A stretch of DNA of 64,000 bases from Paracyclopina nana (taxonomy: Eukaryota > Arthropoda > Copepoda > Cyclopoida > Cyclopettidae), in contig JAGUCH010000006.1 of NCBI GenBank assembly GCA_019096065.1, forward strand, positions 2,872,001 to 2,936,000. Direction: 5' to 3'. Below the pieces are notes generated by a model, which made no database searches, had not been told where the DNA came from, and saw only the letters and a list, made by a program, of their open reading frames with translations. Positions within the stretch are counted from its first letter, which is position 1. Every line of letters begins with the position of its first letter. The position numbers were made by a program, and so were the translations under genes. Of this stretch, positions 1-64,000 are shown piece after piece.

Positions 1-7
1 TTTTCAG

Positions 8-629
8 CGCGAAAACAAGCCGAATGGCGACAAAGTTTTGACGGAAGAAGACTCTCAAAGCGACGAAGAAAAAGGCCTAAAAGGCTGTCAGCATCAGCAG
101 AAGGCCAAAGAGGCCTCCGTTTCAGGCATGAAAAAATGGAAGCATGCCAAGCACGACAGTTTTGTGGTGGACATGAGCAAGGATAAAAATGCGGAAGTTG
201 AAAAAACCGACCAAGTTGAGCAAATCTCAGGTCAGTTTGCCAATATGCTTGGAAAACTCGTCATCGATATTTTCTGAATATCTGGTATGGTGATAGCCTC
301 ATACCACTACAGTGACTTGTATATTTTTAGGCACTAATCCACCTTCGACGTCAACAACTGGTGTGTATTACCCAGCAAAGTCTCCCTTGAGGCGACAAAT
401 TGAGGGGCAGAAACCACACGAAGGATCTGGTGGATTTTTGAGAAATAGGAATAGAATCACGATTGGCATCATGGTGTTTCTCCTTGTGGCCACCATTTTG
501 TATTTCTTACTCTTGGGAAAATTGTATGAATTGGAGGGATTAGCCAGTCGAATTATCTCAGAATTGGAGGAACTCAACGCCAACCTTGCCAGCCTAAGCA
601 ACAACACCGCTTCTCACAATGAATATTGA
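8..629 (+). CDS. 3' part of a membrane-anchored protein gene (5' end outside window)
   Basis: Two exons are visible, 8-230 and 331-629, joined by a GT-AG intron (231-330). The window opens with a splice acceptor (ttttcag, 1-7), so the coding sequence continues to the left. The visible 173 residues start with an acidic and Lys-rich, probably disordered stretch, followed by a Ser/Thr/Pro segment and the basic run SPLRRQ. A single hydrophobic helix (GIMVFLLVATILYFLLLG) comes next, then about 37 residues to the stop with a Leu/Glu-rich, coiled-coil-like tail. This suggests anchoring near the C terminus, with the large N-terminal part cytosolic. A similar hydrophobic segment near the C terminus occurs in GRAM/VASt (GRAMD1-like) sterol-transfer proteins, but the diagnostic domains are not in the window, so I give no name. 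No clear AATAAA follows the stop. Confidence 0.65.
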
Positions 630-919
630 GCGTGAGACAAAGCAGCCTCTATGTTTAGGAAGACCTTTGAAGGGTAAATACCAGTTTCCCTATTTGTACT
701 AATATCAGAGAATCTATAAAAAGAAAATTCTAGTGGATGTAATAAGCTTTCAGGCTAGCAATGCCACGCTTTCATGTGAGCTCCTTTAGAGCTTGAAAAG
801 TACTTTTGCTTAATAGGCTTTACTTTCTCCTCACTTTTGCAGCCTTAATACTATTTATATCCAGCCTTGCAACCTACGCGCGCATAACTTATCCTATATG
901 TGGCGCTAAATGTCAAGTC

Positions 920-1567
920 TCACCAAGGAAAACTATTTGACTTACGTTTACTGTTTTTGAGGCTCTGTTGCAAGACCCTTTCATGGTGGCAAGTCAAGTC
1001 TTGATTTTGCCTGATATCCGTGGTTGTCCTCCTTTCAGATTGGAAGTTATTCATGCTTCTTGTGGTTGGCAACGTGGTCAGGATGACTTGATCAGTGACC
1101 ACATTGATTTTCACTTGCTTAGTGTCCACAAGCTTGTCATTGTGCTTCACTTCGCACTTGTACACACCAGAATCGGTGTGAATGCCAATGTTTTCGATGA
1201 GAAATGCATGCTCCTTTGCGTTTTGCCCAGAGTTCACCACATAGGCTGCATACCGTTGGCCTTTTGGTGCTTGGACCATCACATGGCCGTTTTTGCTCAG
1301 GTTTTCTTCGTGATCTATAGCTGCTGCTGACTTTGAAGTTGTGTTAGTCAAGGATCTGGTGAATTCCACAGTGATTTCATCCAGCAATTCAGGGTCATGA
1401 TATGTGACCAAGCATTGGACATGAATGCCCTCTCCTTTGAATACTTCTGAGTCTGATTCAATCAGCTTCACCTCAGCTGGCTTGTTGCTTATTTCGAGCT
1501 TGGCTGCTTCTGACAAAAGCACCAACAAAGACAGCATTGGGAGCAGATTTCCATTAGGGCGCAACAT
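920..1567 (-). CDS. secreted protein with one immunoglobulin-type domain
   Basis: The coding exon encodes 215 residues. Residues 1-22 are a hydrophobic signal peptide (LLPMLSLLVLLSEAAKL). One Ig-like domain follows: a first Cys in HVQCLVTYHD (about residue 52) and the typical F-strand motif DSGVYKCEV (second Cys about 139). A 60-residue Thr/Arg/Gln-rich tail ends the protein. There is no transmembrane segment or GPI signal, so a secreted product is likely. A splice acceptor (tttttgcag) lies 4 bases upstream of the ATG, so a 5'UTR intron is probable. A possible donor (AAC|GTAAGTC) near the end of the ORF means the true C terminus could be encoded in another exon. Immune, adhesion or neuropeptide-binding roles are all possible; the sequence does not decide. 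Confidence 0.6.
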   Translation of the reverse strand: MLRPNGNLLPMLSLLVLLSEAAKLEISNKPAEVKLIESDSEVFKGEGIHVQCLVTYHDPELLDEITVEFTRSLTNTTSKSAAAIDHEENLSKNGHVMVQAPKGQRYAAYVVNSGQNAKEHAFLIENIGIHTDSGVYKCEVKHNDKLVDTKQVKINVVTDQVILTTLPTTRSMNNFQSERRTTTDIRQNQDLTCHHERVLQQSLKNSKRKSNSFPW

Positions 1568-1571
1568 CTTT

Positions 1572-4500
1572 CTGCAAAAATAACAGTTTGATATTTGAAT
1601 TATGTAACCAATTGGTATCTGGATTTAAGGGCTCAACTGAGCTCAATAATTATTACAACACTTGATGAGATATTCTCTATTATTTTTCGATTTCGCGAAG
1701 AAAAGAATTCCGTTAGGAACACCCACGTGTGACAAGTCTATGACGAAAATGGCGGCTGTAAGAAATGGAATTTCCGGAGCAACACCCAAGCATTTTCAAA
1801 TTTGAGTGCTACGAAGTACCCGAGTAAGCTTAAAAATAAACAATTTTATGAATGGCTTTGTCTACTTTTGTACCATGAATCAGAGAATGCGCGCGTTTTC
1901 ATTGCGTGCATTACGGATGATCATGTGACCAAATTCCGGGAAATCCCTTCGAAGCATCGCACGGTCGGCTAATAATTAGCTTGTAAAGCTGCTGCTGTGC
2001 TTTACATGCACCTGACTCATTCCCCACTGTGATATAGAGGTAGTTAGCTACTTAACCACTCATGCTACTATATGGCTATAGAAGCATGTAATTAGACTTC
2101 TACCCTTACTAGCGGGAAAAAAATGTAGATACCTAAAATACAGATTCCACGAAGTGAATCTGTACAAATTTGCATTAAATTCTAACCTGGGGAATTCTCG
2201 GAACAAATGGCCCCTAATGGCCTAAAATTATTGAAGTGCAAAAAGTGTGAAGTTCAAGCCTAAAATATATCATGGCTAGAAAACCCTCAATTTTGCCTCT
2301 CGCTATCATCCAATTAATTGTTGTATTCTTGGATATCACAAAGGGAGAAATGCATTTTATTGACTTCTCAGAACTCGCCAAATTGCTACACATGAAGCAT
2401 ATCCTGCACAATTCTGAAAAAGGCTCTGCGTACTGCTGACTTCTTTTCCAATTCAGAAATTCAGAGTCAATGTAATCAGCTTTAATCCCGATTTGGGTTT
2501 CCAATATTGTACCAGACATGATAATGTCAAGGAAGCATTATTGAAATAAGTTTATAATTGGAGGCCAGATGTTAGTAGCAAAAGTCACTAGGGCCTAGTT
2601 AAGATGTAGGTTTTAGGATCTGTTCTACTATGAAAAGGTCTTTAAATCTATCACTTTTACAAGAAAGCATGGATGGTGATGTTTAGCCCAAATATTTTAC
2701 GAGATAATCACCAAAGCCTAATTACAGCTAAGTTATGATGAGATTTGCTCAATTGAGACAGGTCTTGACATCAGTCGAGCTTGACAACTAAAACCAATAA
2801 ATGAAAATCATAAAGGGTCTAAAGCCAGCAATCTAAATTGACCTCAATTCGCAAGTACAATTATCCTGTATGATACTTTCTGAGCATTGATAACCTATGG
2901 GAAATGAACAGTTTTTTATTGGCTCTTTCTTTCCCTTTTAGAAACACTTTGTACTCTTTGAAAACAGTATTTCTGCTTTTGACAGTGCATAAAATGTGAG
3001 CTAATGCACAAGGCAGTCCAATAGTGTATTTGCTATTTTTCCTAGAATTTCCCTAATTTCTGTAGACCCTAGGAGTTTGAGATGAGAGTACTACTCTCAG
3101 ATATCAAGTAGTTAGGGAAAAATTAATTCACTAGTGCATAATGAGAGCATTCAGCTTAGCCAAGCATGAAAGGTACAATCTATGCTGTCTTGTAATAAAA
3201 CTGAACAAATAAGTGAAATCAAATCTTATTCTATTTCTTTTAGAAGCTAAAAGGAAGGTGAGAATAGTTACCTTTCTGCCAACCAACTGAGGCGATAATT
3301 TTCTTGAAATGCTCTTTATATTTGCTCACACTTGTTGAAGCAGTTCACGTTTTGGCCATTGTTGCACCATGGACTTTAAATTGTAGAAGTGTGTGACCTG
3401 TAGAGCAGCAACGTTTGTTGTTCCTTTGGCGCGCAAAGTCTTACTCAGCTCTCAACTTAAACGAGCTCTCCGATATATAGTGATGGATCGAGCTGCCCGG
3501 ACGCACGCGGCACTCACATAACTTAAGGCCATCAAATGCTGCAATAAAAAGTCATTCTGTGATGTCCGTAAAATACAATTTTTTCAAAGCTACCAGATGA
3601 TAATGACATGAGCAATTTCTGGAGTTTCATGCTCTTCTCTAAAAAATTTTTTCTTTAATCTATCTTTTTATGTTTATTATCAATGTGAAATGGTTCATTT
3701 AGTCTCTTATGCCCTATCCATGCATTTACAAGTGTAGTGCGTACTTGCAGATTATAAATCTTTGCCATTTTCCATTCATTTAGAAAATTATGCTTCTAGT
3801 CCATCTCTAGTTTGTCAGAAAAACCTTTATTTTGTCGGTGTGTGTGCACGCAAAGCATGCAGCTATTTTTTTATGACTCATCTTCTATTCTAACTCAATT
3901 AAAAGAACCTGCTTTGTTTTTATAAAGTTTTTGCAGCTCTTAAAAAGGTCAAAAAGTGCCATGATTATCAAGTTATACGAGTTCGAACTGCTTATTTCTG
4001 AACATTATTTTACACACTTGTGCTTCTCATTAAAAAGAGCTGAAAATGGAAAAAAAACCTGCTGCTTTTTTACGTGAGTCTTATCACTCAAATTGTTGAT
4101 CGTTACTTTCCACATTTTCCTGCATGAAGCATATTACATATTTATCAAGATTCTTGATAAACTGCTCATTGAGCCCAGCGTACTCTAACTGAAAAAAAGA
4201 ATAACAACTGCAATTTGCCACAGGCGTTTTCACTTTGCGTGCCATTCCTAGAAAGAGACGCGTCGGTAAATTTAGCTCACACCCTATCTGATATTTTCGT
4301 CGTTACCTCTTGACAGCACTTATTTTGGCTCTAATTATAAATCTCAATCGGTCAACAAATAGTCAAATCAATTTTTATTAGAGTCCTTTTTTGAACTTCT
4401 TTTGCCAGGAAACATGGCCATGGATCAGTATGATAATAATAGTTTACTACGTTAGGATTTTCCGTATATTCTTATTTTTGTTCTGCTACTAAAAATAGAA

Positions 4501-5899
4501 ATCGACATAATCCTCTTCCTAGTATAGTAGTGTCAAGTTGGTTAGAATAGCTAATGGCAACACGACTTAATTGTTTGTGTTTAATGTTATTCAGTCCTTT
4601 TTAGCAAGTATCACTATGAATGAATACAGTTGGCATTCAGTCATAATTTGATCATTTTTAGAGCTTCATTTTGAAATTACGCGTCACTCCACATCATTCT
4701 ATAGTGCATTAGGGAAATTGATCAAGAATTTAATGAATCATTTCTATTGCGTTGTTGCATTTTCAGCTTTCACTTTTATGAATGCTTTCATAAAAGGTTT
4801 GAAAATCAAAGTTGCATTTTTTCATTATTAAGTTTTAAAACATGCTTTTTGTTAGTTGTGGAAAATCTTACAAATGAAAAAAAATATCCTTCCCAAAGTT
4901 AAATACATTTTAAAATATATCTCATTAGACAAAATGATACACAAAACTAAAGCATAATCAAGTGTAATTTTATTGATGATTCAATGACAAAAGGGCTATA
5001 TAGATAAAAAAAATGGTTCATTCATTCTTTTTGACATAGCGCAACCACTTTTTGAAGGTCACCCAACCTCTTATTTAGAAATTCCGCTCTAACTTTCCAA
5101 ATCGTGGAGAGAGTCCCTTGTAGATAAAAATCAATGTTACATACCTATATAGAATGATATATAATTTATGCTTTTTATATAGAGAGGGGTGGCCATTTCT
5201 TCATTTGGTCATTAGTTGACATATGTTTGGCTCATTTTGTGGTTTTGTTCATTTTTCTCCAGGCTTTTAGCCATCATTAGTCAGTCTTTCAACATCTCAA
5301 TACTTACATGAGAGAAGAGAGAAGCTTTAGATAGAAGAAAGAGAAATTGTTCTCCTATTGCTCACCCATCTTTCATGTCAGGAAAAAAGTCACAACTGAA
5401 TCTGTACTTTGTCTGTATACCCAGCAACAAAAGTCAGAAATCGCAATATAGAAAAAAACCACAGTGTAATGTGTGCTTGCAGATATTGTTGTGTCTTAAT
5501 TGATACCAGATTTTGAGCATATGAGGTCAATCCTCCACACATGGGGAAAAGTAAGGGAAATACCTCAATTATAAGGTCCCACTGTTGGTGGCGAAGACTA
5601 ATGATACCACGTCAAGTGTTTTCCCCCTGTGTTCTTCCTACCAAATAACAGTTTAGCGAGCAGATGCTTTCATCTTTTCCCCATAATAGTAGCAGTGCAC
5701 TATGGGGAATAAATGTACGAAAATCACAGCCTATACTTAGCACCAAGGTGTGAACATAGTTTGTGTGGAAAAAAGACATTTGTTCGATGTTGTGAACAAT
5801 TTTGTGATCAATTTATTCTATGGAATTTGTGAGAAATTGTCTGTGTGCATTCCATAGGTCATGTCCTCATCAAAAGCAAGCTTATTGTAATGGATATCA
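1572..5899. other. gene-poor AT-rich interval
   Basis: I see no convincing coding exon in this interval, which covers the probable 5'UTR intron of the Ig gene and the space to the 3' end of gene A. Short open frames lack splice support or recognisable motifs. A perfect 21-bp odd palindrome lies at 4141-4161, possibly by chance. Confidence 0.5.
3272..3480 (-). promoter_or_regulatory. possible promoter and 5'UTR exon of the Ig-domain gene
   Basis: On the minus strand a TATA-like CTATATATCG lies at 3471-3480. About 170-200 bases downstream is a strong donor, GGCAGAAAG|GTAACT, ending an exon at 3272. The coding exon of the Ig gene starts right after an acceptor at 1571. A non-coding first exon joined across an intron of about 1.7 kb would fit. 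This is inferred from sites alone; no transcript supports it here. Confidence 0.25.
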
Positions 5900-5905
5900 T
5901 TTATT
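5900..5905 (-). promoter_or_regulatory. poly(A) signal of gene A
   Basis: AATAAA on the minus strand lies 9 bases after the stop codon of gene A. A very short 3'UTR is also seen in paralogue C, where AATAAA is 7 bases after the stop. Confidence 0.6.
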
Positions 5906-5914
5906 TTAGCAGAT

Positions 5915-8900
5915 TTATGTAATGATTGAGCATCCTCCATAACTCATGGGTAGCTCCAAAATATCATGGCTTGATTTAGGCATGATCAATTTCTCACCTT
6001 CCATCTCTTTCCATTTTGCATCCACAAATTTCTCGACTGGATCAAATTGGCCAAGAATTAACTCATAGATTGAATCAATTCTTGTGCACACTTGCAACTT
6101 GTCATATTTCCTATGAAAAAAATAATAATAAAATATTAAAGGAATATTTTGATTATGCTATATTACCCAGTGCACTTAACTCCACCTGCCAAAATTGGCT
6201 TTTGGTTGATGAATCCGAAAACTGTCGATCTTAAGCCAAAGCTGAGGCTTGGTTCCAGTTGAGTTCCATTTTTCTTCAAGCTTATCCACTTTTCAGTTGT
6301 CCTGTCAAACATTTCTGTTTCTGGCACCGCAGAATTATTCCATCCACCAACTAAAAGGACTTTTTTCTCATTGCCAAAATTCATGGCAATGCATCTAGAG
6401 TCGATTCTTGGCCCACTGCGAAGGTTCATCCAACTTTTGGTAGTCCAAGTTTTTTCATCCATATTAAAAAGATAAGTGACTGCATTATAGTCATTTGATT
6501 CAGCTGAAAAGCCACCAGCTAAAATGAGCTCTTTATTTGTTATTTGAGCAATGCAGTGGCCAATCAGGCTTACAGGCAAATTGGCTCCCTTTTTGATCTG
6601 CCATTTCTCCCTAGAATTAAAGATTCTGGGTCATCCATTACATAGAGAACAATTTGGGCCTTACCCTTTCAAATAGATGATTTCGACAGATTTCAGAATA
6701 GTTGTAGCACCTGAACCACCTCCAATGAAAAATTCTCCTCTTGATGTTGTTGTAGCTGAAGCATAAGCTCTGGCTGTTTTCAAACTAATAACTTTAGTCC
6801 ATACCTTAAAAAGAGTAGTTGTAAGCGTACACTGGATTAAAAGTGTTGGCTTACTTTTGACACAAAGCTATAGGTATAGCACTCGTCAGTTTTGGGCCCT
6901 GAGCACCACCTAGAATCCCCTGCTGTTGTAGCACATTCCAAGTTTCTGTCACAAATTTGACTTCCTTCCTTGTGAGGTGAGCATTCAACGTAGGTCATCA
7001 CTCCTCCTCCACAAACTATTGGCTTTCCAAGCAGGAACCCGCTAACTGTTCCCATGACAGGAAAAGGATATGGCGTCACAAGTTTGTTTTTGCACTTAAA
7101 ACCAGGTGCCAGGATTTCAACATCATCCACATATTTGTAGCTCGCGTCAATGCCACCAATCAAAAATCCAATCGGTTGAGTGCACATGAAATTTGACTCG
7201 GGTACATCCCACATGAAATCGTTCAATTTGGCATCGAATTTGCAAGTGGTAAATGTTTTCTCCACGGGGATGTATCCAGGATCACAGTTCAGAAAACATC
7301 TGGAGCCTTCAGCATACCTCAATGATTCGCATTGAATTTCTCCATTCGGTGGATCATTCATACGAATGCATTCTAATGTTTAAAATACAAATAGGTGTCA
7401 CCTTGGTACTCATTTTTATTTTCGTCACCTGTGCATCCATATTGAGTGACATTCTCACTCCATTGGCCATTATACAAGCATTCTACCTCCAAAGCTGATA
7501 AAAGTGGTGAATTGTGCTTCTCAAGGTTGACTACTTTCTTCACTGGATTATTACACTGATACCTAACATTCACAGAAAAATATGCATAATCTGAATTTCA
7601 GTCAGGCTTATAGTCGTACGCGTATTTGCTTCCAATTGTTGTGGGATCTGATTCATTCCAATCAAATGTGAATACTTCACTGTAATTGGTAGGAGCTTGG
7701 CAATCTTTGGTGCAAGTGAAAGAACCAATTGTCTCATTAAGCCAGCCACTCACTTGGCACAAAGACATCATTTCATCATACAATGTGGTGGGAGCCCCAG
7801 TTTCGAAGGCTTTCTTCGAGACCAGCTGCTTATCACCCAAGCATTCGTACTTTACACTTTGAAATATTTCAGGCTTGGTTTGGTTGTCAACCCATGAATG
7901 TTTCATCAATTCTGGCTCTGACAGGCTTGGAAATGGGCAAGGTCTTGTGCATGCATAATTTTCAACGGCAACATCATAAGTGCCATTAATTTGGCAATTC
8001 ACTTCCAATGCAGCTTTTAAGCTACTCCCAGAATTGGTCTCCAAGTCTGACTTCTTAATCATCATCTTATTGGGCCAAGTGCAATTGTACCTGCAAAGAA
8101 GGATGATTTATTAGCTAATGAAATATTTAATGATCAAAGGTCTGTCATGCCTTATAGTGAAAGGTGGTGTCAAGCCAACTGAGCTTGACCAGTCATACAT
8201 CATTACACCTGGATCAATATAGGGTGAAGGACAGTCTAATTTATCCACACATTCAGGCCAAGGGTTGGGAATGGCATAAGTTTGGTCTGGTTTACACCTG
8301 ACCTCAATGCTTGACTTTGCTGGATTGCTCTGCCATCAAAAAAGCTTTTTCAAGATTATTATCAATAATTTTTCAATAAGATTTGTACCTTCAGGGCATT
8401 GATGCCATTTGTATTGCACGTGTATTTAGCAGTTTCTCCAGGACACATTAATATTGGCTGATCTGCTGAAGGATTAGCAGCTAATTTGCTCTCAGCTGAG
8501 GGTGTGGGCACAGCCCCACAAACAATTCCACCACTGGTGTAATCAGGAGTCACTAAAATACCTATTGCATGTCTTCGATCAATTTATGGCTAGTAACATT
8601 ACCTATGGATGAGCCAATGCCTGGTGCACCGAGGGTAATGATGCAAACCATCCCATATGACCTATCACAACCTTTGTCATTGAACCTCCTTTGATTCCTC
8701 TCAAGAATTGTGCAAGGTGCAGGTGTGTCCACTAACATTGTAGTCACACCTGAGGCATCAGAAAAACTGAAGCTTTTCTGGGGGGAGGAAACGCTACTCT
8801 TCCAATACCAAAGTGTTGGTGACTGGATACAATTCTGTACACCAGAACATCTAGCAATGCTAGAAAATCATACAATTTTAGTGGTAATGAATATGGCTTG

Positions 8901-9884
8901 AAAAATATTTCTGTAATAGTACTTCGATGCAGATGTGTCTGTGACCAGACCGACCCAAGCATCCCCACCAGCCACAGCTAGAAGAGAATTTGCAGCCTCT
9001 AAAGTGACTGGTCTGGGTAGGGTTCCTTTGACTGCAGAGCATTTTGAATCCAAATCAGTGAAAGCTCCATTAGGCGAGAATTTCATGTAACAAGTGGATG
9101 GATCAGCAGAGTTATCCACACAATTGGGAATTTTACCTAAAAACGCCACTTTCAGTTAGATTTGGGTACCAAAAATAAATGCTTACTGCACAAAGATTCC
9201 TTTTTACAGGCAAAATACACTTGTTTGTTGAAAGGCGCAGAGCTTGGACTGTAGCCATCATCACAATACAGATCCTGTATTTTTATCAAAAGAATGAACT
9301 GTTACCTCACAAATAATTTTCATTGCTTACATTTGACGAATCCAAGGTGCCATCATACTTTTGAAAGTAGCATTTTTCTCCTGTGGATTTCCCCTGAGGG
9401 TAACTAGGGTTGTAATCAACTAGTACCAAATCCTTTTTGCCGATCAAATCAGCCATCTTGCATCCTTGAAAATTCAAGCTAACTTTAAGGTTTCACTTAA
9501 TAGCTTTAAAGTTACTTGTCATCTCTTGAAGAGCTGCATTTTCCAATGGATTCGAAATTTTAGCCAAACTCATGCCCAAGAAGTCACACGCTTCTTGAGC
9601 AAAATTCCTTGAAAAATCCCCAGATTTGTACGGCCAAATTGGAGCCAATGACACAAAAAGGCATGATGGATTGGGCCCACTCACCTAACAAAAATCATGC
9701 ATAAAGCTTTGGCTTGAAAATGAACCTGACTTGGGCCTTACCTCAATTGTTTTGAAATCTGCCACTGATAATGAATGAGCGAATCCTGAAGGATATACAA
9801 TAGCCTACATATTCCTTTTAAGTTGTTTTTTTTTGGGGGGGAAAAGTTACCTAAAATGGCCAAAAAAGCCAACGAAGCCAACAT
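5915..9884 (-). CDS. gene A: secreted C-type-lectin-like / sushi / Kelch protein
   Basis: Fifteen exons rebuild an uninterrupted 1064-residue protein: 9851-9884, 9742-9785, 9516-9684, 9331-9464, 9187-9274, 8923-9136, 8603-8859, 8389-8561, 8151-8329, 7620-8090, 7429-7562, 6855-7372, 6665-6804, 6167-6610, 5915-6110. Phases agree at every junction (3195 nt). Order: signal peptide (MLASLAFLAILGFAHS), two C-type-lectin-like domains (Cys-rich; the second has AWVGL, the family's WIGL motif), about five sushi-type modules (C...W/Y..C pattern), then a Kelch-type beta-propeller with double-Gly strands (ILAGGF, LLVGGW, ILAGGV). The EPN/QPD and WND calcium and sugar-binding motifs are not seen, so classical sugar binding is doubtful. 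Intron 9 uses a GC donor (AAG|GCATGA). It is an inverted paralogue of genes B-D. An extracellular recognition or adhesion role is inference. Confidence 0.85.
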
Positions 9885-12098
9885 GCTTGGTGTCTTCTTG
9901 AACTGAGTCACTCACAAACTAAGAAAGTCGTACTTTTAACGGCAAGTCCTCAAGTAATTTATTACTAATTGCGCGTATGGCTAGTCATTAGTTGCCAACC
10001 AATTGTAATTGTTGAGTGCGCTCTAATTAGGGACTCTGTGTAAAACTTTACAAATGCTCCAAACCTTAAGCTAGTGCTTTTGCCAAGAAGTTCAGATTTG
10101 ATTGAATCATATTGCTTTTTACATCTGTATCGGCCATGGACAAATTAAAATGCTAACATTAGCTCTCTTATGGTGGCAAGAATAGTGTGGAGAGATGCAA
10201 AGCTTCCAAAAATGAACATGCATACTGGTATTTTGCTCATTGGTGCAGAAAATCTTGAATCTTTTTCAATTTGTGTGTGTGGAAGAAGAGGACAAAGTTT
10301 ATGCAACAGGAGCTGGCAGTTTTGACAGGCAGAAGCCTCCTTGAAAATGTGACAAGCAAAAGATGAGAGCTCAGCAAAAAATTCCTCCTTTGAAGTGGGT
10401 CTAAGGATGAGAAGATGCCCCATCCACTTTAACCCTCTTTTACTGCTGCTGTTGAAGGAGAAAAGGGATCAAAAGCAGAGAGAAACGATGATAATGTCGA
10501 TAAAGACTCCTTTTTTGCATCAGCCTTAATATTTTTCTGGGTTAATCTGTATCCTAGTGTCTGGGCAGTCAATACTAATTTATCGTAAATTAATTTGACT
10601 ACATCATCGGGGTAAAACATACATACTTTTTCCAATACCCTTTGCTCAAGACAAATAAAAAATGGAAAGTAAGCAGAAAGCCACAAATAAGTCATGTATT
10701 TGGAATATTAAAAAAATCTCCCTACTTTTTGTCTCGGCTTTCTGGGTTGGCCATAAATTGTGATCGCTACAGAGGCTTTGGAAAGTGGCGAATATCCCCA
10801 TGGTGTCATTGGCCAGGGGGATTTAGGAAATCCGGACGAAAATTGGGTTGGGTGGAAAAACTTTCAACTGTTGTTGCCTTGTTGTTGTTGAGTATGTCCA
10901 CATTTGTCTAGATTGAGACAGCATTATGTTGTGTTTTACTGCTAACAGGCTATTTATTCGAAATGGCCTCGTCCACTACCACACCCTATTTTCACCAGTG
11001 ACAAAAGAAGAAGCCATCCCCACTCAAAAATAGTACTAGGCTTTCTTCTACTGGTTCACTGGCCCACATACGATCTTTTGGGTCTTAAAGGGCCTAAATT
11101 CATTAATATTAAATAAAAGATTCTGATGCGAATCAATAAAAATGCATTTTTAATTGATCAACTGTAATCTTTGCAAATTTAGGCCTTTTATGCAACCAAA
11201 TTCTGGTAACGCACATTGAGTAAATCTAATATAAACTGGTCTAAATGGAATCAATTTGTTTTCTTGTTGAGCTTTTCTTTCATTAGAAGTTCCCTCATAT
11301 TTAGAACTTTCTGTCAGTTATATCTCAAATAGAAAGGAAAAGTGTGGAGTCAATAGCCAAACAACAGCAGCATTTTCTCTTTGTTACATGTTTTTTTGAT
11401 GGACTTTGTCATGTCCAACTGTCACATTTGTTGACATGTGTATCTCTAAGAAGAGGACATACAACCAAAAAAAAGTTGAGCTCTTTAGGGTGGTGATGGT
11501 GGTGGAAAAAGTGGTCTCTTTTAAAAAGAAACTGCTGCAGAAGAAGAAGCATAAAAGAGTCCTTTTAATCCAGAGATGAGGGTAAGCAAATTAGAATTCC
11601 AGAAAATCCAATCTTCCACTTTTTAACTACTATGGGATCAATGGGAAGCTCAGCTGAGTGCAAAATAGCAGGATTGTTTTATCTTGTTCCTTTTTTAAAA
11701 GAGACAACTTCAAAGGAGATATTTTACATCAAACTATATGGAATTATTTCAAGTGGAAACACAACTTCTTCTTTAACATTGTGATACTACACCTAGGCAA
11801 ACCAAGCAAAACTTCTGCTGAGAAAAATAATCAGACAAAAATGTAGATTTCTCAGAAGAGAGGGAAAATTGTAGAGATAGGATCTCAATGGATCTGTGGA
11901 ATGCCTTTGAAGCCATCTAGTGTAGTTAAACTACATCCAAGAAAGAATTCATCCACTATAAAGAGTTACAGCTCTCCCCTTCACTACTGTTAGGAAGATA
12001 TCAAGTTGTAGTAGAATGCTGTTAATTTGATCAGACCCTAGCTCTTATGTATTCTCTGTTTTTTCATTTCCCCCCTCTGTCTTGCCCGAGTGCAGCAG
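9885..12098. other. intergenic interval, gene A to the transporter side
   Basis: No supported gene. On the minus strand, two open frames at 10429-10695 and 10145-10423 lie end to end in different frames and have protein-like composition. Without a motif or coherent splice sites I treat them as chance or at most a decayed exon. The rest is AT-rich sequence with homopolymer runs. Confidence 0.4.
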
Positions 12099-12356
12099 TT
12101 ACACTTTTGACTCTTTGAGCCCTTGATAATGTTTCTGCAAAAGATCTTTCACTAGACTGGCATTTAAATCTTGCCCTGGCTTTCCACCATCCACCACATC
12201 CTTCATCAGAATATTCCAATCGAATAACGATTCCTTTTCTTGCTTTTCCAACCAAGAGTCAGCACTGGTCTCTTTTGCCCTATCTGAAATATAGCGAAAA
12301 ATACCTGTTAACATTTTTCTGATACTATGCTTCAAACCAATGGACGGTTTTTTCAT
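12099..12356 (-). CDS. possible small protein of unknown function (85 aa)
   Basis: The frame starts with ATG and encodes 85 residues rich in Lys, Glu, Asp and Leu, with protein-like runs such as ESLFDWNILMKDVVDGG. It lies 73 bases beyond the stop codon of the SLC22 transporter on the same strand. An acceptor-like sequence (tatatttcag) inside it means it could instead be an alternative terminal exon. There is no signal peptide or membrane segment. I do not recognise a family. Length and composition are the only support. Confidence 0.3.
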   Translation of the reverse strand: MKKPSIGLKHSIRKMLTGIFRYISDRAKETSADSWLEKQEKESLFDWNILMKDVVDGGKPGQDLNASLVKDLLQKHYQGLKESKV

Positions 12357-12429
12357 GATTATCAGCTTACTGGGCTAGTCAGTTGACAATTGTTAACAGT
12401 CATCAGCTAGCTTTGAATATTGAGCTGAC

Positions 12430-14504
12430 TTAATTGTTTAAAGGAGCGGACAATTGTTTACGAATAACAGCTGGGATGTCAGCTGATTTGTTTTGATCAG
12501 GCTTACTTGGCAAATAGCTGAAGAATTTGTCATTTTTGCCAAACAAAGAGGCTTCAACCAGGGTTTCTGGCAGCTTTGCACCCAAAGTTTCTGGTAGCAA
12601 TGACACTGCAAAGGCACCAATGGCACACACCAGAAACATGATTAAGTAAGGCAGTTTGAGGTCAGTTGCACCCAAATAAATCACATAAGGCCCACCAATA
12701 CTGATAGTTTGTGAAATCAGAGTGGCAAAACCTAGCCCAGATTGTCTCACAGAAGTTGGAAACAGTTCAACGGCCTGTGAAAAAAACACCAAAATTAATG
12801 ATTTGCCTGGTTGAGAAAATGGTCATGGTACCTGGACATAGGACACCACAAATGTTCCTGAAATGTTCAGCTTGATCCACATGCATATGAATACTACCAA
12901 AGGGTTCAAATTGGGGTAGTACACTATCCACATGAGGGCAAAAAAGAGGACTGCATTTGTGGCCAAAAGGCAAAAATGTGACCACCGTCTGCCTATCTTA
13001 GAAAAAAATATTTTTTTTCAGAAATATCATTCGAATTTGAGTTTTTTAAAAATTACTTTGTCAGCCAAGTAGACAACTCCTACACATCCAGGGCCTTCCA
13101 CAAGTCCAAGTAAAAACATGTTCAAATATGTATTACCAGCCATGTTGCCAATGTTGATAACCAGCTGGTAGTAAACAAAAGCCGAAGCAGTGAAAGCAAT
13201 TGTCACACAAATGGTTCTTTTGGCCATTTGCCAATTTTTGAAGAGTGACAGGTATCCATAAGCAGTCTCCTTGTTTTCGTCTATGGCTTTTTGCAATTTC
13301 TCATCAATGTCAGCTGGAACTGGAGCTCTGTTGGTTTTGGCAATTTTAACCAGAATTTCCTTGGCTTCTTCCATTCTTCCGACAGTGACCAGCCATCTAG
13401 GGGATTCAGGCACAATTTTGAAAGAGAAAAATACAAATGTCATGGGAATGGTGCAAGCCACAGTGATCCATTTCCACCTCTGGATTAACCAGCCCAGTAA
13501 AGGCAATGCCATATTTCCCAAGGCCCAGGTGACGCAGCCAAGGCCAATAACGAAGGCTCTGGATTTCACACTGGAAATCTCAGTGGTAATGCTTAAAGGG
13601 GTTTGAAAGAGGGGCAGCATGCACGCAAAGGCCAAAATTTTCATTGCTGCATAAGCTCCATAATTATGTGAAACACCAATTTGTATCAGTTGGAAAATCA
13701 TCATGGCCAGGGTGGAGATGTAAAAGGCCAATTTGCGGCCTTTCAAGTCTGCCAAGTAGCTGAATATGGCTGTGCCCACAATGAGGCCAACACAGCCCAA
13801 CGTAAACAAATCTGTGGCTCTTGTGGCATAATCGCACACCCAATTATTGTCAGTGACAGCAGTGTCCAAAAACTCACTAAGCAAAATATAATTAAATTGT
13901 TGGCAGAGATTCGATTGGGAACTTGAATGAAAAATATCACTCAACCTTTTACTCACCTTTGGTCGTAGGACCAACCACCTATATCTTTGCACTGGATCTT
14001 AGCCAATTCTTGAGTCCCATTAAATTGGCCGCTCAAAAAGAAGGGCAAATTCGCTTTCGTCACATTGTACATAGAACATTGGCTTGCCCTCATCTAAAAT
14101 TAGCATTGAATTTTTAATATGAAATCAATGCTGAAAAGGTGGGAATCATTTCAGAAATGTAGCAATTGTCCAAACATAATTAATGTTAGCTTAAAAATTA
14201 CTTGAAAGTCAGGTCCTAATTCTTGGGGAAGGAACAGAGATTTCCATGTTTCCAAAGAAATGTTCAAAGTCAGTGGGTCAAATCCGTGTGGGGGCGTGCA
14301 CCAATGGTCTAAAAATTATTTCATGAACATAGGCGTCTAGTAGTGAAAAAATGGGTGCTTACCTGGAATTGCGAGGACGAATATTTGGCAGAGGAATGCG
14401 AATGGCATGAAGAAAAACAAGGGTGCCAAAAGGTAGTAAACAAGCCTTTTTTGGTACCATCCTGTGCCTTCGATTTCCTCCAATAAATCGTCAAATGCAC
14501 TCAT
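12430..14504 (-). CDS. SLC22-type organic ion transporter (major facilitator superfamily)
   Basis: Six exons give a complete 571-residue protein: 14363-14504, 14202-14308, 13957-14093, 13057-13876, 12832-12996, 12430-12774 (1716 nt, phases consistent). The layout is that of organic cation/anion transporters of the plasma membrane: an N-terminal helix (YYLLAPLFFFMPFAFL), a large Cys-containing extracellular loop encoded by exons 2-3, then the remaining helices of a 12-helix carrier. Family motifs are present: LADLKGRK after helix 2 (MFS signature), VPESPRWL after helix 6, and LLPETLGAKLPETL after the last helix. These are typical of Orct/SLC22 proteins, whose usual length is about 550 residues. 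Substrates cannot be predicted: organic cations, anions or carnitine are all possible. The gene lies between gene A and the tandem genes B-D; I see no functional link. Confidence 0.88.
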
Positions 14505-14637
14505 TCTGTTCGAGTGTTGGCGCTAATCAGAAATGGTCACATGCTTTTATCTTAAATCAAATGCGTGCGTGAGATAACGTTTTAAGGTTACGCTACACTT
14601 TTGAAATGTAAATATAGCCCTACATTTACAAACTTGG

Positions 14638-14792
14638 AGCCCGGTTCCAACAACAAAATAAGTATAGTATAAGTACGATTAACCAGTATAGTATGGTGCA
14701 GCTGAGCGCGCGAGCTAGCACGGACCATACTATACTTATAAGTATAAGTAAGGTGTCCATACTATACTGATTTTCATTGTTGGAACCGGGCT
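14638..14792. mobile_element. 155-bp foldback MITE-like element
   Basis: Perfect 16-bp terminal inverted repeats AGCCCGGTTCCAACAA (14638-14653) and its complement (14777-14792) enclose a second inverted pair, AGTATAGTATGGT and ACCATACTATACT, around a GC-rich centre (GAGCGCGCGAGC). The interior also has direct repeats of AAGTATA. There is no coding capacity and no clear target-site duplication. It lies about 130 bp upstream of the transporter start. Confidence 0.7.
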
Positions 14793-16474
14793 ATTAGAGC
14801 TGTGATATAATTATAAAGAAAAATATTTATTTTTTCATAATTTCAAAATGGAGCTTCTGGTTGATGTTGGGAACCACCCACAAATGTCAGTCACATCTTT
14901 TACAGGATATTGATTTGGAACTACTTCTCATGTGAGAGAGAAGTGCATTTGAAAATTCGCTGTGGGTTTCCAAATTACTGACAGCCAACTGACAGCTGAT
15001 TAAATTGAGAAAATCCTATTTGCTTTTCGCACAGTACAACTTCAAACTCCGAATTCCGTAATGTCAGCTATCATCAAACAAATACACATTATTAATTGCC
15101 CACAAAGTTAAGTAAACATGCAGTTTATCAAAGTTCCATTTTAGCGAGCTAGCCCTTGGCCAAAAAGGACACAAATAAAAATAAAAATAAATAAATGATA
15201 TTTTGGAGCCAGCCTTCGAATAAATATTGAGATTCCACCAAAGATTTGGGAAGCCCAAAAGTATTGAGCATTTGCCAAATGAGGCCATTGTTGGCTATCT
15301 CTAAGTGTTGTCACCTTTGTGATCCCCAAAGTAGTAGCCAATTAGATTATAGCTCACACGAGTCAGCACTCCCTAATTGCCCCACGTGTTCAGAAGTTAG
15401 TGAGCTTTACTGTTCTTTTTTGTCTGGGAAAATGTCAACTTTTGAAAATTATTTTCCAGCCTGGAAAAAGGAGCAGCTGACACCTCAGTCAATGCCTATT
15501 TGTCCATTTATTTCGCTTACACCCCATTTTATGGTTCATTGACATTGTATGAGTGAGTCCCTTTAGCTCTTCTCAAAGTCCAACTGTAAAGCTCTATAAA
15601 AGCCAGAAAAAAATCCATCCCCACCAGCCATGCATTGCAGCCTTGCAAAACAACCATGGCAACAGCATTTCAGTGTGTGTCGATATGCAAACCAAACACT
15701 ATGGATACACTGAATTTTTCCCATGTAAAAGTGCCTTAAATTAATGATTGAAAAGAAGACAATTTGTAAGCTCTTTTTCAAGCTTATTATTTAACTCTGA
15801 TCAACAGCAACTAATGCAATGTGAAATTAAGGTTGGGAGTTTTCGTTCCAGCTTTATTTCAATTACTTAGACAGAAAATCGCATGAAAACACTCGGTAAA
15901 AGGGAATGAATTCAGTAATAACGAACGAAAGTAAGGACAAGCTTTTTTGCTGCTTTTTACGTAAACAAAACTTTGAAGCACAATTTTTGTTGAATTAGAT
16001 TTTCTCTGGTCGGGAAGTGACCAGGTTTGTCACTTAGAGCGGCAAATTGCAAAGAACGGCGACTTTGTAGCATTATCCCAGCTTTGGCATATACATAAAG
16101 TAAGGCAAAGCACTGTAATACATAGAGTATTTTGCAGCTACACAGTCGAGCTGTTAAGAGGAAGTGCGTACAAAAGGCAAACGTTGCGTTGACTCCATAG
16201 CGGTAATAACACTCATGAATTTGAAGCATATAATAATATTGAGCATCACATCCAATGGATTGGTTGTGCACCATCCCTATCTATTTGGTATCATCTATTT
16301 TCAGATCACCACGTGCAAGAGTGGAACTAATTCTTGTGGGTGGATGAAACATTTTCTATGTATTTTTGGCGTGTAAAAAGAATTACCTAGCAGTCTGCTG
16401 AATATGGGAAAAATGTTAGCTTGGATTTTCTTTGCTTGGTTACAGTTATAGGCCAAACTTTGAGGCATTCAAAA
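14793..16474. other. intergenic region between divergent genes (SLC22-type and gene B)
   Basis: No gene is supported. The transporter starts leftwards and gene B rightwards, so the promoters of both should lie within about 14.5-16.5 kb. Short open frames here lack splice context. I could not single out a TATA box or initiator with confidence. Confidence 0.4.
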
Positions 16475-19400
16475 ATGGCTTATTTTAAGGTGTTTCTTCT
16501 CGTCCTACTTCTTAAACGAGGGAATTTTGTTGGTAAACATTTTGAGCAAAACAAATAACACAGTGATTATATTTTTTTTTATCAAGGTGGAGCTTCTGTG
16601 AGTGACTTTACTGCAATTGAGGTATAATTGGAAATAAGACTTACTAGGAAAAGGAACATTTCATGGATTATTTTTAGGTTGGCAATAATTGTTTGTATGT
16701 GTCCAACTACAAAATATGGCCTTATATTGGCAATGACATGACAACAAATGTGGCCAAATCTGCTTGCACTGATTTATACTTGGCTTTAGCTGTGTTAGAA
16801 AGCCCTGAGGAAAATAAAGCCCTGCAAGAATTTTCCAGTAAGCACTTCTTCTAATTAGCAACAAACTAATTTTAAGTGAAAAAAACTCTTAAGGATGTAA
16901 ACTTGCTTTACCTAAAAATGAAAATATTCTGATCAATTTGAATACCAATGGATTCAACCCAAGTGGATTGGATCAAGGCAAAAATTGCTACTTTCAAAAA
17001 GCTGATGGATCACATGAAGCCACAGATGTAGTATTTTTAATATGTATTATTGTGAGAAATTTTAAAGTTGCTTAATTGCTCATTAAGGATAAAAATTGCC
17101 AAGATTGGTTTACTGATGGTGAAGGCAAAACAACTGAGGCTGTGCACTTTGTGTGCAAGAAAAAAGCCAAGTGCGGTAAGTGACACAATAATACGTACTA
17201 CAGATTGATTTTTTTAAATATCAATGTTCTAGCTGAGTTGCCAAAGTGCAAAATAAGGCCCAAAGACCCTGAAAAATGTGACATTTATTTTGGAAAACTT
17301 AACTATGCAGATGCAAAAACTTACTGTGATGAAAGCTTTGGATACTTACCAAGAATGGTCAGTGAGCTAGATTACCAAATAATACCAGAAGGATCTTGGG
17401 TTGGCTTGACTACAGATGCAAATCCGTATGATCCTAATTGCTTTCAAAGATAATGCATATGAATGCATTCAATATTTTTTAGCATTCAGGTGTGTGGCAG
17501 CAGAAACATGGACAAAAAAGGAGTCTCACTGTGTATTGCAAGTCAGCAAAATTTCTATTGGGATGGGGGTAAAGTAATGCCCAAATTACCTCTAAGTTTT
17601 GACCAAGCTCGATTCATGAGAGACATGCATGTGGACACTGGTGAAAAATGCCTCATCAGAATAATTGGAATGATGCATGACCATGACTGTGACAGCATTC
17701 AACATTCTTATTGCACAATTGATCTTGGCCCAAAAGGAATGGGTCAAAATCTTGGTGAATATTTTTATGATGCAAACTGAGCTGCTCAAATTTTTTATAT
17801 GCAAAATCTCTTAACATATTCTTGCTAGCGCAACCCAATCATTTTGCTGGTACATTCACTTGTGCATCGCCTCCTGATCCACCAACAACTCCCAATATGA
17901 TATTAGACACAAATCAGCCTGATATTATGTGTACTGGACAGAAAGCAAGGTACACATGCAATGTTGGAGGCGTAAATGTTAGAGAGGTACTATTTTATTT
18001 TTTGAGACAGCATTGCAATGACAATTCAACAAAATTGATGTTAGGATGAACCCTCTAATTCACTTTTGGAAGTAGAATGCTCATCTAGTTTAACATATGA
18101 CATTCCAAGTCCTTGGCCTATTTGCATAGACAGACTAGACTGCCCAGAACCAATAGTTGATGACCTAACCATGAAGCATGATTGGAACAGCACAAAAGGA
18201 TTGACACCTGATTTTTCTATTACCTATGAATGTCTGCAGCCACACAAAAAAGTTATTTCACTAAATGACCTACAAAATGAAGTTGATAGCAACTTAGCAG
18301 AAATGTTAGCCATAAATTGCCAAATAAATGGAACTTATGACAAAAACATAAATGATTATGCCTGCACAAGATCATGTCCAGTCCAAAATGTGCCTGATCC
18401 CAACCTAATGAAACATGACTGGAACAACTCTGAAGCTAACCCAGAGATTTACCAAGAAGTGAGGTATTCATGCCGTTATGGTAGACATCTAGTTCACAAA
18501 AAAGATTTTGCAACTGGTAAGCCAACTTCATTTTTGGATGATCTCTTGACATTGTGTCAAATTGATGGCTGGCTGAACAATACAATTGGCGAGTACACTT
18601 GTACTAGAGGATGTGATGCTCCTCTCAATTACAGTGAAGTATTTGGCTATGACTGGGATCCATCAAAAGGGAGTGACATTGGAACAACAGTCAAGTAAGA
18701 AAATTATCTACTTTTAGAAGCTTCATTGAATATTGATGGATCAAGGTATGCATGCAACAACCCAAACAAAATGGTAGTTGACTTGACTGAAGATGATTCA
18801 CCTCTTAATAATACAGTTGAGGCCCAATGCTTATACAATGGTCAATATTCAATAGATATTGTTACCTTTGGCTGCACAGGTATCCCTTAAGTCAAGTTCA
18901 TTCAAGTATTGACAATTGCCTTTGTTTCATTCAGAATGTAATCGGAGAAATGATCCTCCAAATGGAAAAATTACTTGTGAATCAAGAAGGTATGAAGAAG
19001 GAAAAAGATGTGTGCTTGAATGTGACTCTGGATACATTCCTATAGAAAAGACATCAATGACTTGTAAATTTGATGCCTCACTAAAAGACTACATTTGGGA
19101 TGTCGACGAAGACCAATTTACTTGCATTGATCCCATTGCCCTTATTGTTGGTGGTGAAGATTCAGAGCAAAATTACTTGCGGGATGTGGAAGTTTTATCA
19201 CCAGGATTTGATTGTCCAGATGCCAAGATAGCACCATATCCACTAAAAGTCACAGGTGCTTCTGCTGGATTTGCTGAAGGTCAAACTTTAGTTTGTGGGG
19301 GAGGAGTTGTGTCTTACACTGATTGCATAACTGGCAAAGAACGAAGTCAAATTTGTGCTAGAAATATAGAATGTGTGACAACAGCTGGAGGCTCTAAATG

Positions 19401-20389
19401 GTGCACAGGCCCCAAAACTGATGCTTGTTACACTTTTGATCCATCAGGGGACCATGGATGGACACTGGCTGTTCGATTAAGAGCAGCTAGAGCTTATGCA
19501 GCCTCAGCAGTCACAAAAGATGGCTCTTTCTGGCTTATTGGAGGAACAGGGATCAAAGATATGCTGAAGTCATCTGAAAAGCTCAACTTTATTGGGTATG
19601 TATCTGAATAATAGATGACTAGCTGTTTTTGTTTCAGTTTTCTATTACTTATTTTTTGTGACACCCTTTGTATGAATTCTTAAATAGGGGACAATGGAGA
19701 AGGGCAATTGGGCCCTCATTACCTGTATCACTCAGTGGAGCATGTGCTTCGCCAATGAACTTAAATGAAGTGGTTGTAGCTGGAGGTTATTCTATGGAGA
19801 CATCAGATTACAATGAAAAGGCATACATTTTGGATGTCATAACTAAGACCTGGTACTCTAAACCTTGGTCAAAACTAAGAGCTGGACCTAGATTTGACAT
19901 GGCTTGCCATCAAGTCAATTGGAATGGAGAAAAAGTACTAGTAACTGCTGGAGGGTGGAACAATTCAGCAGTCGGGACAACTGAGATATTCAAGCCTACC
20001 TCTTTGAAATTTTCTGAAGTATTGTCCCATGACACCAGTCCACCTAGGGCAGCATTGCCAGTTCATATCAGATCATCAGTGATGACTGAGTTAGATTCTA
20101 CTTTAGTTCTGGCTGGAGGAGTGATTTGCACAGGGTACCACCATCCATTTAGATTTACCTTAAATTCAATTCTGAAGACTTTTTCTACAGGAATAGCAAG
20201 CAAAAACAAAATTGTCAAAGAACGGGAAAAGTCTACAGACTCATGAAGAACAAGACCACAAGCATAAATGGATATGATGCTGTTTGGGAAGAAGATGTCA
20301 ACAATCCTTTAAAATTTCCTAGATCAGGTCATGCGCTTTTAACTGTCCCGGTCACTTATGTTCCAAAATGCAAGAGGATCATTAATTGA
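16475..20389 (+). CDS. gene B: secreted C-type-lectin-like / sushi / Kelch protein
   Basis: Thirteen exons encode 1062 residues: 16475-16532, 16587-16621, 16678-16837, 16894-17027, 17088-17175, 17233-17425, 17483-17754, 17829-17986, 18045-18694, 18746-18879, 18935-19595, 19688-20134, 20191-20389. The signal peptide is about residues 1-20 (FKVFLLVLLL). Two Cys-rich C-type-lectin-like domains cover about 32-158 and 159-310; the second has SWVGLTT. About five sushi-type modules cover about 320-690; the last is the most canonical (CESRRYEEGKRCVLECDSGY, then W and C). A Kelch-type propeller fills about 690-1062 with LIVGG, LIGGTG, VVAGGY and VTAGGW strands. Many N-x-S/T sites fit an extracellular glycoprotein. 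It is the first of three tandem copies. The propeller could bind protein or carbohydrate; the ligand is unknown. Confidence 0.87.
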
Positions 20390-20471
20390 GGGAAACAGGA
20401 TAAAACTACAGCATTGAATGTCAATAATCATTCCAAATGTGCAAAACAAAATGGTGAAGCAAAACATGATG

Positions 20472-20477
20472 AATAAA
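20472..20477 (+). promoter_or_regulatory. poly(A) signal of gene B
   Basis: AATAAA lies 83 bases after the stop codon of gene B and about 200 bases before the start of gene C. The two genes therefore have separate transcript ends. Confidence 0.6.
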
Positions 20478-20683
20478 TAACACAAATCACACTTTTGGCC
20501 TCTGCCTGCCTAAAAGACAGATTAGCAATACTTTCCCAACAAACAAGGCCAACAAAGCGCCTTTACTTATTCATTGAAAGCAATCCCCAAATCCCCATAG
20601 TAGCCTCATATAGTTATATCAAACACTACAACTGATAAAGCTATGATTGACTTGTTTGCCTCAGTCAATCGCTGCTCAGCAAA

Positions 20684-23600
20684 ATGACAAGAGCCATATT
20701 TTGTTTGGCAATCTTGGCCTGTTCTGTAGAGGCTATAGACATAGAAGCATTTAAAACAGTTGAAGTACAAATCAAGTCTAATGCCCTGTTCATCTACAAC
20801 GACTATTTCAGTCGTAACTTTAGCACTCTTACAAAAAATTGTCGTTATTCTAAAACGACAAAAATTGTCTTAGGTCAGCGTAAGACCAGTCGTTAGCGTA
20901 CGTATCAGGTAAGCGCGTTAGTCAAGTAAAGCGCATGCTGGCTAGGGCTGACTAAATCAATTTTGATTTGCCTTTGCCTTCCAACCTTCCACCCTTCCTT
21001 TGGTTTTGTCTACCCTAACGTAAGGACAAGTCTTACAGCAAGTAAAGCCAGCCTGCTAGGGTTGACTAAGATATTCTACTAGGTCTATCATTTCGGTGGA
21101 TTCTTTCCAAAGTTGCATTAGTTTAGTCAATCCTAGGGAGATCGCTAAAATAACACCAGTCCTTACCAGCTACGGCTGCTAATAGAAATTCGTGGAGCTA
21201 CGACAACTTTTTTCGTTAGGTAAGACAAGTAAGTTAAGAAAAAGTTGAGTAGATGAACAGGGCATAAATGCTTCTTTTAGAAGTAATCATTCCTTGCTTT
21301 AGGTAAATGGGAAATGTTTGTATGCTTCAGTTTATAAGCTTTGGCCCTACCAGAATAATGATATGACCATAAACCATGCCAGATCAGCTTGTGATGAAAT
21401 TGGTCTAGAGCTTGCAAAGATGGAATCAAATGATGAGAATTCCGCTCTAAAGCAATTGATAAGTATATCTAACAGTTATGCAAGTCAGGAAGTACTTATT
21501 CTTTACTATGACTCCCATTCAGGATGCTATATGAAAGATGCCATTGGTACTGAAGATGATATATTGATTGACTTTGGAACAAGCTTTAATCCTAGTGGGT
21601 TATCTGCTGGATCTAATTGCTATTTCCAAAATCCAGATGGGTCCCATAGTTCTTCAAATGTAAAATTCTTTTTTTCTATAAACTTACTTTTTTATGTCCC
21701 AACTCTGTAATAATAGAATGATAATTGTCAAGATTGGTTTAAAGATTCAAATGGCATGGTAACTAAGCAAGTTAATTTTGCTTGCAAGAAGCATGCTCCA
21801 TGCAGTAATTTTTGATTTGGTATTTATCTACATTAGATCCACAATTTCACTTTTCATTCATAGATGCCTTGCCAGGTTGTGAATACAGGGGTGGACAAAC
21901 TGACAAGTGTTACTATGACTTGGGGCAAACAACTCATGCCGGAGCAGTTTCCCAATGTAAAGCAAAAAAGGGATACTTGCCTAGAATGACAACTCAAGCT
22001 GAAAGAGATGCATTGCCTGAATATACATGGGTTGGCTTAACTTCTAAAGCTCCCTCGTAATACTTGCACTTTTGCCAATATATGGATGAGAGTAAAATTA
22101 CTAACTTAGGTTGACCAATTGTGATGGAGTAAGCATATGTATAGCTACAGGAAAAAACTTTTTTTGGGATGGGAATGGAGTTGTCCCAGACTTACCATTA
22201 AATATCAACCAAAATCCATTCATGAAAGGCTTGCAATTAGATCAAAATTCACCTTGTAATAGATACAGATGGGACATAGTCAGAGATGCAACTTGTTCCA
22301 TCAACAATCAGGCTTTTTGTGTTCTACCTCTAAATGGCCAGGGTGTTTCTGCTAGCATAAGTACTTCAATGTATCTTTTGTGTATTGATTAAAAAAAATT
22401 ATATTAGCTCAACCTGACTACACTTTTAACTCAATGGTATGTGGTACACCTGATGCTCCTCCACTTGCCTCAAAAATGCAATTAAACTCAAGCCAACCTG
22501 ACATAATGTGTCCAGGAACAAAAGCAAGATATGTTTGTAATGCTGGAGGAGTCAATATAAGAGAGGTTTAATATTATATCACAATTGCTTAGCTAATTAC
22601 AGATATATCCCTTCCAGGATGTCCCTAGTAAAAGTTCACTGGATGTTACTTGTGGAAATAACCTTCAATACACTTATCCAAATCCTTGGCCAGTGTGCAC
22701 AGATAGAGTTGATTGTCCAGCTCCTGATTTAGATGATACAATAATGAAGCATGACTGGACAGCTGCAACAGGTTATAGACCTGAGTTCTCAGTCACATAT
22801 ACTTGTCTTTGGCCAAATAAGAAAATTGTTTCAAAAAAAGACCTCAGCCTAAATATTGCTTCAAATCTTCATGACTCTCTTGTTTTGCATTGTCAACTTG
22901 ATGGAACTTATGATGATGATATTTTGAGTTATGCTTGCACTCGGCCATGTCCATTTCCTAGCTTGCCAGAACCAGACCTAATGGCTCATGATTGGCCACT
23001 TAATGACACGAAGCCAGAAATTTTCCAAGAGGTCAAGCACAATTGCTTAAATGGCAGGCATCTTGTTCGCAAAGATGCATTTAAAACAGGGGCTCCCACA
23101 CCATTGCTGTCTGAAGTTATGTCCTCATGTCAGCTGAGTGGGTGGTTGAATGAATCAATTGGATCCTACACATGTTCAAGAGGTTGTGATCCTCCTCTGA
23201 ACTATAGCGAAATATTTACGTTTGATTGGAATCCCACAAAAGGAAGCGATATTGGAACAATTGTGAAGTTGTGTCTGACCAAATTATAACTCACTTGAAT
23301 TTCACAGTGATCTTCTAGGTACACTTGCTTGAACCCAACAAAGTTTGTAGTAAATTTAGTTGAGGAAGACACTCAGCTCCATGCAATATTTGCAACTACA
23401 TGTCTTTACAATGGACAGTATGATGATAATATTGAAAACTATGGCTGCACTGGTTCTTTTTCTCATTTACTAACCGGAAAAGAGTATTGATTTTCTCATT
23501 TCATTTAGAATGTACAAGGAGACCAGACCCGCAAAATGGAAAAATAGTTTGTGAATCAAAAAGGTATCAAGAGGGGAAGGCATGTGTGCTGCAGTGTGAT

Positions 23601-24940
23601 AGTGGTTACATCCCATTGAGTAAAAGCTACATGCTATGCAAATTTGATGACAAGTTACATGACTACGTTTGGTCTGTTGATGAATCTCAATTCAGATGTG
23701 TTGACCCAATAGCATATGCTGTGGGTGGCCAAAGTCAAGATTTACGATACCAAAGCTCCATTGAGATTGTTGCTCCTGGATACAACTGCTCCCAAGCAGA
23801 AGTGGCTGATTATCCACTAAAAATCTATGGGGCAGTTGCTGCCTTCATAGACGGACAAACAATAGTATGTGGTGGTGCTGTAGAGCAATACATTGATTGT
23901 TCACTTCACACTGAAAGAAGCATACTTTGTGAAAAAAATGTTGAATGCATTGAGACAAAGGGAGGTTCTAGGTGGTGTACAGGTCCAAAAACTGATGCTT
24001 GTTACACTTATGATCCCATTTTGACAAAGGACTGGTCATTGGCAATAAAGCTGAAATCTGCGAGAGCACATGCTGCCTCAACAGTTTCATTAGATGGCAC
24101 TTTTTGGGTTTTAGGTGGAGCTGGGTCCACTGAAATCCTTAAAAGCTCAGAAAAGCTAACTTATCACAGGTGCAAAATGCTTTCAAATTGTGTAGTATTA
24201 TAATTATTAGTAATGTCTATAGTGAGGTGTGGAAGAATAAGCCTGGAGTTTCATTACCATTACCTTTAATTGGAGCTTGTGCAGCACCTCTGAACATTCA
24301 AGAAATTGTGGTATTGGGAGGGTTCACAAGTTTGACTTACGATTTCATTGAGGAAGTTCATATTCTAAATGTAGCAACAAATACATGGTACAAAAAACCT
24401 TGGGCCAAACTGTATGGAGGACCTGGATTTGACATCAGTTGCTCATTAGTGCGTTGGAGCATGAAGACTTTTGTTTTGGTTGCTGGAGGCTGGAACAATA
24501 CTGCTAATATGGATACTGCTTTATTTGATACAACAGCTTTGAAATTCTCCCCTGTAATGAAGAAAGAAACTACAACCACTAGGAGGCCTTTGTCATTCCA
24601 GCTAAGATCTGCAGCCATGACTGAGCTTAACAAAAAGCCAACTTTGGTTGGAGGGGTTACATGTTCAGGGTAACCATAGTACACCCAAACCCCAATAGAA
24701 AATTGATCATTTATTTATTTTTCAAGGAAAGACAAGCAGAGACAAATATGTGAAAGGACAGGAAAAGTTTTTCAGCTAACCATGACAGAGGGAACTTTAT
24801 TCACAAATGGAACTGATGCTTATTGGAAAGAGGACAGTGAGAATAGAATGAACATTGCTAGATCAGGACATGCGCTAGTATCTGTTCCCAAAGATTTTGC
24901 ACCAAAATGCAAAAGGAATACAGTTGTACCACCTGCCTAA
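20684..24940 (+). CDS. gene C: secreted C-type-lectin-like / sushi / Kelch protein
   Basis: Twelve exons encode 1057 residues: 20684-20764, 21303-21462, 21523-21659, 21717-21804, 21864-22056, 22110-22360, 22408-22565, 22618-23267, 23319-23452, 23509-24169, 24223-24669, 24727-24940. Six exon lengths (193, 158, 650, 134, 661 and 447 nt) are identical to gene B, marking B and C as the closest pair. The signal peptide (RAIFCLAILACSVEA) sits in one exon where B uses two. The domain order matches B, with TWVGL in the second lectin-like domain and VVLGGF and LVAGGW in the propeller. Intron 1 is enlarged by a MITE (20782-21265). The donor after exon 8 is weak (GAA|GTTGTG) but keeps phase. There is no truncation or frameshift. 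Confidence 0.87.
20782..21265. mobile_element. Harbinger-like MITE in intron 1 of gene C
   Basis: This 484-bp element has perfect 16-bp terminal inverted repeats, TGCCCTGTTCATCTAC at the left and the complement at the right end. It is flanked by a TAA trinucleotide on both sides (20779-20781 and 21266-21268). A TWA target-site duplication is the hallmark of PIF/Harbinger transposition. No transposase frame is present, so it is non-autonomous. It makes up most of the 538-bp intron, where paralogous introns are under 70 bp. Confidence 0.8.
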
Positions 24941-24947
24941 AAAATTG

Positions 24948-24953
24948 AATAAA
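24948..24953 (+). promoter_or_regulatory. poly(A) signal of gene C
   Basis: AATAAA starts 7 bases after the stop codon of gene C, giving a very short 3'UTR. The start codon of gene D lies about 195 bases further on. Confidence 0.6.
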
Positions 24954-25148
24954 AAACCCAGATTACCTGATGATTCTATTCTAAATATCCAATTGATGAC
25001 CCTGCTCATGAATTTTTAAAGCAGACATGAGATTTATTGCATGCAGTTAATAAATTGCAGCTCAATAATTACTTCCTATGGTCACTATAGAAACTTGCAC
25101 TGTGAGTCACCCAAATTTTTCTAGTATTGTCTCAGAATTCAATGAGCA

Positions 25149-28100
25149 ATGGTGAAAATTCGAGGCTTCATACCTTTTTTAGCAGTTTATTCATTTATGA
25201 GTAAGAGTTAGGAAATCAGTAACAAACAAGAAGAATCCTATTAATGCTTATCTTATAGCTTCTGCTTCCAGGCACAAGAGGTCTTTGACTGGGTTTAAGT
25301 CAGTTGAAGTAACTTTAGGTTCTTACTTCTCAAAATTCAGATAAAACAGATTTTTTAAGGTAACTTCTGGAGGAGGATCTAAATCATGTCTTTTTGTGTC
25401 CACTGAAAAAATTTGGGCTTACTTGGGAGTTTCATCAGGTGGAATAGAGGAAAACCAAGCTGAAAAGGTTTGCAATGCCGTTTTCTTGGATTTGGCTGAG
25501 ATCTCAACAATTGAAGAGACTGAAGCATTGCAAGAGTTTTCAAGTAAAAAACAATTATGCCTCTTATGTCCTGATTTATTTTAAAAACAATTAGGATGCA
25601 CCATGTCTATTGGAAAGTCTGAAAATATCCTTTTGAAAAACAGCCCCAATAATAAAGGCAACACTTTCAATTGTGTTTTCCAAAGTTTCAATGGAACATA
25701 TTTTGGATCAAATGTGAGCCCAATTTGATAACCATGTTAGTTTTTATGTTTTTATGATTTGTGAATTTAGGATGAAAATTGTGCTCAAGAATTTGAAACC
25801 ACAAACCCTCATGCTCCTTCTTACTTTGCTTGTAAGAAGGAAACAGCTTGCAGTAAGTTAAGCTATCATTCACAGTAATCAATAAGATACATAATCTGAG
25901 AAATTTTTTGATAAAGACAAGGTCCCTGGTTGCATCAGGGTCATTGATAGTATTTGTTACATTCAACTCAGCTCGTCAGAAAATAATGTTGATGGATTTA
26001 TTAATTCTGTAAGTACTTGTGACAAACATGGTGGTTACTTTCCAAGGCTTACATCACAAGCAGAATATGAAAGATTATTAGAGCTGATTGGTGGCCAAGA
26101 AACACAATTATGGCTCTCTTTAACTACAGCCAAAACAAGGTTGATGCTAAACTCAATTGCTATAAACGATTGTTCAACTTTCTTGGTTTTAGTCCCAAAT
26201 CCTGCTCATCGCAGTCTGGATGTGTGGCTAACTTGGATGGGTGGTATTGGAAGGGAAAAAATGAGCTAGTAGATGTCAGCTTTAATGCCAATAGCGTCCC
26301 CAGCATTGGCATGTTATATGACTCCTCAAAAACAAAGAACATTTTTTTGAAAACTAAACCTCCAGCTCCACATCAAATAATGAATGCTAAGGCAACTGAC
26401 ACTATGCTGGTAGTTTGCTTGAAAAATGTTGCAAATGAATTGGCAATGACATGTAAGCATAGAGCAATGTCAAGGTAAATTTTTGCATTTTTTACTAGGT
26501 AATTTATTTTTCTTTGCCAGTTGAGGCTGACTACATAGCAGGGAATCTCACTTGTCCTGATTCGTATCCCAGTGTGCCATTAGGAATTAATATGATATTG
26601 AATGATTCATCAAACCAACCATTACTGATGTGTCCAGGCCAAAAAGTAAAATACTGGTGTGATGCTGGTGGCATTAATGTCAGAGAGGTAAAAAAAGCCT
26701 AGATAATGTTGCTTAAATGACTGATTTAAGATTCTAAGGACTCAGTTAAGACTTCAAGCTTTGAGATATTGTGTAAATCTGACATGACTTATAAAGTTCC
26801 TGATCCAGGTGCTTGGCCTCAATGCACAGACAGGTTGAATTGCCAAGCGCCAGACTTTGATGATTTAGCCATGAAATCAACATGGAATAATTCAGATTCA
26901 CTAAGGCCACCGTTTTCAATAACGTAACTACTAATTTTGCAAAACTATATACATATGCTTCTTAGGATTTTTTTCAAAGTCCTTTTTTCAAGGTATTCCT
27001 GTTTGCTGCCAAGGAAAAAGATCATCTCTAAGAGTGACCTTACAAAGTCAATCAGTGGAAACATGGCTGATGATATTCAAATTAATTGTTTGATGAATGG
27101 CACTTACGACAAAGATATCATGAGCTATACATGCACCAATCCATGCCAACCACCTTCCGTTCCTGATCCTTCAATTATGGAACATGATTGGAACTTGACA
27201 AGAAACATGGAAATAGAAGAGGAAGCAATGTAAACTGCTCCTTAATTTATGCATTACAATTTCTAATGCAAATTCACTCATAGATACAAGTGCAAAGATG
27301 GAAGGCAATTGGTTAGCAAGAAGGCTTTTGAGGCAGGTGTATCCAATGTATTTCTAGATGAGCTGATGAGCTCATGTCAAGTCTATGGAGCTCTAAATGA
27401 AACTATTGGATCTTATACTTGCACTAGAGGATGTGAGGCTCCTACCAATTATAGTGAGATTTTCACTTGGGATTGGGATGACTCAAAGGGCTCAGACATT
27501 GGGCTTGAAGTCAAGTAAGATAATTGATATGGATTAATAAACATACAAAGAGTGCTTGATTCAAAGGTATACGTGCAATGACCCAACAAGACAAATTGTC
27601 AACATGATTGACGAGTCAGCAGGCATTTTTAGTACCCTTACAACTACTTGTTTGTTTAATGGAAGGTATGACATTAACATCACTGAATGGGAATGTTCAG
27701 GTGAGAATGACACATTAATGACAGGTGGCTATAATAGCATCCTAGATTTTGATGAAACTAGATTGTTTGGCTAGACCAGATCCGATAAATTCAAAATTGA
27801 TATGTGAGTCTAAGAAATTCAAAGAGGGCTCTACATGTATCCTTGCTTGTGATCCTGGATATATCCCAATCGGAAAAACAATGATGACGTGCTTGCTTGA
27901 CCACAAAACATCAATTTATGACTGGAATCTAGATGAGTCAGAGTTTAGGTGTGTGGAGCCCATTGGTTTTGTCATTGGTGGCATTGCCAAAGACTACAAC
28001 TACCTTGATGAGGTGGAAGTTGTGGCTCCAGGATTTAATTGCTCTAAACAGCCTAAGATATCTTCCTACCCTGAAAAAGTCATAGGAGCTTCAGCTGGAT

Positions 28101-29378
28101 TTCTGCTAGGCACACCAATAGTTTGTGGTGGGGCTATTTTCGCTTATGTGGAGTGTAAAAATCATGTCGAAGGATCTAAATTGTGTGACCGAAACATTGA
28201 ATGTGTCAAGACTCAAGGAGGCTCTGAATGGTGCACAGGTCCAAAGACAAATAAATGCTATACCTACGATTTCATATCGAAAGCCTGGCTTGACCTTGAT
28301 GTTAGCCTTAAAACAGCCAGAGCTTACGCTGGATCAGCTGTCATGCCAGATGGAACATTTTGGATCATGGGAGGAGTTGGCACCAATTCTGTTCTCGACT
28401 CCACAGAGATAATTTCAATGAAAAGGCAAGGTTTTTTTCAATGAATTTCCCTAACTTCAGCGGTAGTTTCTGATGAAATGCCAGTTCTTAAACGTATCAA
28501 GGTCAAGATAAGCTTACCTTGATTTGAGTCCATGCCAAAACCCCGATCACTATTTCACTAGCGCTGTGCGTACGCGATCACGCTAAAGTTTGCTTGTTTT
28601 TGTTTACATTTTGAAGCTATCCCGAGCTTCCAGAGAAAACACGCGCGCTGCGCCACAAAATGTAAACAAAAATGCCATATTTATGTAGGGGAAAATGGGT
28701 CATGAGCGCAGGGCCAAAACTGCCTCGATCTATGATGGGTCATTGCACTGCTCAAGCTGACCCATGGAATATTATTGTTGTGGGCGGATTTTCCACAAAT
28801 ACCAATGACTTCTTAGAAGAGGCCTTTGTTTACAACTTGAAAACCAAAGCATGGACCACAAAAGCATGGGCAAAACTAAGACATGGGCCAGTCATGGATT
28901 CAACCTGTTCATTCATCAATTGGAACGGCAAGAAATCAGTGTTATTGGCTGGAGGTTGGAACAATTCAGCTCTGGTCACGAGTGAACTGTTTGACTTGAA
29001 TTCACTCAGATTCAATGAAATAAGGCAGATCTTGACCATTGATACATTTGCTCAGCCTCTACCTTTTACAATGAGGTCTTCAGTCATTGGTGAGCTTAAT
29101 AAAATGCCAATCATGGCTGGAGGTGTCACTTGCGCAAAGTAAGCCAAGCAAAGTGACAACGAAATTTAGCTGATTGTTGATAATTTTTTAGGATGGGAAA
29201 AAACTGCACAAGAACTAGCTCAATTTTGGCACTAAGGCCAACTGTGCTCGGCTCAACAGATGGCACAGATGCTTTCTGGGAAGAATTGACTAACTTGTCC
29301 CTAAATCAGCCCAAATCCAGTCACACAATGTTGGTATTGCCAAACGTTTACGCTCCCAAGTGTAAACCCATTGTTTGA
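25149..29378 (+). CDS. gene D: secreted C-type-lectin-like / sushi / Kelch protein
   Basis: Fifteen exons encode 1074 residues: 25149-25200, 25259-25308, 25360-25543, 25595-25713, 25771-25852, 25917-26139, 26193-26452, 26521-26687, 26739-26923, 26993-27229, 27284-27514, 27567-27700, 27762-28425, 28689-29138, 29192-29378. The signal peptide is FIPFLAVYSFM. The two lectin-like domains are the most diverged of the family (LWLSLTT replaces WVGL; WYWKG matches gene A). The sushi region and propeller follow as in the paralogues (FVIGGI, IMGGVG, VVGGF, LAGGW, MAGGV). Intron 13 uses a strong GC donor (AAAAG|GCAAGG) and carries a foldback. D shares with A an intron in the second sushi module that B and C lack, and has one extra intron of its own. 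The AATAAA at 29663 or 29863 may end the transcript. Confidence 0.85.
28597..28672. repeat. inverted repeat in intron 13 of gene D
   Basis: Perfect 17-bp arms TTTTTGTTTACATTTTG (28597-28613) and its complement (28656-28672) are separated by 42 bp. Together with the GC-rich segment just upstream it enlarges this intron to 263 bp. It may be the remnant of a MITE. The right arm ends 16 bases before the acceptor, so a hairpin in the pre-mRNA could influence splicing (inference). Confidence 0.55.
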
Positions 29379-32188
29379 AGGTGAAAAAAGTTGGGCACTG
29401 TGGACAAAACTATCTTGAACAGTCCCACTTAAGAACATGATGTAAATACCATTGAACGCTTTTGTTGAGCTCTTTTATTTCAACTTTTTTTCATATTTGT
29501 GCTGTGTGATTTTTAAAAAGGATTTTGCCCATGACCCCCCACATTGAAGCTATTAGTAAAGTCAAACATCATCTTTTCTTAGGTTAACAAAGAGAGTGTC
29601 CATTTTACCACCTTGCTTGCAAAGTACAGAGTGTGTACTCAAAAATAGTAAAATATTGAAAAAATAAACTATACAATCCTTGACGTCATTTTGCTGCAAT
29701 GAGGCAAATGTAGTTGATGTAGTTGTTGACATCAACATCCATTGTTTTTTAGGGGGAATAGCCAGTTCTAAAAAAGTTTACAACACACTCTTTAGTCCGT
29801 TTAAGGCAAAATTGAATGACATTCCTTGAAGTTAGTGCAACAATCGGTCAGTACCTTCCACAATAAACCTATTTCCTTTTAGAAACATTTACTGTAAGGC
29901 TGCTGGGAAAACTGCCCCCAAAGCCTCCCGGTAATAAAAGGGAATTGACGCAAAGTTCGTGGGAAATGTTGTGCAGCAGAGGTGATAATGCTCATATTTT
30001 ATTATGAATGGGCTTAATTATCTGTGAGATAAAAGGCTAAATGCTTATCAGTAATTTTGGATGAGTTGATCCCCCTCCAGGATTAGCAAAGCGTGCACAT
30101 GTGACTCAATCCGCATTAATCCCAACTGATTTTTTGTTGAGTCACTCTGTCATTGGCTTGGTGTGTACAAACAAACCAAGAAAAGCTTAATTAAGGGATT
30201 ATCACCTAAGTTTGAGCCTTTCAGCTCCTGCTGGAGAAAGTTGCCAAATAGATTCAAGCTTTTTTTCAAAATTCTCTCTCAAAATGGCGCTTCTCCAAGA
30301 TTGTTGATGTCAACAAATTCATCTGCAAGTTATTTCCAAATCCAAATTCTTGGCCTCCACATGTCAATGTCGGTTTGAAGGTCGTCTCTCTGATTGACTT
30401 GAGAGCCCAAATGCTGAATGGATTTGCAGTCCAGCATAACGAATTGATTTCCTCTGAGTTTCCTCCTAACAGTGAAATAACTAGGTGGTCTTTTTGGGCA
30501 GTTAGCAGTAAGAGTAGTTGACCACACCACTTTTTGGAAAATCCACAAAGTCTGATTGTGAGTTTGACATTGAGGAATGATTTTTGGGCTGAGAAATGGC
30601 CCAGTAGCAACTCAATTTTATTTACACTTCTTATGGCTATGGAGAAGGTCTTCTTCAGGAAATCTGAGGGAGAAATTGCGGCGCAAAGAATGGCCATTAC
30701 TCCAGGTTAAATTGTCCGAGTGGTGATAAAAGAAACTTCAAGGGTCGATGATTTTTATGCTCTTTCCGCTTTTTGAAGGTTGTGATTTTCTCCCTTTTGG
30801 TTCAAGATGATAACTGCTCCCTAGTTGGATATTTCACACACCCAACAATTTTTTTTCAATCGCAAAATGTGCCACAATTTTTTAATGCTTGCATTTTTGA
30901 GGCACTCCAAATTGGTAAGTGGCGCTACTCTGCTCTTTGCAAGCTTGTCACATAAAGTATGTAAAACACCGGTTTTTATGATGAAAATGTTACTTCTACG
31001 TATGTGTGTTTGTTAAAAAAAGGTAAAAATCTTGCTCTGTAGTATATATTCAAATATACGGTATTTATGGCACATCATAAAATAGCTCACCTAGTTTAGA
31101 CGGAGTAGAGTAGAAAAAGGTATAGCAATAGGTAAAGTTGGTATCAACAACTGTGTGAAGTGACAGCATTAGTAAAACAAGCTAGCAAAATTGCTGCAAT
31201 TTCAGAGATTGGCATCTACTGAACCATTCTACGCTACAATTCGGAAGTTTGCTTTGGACCCTTTTAACTCACCAGTAAAATTGTGAAATGGACCAGGATT
31301 CCCCCTTTTTTGCCACCTCAAACAAGACAGAAACTTGATGAGCACTTTTCAAATATTTTTTATTTAATTCTTCATTTTGCAGCCTTGTATGCTCTGCCAG
31401 TTTGAATCTATTTCAAGTAGCACAATTTGGTATTCAATTTGGATAAATGAATAAAAAACTAGCCGGATTCAATGTCACTTTGATTATTAATTTCATTGTT
31501 ACTTGACTACGCTTTATCTTTCGTTTTTTCTATGTATGGTAGTCACACGTACGTAGATTTCCGAATAAAATACTGCAAAAAAAAAGTGATTCTACAGACT
31601 GGATGATTTTGACCTGGTAGTTTCAAAACATTGCGATCATCATCATCATTGAAACGATCTCCGAGTGAAATCTGTTCCAAGTTCCCCCTGGCTGCTGCTG
31701 CTGGTTTAGGCTGGCACACATATTTTTTCACTACTACAAATCCCCTCGTTTTTTATGGCAGCTAAAGAAAAGGGGAGAAGAAAACTATGAAACAAAAAAT
31801 ATGATGGCAAAGGAAATATGTGACCATGTTTCTTTGACATGAATAGTTTCTTTTAAAATTGGCTCAAAATTCTTGGCTCCATAATAGGAGAGAAAGGGGA
31901 CGAAGAAAGAATAAGCTACCATAATAAAACTGCTTTTTGATTTATGGTACATCACCCACTTTTCATGATATGGACAGCTGCTCCTATTTAACAACTATTT
32001 ATTGTTGTTGTGGCCAGCCAATAATAAATTCTACCCAAAATCTGACCCATGCTATGTGAGTCTGGTGGACAAAATGGCTGCATAAGATTTTTTTGAGGCA
32101 CTTTCATCACCTCATTTACATGGCAGGTGAGAGTCAGAGCAATTAAAAAGTGCATTCCTCATATAATAAAAAAGTTCATGTTTTCTTA
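29379..32188. other. intergenic interval before the retroelement
   Basis: No supported gene. It contains possible poly(A) signals for gene D (29663, 29863). Two overlapping minus-strand open frames at 30266-30697 and 30330-30548 lack an identifiable motif. The rest is AT-rich sequence. Confidence 0.45.
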
Positions 32189-32193
32189 TCATT

Positions 32194-32506
32194 TGTTTCT
32201 AGCAAGAGGATGCAACGCTACGCGTAAAGACGAGAGCCCTAATTGGGAGTCAAGATATGACAAATGCAACGCATCCATACATGTTTTCATATAAAAGAGT
32301 GCTGCATCGCAGCTAAAAGTAATAAATGATGAAGTTCACATGAAATATATATATTCGACAAAACAATATCTTCATTGGTGTGAGGTAAAACAAGTACTGA
32401 ATAAAGAGCACAGAATAGGGGGCAGAGATCCAATGGCTGCCACTGAGAAGACGGCGCGCTGAGCTTCAGCTTGAGACCGTGGAGAGCGCTCAAGTACCAC
32501 GTAACA
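32194..32506 (-). repeat. 3' LTR of the BEL/Pao element
   Basis: The 313-bp LTR has terminal TGTT...AACA and is identical by eye to the right LTR except for one extra G near 32209. On the minus strand it carries AT-rich TATA-like stretches (ATATATATATTT and TTTTATATG). A short open frame inside the LTR is incidental. Confidence 0.93.
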
Positions 32507-32520
32507 TCTACCCCCCTAGA
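32507..32520 (-). promoter_or_regulatory. polypurine tract of the BEL/Pao element
   Basis: Minus-strand TCTAGGGGGGTAGA lies immediately before the 3' LTR. This is the expected place and composition for plus-strand DNA priming. The 13-bp core is repeated exactly inside the second ORF at 35282-35294. Confidence 0.8.
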
Positions 32521-32652
32521 AGTCCTGGATTGGAAAGCCTGGAAAGCTGAAGGACTTCTATTAAGACAACTCGCGACGCGAAATTGCCATTACCGCGACG
32601 CGGCAAGTACTTTTATTCTATTATAAGCAAAAGGAAAGAAAATAGGCAAGCT

Positions 32653-35625
32653 CTAGCAGGAGTCGGTGAAAGGCACCTCCACTCTTCGCAGATCTTGCTC
32701 TTTGTTGAGACTCATAAACAATCCCTCTTCTTCGAATTCGCAAATGAACTCTGCGCAATCGTGTAGGGAGAGCGTTCTTCTGTTGAACATGGCACAAAAG
32801 CGAAAGTTCTCCACCATTCTGATGAAGTCAGCGTCTTGATGATGATGAGCGAGGTGGCCATACATGTGACATTTATCACAGCGCACCCACAGGCGAGGGC
32901 AGACAAACAAAACGTGAGACGTGGCCCTGCACAGGGGATAAAGACAAAGCAGCAGAGCCTCCTTGCAATCCGGACTCTGATGATCTGGAGAGCCACACTT
33001 ATCGCACACGTGCGGCGAGAAGGCACCCATCTTGAAGTGGTAATCCAACAGTAGGCCCCAATTCAATTGGTTGAGGTGGCCGCCGGTGAAATCTCTCAGG
33101 AAACTGACCAAGTCGTTGTCAAGGTTATGCAGGTCAAAGGCATACTTGTGGCCTTTCAGAAAGACCTTCTTCGAAGGTAGTGGGTGGCGTACGCTATTGG
33201 CCGCGCATCCATCAAGGAGCACCCACTCCGCACGCAAAGGGACTCCATATCTGCTCTCATCCATAGAATGGAACTCCACAAGATTCCATGGCCTGCGTTG
33301 CAGCGAGGTCTTGCCGATCCCATTGACCCCAGGCATGTTGACCAGGCGAGAGAGGAGCAATCGCAAATAGCGCAATGCGTCGGCATCTGGAGAGCATCTC
33401 TCGAGCTCCATAGCCCGCGTCGCGGCTCGCCACATCAAGGCAAAAGGAAGCGACATAGTGCAAAAGACGTGCATCTTCATTTCATGAGTCCATGCCTCAA
33501 AAGGCGTCGCAAAGTCCGCCGATGCCAAATCCAAGTGGAAAACGCGATCCGACGTTGCCTGCCTGTCCGTGGCGTGCCTCTTCTCACGGCGATCCTTGTG
33601 GACGGTCAATGGGATGGCGGGGGAATTCAGGCGGGTGGCAACATAAGTGGGATTGCACTGCATTCGTCCAGGCTCCACTCCAGGCTGAGGATACTGAGTC
33701 AGAGCGAGTAGGGTGGCGTCGATGTAGCTCTTCAGCTCAATGCCCATTTCCACAAATCTGCCCTCTTCATGTATGCCTGACTGCACCTTGAAGTTGACCT
33801 CAGATTCCAGGATGGCCGCTATCTCCTCCGGCACCCGATGACCCACAAACCCATGTTCGGGCCCAGCATACAAGCACTGGTCCACGAGGACCACGCCATT
33901 AGCAGCACCAAGGGCATAACCGGCCATACAGAAACGTGGCTGCTCACCTTTCCTTGTCAGTAGACCTCGAGATTCCAGGGCTGCCTTCGTCCAGTTCAGG
34001 GCCCCCAGAGTGGTCACGCCAGACCCGTTGATGGCCCCGAAGAAACCTAGGTCCCTCAATCTTTCTCTGACGTCGTCCCACTCTTGATCTTTGCCGTAGA
34101 AGACGTAGGTCCTTCTGCCGTTCTTACGATTGTCATACGGACCAGTCTCCATGGTTGACCACTCCTTGACCTTCTTCATAGGGTAGTAAGCCCAACACTC
34201 CTTGTTGACATGAATGACGTCACCGTCTTTTATTGGCAGGCTCCTGAGAGGACAAGACTTGGACGTGCACGTGGTGTTGGCTGGCTTTCCAGTAATGCAG
34301 GACTCCAGGTAGGGGCAGTTGTAGCGGCTGTCCGGCTGCGGCGGCTCAGTGGTGGGAGCCGGTGGCCTCACCAAATAGGTGGCACGGTCTGGAGGTGCAG
34401 CTCCTCCCTGCTCAACCGCGACGCGGTCATCCAAAGGCTTTTGGACCATTTGAGGGCAGGTGGACGCCAAAATGCAGGGGTTCTTCGAGGCGGCGGTCCA
34501 GAATGCTCTCACCCACTCCAACGATCCGACCATCATGCGGTCTTCGTGCCCGAGGAAGGCCATGATCTGCTCTATTGCCGAGGGGGCGGCATGCAAGATT
34601 TGCGCCGACGGGCCAGGAGTGGCAGCGTCAAGCATGAGCTTCCTGCCCAAACAATCCAAAAAAGCGACGTACTTCTCTGACGTCACGTCGGCCGCCGTTC
34701 TCAGGTTGGCAGGGAGGGTTCTAAAGCCTACATCTTCTTCTTCATCCTTTCCCATCTGGTAGCTAAGATAGCGTGGCCTGAGACTTTGATGCCATTTGGC
34801 CAAGACGTCGCACGGCAAGTAGCCAGAGGCCAGGGAGGCCATCCTCATGGAGTCAGCCCTGAGGGCTGCGGCGCAGCACATGGCCTTCTCTTCTCTGGTG
34901 CGTGGATCCCCAGCGTTTGGCGGCCCATACGCCCCGGAATCAGCCAGAATGCCCACGCTTGGATCGGAGTAAATTTCGATCAGTTTTTCTCCCTCCATTT
35001 GCATCAAATGATCTTCAAACTCCGCGGTCCTCAGCCCCAGCAGGTCAATCATGACCGCCTTTGCCTCCAGCTGCTCCGGGGTGAGTGGCGTGGATCCTGA
35101 AAAATCAGCAACGGTAGAGGGAGGTCCATGTAGAACGTGTCTCACAGGAGAGGAGGCTCCGTCAGCGAGGAACGCGGATGGCTGGTAGCTATCGCTATCA
35201 TCCTGAGCCCTGGGGATCGTGATGAACATGGTCTTATAAACGGGTTCCCCCCTAGGCGAGGCGACACCAGTGTCAGCCTCGTCTACCCCCCTAGCGCTAG
35301 CCCCTTTTGTCCCAGCGTCGCTGTCACCCGACGAAGTTGATGCCGAGCCTGGCGATCGCTGCCGCGTTTCCGAGTCAGTCGAGCTTGATGATGCGGAGAG
35401 TTTTTCTTCGTCTGTGGATTCCGATGCGGTGGGAGAAGGAGGCGGTGAAATTTTTCTTTTCTTCTTTTTAGGTACACGCTCGCCATGGTCGGAGTCGAAG
35501 GTTTCGTTGTTTTTGAGTATGACAACATCTTCTTCCATTGGCTCTTCTCTTGACGTCGAAGGCTCAGTCTTGTTAGGGACAGCGACGCTGGACCCCCTTA
35601 AAGATTTATGAGATTTCTTACCCAT
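32653..35625 (-). CDS. BEL element ORF2: putative nuclear zinc-knuckle accessory protein (990 aa)
   Basis: One uninterrupted ATG-initiated frame lies downstream of gag-pol, where some LTR elements have env. It does not look like an envelope: I see no signal peptide, membrane helix or furin-like site. Residues 1-50 are charged and polar. KKKKRK at 53-58 (after VP) resembles a monopartite nuclear-localisation signal. Residues 60-130 are Ser/Asp-rich. The 700-residue centre is mostly globular-looking and Ala/Leu/Arg-rich, with a Cys cluster in the 440s-460s. Near the C terminus are three knuckle-like motifs: CDKCGSPDHQSPDC (874-887), C894-x4-C-x4-H-x4-C909, and CDKCHMYGHLAHHH (916-929). This triple layout echoes the three knuckles of the element's own Gag, so a Gag-derived nucleic-acid-binding protein is a reasonable inference. 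I do not recognise the family. Confidence 0.85.
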   Translation of the reverse strand: MGKKSHKSLRGSSVAVPNKTEPSTSREEPMEEDVVILKNNETFDSDHGERVPKKKKRKISPPPSPTASESTDEEKLSASSSSTDSETRQRSPGSASTSSGDSDAGTKGASARGVDEADTGVASPRGEPVYKTMFITIPRAQDDSDSYQPSAFLADGASSPVRHVLHGPPSTVADFSGSTPLTPEQLEAKAVMIDLLGLRTAEFEDHLMQMEGEKLIEIYSDPSVGILADSGAYGPPNAGDPRTREEKAMCCAAALRADSMRMASLASGYLPCDVLAKWHQSLRPRYLSYQMGKDEEEDVGFRTLPANLRTAADVTSEKYVAFLDCLGRKLMLDAATPGPSAQILHAAPSAIEQIMAFLGHEDRMMVGSLEWVRAFWTAASKNPCILASTCPQMVQKPLDDRVAVEQGGAAPPDRATYLVRPPAPTTEPPQPDSRYNCPYLESCITGKPANTTCTSKSCPLRSLPIKDGDVIHVNKECWAYYPMKKVKEWSTMETGPYDNRKNGRRTYVFYGKDQEWDDVRERLRDLGFFGAINGSGVTTLGALNWTKAALESRGLLTRKGEQPRFCMAGYALGAANGVVLVDQCLYAGPEHGFVGHRVPEEIAAILESEVNFKVQSGIHEEGRFVEMGIELKSYIDATLLALTQYPQPGVEPGRMQCNPTYVATRLNSPAIPLTVHKDRREKRHATDRQATSDRVFHLDLASADFATPFEAWTHEMKMHVFCTMSLPFALMWRAATRAMELERCSPDADALRYLRLLLSRLVNMPGVNGIGKTSLQRRPWNLVEFHSMDESRYGVPLRAEWVLLDGCAANSVRHPLPSKKVFLKGHKYAFDLHNLDNDLVSFLRDFTGGHLNQLNWGLLLDYHFKMGAFSPHVCDKCGSPDHQSPDCKEALLLCLYPLCRATSHVLFVCPRLWVRCDKCHMYGHLAHHHQDADFIRMVENFRFCAMFNRRTLSLHDCAEFICEFEEEGLFMSLNKEQDLRRVEVPFTDSC

Positions 35626-35846
35626 TTCGACGATAGTTGTTGACGCTTAATTTCACTTGTTCACACTGTGTGTTTGTTGCCGGTTAGAGCTAACAGGAAA
35701 GGGAAAGTCAGCTGAATTGTTTGTTGTTTAGTCGGAGAATTTCGATCTCGCAACCTTCGCACGAAACCTTTGTTTACCAACAGAGTTTTTGGTACTGCGA
35801 TAGTCATTTATTAAAACTTTTCACGAATCTTCAGGTAATATTCAAT
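35626..35846 (-). promoter_or_regulatory. inter-ORF region with likely 3' splice sites
   Basis: The 221 bases between the gag-pol stop and the ORF2 start contain, on the minus strand, pyrimidine-rich stretches ending in AG (AACAAACAATTCAG and CTTTCCCTTTCCTGTTAG). A spliced subgenomic RNA would let ORF2 be translated from its own ATG, as env is in retroviruses. This is inference; the matching donor near the 5' LTR was not identified. Confidence 0.3.
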
Positions 35847-38800
35847 TTAAATCTGTTCAATGAGTCTGACCGTCTGTTTTCTATGTCTGACATGCTTTGT
35901 GGCCGTCGGTGGTGGTTGACTTACAGCGGGCACGGAGGATGGAACTGGTGGACGCGTTAATACGTCTCGAAGGCGATCCAATTCCATAGAGTTAAAATCC
36001 GACATCGTTTCCTCCTGAGCTGCTCTCAATTCGTCAGGGTGTTGTTGGGCCACGAGTCTTGCTGCAGTTACCAACTTTAATGACTCTTCGGTGTCGTCTG
36101 GGTCGGAGCATTGGAGAGGTATGAGAAGCTCTGCAGATTTTTCGTAAAAAACCGGTAAATCACTATGGGGCACGATCATCCTAATATAAGCTCGTCGAGC
36201 AATTCCGTCCGAATCCTCGTACGTGCGATGCACTCTGGCTACGGGCCATTGGAAGCGTTGCTTGAATAGAGCTTTGTCTAGAACAATGACGGCGTCGCCG
36301 GCTTTTAGATTAGCTCGATGATTCTTCCATGTGTTTAACTTTTGTAGCTTGTGAACAATATGTTTTGCCCAGTACTGCCACATAGCTTGAAGACACGCAT
36401 CGGTTTTTTGTAGGACTCTGTCTCGTGTGGTGATTTCGGAGGGATCGATGACAGGCGTTAGATCTCCTGGTGGTCCTTTCGTGAGAAAATGGTTGGGCGT
36501 TATTATGAACCCCTCAAGCTCTCCCAACGGTCTACCATTTACGAATCCCTCTGATTTTACTATTAACGTTTTGAACAACTCAATTGGTGTCACCATGGAG
36601 TCGAAGTAGCTATAGAAAGTTCGTTTGAAGATTTTGACGGCTGCTTCCACTAAACCATTGGCGTGTGGGGTGTGTGGAGGCGAGAGTGTCCAATGTAATA
36701 CTCCAATTTGTGCACCGTATTGTCTTAGCTCCTCCCAAGCCATATTGTGCAGCTTCTCCACCATTTCGTGGTAGCGTGGATTGATCGATATTTCGTTTCT
36801 TAGGCCAATGTAGTTTGATCCTCCATCACTGCGCAGCAAATAGGGGGTGCCTCTGCGGGCTATAAAACGATCCAGAGCTCTCTTGAGTTCTTCAGTTGTC
36901 AAATCGTAGACTTCTTCTACGTGTATAGCCTTAGTGTGCCTGCATATGAATATGGCCACGTACATGTCGTACGAGCTCCTCAGAAAGGACACTTTGAAAG
37001 GACCACAGAAGTCAGTGCTAACATATTTGAATGGCAGCAGATCCGTGATGGGGATAGCATTAGCAGGAAGTAGCCCCATATGTGGTGGCAAAGCCATTGC
37101 TTTCCTTCTTTGACATATGCCACATCGTTTTAGAATGGTTTTCATCAATTTTGTGGCTGAGACTATGTGGTGCGTAACTTGTGCGTCGCACAGATATCTT
37201 GTCAATCCATAGCCACATCCTACCTGCTTGTGGATCTTGTTTAAGTAAGCCTTCGCCATGGGACCCATCAGAATCAATTGTTGCCTGCCGATCCACTGTA
37301 TTTGAGAATTGGCTAGTCTGCCTTTGGTGCGGAACTCTCCATAGTAGCCAATAATAGGATCTAGCGTCGCTAACACCGACTTGGTGGGCCAACTTTTATT
37401 TTTCAAGAAGTAGGAGAACTCGGCTCCCAAATACTTTTGTTGTTGCGTCGCAACCAATTGTATTTCGGCTCTTTTGATTTCTTCCGGAAATAATGGCCCC
37501 CTGAATTTAAAAAGTCCCCTCTGCATAAACCTTTTAGCTCGCGCCCAGACTCGCACCAATCTGTCGTAATCGGAGAATTTCTCCACTATTGGAAGTTGAA
37601 GGTTTTTATAACATTTCCATTTGTACTTAATGGCCTCCGCAGGTAGTAAATGGGAGGGGATTATGAACAGGGGCATGGCGACCGCGGGTTTGGCCTTCAT
37701 GGCCTTTAATGGCTTCAGTTTTTCTGCGTTTTGTGCCACTACCGCTGCCAGCTCATCATCTGTGGGCTTTATTTTGGTGGCGGGCCACTCATTTTCAGTC
37801 TTTTTCAGATAGCTGGGACCATGTATCCAAAGAGTGCTAGCGGCCAGCTCCTGAGGCGTGCAAGTGCGAGTGGCATAGTCAGCTGGGTTGCACTTGGTGT
37901 GCACCTTTCTCCACGGCCACTCCCCCACTGCTTCGCAGATTTTGGTGACCCTTCGACCTACATATTGAGCCCAGTTACAAGCTGGCTTACTTATCCAGGT
38001 AAGAACACATGTGGAGTCAGTCCAAAACACCACCCGGTCTACCCGATCCAACTCTCTTAGGAGGTTGCTGGCATAGGTGGCGCCTAGTACGGCAGCGTTC
38101 AATTCCATCAAGGATATAGCCCTCACTTCCTTTAGAGGTTTAACTTGTTTCCTGGAGCCCAAGATGGTCACATCCACCTCGTTGCTCGGGTAGGTGACTC
38201 TCAGATAGGCTACCGCTGCCAAGGCCATCTCCGACGCGTCTACAAATACGTGCAGTTGTATGTTATTAGCGTACTGAGTGCGAGCAGTTCTGGGAAAACG
38301 TAGCAGTTCCATTTTCTGGTTGTCTGCTATGTATTGTGCGAAATCCTTGACAATATCCTGTACTCCCTCGTCGTCGACGTAATCCAGAGCGGTGTCCCAA
38401 TCAATGGGAATGGTCCTCCTTGCCATGTGTACCCGTTGAAGGAGTAGTGCTCCCCGGAGGGTGATGGGGTCTATCAATCCTAAAGGGTCATACTGGGTGG
38501 GCACGTATTTAGTCATCGACCTCAGGGTTGTTGGCTTCCCTTCATTGTTGTCTGGAATAGGTGGGTATATTATCTTGTCCGATACCGTATCAATGTAGAG
38601 TCCTAGTGCCTTTGTGACATGGCTCTCCTGAGGTTCGATGGCGACGCCAGAAACCCGCAGTTCTTCTGGAATTCCCTCGAGTACTATTGGGTGGGAGCTT
38701 CCCCACTTCCGGAAGGTGAGCGCCGCTTCCTCTCCAATCTCTCTTATTTCTTTGATGGCTTGAATGGCCTGAGCCTCCGTCTCGAAACCAGCCACCAAAT

Positions 38801-41800
38801 CGTCTACATATAGTGCTTCGTTCAGCGCCTTGTATCCCAGTGGATGAGAGGTTTGATAATTGGCGATGTGATGTTTTATGGCGAAGGTTGCCATGCATGG
38901 TGCTGAAGCCGTGCCAAACACCACTGATGATGCCTCATAATGATTACCCTGCCAAACAAACCTCTGATACTTCCGCGACGCGGGGTCCACTTTGAATCTG
39001 AGGAACATTTTGCTTATGTCAGCAACTACAAGTATTGGAGCCGCTCTCGCTCTCAGAAGTACATTATGCACGTCGCTCTGTAACTTCGGTCCTGGTAAAA
39101 GGGCGTCATTGAGGCTCTTCCCATCATGCTTTCTTGCCCCATCAAAGACCAGTCTGATTGGCATAGAAGGCTTGTCTAGTCTGATGACGAGTAGCCAATC
39201 CAAGTATCTGCCGTCGTCGAGGTCGTCCAGCTCTGGATCTAGCAGGCGGATGAAGCCCAAGTCTAGCCATTCCTCTATTTCTGCTTTGGTTTTGTGGTAG
39301 GTGTCTGGTTGCCACAGTAAGAGTCTTTTCTCTAAAGCTGAGGTGTCTTTCAGCACTTTCAGCCTGTTTGACCGAAAGGCAGGCTCACCTTCCCTCCACA
39401 TTAAATCCATTTGGAGCGCCCTGCTTCCTAATCTTGTGATTGTCTTGGTGAGAATGTCCAGGGCTTTTTGCTCATTAATACTCATGCGTTTGCTCTCCAT
39501 GGGGGGATGGGAGTTCACCCGATCTGGTTCCCAGATGGCTTTGATGATCTCTGGTGGTGGTCCGTTGTGACCCCCGCATGCGTCGCATGGTGGTGGGTTG
39601 TTGCTTTCAATCTGGTAGGCCTGATTGGGAATGACAGCCGCATGCATTAAATTCACTGGATGCTGAGGCTTGAAAACCTGGTTTGAGTAAGTTATAACTC
39701 TTCCTATTTTCATGTCTACCACATAAGGCTCCCCTGGCTTGTCATGTACGACTTTTTCCACCTTCATCAACTCGAACTGATCAATACCCAGAATGATGTC
39801 CGCGACGCGGTTAGTAGCATAATCGGGAAAATGTAGACTGGCCAAGTCTTGAAACTTCTTTTTCAGCGCTGCTATCGGAGGCATTTTTATGGTGTCTGGA
39901 ATTTCTGGGGTTGTGTGGGCTACAAATTCGTATTCTTCTCCTGTGGCTGTTGTCATGTTCATGCTCACAATCTTGCTCGGGATCCACCTAGTCGTAGTCA
40001 GCATCCTCAAAAGCTGATCGTCCCTTGGTCCCTCCAGGCCCAACCTCTTTGCTACTGAGTCTCTAATATAAGAATTCTGCGCGCCACTATCCACAAACAC
40101 ATTAACTAGCAATCTCACGTTCGGTTTTTTGGGATTGCAGATGTACACGGGCACCACATTGAAGCACACGGTCGGTAGTTTCAGTGGCGCCGAGCAGTTG
40201 TTGTGTGCTTTGGAGCCTATCTCCTTTTTACCCCCCTTTTTGGGTTGGGGCGCGCTGGGGGCCGTTACAGTCATGTGAATTTGCTCTTCCTCATTGTCCA
40301 AATGTAGCAGGTTGAGTTGTTGTTGAATGTGTGTGAGCGAGTTATTCATATCGTTGAGTTGTGTAGCCGTGGTTATTGCTGGTTGAGGGTGCGGTTGAAT
40401 AGGTGCCGCAGATCTGATCTTTTTATTTTGCTTTTTCTTCCAGACGGCATGAATGAGGGTGTGGTGGTCCGTGGCCTTGCAGGTATCACAGGAATTTTGT
40501 TGCTCACAATCGGCAAAGTTGTGAATTCCCAGCAGACATTTGAAGCACGCCCTGATCCTGTGCAGTTTTGTCATGCGATTTTGATCCGTCATGGCGAGGA
40601 AAGCAGGGCACTCCGGAAGAGTGTGGTTTCCTCTGCACTGTGGGCACGAGGCATAGCTTCCTTTTTTATCTGGCATTACTTGTAGTAGGTGAACCTCGTC
40701 CGTAAGGTCAATCAGCTCTTCTTCTAAGCTGTCATCCGGAGTTGGTAGAATGTCGTCAATTGCAGCGTGCATAACGGCTTGCTCTGCCTGTAGTACATTT
40801 AAAGCTCTATGTTTTCTCTGCTTGTCTTTCAGGAATTGTCCCTTGGTGGCCATTTTGTTGCGATGCAGACCTAATATGGCTTTGACATAATTGTCAAAGT
40901 GTTGGAAATTGAAACTGATGAGCCCTCTATTTACCAACCATGAGTCCATATGTTCCTGCGTCGCAGGGTCGACATTTAAGCACGAAAATACAAAAGTGTC
41001 AAACTGGCCATTGTGGAGGGCTTGCTGCCCGTGCATGTAGGTGATTTGTAGAAATACGTTTCTGATTTCGCTCTGGCTCAACATCAAACTTTCGTAACTT
41101 TTCTTGTTCATAGGTGGCAAAGCCCTTAATTGTGCCAGCAGGTAGCTCAGATGGCGTTCCTCGTTGCCATAATGTGCGTCGAGCTCCTCTAATGCAGCTA
41201 TGTAGGTTTCGTAACTGGCTTGTTTGTTGGCCACGGCATAATGGGCAGGTCCTCCCATCGTTAGGCTGCATAGGCGGGCCCACTTTTCATGGAAGGAGAC
41301 TGTGGCGTTTTCGTGTACGAAGGTACGAAAGTTTTCCCTAAACGTGAAGTATTGGCTATCATCCCATCCATCGAATTTGACCAGTGCAATGGGCTCCATC
41401 TTAATGTTGGGTTTTACTCCAGGCCCAGGTGGCGCGTCTCCCACATCCTTCCAGAAGCTTTCTGGGTTTTGCTTGCGATCTATATTCTGCGTTGTGGGAT
41501 TTGTATTAGGCGTCGTCAATGGGACCGCTGGAGAGAACGTATTGTTTCTTTTTAGGATGGAGACTGAAGGAGAGGTTAAATTTTCTCTATTTCTGTGCGC
41601 GGTAAGTTCCTTCAATGCGTGAAATAAGTCCTTTGCAGTATGGTAGGTTTCTACGTCTTCTTCCGGCAGTCTGTCGGGCTTGACCAGTGTCAGCAACGCT
41701 TCTCTCCTTGCCTGATATCGCCCCATGACGAACAGGGCTTTTTGTTGCAGCGCCTGGATTTCTTCTGAGTCGGCCATTGCGGAAACGGCGGCCTTCATCA

Positions 41801-43589
41801 GGTCCACTTGCGACGCAAGATGTTTGACCGATTCGTGATAGTCACGGACGAGGGCGCTCCATGCCTGTTTTTGGTGGTCGTCCAAACCCTCCCGAGGTGC
41901 CAAAGGGTCTTTCACTGTGGAATATGAGCCGAATGACACTTGTTTGAGGGGTGATCTCCACGAGCTTTTCTGCGAAATACCAGGGGGCGGCCTTGAGGTG
42001 TCAGGAAGGTTTGTGGAAGTCCGCACGTCCCAACGAGAGGGGGGAGGAATCTCCAGCATTCTGTTGAGATATGCTGTTCTCCAGTCCTGTGGCAACCTCG
42101 GATCTTCGGAACCCGGCTGGGTATGTCTCATATAGTTATTCTTTTCAATCCTCTGTTTGTAATACGCCTGTTGTGTTAGATCTGCTTCCCTCTTCTGATA
42201 TTCCGTGATAGTCATGGTGATCACTTTGCCGCCGTCATTTATGGTGACGTAACCAGGGGGTGGAGCGTTGATGCGGTCAGCCCCTCCTTTAGGGGGTGCT
42301 TGTGACTCTTCGTTGCTAGACTGCGACCACGTCGCGGGCGAGCGATCATCCCTAGCAAGCGGTAAATTAGCGGGATTGGCGGCGGGATGGGGTGGTTCGT
42401 ATTGTTGACCTGTGGACGCGTCGCGTTGGTTCAATAAATCGTGGTCTTTTATCATTCTTAGCATTTTGTTAAGATAGATGGTGCAGCCATTGCAGCAACG
42501 GTCACGTAGCCGCTTTAAATCTGCCGACGGAGGTTGGAGACTTGCGCCGCAAGCCAGCATATACTCGTCCATAGTCTCTTCGAGATGAGCCAAATAGAGC
42601 TGCAGGTTTTGGCTATTTTCTTCCAAATACTCTATAGTTGGTGCCTTCTTTGATTTCAGATCCCTTTTGATTTGATTCAAGTGTTGCCCTATTTCGTCAA
42701 ACAGCTCCACGAAATGTAGTCCAACCCTTTCCATGTCGGCCAACGCCTGTTGTTGTCCAGGAGTGATGGGCCCCTTTCCTTTGCCAACAATCTTGCTGTG
42801 GCCCTTGAATGGTACAGCCTTAGGCGGGTTTTGTTTTTCTATCAGCCTCCGTGGGTCCGTTGGGTCTTCAATGATGTTATACTCTGGAGGCTTCTGACTC
42901 TGCTGCATTTGCTGGTCTTGGTCTTCTGCTTGGTTGGCGACGCCAGATGTGCCGTCTGGGGCAACTACGGTGTTATCTTGAGACGTCGTCGACTGATCGG
43001 TGTTGGGGAGAGAGCTTTTACCAGTGGGTTTTGGCCCTTGATATGATTGACCTAATTGATCGGCGCCTGTCTGGCTGGGACCGGGAGCAGGAACAAACGG
43101 AGTTTCAGTTCTGGCTGCTACATGCGACGAAGCAGATTGCGTGGCAGAGGCCCCTGCTTCTAGCAGCTGCCGTCGAGCTTGTTCGTACTCAGAACTAGGT
43201 GGCTGCCGGGTTACCTGCGGGTTGCTCCCCTGTCTGCCTGTTAAACCCACCCCTGGTGTCTCCCCTATTGCGACGATGCCGCTCAAGTTTTCCCATCCTG
43301 CGTCTTGAGTGGGCGTACGTGATATTCTACTTCTGGAGAGAAAAGGTTGCTCGTCTGTATCCTGATCTCCCATTGGCGTGGTTCTTGCCTTTTGTAGCCC
43401 TGCTAGAATTGTGGGTGTACCTTTTCCTCTGCCCAAGGCCTTCTTCCTTTTGGCTTGAGTGTAGGGGGACTTTTCTAGCTCCAAAGGACTTCCTTGCCAA
43501 GGTGATTGCTTCCTCTGCCTTTTGCTCTGCCGAACTGGCTCTGGGATGTTTGCCCCGTCGGCTGGCTTTTTCAGAGTTTTCCTCGGCAT
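35847..43589 (-). CDS. BEL/Pao Gag-Pol polyprotein
   Basis: A single frame encodes about 2580 residues from the ATG at 43589; the frame is also open upstream into the primer site and LTR. In residues counted from the upstream end of the open frame at 43676: a long polar N-terminal Gag part; the DUF1759-type capsid region (near 769, FDGWDDSQYFTF); three zinc knuckles (about 1016-1070: CPQCRGNHTLPEC, CFKCLLGIHNFADC, CDTCKATDHHTLIH); a retropepsin-like protease with DSGAQ (about 1195); reverse transcriptase with YVDD (about 1620); RNase H (FVDAS about 1811, ELNA, WTDS); integrase zinc-finger region (HH and CGIC); integrase core DDE (STDFCGPF about 2221, RSDGGSN about 2284, GLVEAAVK about 2342); and a C-terminal DUF5641-type region. 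All catalytic residues looked for are present. No frameshift is needed between Gag and Pol. Confidence 0.95.
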   Translation of the reverse strand: MPRKTLKKPADGANIPEPVRQSKRQRKQSPWQGSPLELEKSPYTQAKRKKALGRGKGTPTILAGLQKARTTPMGDQDTDEQPFLSRSRISRTPTQDAGWENLSGIVAIGETPGVGLTGRQGSNPQVTRQPPSSEYEQARRQLLEAGASATQSASSHVAARTETPFVPAPGPSQTGADQLGQSYQGPKPTGKSSLPNTDQSTTSQDNTVVAPDGTSGVANQAEDQDQQMQQSQKPPEYNIIEDPTDPRRLIEKQNPPKAVPFKGHSKIVGKGKGPITPGQQQALADMERVGLHFVELFDEIGQHLNQIKRDLKSKKAPTIEYLEENSQNLQLYLAHLEETMDEYMLACGASLQPPSADLKRLRDRCCNGCTIYLNKMLRMIKDHDLLNQRDASTGQQYEPPHPAANPANLPLARDDRSPATWSQSSNEESQAPPKGGADRINAPPPGYVTINDGGKVITMTITEYQKREADLTQQAYYKQRIEKNNYMRHTQPGSEDPRLPQDWRTAYLNRMLEIPPPSRWDVRTSTNLPDTSRPPPGISQKSSWRSPLKQVSFGSYSTVKDPLAPREGLDDHQKQAWSALVRDYHESVKHLASQVDLMKAAVSAMADSEEIQALQQKALFVMGRYQARREALLTLVKPDRLPEEDVETYHTAKDLFHALKELTAHRNRENLTSPSVSILKRNNTFSPAVPLTTPNTNPTTQNIDRKQNPESFWKDVGDAPPGPGVKPNIKMEPIALVKFDGWDDSQYFTFRENFRTFVHENATVSFHEKWARLCSLTMGGPAHYAVANKQASYETYIAALEELDAHYGNEERHLSYLLAQLRALPPMNKKSYESLMLSQSEIRNVFLQITYMHGQQALHNGQFDTFVFSCLNVDPATQEHMDSWLVNRGLISFNFQHFDNYVKAILGLHRNKMATKGQFLKDKQRKHRALNVLQAEQAVMHAAIDDILPTPDDSLEEELIDLTDEVHLLQVMPDKKGSYASCPQCRGNHTLPECPAFLAMTDQNRMTKLHRIRACFKCLLGIHNFADCEQQNSCDTCKATDHHTLIHAVWKKKQNKKIRSAAPIQPHPQPAITTATQLNDMNNSLTHIQQQLNLLHLDNEEEQIHMTVTAPSAPQPKKGGKKEIGSKAHNNCSAPLKLPTVCFNVVPVYICNPKKPNVRLLVNVFVDSGAQNSYIRDSVAKRLGLEGPRDDQLLRMLTTTRWIPSKIVSMNMTTATGEEYEFVAHTTPEIPDTIKMPPIAALKKKFQDLASLHFPDYATNRVADIILGIDQFELMKVEKVVHDKPGEPYVVDMKIGRVITYSNQVFKPQHPVNLMHAAVIPNQAYQIESNNPPPCDACGGHNGPPPEIIKAIWEPDRVNSHPPMESKRMSINEQKALDILTKTITRLGSRALQMDLMWREGEPAFRSNRLKVLKDTSALEKRLLLWQPDTYHKTKAEIEEWLDLGFIRLLDPELDDLDDGRYLDWLLVIRLDKPSMPIRLVFDGARKHDGKSLNDALLPGPKLQSDVHNVLLRARAAPILVVADISKMFLRFKVDPASRKYQRFVWQGNHYEASSVVFGTASAPCMATFAIKHHIANYQTSHPLGYKALNEALYVDDLVAGFETEAQAIQAIKEIREIGEEAALTFRKWGSSHPIVLEGIPEELRVSGVAIEPQESHVTKALGLYIDTVSDKIIYPPIPDNNEGKPTTLRSMTKYVPTQYDPLGLIDPITLRGALLLQRVHMARRTIPIDWDTALDYVDDEGVQDIVKDFAQYIADNQKMELLRFPRTARTQYANNIQLHVFVDASEMALAAVAYLRVTYPSNEVDVTILGSRKQVKPLKEVRAISLMELNAAVLGATYASNLLRELDRVDRVVFWTDSTCVLTWISKPACNWAQYVGRRVTKICEAVGEWPWRKVHTKCNPADYATRTCTPQELAASTLWIHGPSYLKKTENEWPATKIKPTDDELAAVVAQNAEKLKPLKAMKAKPAVAMPLFIIPSHLLPAEAIKYKWKCYKNLQLPIVEKFSDYDRLVRVWARAKRFMQRGLFKFRGPLFPEEIKRAEIQLVATQQQKYLGAEFSYFLKNKSWPTKSVLATLDPIIGYYGEFRTKGRLANSQIQWIGRQQLILMGPMAKAYLNKIHKQVGCGYGLTRYLCDAQVTHHIVSATKLMKTILKRCGICQRRKAMALPPHMGLLPANAIPITDLLPFKYVSTDFCGPFKVSFLRSSYDMYVAIFICRHTKAIHVEEVYDLTTEELKRALDRFIARRGTPYLLRSDGGSNYIGLRNEISINPRYHEMVEKLHNMAWEELRQYGAQIGVLHWTLSPPHTPHANGLVEAAVKIFKRTFYSYFDSMVTPIELFKTLIVKSEGFVNGRPLGELEGFIITPNHFLTKGPPGDLTPVIDPSEITTRDRVLQKTDACLQAMWQYWAKHIVHKLQKLNTWKNHRANLKAGDAVIVLDKALFKQRFQWPVARVHRTYEDSDGIARRAYIRMIVPHSDLPVFYEKSAELLIPLQCSDPDDTEESLKLVTAARLVAQQHPDELRAAQEETMSDFNSMELDRLRDVLTRPPVPSSVPAVSQPPPTATKHVRHRKQTVRLIEQI

Positions 43590-43645
43590 GTGGGGAGAAA
43601 AGTGATCTACCTCTAGCGTACTCACTAGATTAGGCTCGGGAGAGG

Positions 43646-43663
43646 CCCCACGTTGGGCGCCAG
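43646..43663 (-). promoter_or_regulatory. primer binding site, tRNA-Lys(CUU) type
   Basis: Minus-strand TGGCGCCCAACGTGGGGC starts 2 bases inside the 5' LTR. It is complementary to the 3' 18 nt, including CCA, of eukaryotic tRNA-Lys(CUU), the primer type used by tRNA-Lys1,2 retroviruses. The match is from knowledge of that tRNA; no tRNA gene is in this window. Confidence 0.85.
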
Positions 43664-43665
43664 AT

Positions 43666-43977
43666 GTTTCTAGCAAGAGGATGCAACGCTACGCGTAAAG
43701 ACGAGAGCCCTAATTGGGAGTCAAGATATGACAAATGCAACGCATCCATACATGTTTTCATATAAAAGAGTGCTGCATCGCAGCTAAAAGTAATAAATGA
43801 TGAAGTTCACATGAAATATATATATTCGACAAAACAATATCTTCATTGGTGTGAGGTAAAACAAGTACTGAATAAAGAGCACAGAATAGGGGGCAGAGAT
43901 CCAATGGCTGCCACTGAGAAGACGGCGCGCTGAGCTTCAGCTTGAGACCGTGGAGAGCGCTCAAGTACCACGTAACA
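43666..43977 (-). repeat. 5' LTR of the BEL/Pao element
   Basis: The 312-bp LTR is identical to the left LTR except for one missing G (GAGATGC against GAGGATGC, near 43680). Such high identity indicates a recent insertion. It should contain the element's promoter. Confidence 0.93.
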
Positions 43978-43982
43978 TCATT

Positions 43983-46900
43983 ACCAGCCAAAAAGTTAGT
44001 GTTACACATCCTGTCTGCTACAGCCCCCAAAAAAGCATGCTGAAGCATCATAATAAAAGTTTGAAAAAAAGGAAGGCTAGTAGTACTGCTACAAATACTG
44101 CATACATATACAGCTTTGTTGAATATCATCATGAGATCTTTACAGTCATATATATAAGCCCAGTTGTTTGCACCTGTAGTAGCAGGAGCAGCAACTCTGT
44201 GCTTTTCGGCATATTTAGTCACAAATGTTGGCTGCTCAGTAAATCTTGCCTATTTCACCCCATAATTCAATGGTCTGTATACGTTAGATATTTTTCAGTT
44301 TTTAGCTAATTTGCGGTGTGACATGAGTCAGATGGATGGCATTTCACGGCGAACCTTTCAATTTGTGGTCGATCAGTGTCCAATATGTCGTCTCAGAGGG
44401 TCACGCCTCTCCCTTTCTTAGATAGGGAAAAGCTGCTGCTGTAGGGGGGAAAATGTGTCAATACCTTATAAACACACGTGGCCATGCTCAATTTCAGCAG
44501 CCAAACATCTGTTTGAAGTAGAAACTTGCGCGTGGTCAAAGCAGCCTTAGCATACCAGATTAGTTAGGTGGTCATGTTTGGACATGATCCATTTATTATG
44601 AATGGCAAACAATATTCAGCCACTTGTAAAACAACACAAGTGATGTTGCCCTTTAAATACAGTGATCAAAGAAGCGAACGAACAAAATAAAGATAGGAAA
44701 GTTGTAGAAATGCAATGGAGCGCTTGAAAAATAGTTTCAAGAGTTGTGATAAATCATGCAAGCACAATTGAAGCTGTTTTAAAAAACTGCTGTGCAGCTC
44801 CTGTTTGAATAGTCAATAGCTAGCGAAAAAGGGAAACTTTCAAAATCTTGACACCATCCATGGGTGGGGGAATGCAAAGATTATCGTCAAGCTGTAGACA
44901 CTTTTATTGAGCCAGAGAGTATAGCAGCATCTTGCAATAAATAGCTGTGAATTTGCATCATGATTCATCCAAATTGTATGCATGCAGCTGCTACAGCTAG
45001 TAAAGAAGCAGATCAGAAACCGATTTGCCAGCCTTAATCCTCCCTTTTAAAAAGAAAGCATAAATCATGTCACCGCCTCATTTCCATACTGATTAATTAA
45101 AGCGTAGTATGTCGTTTACGCGAGCAGAGCTTTAGGCAGTTTGAGAAACAAGCCCTGCATGAGCTTTCTTGATTTTTCACAATTCTTCAAAATTACTCTC
45201 AGTACTAAAATCCAGAGCTTTTCTTGCCTATTTGTCCTAGGCTTTTCAAGCTAATCAACAAAAATCGGCCTTTTGATAGATTTTCATGAGTAATTGAATT
45301 CAGGCTGGCAATTCAATGAATTTAGGTTCACATGCGGTGTAGTGTAACTTTAAGCACTAATGCTATGCTTGTCATCATGGTTGTCGTGCAAGTAATTGAA
45401 TCTTGAATGCCATTACTTTAAATGGAGCATGTCTAGAGATGTCTCCCCGATAAAAACTGCATAATGTACATATAGCACCATATACAGCAGCAGTATGATG
45501 GACAAAAACAAGATTACTGCAGCTAGTGTAAAACATGATGGTGACAACTTATAATACAGGAGCTAGTAGCGAGATCCATTTGCAAGCCAAATGGATCCGT
45601 GATAACCACCAAAAAAGCAGCTGGATCCCCCCAAAATTGGAGTCAGTTTTTCTTGTTGTTGTTGGACAAATTATGACAGGGAAACGCCCTCTTGAATCCC
45701 TCTCCCCCTTTTTATGTTATGCCACTGCTATCATGTCAGATAATATGTTGCATTATGCAACTTTTTTTTGTCTGCTCCTACTATGATGCTGGACCTAAAT
45801 GGGATTAGGAGTCTCCATACTAATATTCACACCTTTGGAAGGCAGTTTCCCCCACTGTGTTGCATTAGCTCACTGTGTATATGTTGCAATTGCTGTGTGG
45901 GGGAAATGTCTGAGCGACAGAAGTGCAAAACCTGACAGCCTTAGTTGAAAATGGCCTTTTGACCACTTTTTTCTCCAGATTGGACGATATAAAGACATTA
46001 CTAGACTAGTATGTGACCTTTAACTACTCTCAGGAATTCACCCTTTTGATTCTTCTCTTCCACAGGTTTCTAAGGCTTGAAATGTTAGCTTGTCGTGACT
46101 TCTTTTGAAGAGACCTCTCTAAACTGGCTTTGACACTGAAATAATCTGCCGACAAGACGTTAGATCACGATCAGAATTTTTGGTATAGAGCTGCGAAGAG
46201 AGATGATCTTCAAAAAGAAATGCTAAATAAACAGGTATCACCTTTTTGCCCCACTATCAAAACATCACCAATGTTTTCTATTCACAGTCTTTTTGAAGTT
46301 GAAGATGATGCCACCACCATATGGAAAAGTTTTCCTTTTTTTCTTGGGAAAATACACATTTCTCTTTTTTCGTGTTTGTGATGGCAGAAATTCAGTATTG
46401 CAATAATGGCGTGACAAAAGGTGATATCATGCAGCTTTTTTTAGTTGCTCGGGCCTAGAGTCGACCAGTCAACGAGCTCCGCTTCTTGACAAACTTTCTC
46501 ATTGGCTCAAGAAGTTGGCGCAATTTGCTCGCGCATCTCTCTTCTCAATGCAGACCTTTGCACTCACTAAAAAAGGGTAATTTCTAAATAAGTGCTACCT
46601 TCAGTTTCCCCACTCCTTTTTTATGATTGTGTCTGCAACACAATTTAATTATTTTAACAAGAGTGCATCAAAAAGTAATGATGAAAAATGCAATTAAAAG
46701 TGTCTATTCTGGTAGCACTTTTTTTCTAATAGCGTTATCCTAAACAGAACAACGTTGTTTGCGAGTTCTCTTTTGAGATAGCGCGCTCTAGCGCTTTAAA
46801 GAGGAGAAAGTGAAGGCACGAAGCCATATTTTGGTAGCTTTAGATGGCAAAGTGTCCAAAGTGGGTGGTTGCAGCTGAAATTGAATACATCATAGCATGA

Positions 46901-47400
46901 AATAGAGACAGATTGGCCTGTCAAGCTCAACTTTGTGTGTGTGCATGCTTTTTTAAATGGACTTTTTTCTCCGTGCTCAGCCATAACAGTAACAGTAGTG
47001 TGAAATATCTTCAGAGAGAAAGAGAGAGAGATGACGGATTGGCCTTGTCAAAAGGGATTTATTTCAAGCAATTGAGCATCTTTGTACCCATTCAACGCCC
47101 AGTTTTGCTGCCTTGCTACCTTTCATTGTGAGAAATCATCTTTAGGCCGATGCTGCTTTGCCGCGCAAATGCCACATTCATATACTTTTTAGCCTAAAGA
47201 ACAAAATTCTAGCAGACATTAATTTTGAATTTGGGAAGAAAATCAAAATTAGAAAGCCAAGTTGACAATGCACCTTCAGTCAGGAAAGCAGGTTTTCCTT
47301 TTCCATAGATGAAAATAGCTTTAAGAGGGAAACGTGGAAAGTTGGGGAAGGTCCATAATATGGGATGGGGAGTGGAGTTGTCGGTTTTTGCCACTGCACT
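43983..47400. other. intergenic interval between the retroelement and the RNF220-type gene
   Basis: I see no supported coding exon or RNA gene in these 3.4 kb. It contains AT-rich sequence, short GA-rich runs near 47018-47031, and scattered short open frames without motifs. Confidence 0.45.
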
Positions 47401-47698
47401 TTCGAGAGTGGCGGTCGCCAGTCTCGACTGAGTGCGTGCAGTGGGCGAAACGCCGCGCAGTTCTCAGCTTATAGTGAGTTCAGTTCTACTACTGCTGCAC
47501 TGTAGACTCTACTGGCTTACAAGTGGAGTCCAGTTGGAGTCAACTGGGAGTAAATTCGGCGGCCGACCGCGCTCTCTCTCTCAGCTTCTAACTATTATTT
47601 GCTACTTTACGGACTCCACTACGCCAACAACTCAGTCTCTCTCGCGCACTTCCACTCGATGAACCTAGATATCATGTTCACAGCAGTTTGAAAAAATA
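47401..47698 (+). promoter_or_regulatory. probable promoter / 5'UTR of the RNF220-type gene
   Basis: This stretch is locally GC-richer, has CT-rich runs (CTCTCTCTCTCAGC) and many GAGTC/ACTCC pentamers, and leads directly into the first coding exon. No TATA box is obvious. An in-frame TAG at 47666 supports the annotated ATG at 47699 as the start. Confidence 0.35.
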
Positions 47699-50600
47699 AT
47701 GGAAAACGCATATGTGAGCCCGCCGCCCCTGCCGCCCCAGGCCCATCTCTCTGCGGCCTTCCAACAAGCAGTGACCTCAAGCAGTGGAGGGGTGAATCCG
47801 ACGGCTTTCCAGGAAGCCCTCATGTCCAGAATGGGACGCCCTTTTGGGCTCACGGTAAGACCCACAAGTTCTCAGCCAAGACTTGGGAATTATTTTAAAG
47901 ACTTCTTCACACCCTATGAATTTTAATTTAATTTTCCTTGTGACTTGCTTCAGAAGTCATTTCTTATTATACAGTCCTTTTAAGGTGCTATAACTCTCCT
48001 ACTTTTAATTCAAAAAGTGCCTTCAAACCATGAGAACCTTTGCTATTAATTTTTTATTGAAGACGCCTTTTTACTTGTCCTTTTGGTGCTTTTTGAAGAT
48101 TTTTGTATTTTTGTTGAAAAGAGGTCCTACATTCTTACCTTCAGCAGGGCTCTCAAATCAATTTTCAGCTTTCTCGCATTATTTAGGATCATTGTGAAGT
48201 ACTTTTTTTATAATACAGCCGTTTGGAAGCAAATGAGCATTTATTGCCTGAAATCGATTTAATCGAGTTTGCATGTGCCCTTTTAGCACCGTAAAAATTA
48301 AAACAAATGGTGGTTCTAGTTCCTCAAATTGAACAAAACTAGATAAATATGTAGTACAACTAAAAAATCTTTGTGCAAAGCCGGCTTTTTGCTCGATTTA
48401 TGATTTTCTATGCTTAAATTATCCATCAATTAAATTCAAAGCTCCTTTAAGAGGGCCGTCGTTTATTGTCTTTTTATCAGATCTTCGTTTTCACAATTTA
48501 GTTCAAGAAGTTAAATGATGTATTCTTTCATGCAATTCTGCAGAATTTTCAATTTCAAAACGAGTGATTGATGCCATTTTTGCGGTGTCTAATAATCCTT
48601 TTTAGCTGCCACATTTTGCAACAAACATTCATAATTGATTTACAACTTCCTGCCAAGAAAGAAAAGTGTCCAGCTCTTTTACAGCTCAATCCAAAAGATA
48701 AGAAGAGAGCCAAAAAGTCAATTGCAAACAAGATAAATCCCCATTTCACACCCTAGCTCTCAGTAATGGCAATCATAACACATTTCAGAGCGCGGACATG
48801 AAAGACCTTCCTGGCGGCCATTTTTTGGGGCTGGCCGCGGCAGCCCGTGGAGTCGGCCCCGGCGGGCACGTTGGCCTCGAGGGCTTTCCTGGCGGCCTTC
48901 CAGGAGCCTTAGCCCTATCGCACCACATGAGTGGACAGCCCGGATTCGGCCTTCACCATTTCATGGATCCAAGGCTGCCTTTTTCGGCGGCCGGAGCCTT
49001 TAGGCCTATTTTCGGCAATGCAGCGGCCGCGGCCGCCGCTTTAGCGGCCTCGTCGTCGGCCTCGGTCTCCATGTCAGACTCGATCGTCATTGGCTCAAAG
49101 CCCAAATGCTCTTCGGCCTTCCAGCCTCCAAAGTCCTCGCCGCCAACCTTGTTTTCCCCCGGGCAAAATTTGTACCCTCGCGGACCTGCAGGTAAGATTT
49201 TTACTAGCAGTGAATTCTTCTTTTATAAATAAATTTTTTTTGGGTAAGTTTCCTTACTTTATTCCAAAAATAAGTAAGCATATAATTTAAATTATATTTG
49301 CATTCAACCTTGATGTCTCGAAAGTTGAGAGCCAACTAGCTTATCCTACAATTATGGATATTATTATAATGGCTACTCATAAAATAATTTTGGAGAAATG
49401 CTACTTTCTTTAGAATTCAGCATTGATTGCCAACCATAACTTAATTTTCAGTATTTTTTAGGTAAGAAGTGATTTGAATGGCACAAAATAGCTAGCTTTC
49501 AAATCAAAGTTTATTTTTGAAAAAAGACAAGAATAGTTTAGACCCGCCCTACTTTTGCAAGTATAAAGCATCATGAAACGAACATCTGCTGCGCACGTTT
49601 CAGGCTCGCCTGGATCTCCCTCGTCTTCCCCGCCTTCATCAGGTGTTCGAAACAATAGCGGCAATGGCGGCCACAATCCGGGTGGCAAATTGCCCGACGA
49701 AAATTCCAACATGGCCAGCCTGGTTGACCGGCATGACTCCATTTCGCCGGCCTCGATGGACGAGGGCAGCATTCATGACCAAGATGAAAGAGCCGCAAAA
49801 AGTAAGTCAAAGCAACCGACTTTTACACCTGGCACTCTACACAGATAGTCTGTGCACTTCTTCGGCTTTTATTATTGAATGGAGGAATGTGTGACACAAA
49901 TGAGCCCACTGTGTAAACGAAGAGTCCATGACAAAAGCTCTATGGATAGCTGTTAGGGGAATAAATTTGTCCTCCTCTCGAACTTACTGCTACAAATTGA
50001 CGATGAGGACAAAAGCCTTCGGAGTCAAAAAGGCAAAAAAAAAGTGAGAAGTTGGTCTAGTTTTCACAGCTGCAATGAAAGTTAAATGTAAACTTTGCTC
50101 GCACATTTATGGAACACCAGCAATTTGTTGCTTAAAAATTCCCTTTTGTTCATCCTCATAGCTTTCTTCATCCGTCAGAATCAATTGAGGTCATTTGATA
50201 ATTTTGACATTTCTTATATCCCGTTCATGTGCAAAGTTGCTTTTCGGAAAGTAAAAAATTGTCATAAGGCAAAGGAGTTTTGGTATCAAACCACTTAAGA
50301 AGGGCTTCTCAACTAGTTGAACCAGGAAACGAGTTAACAAATTTAGGGCAAAATTCAGAAAAACTTTGATTATTTCAGCTGTATCTTAGATGTAACAGCT
50401 CTGCAATTTTTGAGTTGATTCATATGAATTTGTGTGAGACATTTTGATTCAGAAGTAACCAGTTTGGCACTGAAATTGAAATAAGCTTTGTGAGTGTTTA
50501 CTTTTCAATAGTCTTAAAATTGACCCGTTTTTTCCAAAGTGTTAGCATCAGCAGAAGTTTACTTTTGTGTTTGTCATAAGACAATTTTTCTCCTTTCGGT

Positions 50601-53600
50601 AAGGCGTTCGGCGTGCATTATCGTAAGGAATTTGGGGGCACATGAACGGGATATTAAAGCGTTCAGAGCCACTTTTGTTAGCTAATAATCATGTTAAAAG
50701 ATCCGATTTGCATTGTTTGTGCCAGCCAGGTGCACACTCCTAAATAGGGGGTAAAATGGTGCCATAAACTAGGAGGGATCGAGTTAACACTTTGAGCAAA
50801 GAACATTCCTTGGCCTAATTGTATATGCGAGCCAAACTTTCCGTGATGGTGTTGACTTTATGACATTGCTGTTTGCTCAGAGATGAGTTTCAAACTTGTT
50901 TTGTACTTGAGAGTGCGATTAGTAACAGTTGTAAACCCCAACTGGCTAATGATTATTTGCCAAAAGTTGCTCCTCCTAATCCTCATGTATCCATAATATG
51001 ATTCATTTCGTATCACATTTGTCGATAGACTTTAAAAAAATCAATGCATGTCTATACTTCAAGCATGTTAAATGGATCGAGGTGAACATTCAAGCTTATA
51101 ATAGCCGATGTTCGAAAAATGTGAAAGCCCTTGCAACATTCCAGTTTCGCTCCAGCTGTAAAAACTAGACAAACTTCTCCATGCGCGCTCTTTTCGACCT
51201 TTTCATAAATAGAATTGCCATGTTCTTACAGCTGAGATAAAGCCCTCTGATGTTATTAATGGCCGTAATGTTTTGTTGTTGAAATGGGCGTAGGCTGTTT
51301 TTTCAAATGTTCACACTTTGTTGTAGTCGTAGTAGTAGTACTACTCCCCTTTTTCATATTGAGCTTTTTATGATTAATGATGGCCACTGTGGAAGCATAT
51401 GGCAGATTGCTAACACAGATGTGAGCAAGTTATACAAATGAGCAGCAGTGGTTGGGAAAACACATAACAGGGATTTCTTGACATTTTAGCAGACAGCGTG
51501 ACGCCAACTCGATTTTAATGACTCACCACTCAATCATGATCATTGACACCAATGAATCTAGCAGATTTCCAAATTCTATCGCGCAGTGAAGAAGGAAAAA
51601 AGTAGAAAGTTTTCCTCCACTGCTGAGGATTTCGAAGATGGAATTGGCTGATTAAACCTCAGCGGGTGGTAATAATTGAGGAATTCCTCAAATTCTCATG
51701 AGCTGCTATTCTCCTTTTAAAAATAATTCAAGCTCGAAATTGGTGTGGCTCCAGCTTAGCTAAATTATTAGATATTTTGGGCTGCTGTTATCTTCCTGGT
51801 TTCCAATTTCTCGCAATATTTGTCAACATCACAAAGAAGATCTTTTGTCGGTGTGTGTTACAGCAGCAAACTTTGGTAGCTTCACAAGGTACTGAATAGT
51901 TTTAATTCTTATGCATTATTGCCACAGTGGCTGAATCGCTGATATGTGAGCCAGCGGGAGTGTGACATTTCATTGAGCAAAGAATGCGGCAAAATAATCC
52001 CATTCTACCTTATAAAGCATAATCCCAAAACCAATTAGGAGCAAAAAATGTCATGGGAACATTTTCCCGCCAAAAAAGCCAACTTTCACACTTATCACCG
52101 TAAAATTGGTGAAATTCCAAATAATTCAATCATTCTCACTTGAATACTTTTTTGCCAAATTCCCATTTCTCACTGCAGCAGCAGCAGAGGAAATGATCAG
52201 TTTTTCATCAGCATGACGATTTTTTGTCAATGTCATGCCGCTTTTTCAAGTGGCGCTTTTCAATGGCTTTAGCAGATTTCCGAAGTATAAAGAAGATTGA
52301 TTGATTTTATTCAAACTAAGGAATGACCGCAAAGAGCTGGTCTACTAAGTGGAATAATTTCCAAGCAATTTAACGCAAGTTTCCATTTCACAAGGGGGAA
52401 TTTTCTCCCCCTTCTCCTTTTTGGCCTGAAAGGAGAAATTCAATTAAATGGCGCATTTGTCGCGCGCCAGCGCCTACAAAAAGCTCCACCCGCGTTTCGC
52501 GCCGCGATTCGCCGCTCGAAGAGTTTTTACGGCACTGACGGCCGCCCGAGAACGAAATAGGATAGAGATGGAAAACCATGATGTATAATTATTATTATTA
52601 TTGCAGAAATCCGGTTATCATCGTCCTCGTCATCTGGCAATAATGAGGTTTGCTGCTGCCCCATTTGCGGAATGCCTCTCAGGATTTCAGAGCTGGAAAT
52701 GCATTATTCACAGGAATTGGAATATTTGACGAAATTGTCCGCATCCCTTATTGTCAGCAACAACGTAAGCCACATTCAATGCAAAAATATTCCTCACACG
52801 CGAAATTGTTGCGAAAAACAGTTGGTACATGAACGAGTTTTCACATTTTGCCTTATGTGCGAATCAAATCTTTTGATGACAGAAAATTAAAGGTTAATTC
52901 ACCATCAAACAATTTTAGTGAAAAATTGCACATCCTAGATTTTTCAGAAACTTTTTTGCCCACAATTTTTATTGTATCTTGTTGTACGTAGGTCGCGTTA
53001 AAAACACTTCCACTCTTGACACGCACAACACTCAATTCTAAAAGCTCCAGATCCAATTCACGCCTTCTTTTTGCCCCAATAAAAAGGCTTGGCGGGCACA
53101 CAGTGGGAATTAGAGTCCCTAGCAGCCAAAAAGCCTCACCAATACTGGCAATTTATAGCCAGCTTTCCCAACTGTGCTCCAGACATTTTATTAGGGCTGA
53201 AAATGGCTGCAGGCTGGTGAGATGAATAATAATGATGATGCTCATTTTTACAGGCACACCGTTCACCTAATAACCATTCAATGATAAATGCATCACCCAA
53301 TATGAAGAATCAATTGTCAGGCTCCATGGAAGTGGCACCAAGATCCAGATGGGATGTAAGTCGACCAGCAGCGAAGTGAGGGGCCTCTCTTTCTTATAGC
53401 TTTCCGCCTCTTTTCAGACTTTCCAAAGAATCCAGCGCAATCGTCAGAGTCGGATCCGTGTCAAGCTGTCAAGACGAGCGGGGAAGCGATCTGATGAGAT
53501 TCTCGAGGAAGATGTCATTGATGACCATCACCACCAACTTGTCTCCAATCACCATGATCTTCACCACCATTTGCAGCTTCAGCAGCAAAGGGCCAAAATG

Positions 53601-54738
53601 GAGCAACCGCAGTCGTCTTCCACGCCTGGTAAGAACGATTCTCTATGCGCACTCGTTGCTTGCGATCTTGCACTTCCGTTTCACATTTTAATTCACTACT
53701 TCATTTTTCCTACCTTAAAATGATTGCTTTGATATGAAAATACCTAAAATTACTTAAAATTCTTAACACTCGGTTATTTTACTCTGATAGTTCATTCTTG
53801 GCTCCTTTGTTTCTTTCATTTGTTTATTTCGTTCATCCATCTATATTGGCCTCGCCTTTTTTTCTCACACATTCCAATGGCTCGTTAAATTCCCTCACTT
53901 GGTCATTTCCCTCACTCGTCCATTTCCCTCACTCGTTCATTTAGCTCACTCGTTCATTTAGCTCACTCGTTCATTTAGCTCACTCGTTCATTTAGCTCAC
54001 TCGTTCATTTGGCTCACTGGTTCATTTCACTCACTAGTTAGTTAAGCTCACTTGTTCACTTCACTCGCTCGTTCATTAATTTTTCAAATGAATTTGCAAA
54101 ACTCACTGTTTTATTTGTGAATTGGATTCAATGGTTTTATGTATTGCAGCTCCTACAACGAGTAGCACGAATGCCGAGGAAGAAGACATCGACATCGTTG
54201 GCAATGACGACGGCAATAACAATAAGAATAGCAACAACAACAGTGGAAACTTGAGCTCATCAGAGTCAAGTCGTGACCTCCAGCTCCACGTTTATGGGCC
54301 TCCGCAGTTCACAGAGGCCGACGTGCTGCAATGCATGAGCGAGTTAAACGACCAGTGTGCAACTCAAGAAGAAGCTGAGATTAAGAGAGAAGTCCACAGT
54401 CCATCTGGTAACTCTGCAGCTTCTGGTGATGATAACGAGGAGAACAACCAAACAGCTAACGACGAGGATGTGAAAAGAATTAAAGAGGACTCTGATGACA
54501 AATCAAGATGCTCCAAATGCCTCAAGTCTTTGAAAGATCCTGTCGTCAATGTGGGCTGTTGGCATGTCCAATGCGAAAAATGTTGGCTATCATCCCTGGT
54601 GAGTAGTTGCACTCGACCCCAAAGCTCTCAGATACGTTAACTATAATGTATTTATTTATTTTGCAGGGCACCAAAAAAAGCTGCAGCCTTTGCTGCACTC
54701 CCACAGTTCCAGCAGATTTGCGCAGAGTCTTTCTGTGA
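47699..54738 (+). CDS. RNF220: RNF220-type RING E3 ubiquitin-protein ligase
   Basis: Eight coding exons give 582 residues: 47699-47854, 48789-49191, 49604-49801, 52607-52764, 53254-53355, 53418-53628, 54150-54598, 54667-54738 (1749 nt, phases consistent). The human protein is of similar size. N-terminal part: low-complexity, with Gly/Pro stretches, an Ala run from about 130, and Ser-rich segments. CPICGMPLRISELEMHYSQE (from about 270) matches the conserved central zinc-binding region; FQRIQRNRQSRI matches the following basic block; YGPPQFTEADV matches a conserved patch. The C-terminal RING has C530, C533, C546, H548, C551, C554, C565 and C568 with the family's GCWHVQCEKCW core, ending in PADLRRVFL. 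RNF220 ligases ubiquitinate transcription regulators and modulate Wnt and Shh signalling in vertebrates; here the role is by homology. A His/Gln-rich insertion (HHHQLVSNHHDLHHHLQ) is a local oddity. Confidence 0.92.
53880..54076. repeat. 17-bp minisatellite in an RNF220 intron
   Basis: About 11 tandem copies of TTCATTTAGCTCACTCG lie in the intron before the penultimate coding exon; the central copies are perfect and the edges degenerate. The unit shares the CTCACTCGTTC core with repeats at 55.2 and 57.0 kb. Confidence 0.85.
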
Positions 54739-55210
54739 TTTTTAAGTAACTTAGCACTTTTTCTTCTGAGCCAATGACTACCAAAAAATAGTGCCAAAAT
54801 GATGATGACGATGATTTTTAGTGTTTATTGTATTACTATTACGCTACGATTTCTGCTACTTCATAAACAGTAAGGAGATGGTCCTTTTAAGACAATTTAC
54901 GGCACCACCAACTTGAAACTAGTCTAGTTTTTTTTTCATTTTCTCCCGCCAATTCCCTCCCCATGCAGAAAAACTGATTTGATTACCATCATGATGGAAG
55001 ACCTAGCTTTACCGCATATTGTACTCCTACTACTACTGCACACTGCAAAAGAAGTAGCCGCGTTGTGAACTAATTCACATCTGTCTTGATTCCATGCATG
55101 GACTTCAATAATTATGACTACTCTCTGTATTGTTGTTCGCACATAAGTTTACCTTCAGTAGAAAATATAGTCAGCTGAGTCTACCTAAAATTACCAAGCT
55201 TCTTTTAAGT
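54739..55210. other. 3'UTR / intergenic of the RNF220-type gene
   Basis: No coding exon is seen. It probably includes the 3'UTR; an obvious AATAAA was not found close to the stop codon. It contains several ATGATG and TACTACT trinucleotide runs. Confidence 0.4.
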
Positions 55211-55214
55211 CATT

Positions 55215-55560
55215 TTTCAATGAGATGACCCGTTCTCTGAGGTTAATCGTTCTCTGAGGCGACTCGTTCTCTGAGGAAACTCGTTCTCTGAGGTGACGGT
55301 GACCTGTTTTATGAGGTGACTCGTTCTCTAAGATGATTCGTTCTCTGAGGTGACTCGTTCTCTAAGATGATTCGTTCGCTGACATGACTTGCTCTCTTCA
55401 GTGACCCATTCTCTGAGGTTACTCGTTCTCTGAGGTGGCTCGTTCTCAGAGGTGACTCGTTCTCTGAGGTGACTCGTTCTCTGAGGTGACTCGTTCTCTG
55501 AGGTGACTCGTTGTCTAAAGTGACTCGTTCTAAGAGGTGACTCGTTCTCTAAGCTCATCA
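55215..55560. repeat. 17-18-bp minisatellite (GACTCGTTCTCTGAGGT type)
   Basis: About 19 imperfect tandem copies, best seen at 55435-55515 where the unit TGACTCGTTCTCTGAGG repeats almost exactly. The long minus-strand frame across it is a by-product of the repeat. The array ends about 100 bp upstream of the first exon of the small gene at 55663. Confidence 0.85.
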
Positions 55561-55662
55561 GTTCTCTTTAACTCAGCATTAAATCGTTATCAGACCTCAA
55601 ACGATATCTGATCTCATTTGTTGCCTCATTTATTCCTTGTGCTGATTAGTTTGGCCAACATC

Positions 55663-57475
55663 ATGAAAAAATATGAGAGCTCTCAAACGTGTGAGGTAAG
55701 TTACTATTACTTTTATCGATGATATTTCATGCATTTCTTGATGCTGAAAGCAATAAGATGCTTGGCAGAGAAAATGAAAGTGGTATTACGTTTTTTCTTT
55801 CTTATATGCATTCAAAGGTAAAACGAGCGGAAAAATAAGGGTCAGCAGCTTACGAGTTGATCCTTGGTTGTCAGAAGCCGAAAAAAGGGTTGCTATGAAT
55901 AAGATTAGGGACTTCGCTGTGGGGGGCCAGAATAAATTCATAGAGAGGAGTAAACACTTTTTTAATCGGATGATGTCAAAACATAATGGGAAAGTGGGTG
56001 TCAATTGCTACACTTTTCTGAAATGCTGGAATTTCATCCTTTGTGGAATTACGACTTCGGCTATACCGAATTTTCCCGTCAAAAATCACTCCTCTACTTT
56101 TGTGGCATTCCCGACCAGAGCAAGTCTGATACTGAATGCCATTCTTTGGTAGGGTGGAGTTGATCTACTCTGATTACAATGAGTATTTTCTCCCGAAAAA
56201 CTAGGCAATAGATTTGGCAGCCCAAATCTGTTTTGAAACAGAATGAAGTCAAGATACCCAAACTAATGAAACTTGAGTGAAAATGGGCATTACAGTAGCC
56301 ATAAAATTAATAAATTCATGAAAGAAAGCCTATTTTAAAAAGCCTTATAATGCCAATACTGTCTTAAAACTTTCCTAATTAAACGAATTACGTAAACAAA
56401 GCTTTGGAACGTGGAACATTTTAAAAGTATATCTTCATATTTTCTGTCCGGTCGGGTATCCAAATAAACGGACGCCACGCAGTCTAGTGAGTTTGAGACT
56501 GTTGTCGGTTGTCATCCGGATCCCATGAAGTGGGTGTGACAATTTCTAACAATTCCAGCTGTTTGACCTTTTGTTGTCCATTTGCCCATTTGTACTAAAT
56601 GAGACAGCATTCATTCATCCATCAATTCCGCGGAAAAAAATTAATTCCAGAAGCCGCTGCTACCACCGAAATAGGGCATATACTGAAGTATAAATCCAGC
56701 TGCTCATTTCATTTAAGTATTAATAAATGGTGATGACCATGTTGCTGATGAAAGAAGCGGCTTTTGATGATACACAGCGCCCAAATTGTGCCATGGTTCA
56801 CTGGGTCAAACGGCAATAAGTTAGGGTTTTTGTGGCTTCACTCGTCATTAGCATTCATCCAAATTGAATAATCGACCACTCGTGCATGAGCACGCCGCGA
56901 TGATGGAGCAATTAGAGAACGTTTTTGCCCTCGCCCCTTTATTATTGGCTGTAAAGAGCCTCTTTAAACAGAGAAAAAAGAGCAGCTCATACAAAATAAA
57001 CTCGTTCTCTGCGCTCACTCGTTCTTCTGCACCGACTTAACTCGCTCTCTACGCTCACACAATCGTTCATTATGCTCACTCGTTGAATAAAACTGTACCG
57101 ATTATTTTCACTCTTTTAAAATAATGAAGCATATTTTTAAATTCCGAAAAATAACCCCTATGCTCACCTAATTATCTCACTCGTTCTTGTCGCTCATATA
57201 AATAATGCCTCTCTTTACACATCTTTCTAGAGGCATCTTCAGGGTCTTTAGGCTTGTCTATCGGCCGACTTTCCACTAGACGAGCGGCTTTGTTTGTCTT
57301 GAAGGTGCTAATTGGGGTCGAGACGCCAACAATTATTGCCTTAGCATTTCTGGGAGCCGCCATTAAAAGCTGCGAACGTGTGTGGTGTATACGTGGCGCA
57401 AGATATGATCTACGATATCCATCATTCTTAAATACATTAATTCATCTGAAGCGTGCCATTCCACGTAGGAGATGA
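55663..57475 (+). CDS. putative small membrane protein, three exons (150 aa)
   Basis: Exons 55663-55690, 55818-55997 and 57231-57475 join in phase (28+180+245 = 453 nt). The N-terminal half is charged and helix-prone (WLSEAEKRVAMNKIRDFAVG, RSKHFFNRMMSKHNGKV). The last exon holds one or two hydrophobic segments (ALFVLKVLIG, TPTIIALAFLGAAI), and the protein ends in a basic tail (RAIPRRR). Splice sites are ACG|T-GTGAGG, TTCAAAG, GTGG|GTGTCA and TCTTTCTAG, the last with a good pyrimidine tract. An AATAAA at 57548 lies 73 bases after the stop. I do not recognise a family. The exon 1 donor choice is uncertain because GAG|GTAAGT nearby is the stronger site but breaks the frame. Confidence 0.45.
57000..57190. 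repeat. degenerate CTCGTTC-type repeat in the intron of the small gene
   Basis: Scattered copies of CTCACTCGTTC-like words (CTCGTTCTCTGCGCTCACTCGTTC and variants) occur at 57000-57090 and 57165-57195. They are related in core sequence to the two arrays at 53.9 and 55.3 kb. The copies are too degraded to define a unit. Confidence 0.5.
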
Positions 57476-57547
57476 CCGATCACACAAATCCCGAATTCCT
57501 TGTATTACCACACATCCACACTTCTGTACACTTCCCCCATTTCATGA

Positions 57548-57553
57548 AATAAA
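57548..57553 (+). promoter_or_regulatory. poly(A) signal of the small three-exon gene
   Basis: AATAAA lies 73 bases after the stop codon at 57475 and is the main evidence that a plus-strand transcript ends here. Confidence 0.5.
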
Positions 57554-60500
57554 GAGCTTACAGAAATCTACATTGCTAGTTTTTATGGTAATGAAAGTGA
57601 GCTTCATTCAAATGTGATAACTGGCGATCTAAGAAGAAAATAACACAATTGTAAAATAAAAAGCAGTTAAAATGTTCTATTTTTAATTGAATAAGTTAAG
57701 AAATGTGAAAAAGCCACATACAGCTTCATAGAGGATTTAATATGAAACAAAAGAGGCAAATACTATTTTATGGGTTGTTTTATAGCATGAGTGGAGCATT
57801 TTTTGGTCAATTATATTACTCTTATTTTTATATAAAAATGAAAAGCAGCTGGTTATTAAACTTTTATTTTTTGGGGGAGTTTGAATTTTGTGAAGAGCTA
57901 GTTGTTGAGCAAATTATCTGATTGCTTCTACACCAACGTGCTAAAGGTATTTAATTTAATGGTTTGCTTAGCAGTCAGCGTTAAACACCAGTAGGTCAAA
58001 TCTCCTTGAGATTCCAGAAAAGCATGGAATATACAAGGTGGGAAAAGATTCTCAGCGGGATATCAATAAAGTTCACCCTGGGTGGCCAATCACATTACAA
58101 TAAACAGTCTTGAAGGCTTTTTAATTTTGATCATCATCATCCACTGCGTGTATACATGAAAAAAAGTTGAGTTTGCTCTTCTTTAATGTCCATGTAATAA
58201 GGTCAATTTTGGGATGTTGCAAACCCATTTGTAAGCAAATGAGCTGAGAAAATGGGGATGCCATAAGAATATATTTCCATTTGCCCCCTACTAACTTATT
58301 TTCAACAGCCAAATTGCGGTTCTACTACAAGAAAATTGAGCCATTAATAAAGAGGCCAGCGCGGTCGCCACTAGATGGCGCCACCACACTTTTTGCTCTT
58401 GAAAACTTATTAGATGATTATTTTCATACTCCATGATAAAGACGAAAAAACCTTTGGACTTAATTAGACTTGATTTTTATCTCTCAATTTTGCTTTGAAC
58501 AATCAAACATTTTTTTAATTGCCTGCAAAAATCGTGAGTTTCTTATTTCATAAAGCTGTATGTAAAAATGCCCACAAAAACATTGTTCAAATACGGAAAA
58601 TTTAAAGTAAAAAACCTCTCAGAGCTTTTGTTGTAACTCAATAAAAAATAAGCATTGAGACTTGATTTTTTCTCAGCTTGGTTTTCAGTTCGAATTACTG
58701 AATCGATTGTAACTTTTTGACTAATTTTGTGAAAGTGAATCTGCTGTAGGTCTTTTGTGCTATATAGCTTCTTCTACTCGAGTCCTCATCGATCTTTGAA
58801 GCTTTTCCCATTGAATTTGGGTGTCATTCATTGAAAAAGTTTTGCCCATTGAGAGACTTTTGACAATGCACCTCCATAGCTCATAGTAGCTCTCATAAAA
58901 GGGGGGCAGTGTAGTGTAGCAACTTCACAAAAGTCGAGCTTTTATTGAGCTTCCGTTTTTCTCTCAACTTTGACCAACATCTGTGAGAAGAACCAAAATC
59001 TTGAATATCAATGGAAAAGAGAGAAAAAATCCCAGGGCCAGGGGGATTTCAAGGAGTGGATTTTTCAGGCACCCTGTACCTTCTGGCTCTGCTCCACTGG
59101 ATTTTAATTTTTAAATTGGCAATTTACCAGGAAAAACGAATTTTCATGGTGATGCCATGATTTTGGTCATTCCAAGGGTCTCAGTATGACAGTCCAACAA
59201 TACTGGCAAACTATTACTATTAGCTACTGGGATAATAAGCAAACTTGCTCAGCAGGAAACTCCATTCATTCCAAATGTGTTTGCCAGACTAGTACAACAA
59301 AAGTTACTTCATAAATCCAGAAAAATGGGGACTGATGACTGATTTTTTTTTCAGTTAGACCTCCCAAAAGGCAAAGAAGTCACAAAAATACCAATGAGAT
59401 AATTGCAGGCACAGCCAAACAAAATTGCCATTGCTATAAAGCAATAAAAAAGCCCCCCATGCAATGTAGTAAAAATGAGCTTTTACTATTTGCAAGAAGT
59501 TGATTGTCTTTGCCACCAGGGGCGCTAGAGAGCAAATAATAAGAGTATTTTTTGAAAAGTTATCTGTGACCAAACTTTTTGATTTCAGGTTCAAAATACA
59601 CTATAAAAAATACAAATGGAAATAAAATTGAAATGAATTATGGATATAAAATTGAAATGAATCATGGAAATAAAATCTCATTGATAATTATTTGCCTCCT
59701 TCACAAAGATTTAAAAAATTTCCCCTTAAATGTAAAAAAATCAAACTTCCATAATTTAAAATAACATCAGGTGCAAAATGTTATGAAAAGCTATAAAGTA
59801 ACACAAATGAAAATAATTATTTGCCTCCTTTAAGAAAATTATTCCCCATTAAAGTCATCATCAGTGGTCGATTTTTGCCTTAAGAAAATAATCAAACTAT
59901 TTTCTGCATAAGAATTTGAAAGGCAGTAAATAAACAAGGCCATTCGAAGAAATGTGCCATAAATTCTTAAAGTTGGAGCCTGTGATCCGTAGCTGAGTCG
60001 GCCCAAAGGACCATAAAACATTCACAAAAAAGGAAGAGAATTTTGACCCAAATCCAGGTCTAATTTGGGTCAACAGTTCTCAACAGAATGTCACACACAC
60101 ACACAAATTGGCCATTTTCTCTGACTGCTGTTGCCATACGATCATCAAATGATCGGGTATTGGCTTTCAACTTATCTTTATCCCAGACCATTTTTTATGT
60201 GGATGTGGATGTGTGTAGGGGAAAAACTTCCCCCATAGCTTCTCAGTAGAATCGGAAGCATTATTGGCTTCAAGAGCATCAAAACATTCCATTGTTGATG
60301 TACGGGCAAGCCAAAACTGCAAACTCACAAACTAGCAAAAACACAAAAATATCATCTACAAATAAAAAAAATATAGTGAAAATGCAGAAATCGCATGATT
60401 TTTCAGGCTTGACATTGAAATCTTTATTTTTTGAGTTTTGGTCACTTTTGGATTTTTTGCTTGCCTCTGTAAGCTTTGTTGTTGCTACTTCTGTGACCGA

Positions 60501-60760
60501 ACAATGTCTTCACAATGGTACACTTTTTTGCCTGAGGAAAGGAAAACTAGATAAGTGGGATGATTTTCCACATCAGTGTTGCCTTTTTTGCTATCCACAC
60601 ACTTCCAACTGATGAACAAATCTCTTAATGGAACACAAAATGTTATTTTTTCAAATAAGGATGCTCACAAAAACGAAAGTATTGTAGTATGTAAAAAGCC
60701 CACTGCATGGCAGTGAAAGCTCCATTTTGTTGCACTTGTCAAATGTAAGTGGGCCTTTCT
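57554..60760. other. gene-poor AT-rich interval
   Basis: No supported gene. Short open frames have no motif or splice support. A small CA run lies at 60092-60105. Confidence 0.45.
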
Positions 60761-60820
60761 CACTTGTATAAAAGCTAAAAAGCCAAGCTTCTTTGTACAG
60801 TTGCAGCATAGAAGTGCTTA

Positions 60821-61063
60821 GTGTTGGACAAAAAAAAGGCCAGACAACAAAGATTTGACATCTTGAGAGATGGCCAGCAAAAAAGGCTCAACAAATTGAA
60901 TCAAAACCGCATTGGGGCAGATGCTTCTATGGCACATTACACTCTAAATCAATTCAACGGGGATATTAAAAGGCTGATGCCATTTGGCAAGGTTACTGGA
61001 CCATGGATAATCTCTTCACACTACAAAACTTTGAAGTCATTCGATGACACCAGCTGGATTTAA
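60821..61063 (+). CDS. possible coding exon with a basic N-terminal stretch
   Basis: The open frame encodes up to 80 residues, beginning with a Lys/Arg/Gln-rich run (KKKARQQRFDILRDGQQKRL) and ending in a Trp/Tyr-containing tail before TAA. It lacks an upstream ATG in frame; the first in-frame Met is internal. An acceptor-like GTGCTTAG lies just before it, and a TATA-like TGTATAAAAGC at about 60765-60775 precedes it. It could be a terminal exon, a small gene or chance. A hairpin element begins 36 bases after its stop codon. Confidence 0.25.
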   Translation: MLDKKKARQQRFDILRDGQQKRLNKLNQNRIGADASMAHYTLNQFNGDIKRLMPFGKVTGPWIISSHYKTLKSFDDTSWI

Positions 61064-61099
61064 TGGCCAGAGTTGATAACCCATATTAAACGCATATAA

Positions 61100-61246
61100 T
61101 GGCTCATTATCTTCCGCGTCTTTGATCGTGACTTGGTTACGGTTGTTATCGCTTCTTATTTACTGACATCGCAACCTCGTCAGTAAATAAGAACCGATAA
61201 CAACCGCAACCATGCTACGATCAAAGACGCGGAAGATAATGAGCCA
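61100..61246. mobile_element. 147-bp near-perfect hairpin (foldback MITE-like)
   Basis: Two 68-base arms, 61100-61167 and 61179-61246, flank an 11-base loop. The outer 30 bases are perfectly complementary (TGGCTCATTATCTTCCGCGT and onwards); seven mismatches lie in the inner part. There is no coding capacity. A clear target-site duplication was not identified. The perfect outer arms suggest a young foldback element. Confidence 0.7.
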
Positions 61247-64000
61247 GTATGACTTACTTAATTTGAAAACCATGAAAATAGCGATTAGGCTTACACCATG
61301 TACGGCGTTGATATATAAGCTTATAAAACTCTGAGCGTAATTTCACTGTTTTTTGCTTTTAATTTAATTTCCATTAGTTATTTTTCAACTCCGAAAAGTC
61401 TGGTTTTTAGCAAGTTCAGTCAGTTTTGTGCAGTTGATTCTTGCCTTAATTTTTTAAGGCAACTGCACGAAACTGCTTTCATTTGAATTTAATCCAAGTT
61501 TTTTTTATGTTGGCAAACTGGCAAATTTAGATTTTTTGTTGAAAGCATACTTCTTGCAAATGACGTGAGTATTTTGATCCATCTTTGCCATCAAGCGTAG
61601 AAAAGTAATTTCCATTTTAGGTGAGCTGCTAGCTACAGCTGACAAGGGGTGGAAAGATTTTTGACAAGAAAAAATGTGAAGGATGGATTTAACAAGGATA
61701 GAAGCTTTTGAGACAACATCAAAGGGTTCCTTTGTTATTCTGATACAAAATCGATTGCAGTTCTCAAATCAGACTTATGCATGCTAATGTGAGATGTCAT
61801 TATTAGCAACAGCAGCAGAATATAACTGCAATGATATTCATGATGGTGTGACTTTTTCAAAGCTGCTTAGTCAACCATGTGGCCTCTGTAACGAAATGTA
61901 AATAGGCTTAAATTCAGTTCACGCATGGCGAAAATCGCACCCATTGTTCCATATCACTGGGCTTTCACTTTTCCACCTCCCTCTATTCACGAAAAAAAGG
62001 ATCCAGATTAAAAAATCGAAGCCTCAGATTTTCCCCAGCTTTGGGTAACCTAGAATTATCAGAAAATTCGGCCCCATCAGTAAAAGAATTTTTTAACATA
62101 TTTTTTTCGTGAAATGGAGGCAGTAGTTATTATATGAACCTTCCCCTGCACTGCGCTGCTCTCAAGTTTGTAATATTCCGAAAGGATAAACGTAGTCATG
62201 AAATATATGGCAGCAGGAGCAAAGCGTAGCTATTTTACATACTATACCAATAATAAATATGAGACGTCAAAAGGAAGGAAAAAAGCTGCAAATTCATGGC
62301 TGATTTGAGTCGAACAATCGAGTGCATTATTGACAAAAATATTGTATCCATTCATGTATCAATTGTATGACAAGTGCCACAGAGCAATGTATTTTTTCCT
62401 AACAAATCAAGAAAACAATTATTCATTATCTACCATTTCACTTTAATTATAGTCATATGTTTGAAAACGTTAATTTTTGGTGAAATACAGCAAAATGTCA
62501 AGGTTGCGGGAGAAAGTCCCTTGGGACCTCATTTTAGATAATCTCAACTCATTTCTCTCAACGAGTGTGACAGCAGACTTTTTCACTTTGGTCAAAAGTG
62601 ACTGAGTGGTGACACACAACAGCTTGAGGACTCATTAGTGTCAAATATACAACTTTTCTTCCTCTGGACAAAACTGAAACTCTCAGACCACATATCAGCC
62701 TTTTAGGAATTGTTTTGTAGTGAATGTTAGTGTAATGTTCATATTTAGCCTATATTAAGAAAAATTAATTTGAAAATTGCCAGTTCTCCCAAAAATTGTC
62801 AGCAACACAAATATGCAATGTGAATTATCAATCTAAAGAAAATCCTTTTTTCCTGTTTTGTGAAGCGAAAATAGTATTTTGCCATATCGTTGGCTAGTTT
62901 TTAATTTACTCTAACAAATTACTGAGCAGATTGAACATGTGAGTCAAGCTGGTGCCCAATGCTTCTAGCAGCATAAGCATAGAAGAAATTATTAGCAAAA
63001 TCCGAGCTCATTTGGAATTCAGCTCAAGTATTGGCATGGCACCAGATGTCAATAGTAGTACTATGCTATATGCTGATAACTTGAACATAGTATGAAACAA
63101 TCACAAAAAAGAAAGCCCAAACAATCTTGAGGTTTCCTCAACTCATCATCTTTATAGTAAAAGATTTTTCCTCTTGAGTAGCACAGTTGGTCATTTTCAC
63201 CCCAAATGTTTGGTCATAAAAAAGCACTTGGTGGGGAGAAACCTCCTTTTTCTTCAGCTGTCATACTTCTACTGTAGAAGAAGTGGTGAAAGCTCTTTGG
63301 AACAACAAAGTGGCCATGTCATTCATCCGTAAGATGGGGTTCTAACAACTTTTTTGACCATATATATAGGGGGAGACTTGAAGACAAAAGTGAGATGTTT
63401 CTAGACCAATTACTGCCTTATTGACCGTGACAGATGATGTCTGAGCTAAAGCCATGGCTGCACAGAATGCACCAAAAACCTACATTCAATAGCAGAGTTG
63501 TCTTCCCAATAAATGGGACTCAAACTGAATTAGCTTGAATAAGTTTGAGGAAAATTAGCCTAGTAGGGGACTATAAATAATTTTATAAAAAAAGAACCAC
63601 CAAAACGTCTTAATGACCTTGTTAAAAACATTGAAAAAAGAAAACCAAGTTTTTCAAATTGTTGAAATGCCAAGCTTTCAAAAAAAATTGTAATGTCAGT
63701 AAGGTTTCATTTCACAAGCCATCTATATGAAAAAAACATCGTTCAATAATTCATTGGTGGCTCAAAATGTATATGCATGCATGGCTACATTCAATTTGAG
63801 CATTGTCACGTGGTGACAACTGAGGGGCGTGTGTATTTTTGTCATCATCTCAGCTTTCAGGCAAATCAAATTATTCTGAATTGTTCTTTCTTCCAGTTGG
63901 GTGATTTAAAACGTGACAGAGGAAGTGGGACACATGTAAAACAATCCTCAGAGTCATTTGTCAACTTTGCCCCCCTCTTTCCAGCCAAGATTTGAGGACA
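61247..64000. other. gene-poor interval to the window end
   Basis: I see no convincing exon, RNA gene or repeat array here; only AT-rich sequence with short open frames. Confidence 0.45.

Follow-up and report, generated by a model that had tools for sequence, protein, structure and literature searches.

The 64,000-nucleotide stretch of Paracyclopina nana DNA analyzed here (the window) contains a BEL/Pao LTR retrotransposon on the minus strand, flanked by a 5-bp target duplication (TCATT) at 32189-32193 and 43978-43982. Its assignment is based on Pao peptidase A17, reverse transcriptase, DUF1759 and DUF5641, all of which were found. The main features are the following:

32194..43977, minus strand, BEL/Pao LTR retrotransposon, 11,784 bp, with two identical 313-bp LTRs
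43665..43977, minus strand, 5' LTR (sense), with two GNU-loop hairpins
35847..43676, minus strand, ORF1, Gag-Pol, 2609 aa, with DUF1759, RVT_1, Peptidase_A17 and DUF5641 matches
32653..35625, minus strand, ORF2, 990 aa, with three C-terminal zinc knuckles (residues 874-929)
32194..32506, minus strand, 3' LTR (sense), same sequence as the 5' LTR

Matches of ORF1 to aspartic proteases are weak (below cut-off), and three CCHC-like knuckles were spotted by eye in its Gag part. The knuckle ligands of ORF2 are invariant across 11 aligned sequences. No homologues of ORF2 were recovered from the protein database at E 0.001 among 8000 candidates scored, and its profile produced only weak matches to solved structures (best E 0.01), mostly to the knuckles and including Lin28 chains (best E 0.029). 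One scan of viral contigs revealed no relatives.

The motif GCGWCGC occurs 19 times in the 64 kb, always within the 11.8-kb element, and in 18 cases it is flanked by two more complementary pairs, the exception being the site at 33504. This recount reproduces the sites listed by the first-pass annotation, as well as their absence from the flanking 52 kb. A third flank pair is complementary in 6/18 of the symmetric sites, which is near chance. Genome-wide the motif occurs 3273 times in 92 Mb, or about once per 28 kb. With the proteins held fixed and synonymous codons chosen independently, 2.45 motifs (0.23 symmetric) are expected in the two ORFs, against 17 (16 symmetric) observed. The earlier claim that the constraint acts on nucleic acid and not on protein is supported, and the codon-preserving check did not refute the observation. 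Chance, codon usage or amino-acid content, in favour of which nothing was found, are refuted by the same count and by the existence of noncoding and LTR sites. A general excess of palindromes in the element was rejected, since even palindromes with arms of at least 5 show none (0.59/kb inside, 1.3-1.4/kb outside); odd palindromes reach 2.97/kb inside and 1.6-1.7/kb outside, about half of those in the element being GCGWCGC and those with other inner triplets being slightly raised.

The element also has sites whose centre is not A/T or whose loop is not GNC. A wider definition, GC(RNY)GC plus two outer pairs, recovered 27 hairpins, of which 25 are distinct, the LTR pair being present twice. Applied to the 52 kb outside the element, it gave 10 hits with both strands scored, which correspond to 5 sites as each was counted twice. 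The hairpins, written on the sense strand, are:

43773..43783, minus strand, LTR hairpin ctgc-GAU-gcag, second copy at 32302-32312
43735..43745, minus strand, LTR hairpin atgc-GUU-gcau, second copy at 32264-32274
42935..42945, minus strand, hairpin tggc-GUC-gcca
42542..42552, minus strand, hairpin ttgc-GGC-gcaa
42416..42426, minus strand, hairpin acgc-GAC-gcgu
41808..41818, minus strand, hairpin ttgc-GUC-gcaa
40956..40966, minus strand, hairpin ctgc-GAC-gcag
39800..39810, minus strand, hairpin ccgc-GUC-gcgg
39578..39588, minus strand, hairpin atgc-GAC-gcau, identical in 5/6 other copies
38973..38983, minus strand, hairpin ccgc-GUC-gcgg, identical in 5/6 other copies
38639..38649, minus strand, hairpin tggc-GUC-gcca
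37443..37453, minus strand, hairpin ttgc-GAC-gcaa
37362..37372, minus strand, hairpin tagc-GAC-gcua, with a GUC or GCC loop in 3 other copies and the site lost in 3
37181..37191, minus strand, hairpin gtgc-GAC-gcac
36290..36300, minus strand, hairpin cggc-GAC-gccg
36253..36263, minus strand, variant-loop hairpin aagc-AAC-gcuu
36223..36233, minus strand, variant-loop hairpin gtgc-AUC-gcac
35580..35590, minus strand, hairpin cagc-GUC-gcug, within ORF2 near its start, with a GCC loop in two copies
35313..35323, minus strand, hairpin cagc-GAC-gcug
34866..34876, minus strand, hairpin ctgc-GCC-gcag
34416..34426, minus strand, hairpin ccgc-GUC-gcgg, with a GAC loop in two copies
33415..33425, minus strand, hairpin ccgc-GAC-gcgg
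33293..33303, minus strand, variant-loop hairpin ctgc-AAC-gcag
32593..32603, minus strand, hairpin ccgc-GUC-gcgg, 3' noncoding
32571..32581, minus strand, hairpin tcgc-GUC-gcga, 3' noncoding

Fifteen of the 27 lie in ORF1 and 6 in ORF2, the others being found in the LTRs and the 3' noncoding region. Their positions, LTR sites included, are compatible with a uniform spread (KS P 0.54), and no regular spacing was seen (coefficient of variation 0.82). The first-pass annotation had the sites in all three codon frames and none in the LTRs. The first statement holds once variant loops are counted but not for symmetric GCGWCGC sites in the ORFs (6, 10 and 0 per frame); the second holds for GCGWCGC, but each LTR carries two GNU-loop hairpins of the same design. 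CpG decay was considered as a source of ANC and GNU loops and may add some. The GNU loops nonetheless look functional, since both LTRs of the window copy, identical in sequence, carry them and one GNU-loop hairpin occurs twice, taken as LTR, in all seven copies of the family. No Rfam family matched 32100-44100 at gathering score.

Setting the element beside 21 other BEL/Pao elements from this genome changed the meaning of the palindromes from duplex-DNA sites to stem-loops. At GCGNCGC sites the two outer positions are paired in 154/171 and 142/171 cases, with all four Watson-Crick pairs used at each, and pairing drops from 83-90% to 40% and then 22% at the next two positions outward. The loop and its closing pairs are fixed. 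Among GC-closed sites, 4-bp stems occur with GNC loops in 133/167, with other RNY loops in 47/105 and with non-RNY loops in 37/335. Sites with the inner triplet GCG extend to five pairs in 138 of 173 instances, and those with other triplets in 149/1575 (9.5% vs 6.25%), CCG (15/35) and GGG (10/28) being raised among the latter. The most fitting reading of the sites is as short stem-loops in a single strand, with a predicted stem of about 4 bp that is free in sequence but paired and a fixed loop. Perfection of quasi-palindromes by template switching of the reverse transcriptase would also leave complementary arms without sequence preference, and could account for the slight rise among other inner triplets. 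As a mutational by-product it is nevertheless very improbable, given the abrupt outward fall in pairing, the fixed loop and closing pairs, the prominence of GCG and the frozen codons described below.

Where homologous sites share the loop but differ at one pair, two-sided changes maintain a Watson-Crick pair in 12/12 ordered comparisons, representing 7 distinct sequence pairs. On the opposing side, when every mapped GNC site is taken, two-sided changes leave 21 paired and 40 broken; 396 of 798 GNC comparisons are unmappable, and turnover between copies affects many sites. Synonymous codon choice is frozen within hairpins: where the amino acid is invariant across six copies, the codon is identical in 10/12 cases inside hairpins and 15/446 outside. 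The hairpins are conserved in other copies, where a lack of conservation had been named as grounds for dismissing the palindromes.

The loops are clade-specific: a GNC triloop in the clade of the window element, and AWU, CAN (CAG/CAU/CAA), YC-GWC-GR and a GAAA tetraloop in others. The outer pairs of GNC sites are complementary at 133/167 closed sites in their own clade and at 0/1, 0/1, 0/2, 0/2 and 0/5 elsewhere. The corresponding values in the other clades are 68/80 for the AWU set, 61/83 for CAN, 28/40 for YC-GWC-GR and 23/62 for GAAA. Three outgroup elements gave 0/5, 0/16, 0/3, 1/6 and 1/18 in the same loop tests, with no hairpin code seen. GAAA is enclosed by four Watson-Crick pairs in 23 of 171 occurrences against 0.67 expected (1/256), with TTTC (0/74), seven other GNRA loops and three rotations of GAAA (all 0) as controls. 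In the midpoint-rooted tree the GAAA elements are nested within CAN, and the rows of the three outgroup elements fall outside all hairpin rows. The loop code is switched wholesale between sister clades, and at one homologous site the same stem carries AAU, CAA or CAG. Few flanking columns beyond the stem depart from background, and none recur between clades. Since related clades share the design with another loop, the RNA of each clade would be marked by a repeated loop code peculiar to it.

Loops of the CAN and GAAA kinds occur almost exclusively on the sense strand (CAG 25 vs CTG 2 and CAA 8 vs TTG 0 in elements L034, L036 and L041), and GNC and AWU loops are near balance (GAC 48, GTC 45; AAT 19, ATT 32). 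Nor is self-complementarity of the loop required, as CAU and CAA loops occur in the CAN clade and other RNY loops elsewhere. Taken with the free but paired arms, the non-self-complementary loops, the sense-only GAAA and the excess of CAG over CTG point to a single-strand stem-loop, most simply of RNA. They disfavour the earlier proposal of duplex-DNA palindromes bound by a dimer. A version in which the element or the host supplies a homodimer, such as an anti-silencing protein that tags its family in the manner of VANC, is unlikely. It would fit the A/T balance of the loop centre, the two CpGs in each GNC site and motifs that change together by clade, as summarized for VANDAL (PMC5735166). Against it, there is no evident way for a duplex reader to demand complementary arms of arbitrary sequence, some loops break the palindrome, strand-indifference fails for CAN and GAAA and would suit GNC and AWU alone, and the VANC motifs are summarized in that source as noncoding tandem repeats whereas here single sites lie mostly in ORFs. 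Duplex palindrome binding was therefore rejected as the main reading on arms, loops and strand, which leaves the behaviour of the centre unaccounted for: it shifts as a class, from 18:2 A/T in the window copy to 14:4 G/C in copy C5b, and so looks like a base-paired position of the kind found in duplex DNA or kissing loops.

Kissing-loop or palindromic RNA-RNA contacts (GAC with GUC, AAU with AUU), serving genome dimerisation or long-range folding, would fit this class behaviour, the balance between loops and their reverse complements seen for GNC and AWU, and the AUG and CAU loops of element L035 (6 and 6 sites). Loops are partly self-complementary in GNC and AWU, and not in CAN (CAU, CAA) or GAAA. 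Because the CAN and GAAA clades lack reverse-complement partners, such contacts cannot be the shared function, and we regard them as quite unlikely.

Tolerance of mismatches bears on whether RNA or DNA is folded. Single-pair departures among closed sites are G.U in 10 and A.C in 8, and departures at any of the four pairs, summed over four clades, are G.U in 85 and A.C in 96. This near-equal tolerance in the triloop clades is weaker than an RNA stem should show; it would suit duplex DNA and also hairpins in single-stranded cDNA while reverse transcription proceeds (for chaperoning by nucleocapsid, strand transfer or the integration complex). Loops specific to one strand are as compatible with cDNA as with RNA, but GAAA stems contain G.U in 19 instances vs A.C in 9, and predicted RNA hairpin probability is higher in sense than in antisense at 19/22 GAAA sites, although not clearly so in the other clades (23/45, 27/45, 27/45 and 14/27). 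On balance the cDNA explanation seems unlikely. The native flanking sequence proved favourable to the hairpin at 113 of 184 sites tested (sign test P 0.002). Mean predicted hairpin probability is moderate (0.47 for GNC, 0.33 for YC-GWC), and 12/27 YC-GWC sites exceed shuffled flanks.

The sense RNA of the element would accordingly in outline fold 20 to 27 short stem-loops along coding and noncoding parts, each with a stem of about 4 bp, closed by 5'-GC...GC-3', whose outer positions may vary in sequence but have to be complementary, and with a GNC triloop or, less often, another RNY. The RNA of each related clade would follow the same design with another loop. RNA is inferred to be the active form, and a clade-matched, element-encoded RNA-binding protein would read the loop, most likely through the zinc knuckles of Gag or ORF2, which are present in both. 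ORF2 was not adopted as the obvious reader because ORF2-like frames also occur in L038 and L040, two elements without detectable hairpins, and L033 showed no ORF2 match in the 3 kb behind the element. Between one CAN and one GAAA element, ORF2 is the most divergent at 37% identity, pieces from the Gag side and the RT side being 49% and 74% identical; as a single pair, this proves nothing about a faster-changing region being the reader. The length of the Gag frame was considered as a difference between hairpin and outgroup elements and is not clear-cut.

Through many weak contacts along its length, the RNA of the element itself may then be chosen for packaging or particle assembly, to the exclusion of sister families. 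Dispersed self-recognition signals of this kind, read by zinc-knuckle proteins, appear the most likely use, and the packaging role listed among the first-pass possibilities survives as the leading reading. Overall, the sequence patterns suggest that sense-RNA stem-loops probably serve as a clade-own loop code for self-recognition in packaging or assembly by knuckle proteins. Chances seem about even that they amount to a transposon identity system, in which each BEL/Pao lineage would label the full length of its RNA with a private, repeated hairpin loop for a matching element protein, and lineages would evade one another by switching both jointly, sister clades having moved in this way from the CAG triloop to the GAAA tetraloop.

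How an LTR retrotransposon tells its RNA apart from that of close relatives and from host messages is, to our knowledge, an open question. The RNA side of such a recognition code is apparently readable directly here, and a single genome holds at least five versions of it, which change between sister clades. The sister-clade codes offer ready-made swaps for testing the reader, and for studying how such a code can shift if 20 or more sites and a protein have to move with it. Short structure codes can also hide in coding sequence and be found from the copies of one genome alone.

Retroviral psi stem-loops, located in the 5' region, are bound by nucleocapsid zinc knuckles, and the CCHC knuckles of Lin28 read the loops of short hairpins. 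The resemblance lies in the proposed reading of short hairpin loops by CCHC knuckles, the difference in the 20 or more copies along the RNA here. In Arabidopsis, the VANDAL/VANC system is summarized as a family-specific short dsDNA motif in many noncoding tandem repeats, replaced together at family divergence (PMC5735166); the transposon family-specific repeated motif swapped as a set is shared, whereas here stem-loops lie in ORFs, LTR and UTR. The alphavirus nsP1 packaging signal, outlined as 4 to 6 stem-loops with GGG (PMC8233893), likewise repeats short coding-sequence stem-loops with one loop motif; selection of genomic RNA is the alphavirus feature, and the cluster is local there, unlike the whole-element spread and switchable loops here. 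Dispersed packaging signals of single-stranded RNA viruses (MS2 and others) are described in the account of PMC6281560 as many stem-loops sharing a loop motif over variable stems. The present case differs from that account in concerning LTR retrotransposons, in its near-invariant loops, those of the viruses being degenerate, and in a loop set that changes between sister clades, with packaging as a candidate role, but it resembles it, by sequence and prediction, in many stem-loops along the genome with a common loop motif and variable stems.

The GCGWCGC sites of the window lie in a BEL/Pao LTR retrotransposon of 11,784 bp on the minus strand, with identical LTRs of 313 bp and a target duplication of 5 bp. 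The landmarks of this element, and one open frame of the same window, are:

43735-43783 and 32264-32312, two hairpins with GNU loops per LTR, 38 nt from one another
43641-43664, sequence directly inside the 5' LTR, on the sense strand TGGCGCCCAACGTGGGGC, primer-binding site
32507-32530, six-G run immediately preceding the 3' LTR, polypurine-tract-like
13027-13992, open reading frame assigned to the MFS transporters (sugar/organic-cation)

The primer-binding site is presumably of the tRNA-Lys type, and the MFS-family frame is probably a host gene. CpG observed/expected ratios of the flanks are unequal (0.34 for 1-31000 vs 0.64 for 44000-64000).

All 19 GCGWCGC cores of the first-pass annotation, including the 18 with symmetric flanks, are present at their reported positions. 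Under a model that keeps both proteins unchanged and picks each codon independently at the frequencies used by the element itself, ORF1 (Gag-Pol) should contain 0.18 symmetric sites and ORF2 0.04; 12 and 4 were observed. These sites, formerly read as palindromes, proved to be one instance of a wider phenomenon, and their form had been misjudged: sequence comparisons give good support to a code of stem-loops, here a stem of about 4 bp closed by GC below a GNC triloop. Beyond the second flank pair symmetry falls, with 6 of the 18 window sites continuing. Over the window element and six further copies (the GNC clade), the two flank positions pair at 154 and 142 of 171 sites and the next two at 68 and 38, the third-position figure being somewhat above one quarter. 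One hairpin of copy C2 (L023:1304) is a palindrome with 12-bp arms, far exceeding the rest. Also, a tandem array in which GCGACGC recurs, initially at 19 bp or multiples, was seen at G000:C1:997359-997686.

The six further copies, with 64-75% DNA identity to the pol piece used, where matching, each carry 22-26 distinct GC(GNC)GC sites, and in 17-22 of these the stem reaches 4 bp or more; the corresponding figures for the window copy are 22 and 20. Two or three hairpins occur twice in each of the seven copies, in the stretches read, and were taken as belonging to the LTRs. At several homologous sites the stem is kept and the loop altered, from GUC to GAC (34422 and 41814), from GAC to GUC or GCC (37368) and from GUC to GCC (35586).

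The genome surveyed comprises 92 Mb in 10 contigs. A protein search with the pol piece, in which 66 of 272 first-look places were scored, allowed pieces of 22 elements to be compared (window, six copies and 15 others, the pol pieces of L030 and L031 being identical). The hairpin survey took in 4-bp stems with loops of 3-8 nt, those over 4 nt being grouped by end bases. Among the five best loops per element, each clade shows one hairpin family: GAC/GUC in the GNC clade (GGC/GCC in copy C5b), AUU/AAU in L030, L031, L035 and L050, CAG in L034, L036, L047 and L048 (two of these also with CAU), GAC/GUC above another closing pair in L032 and L039, and GAAA in L037 and L049. By the same survey L033, L038 and L040 have no hairpin family. 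In a midpoint-rooted pol tree of the 22 elements, whose long outer branches were flagged by the program, these three fall outside the rest and the codes cluster by clade, GAAA being nested within CAN. How private each code is was measured by a cross table of loop sets, omitting L031 as a duplicate and retaining its 3' piece L044. Cross counts were 6/13 for the CAN set in the AWU clade and 16/31 for the reverse, mostly owing to the shared loop CAU, 11/39 for YC-GWC-GR in the GNC clade and 3/17 for GAAA in the CAN clade. At one homologous site a GCGC stem is topped by different loops: AAU (three AWU elements), CAA (L034) and CAG (L036, L048). In L049, alignment column 1397 of the pol piece holds an apparent decayed CAA hairpin (closing T.G), intact in three CAN elements. 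Stems of the CAN element L034 may run longer.

Pair changes were compared at homologous sites of the same loop type differing in exactly one of four pairs. Two-sided changes were Watson-Crick in all ordered comparisons (6/6 GNC, 4/4 AWU, 2/2 CAN), representing 7 distinct, partly non-independent sequence pairs. One-sided changes gave 2 G.U and 11 other in GNC, 2 G.U and 2 A.C in AWU, 1 G.U, 1 A.C and 4 other in CAN, and 2 G.U and 2 other in GAAA; in the YC-GWC clade 10 sites were unchanged and single-pair changes were absent. When every mapped site is counted, including those that were lost, two-sided changes do not clearly exceed chance (GNC, 21 paired vs 40 broken), owing to frequent gain and loss of sites.

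There is no evident way for a protein reading duplex DNA to require complementary outer two positions and yet leave their bases free. The loops CAU, CAA, GAU and GUU lack symmetry, and in the GC-closed 4-bp hairpins of L034, L036 and L041 the CAN loops lie on the sense strand (CAG 25 vs CTG 2, CAT 11 vs ATG 0, CAA 8 vs TTG 0). GAAA stands above a 4-bp stem in 23 of 171 occurrences and TTTC in 0 of 74, with none under GAAA rotations (0/396) or seven other GNRA loops (0); the GAAA count rises to 42 if G.U is permitted and to 32 if A.C is permitted instead. For the triloop clades the numbers of G.U and A.C are similar (10 vs 8 in one count, 85 vs 96 in another), so the argument for RNA there depends on the sister clades. 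On local folding, hairpin weight was higher in native than in shuffled flanks for 27/45 GNC, 30/45 AWU, 25/45 CAN, 12/27 YC-GWC and 19/22 GAAA sites, and higher in sense than antisense for 23/45, 27/45, 27/45, 14/27 and 19/22, respectively (first 45 of 58 GNC sites, restricted to C1a, C2 and the window element, of 67 AWU and of 60 CAN). Since GNC and AWU loops are balanced with their own reverse complements, and the loop centre acts as A/T or as G/C, a base-paired centre, in kissing loops or duplex DNA, is still viable for these two clades.

Constraint below the protein level was also apparent. At invariant-amino-acid codons of the pol piece in six copies (most diverged copy C5b, Met and Trp omitted), 10 of the 12 codons with the third base in a window GNC hairpin were the same in every copy, against 15 of 446 elsewhere (Fisher P 2e-12; hairpins picked from one copy only).

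Three CCHC-like motifs were recognized by eye in the window Gag; the seven other Gag pieces scanned have three as well. ORF2 (32653-35625) encodes a second protein with three knuckles, C-terminal; 48 columns are invariant in an alignment of 11 sequences, knuckle ligands included, and Pfam zf-CCHC matches 7 of the 11 at E up to 0.1. A search of 5.8 billion proteins, with 8000 candidates scored, found no homologue at E 0.001. ORF2 recurs among the BEL/Pao elements examined in this genome, with at least one occurrence per hairpin clade; L038 and L040, where hairpins are not detectable, have it too. The hairpins were thus either added after ORF2 or lost in the outer elements. Either of the two proteins, Gag or ORF2, may thus read the hairpins.

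Among the titles and abstract openings listed on Bel-Pao elements and retrotransposon packaging, in a coverage without most subscription journals, none describes such a hairpin code. The stem-loop code is best interpreted as a candidate packaging or assembly signal.
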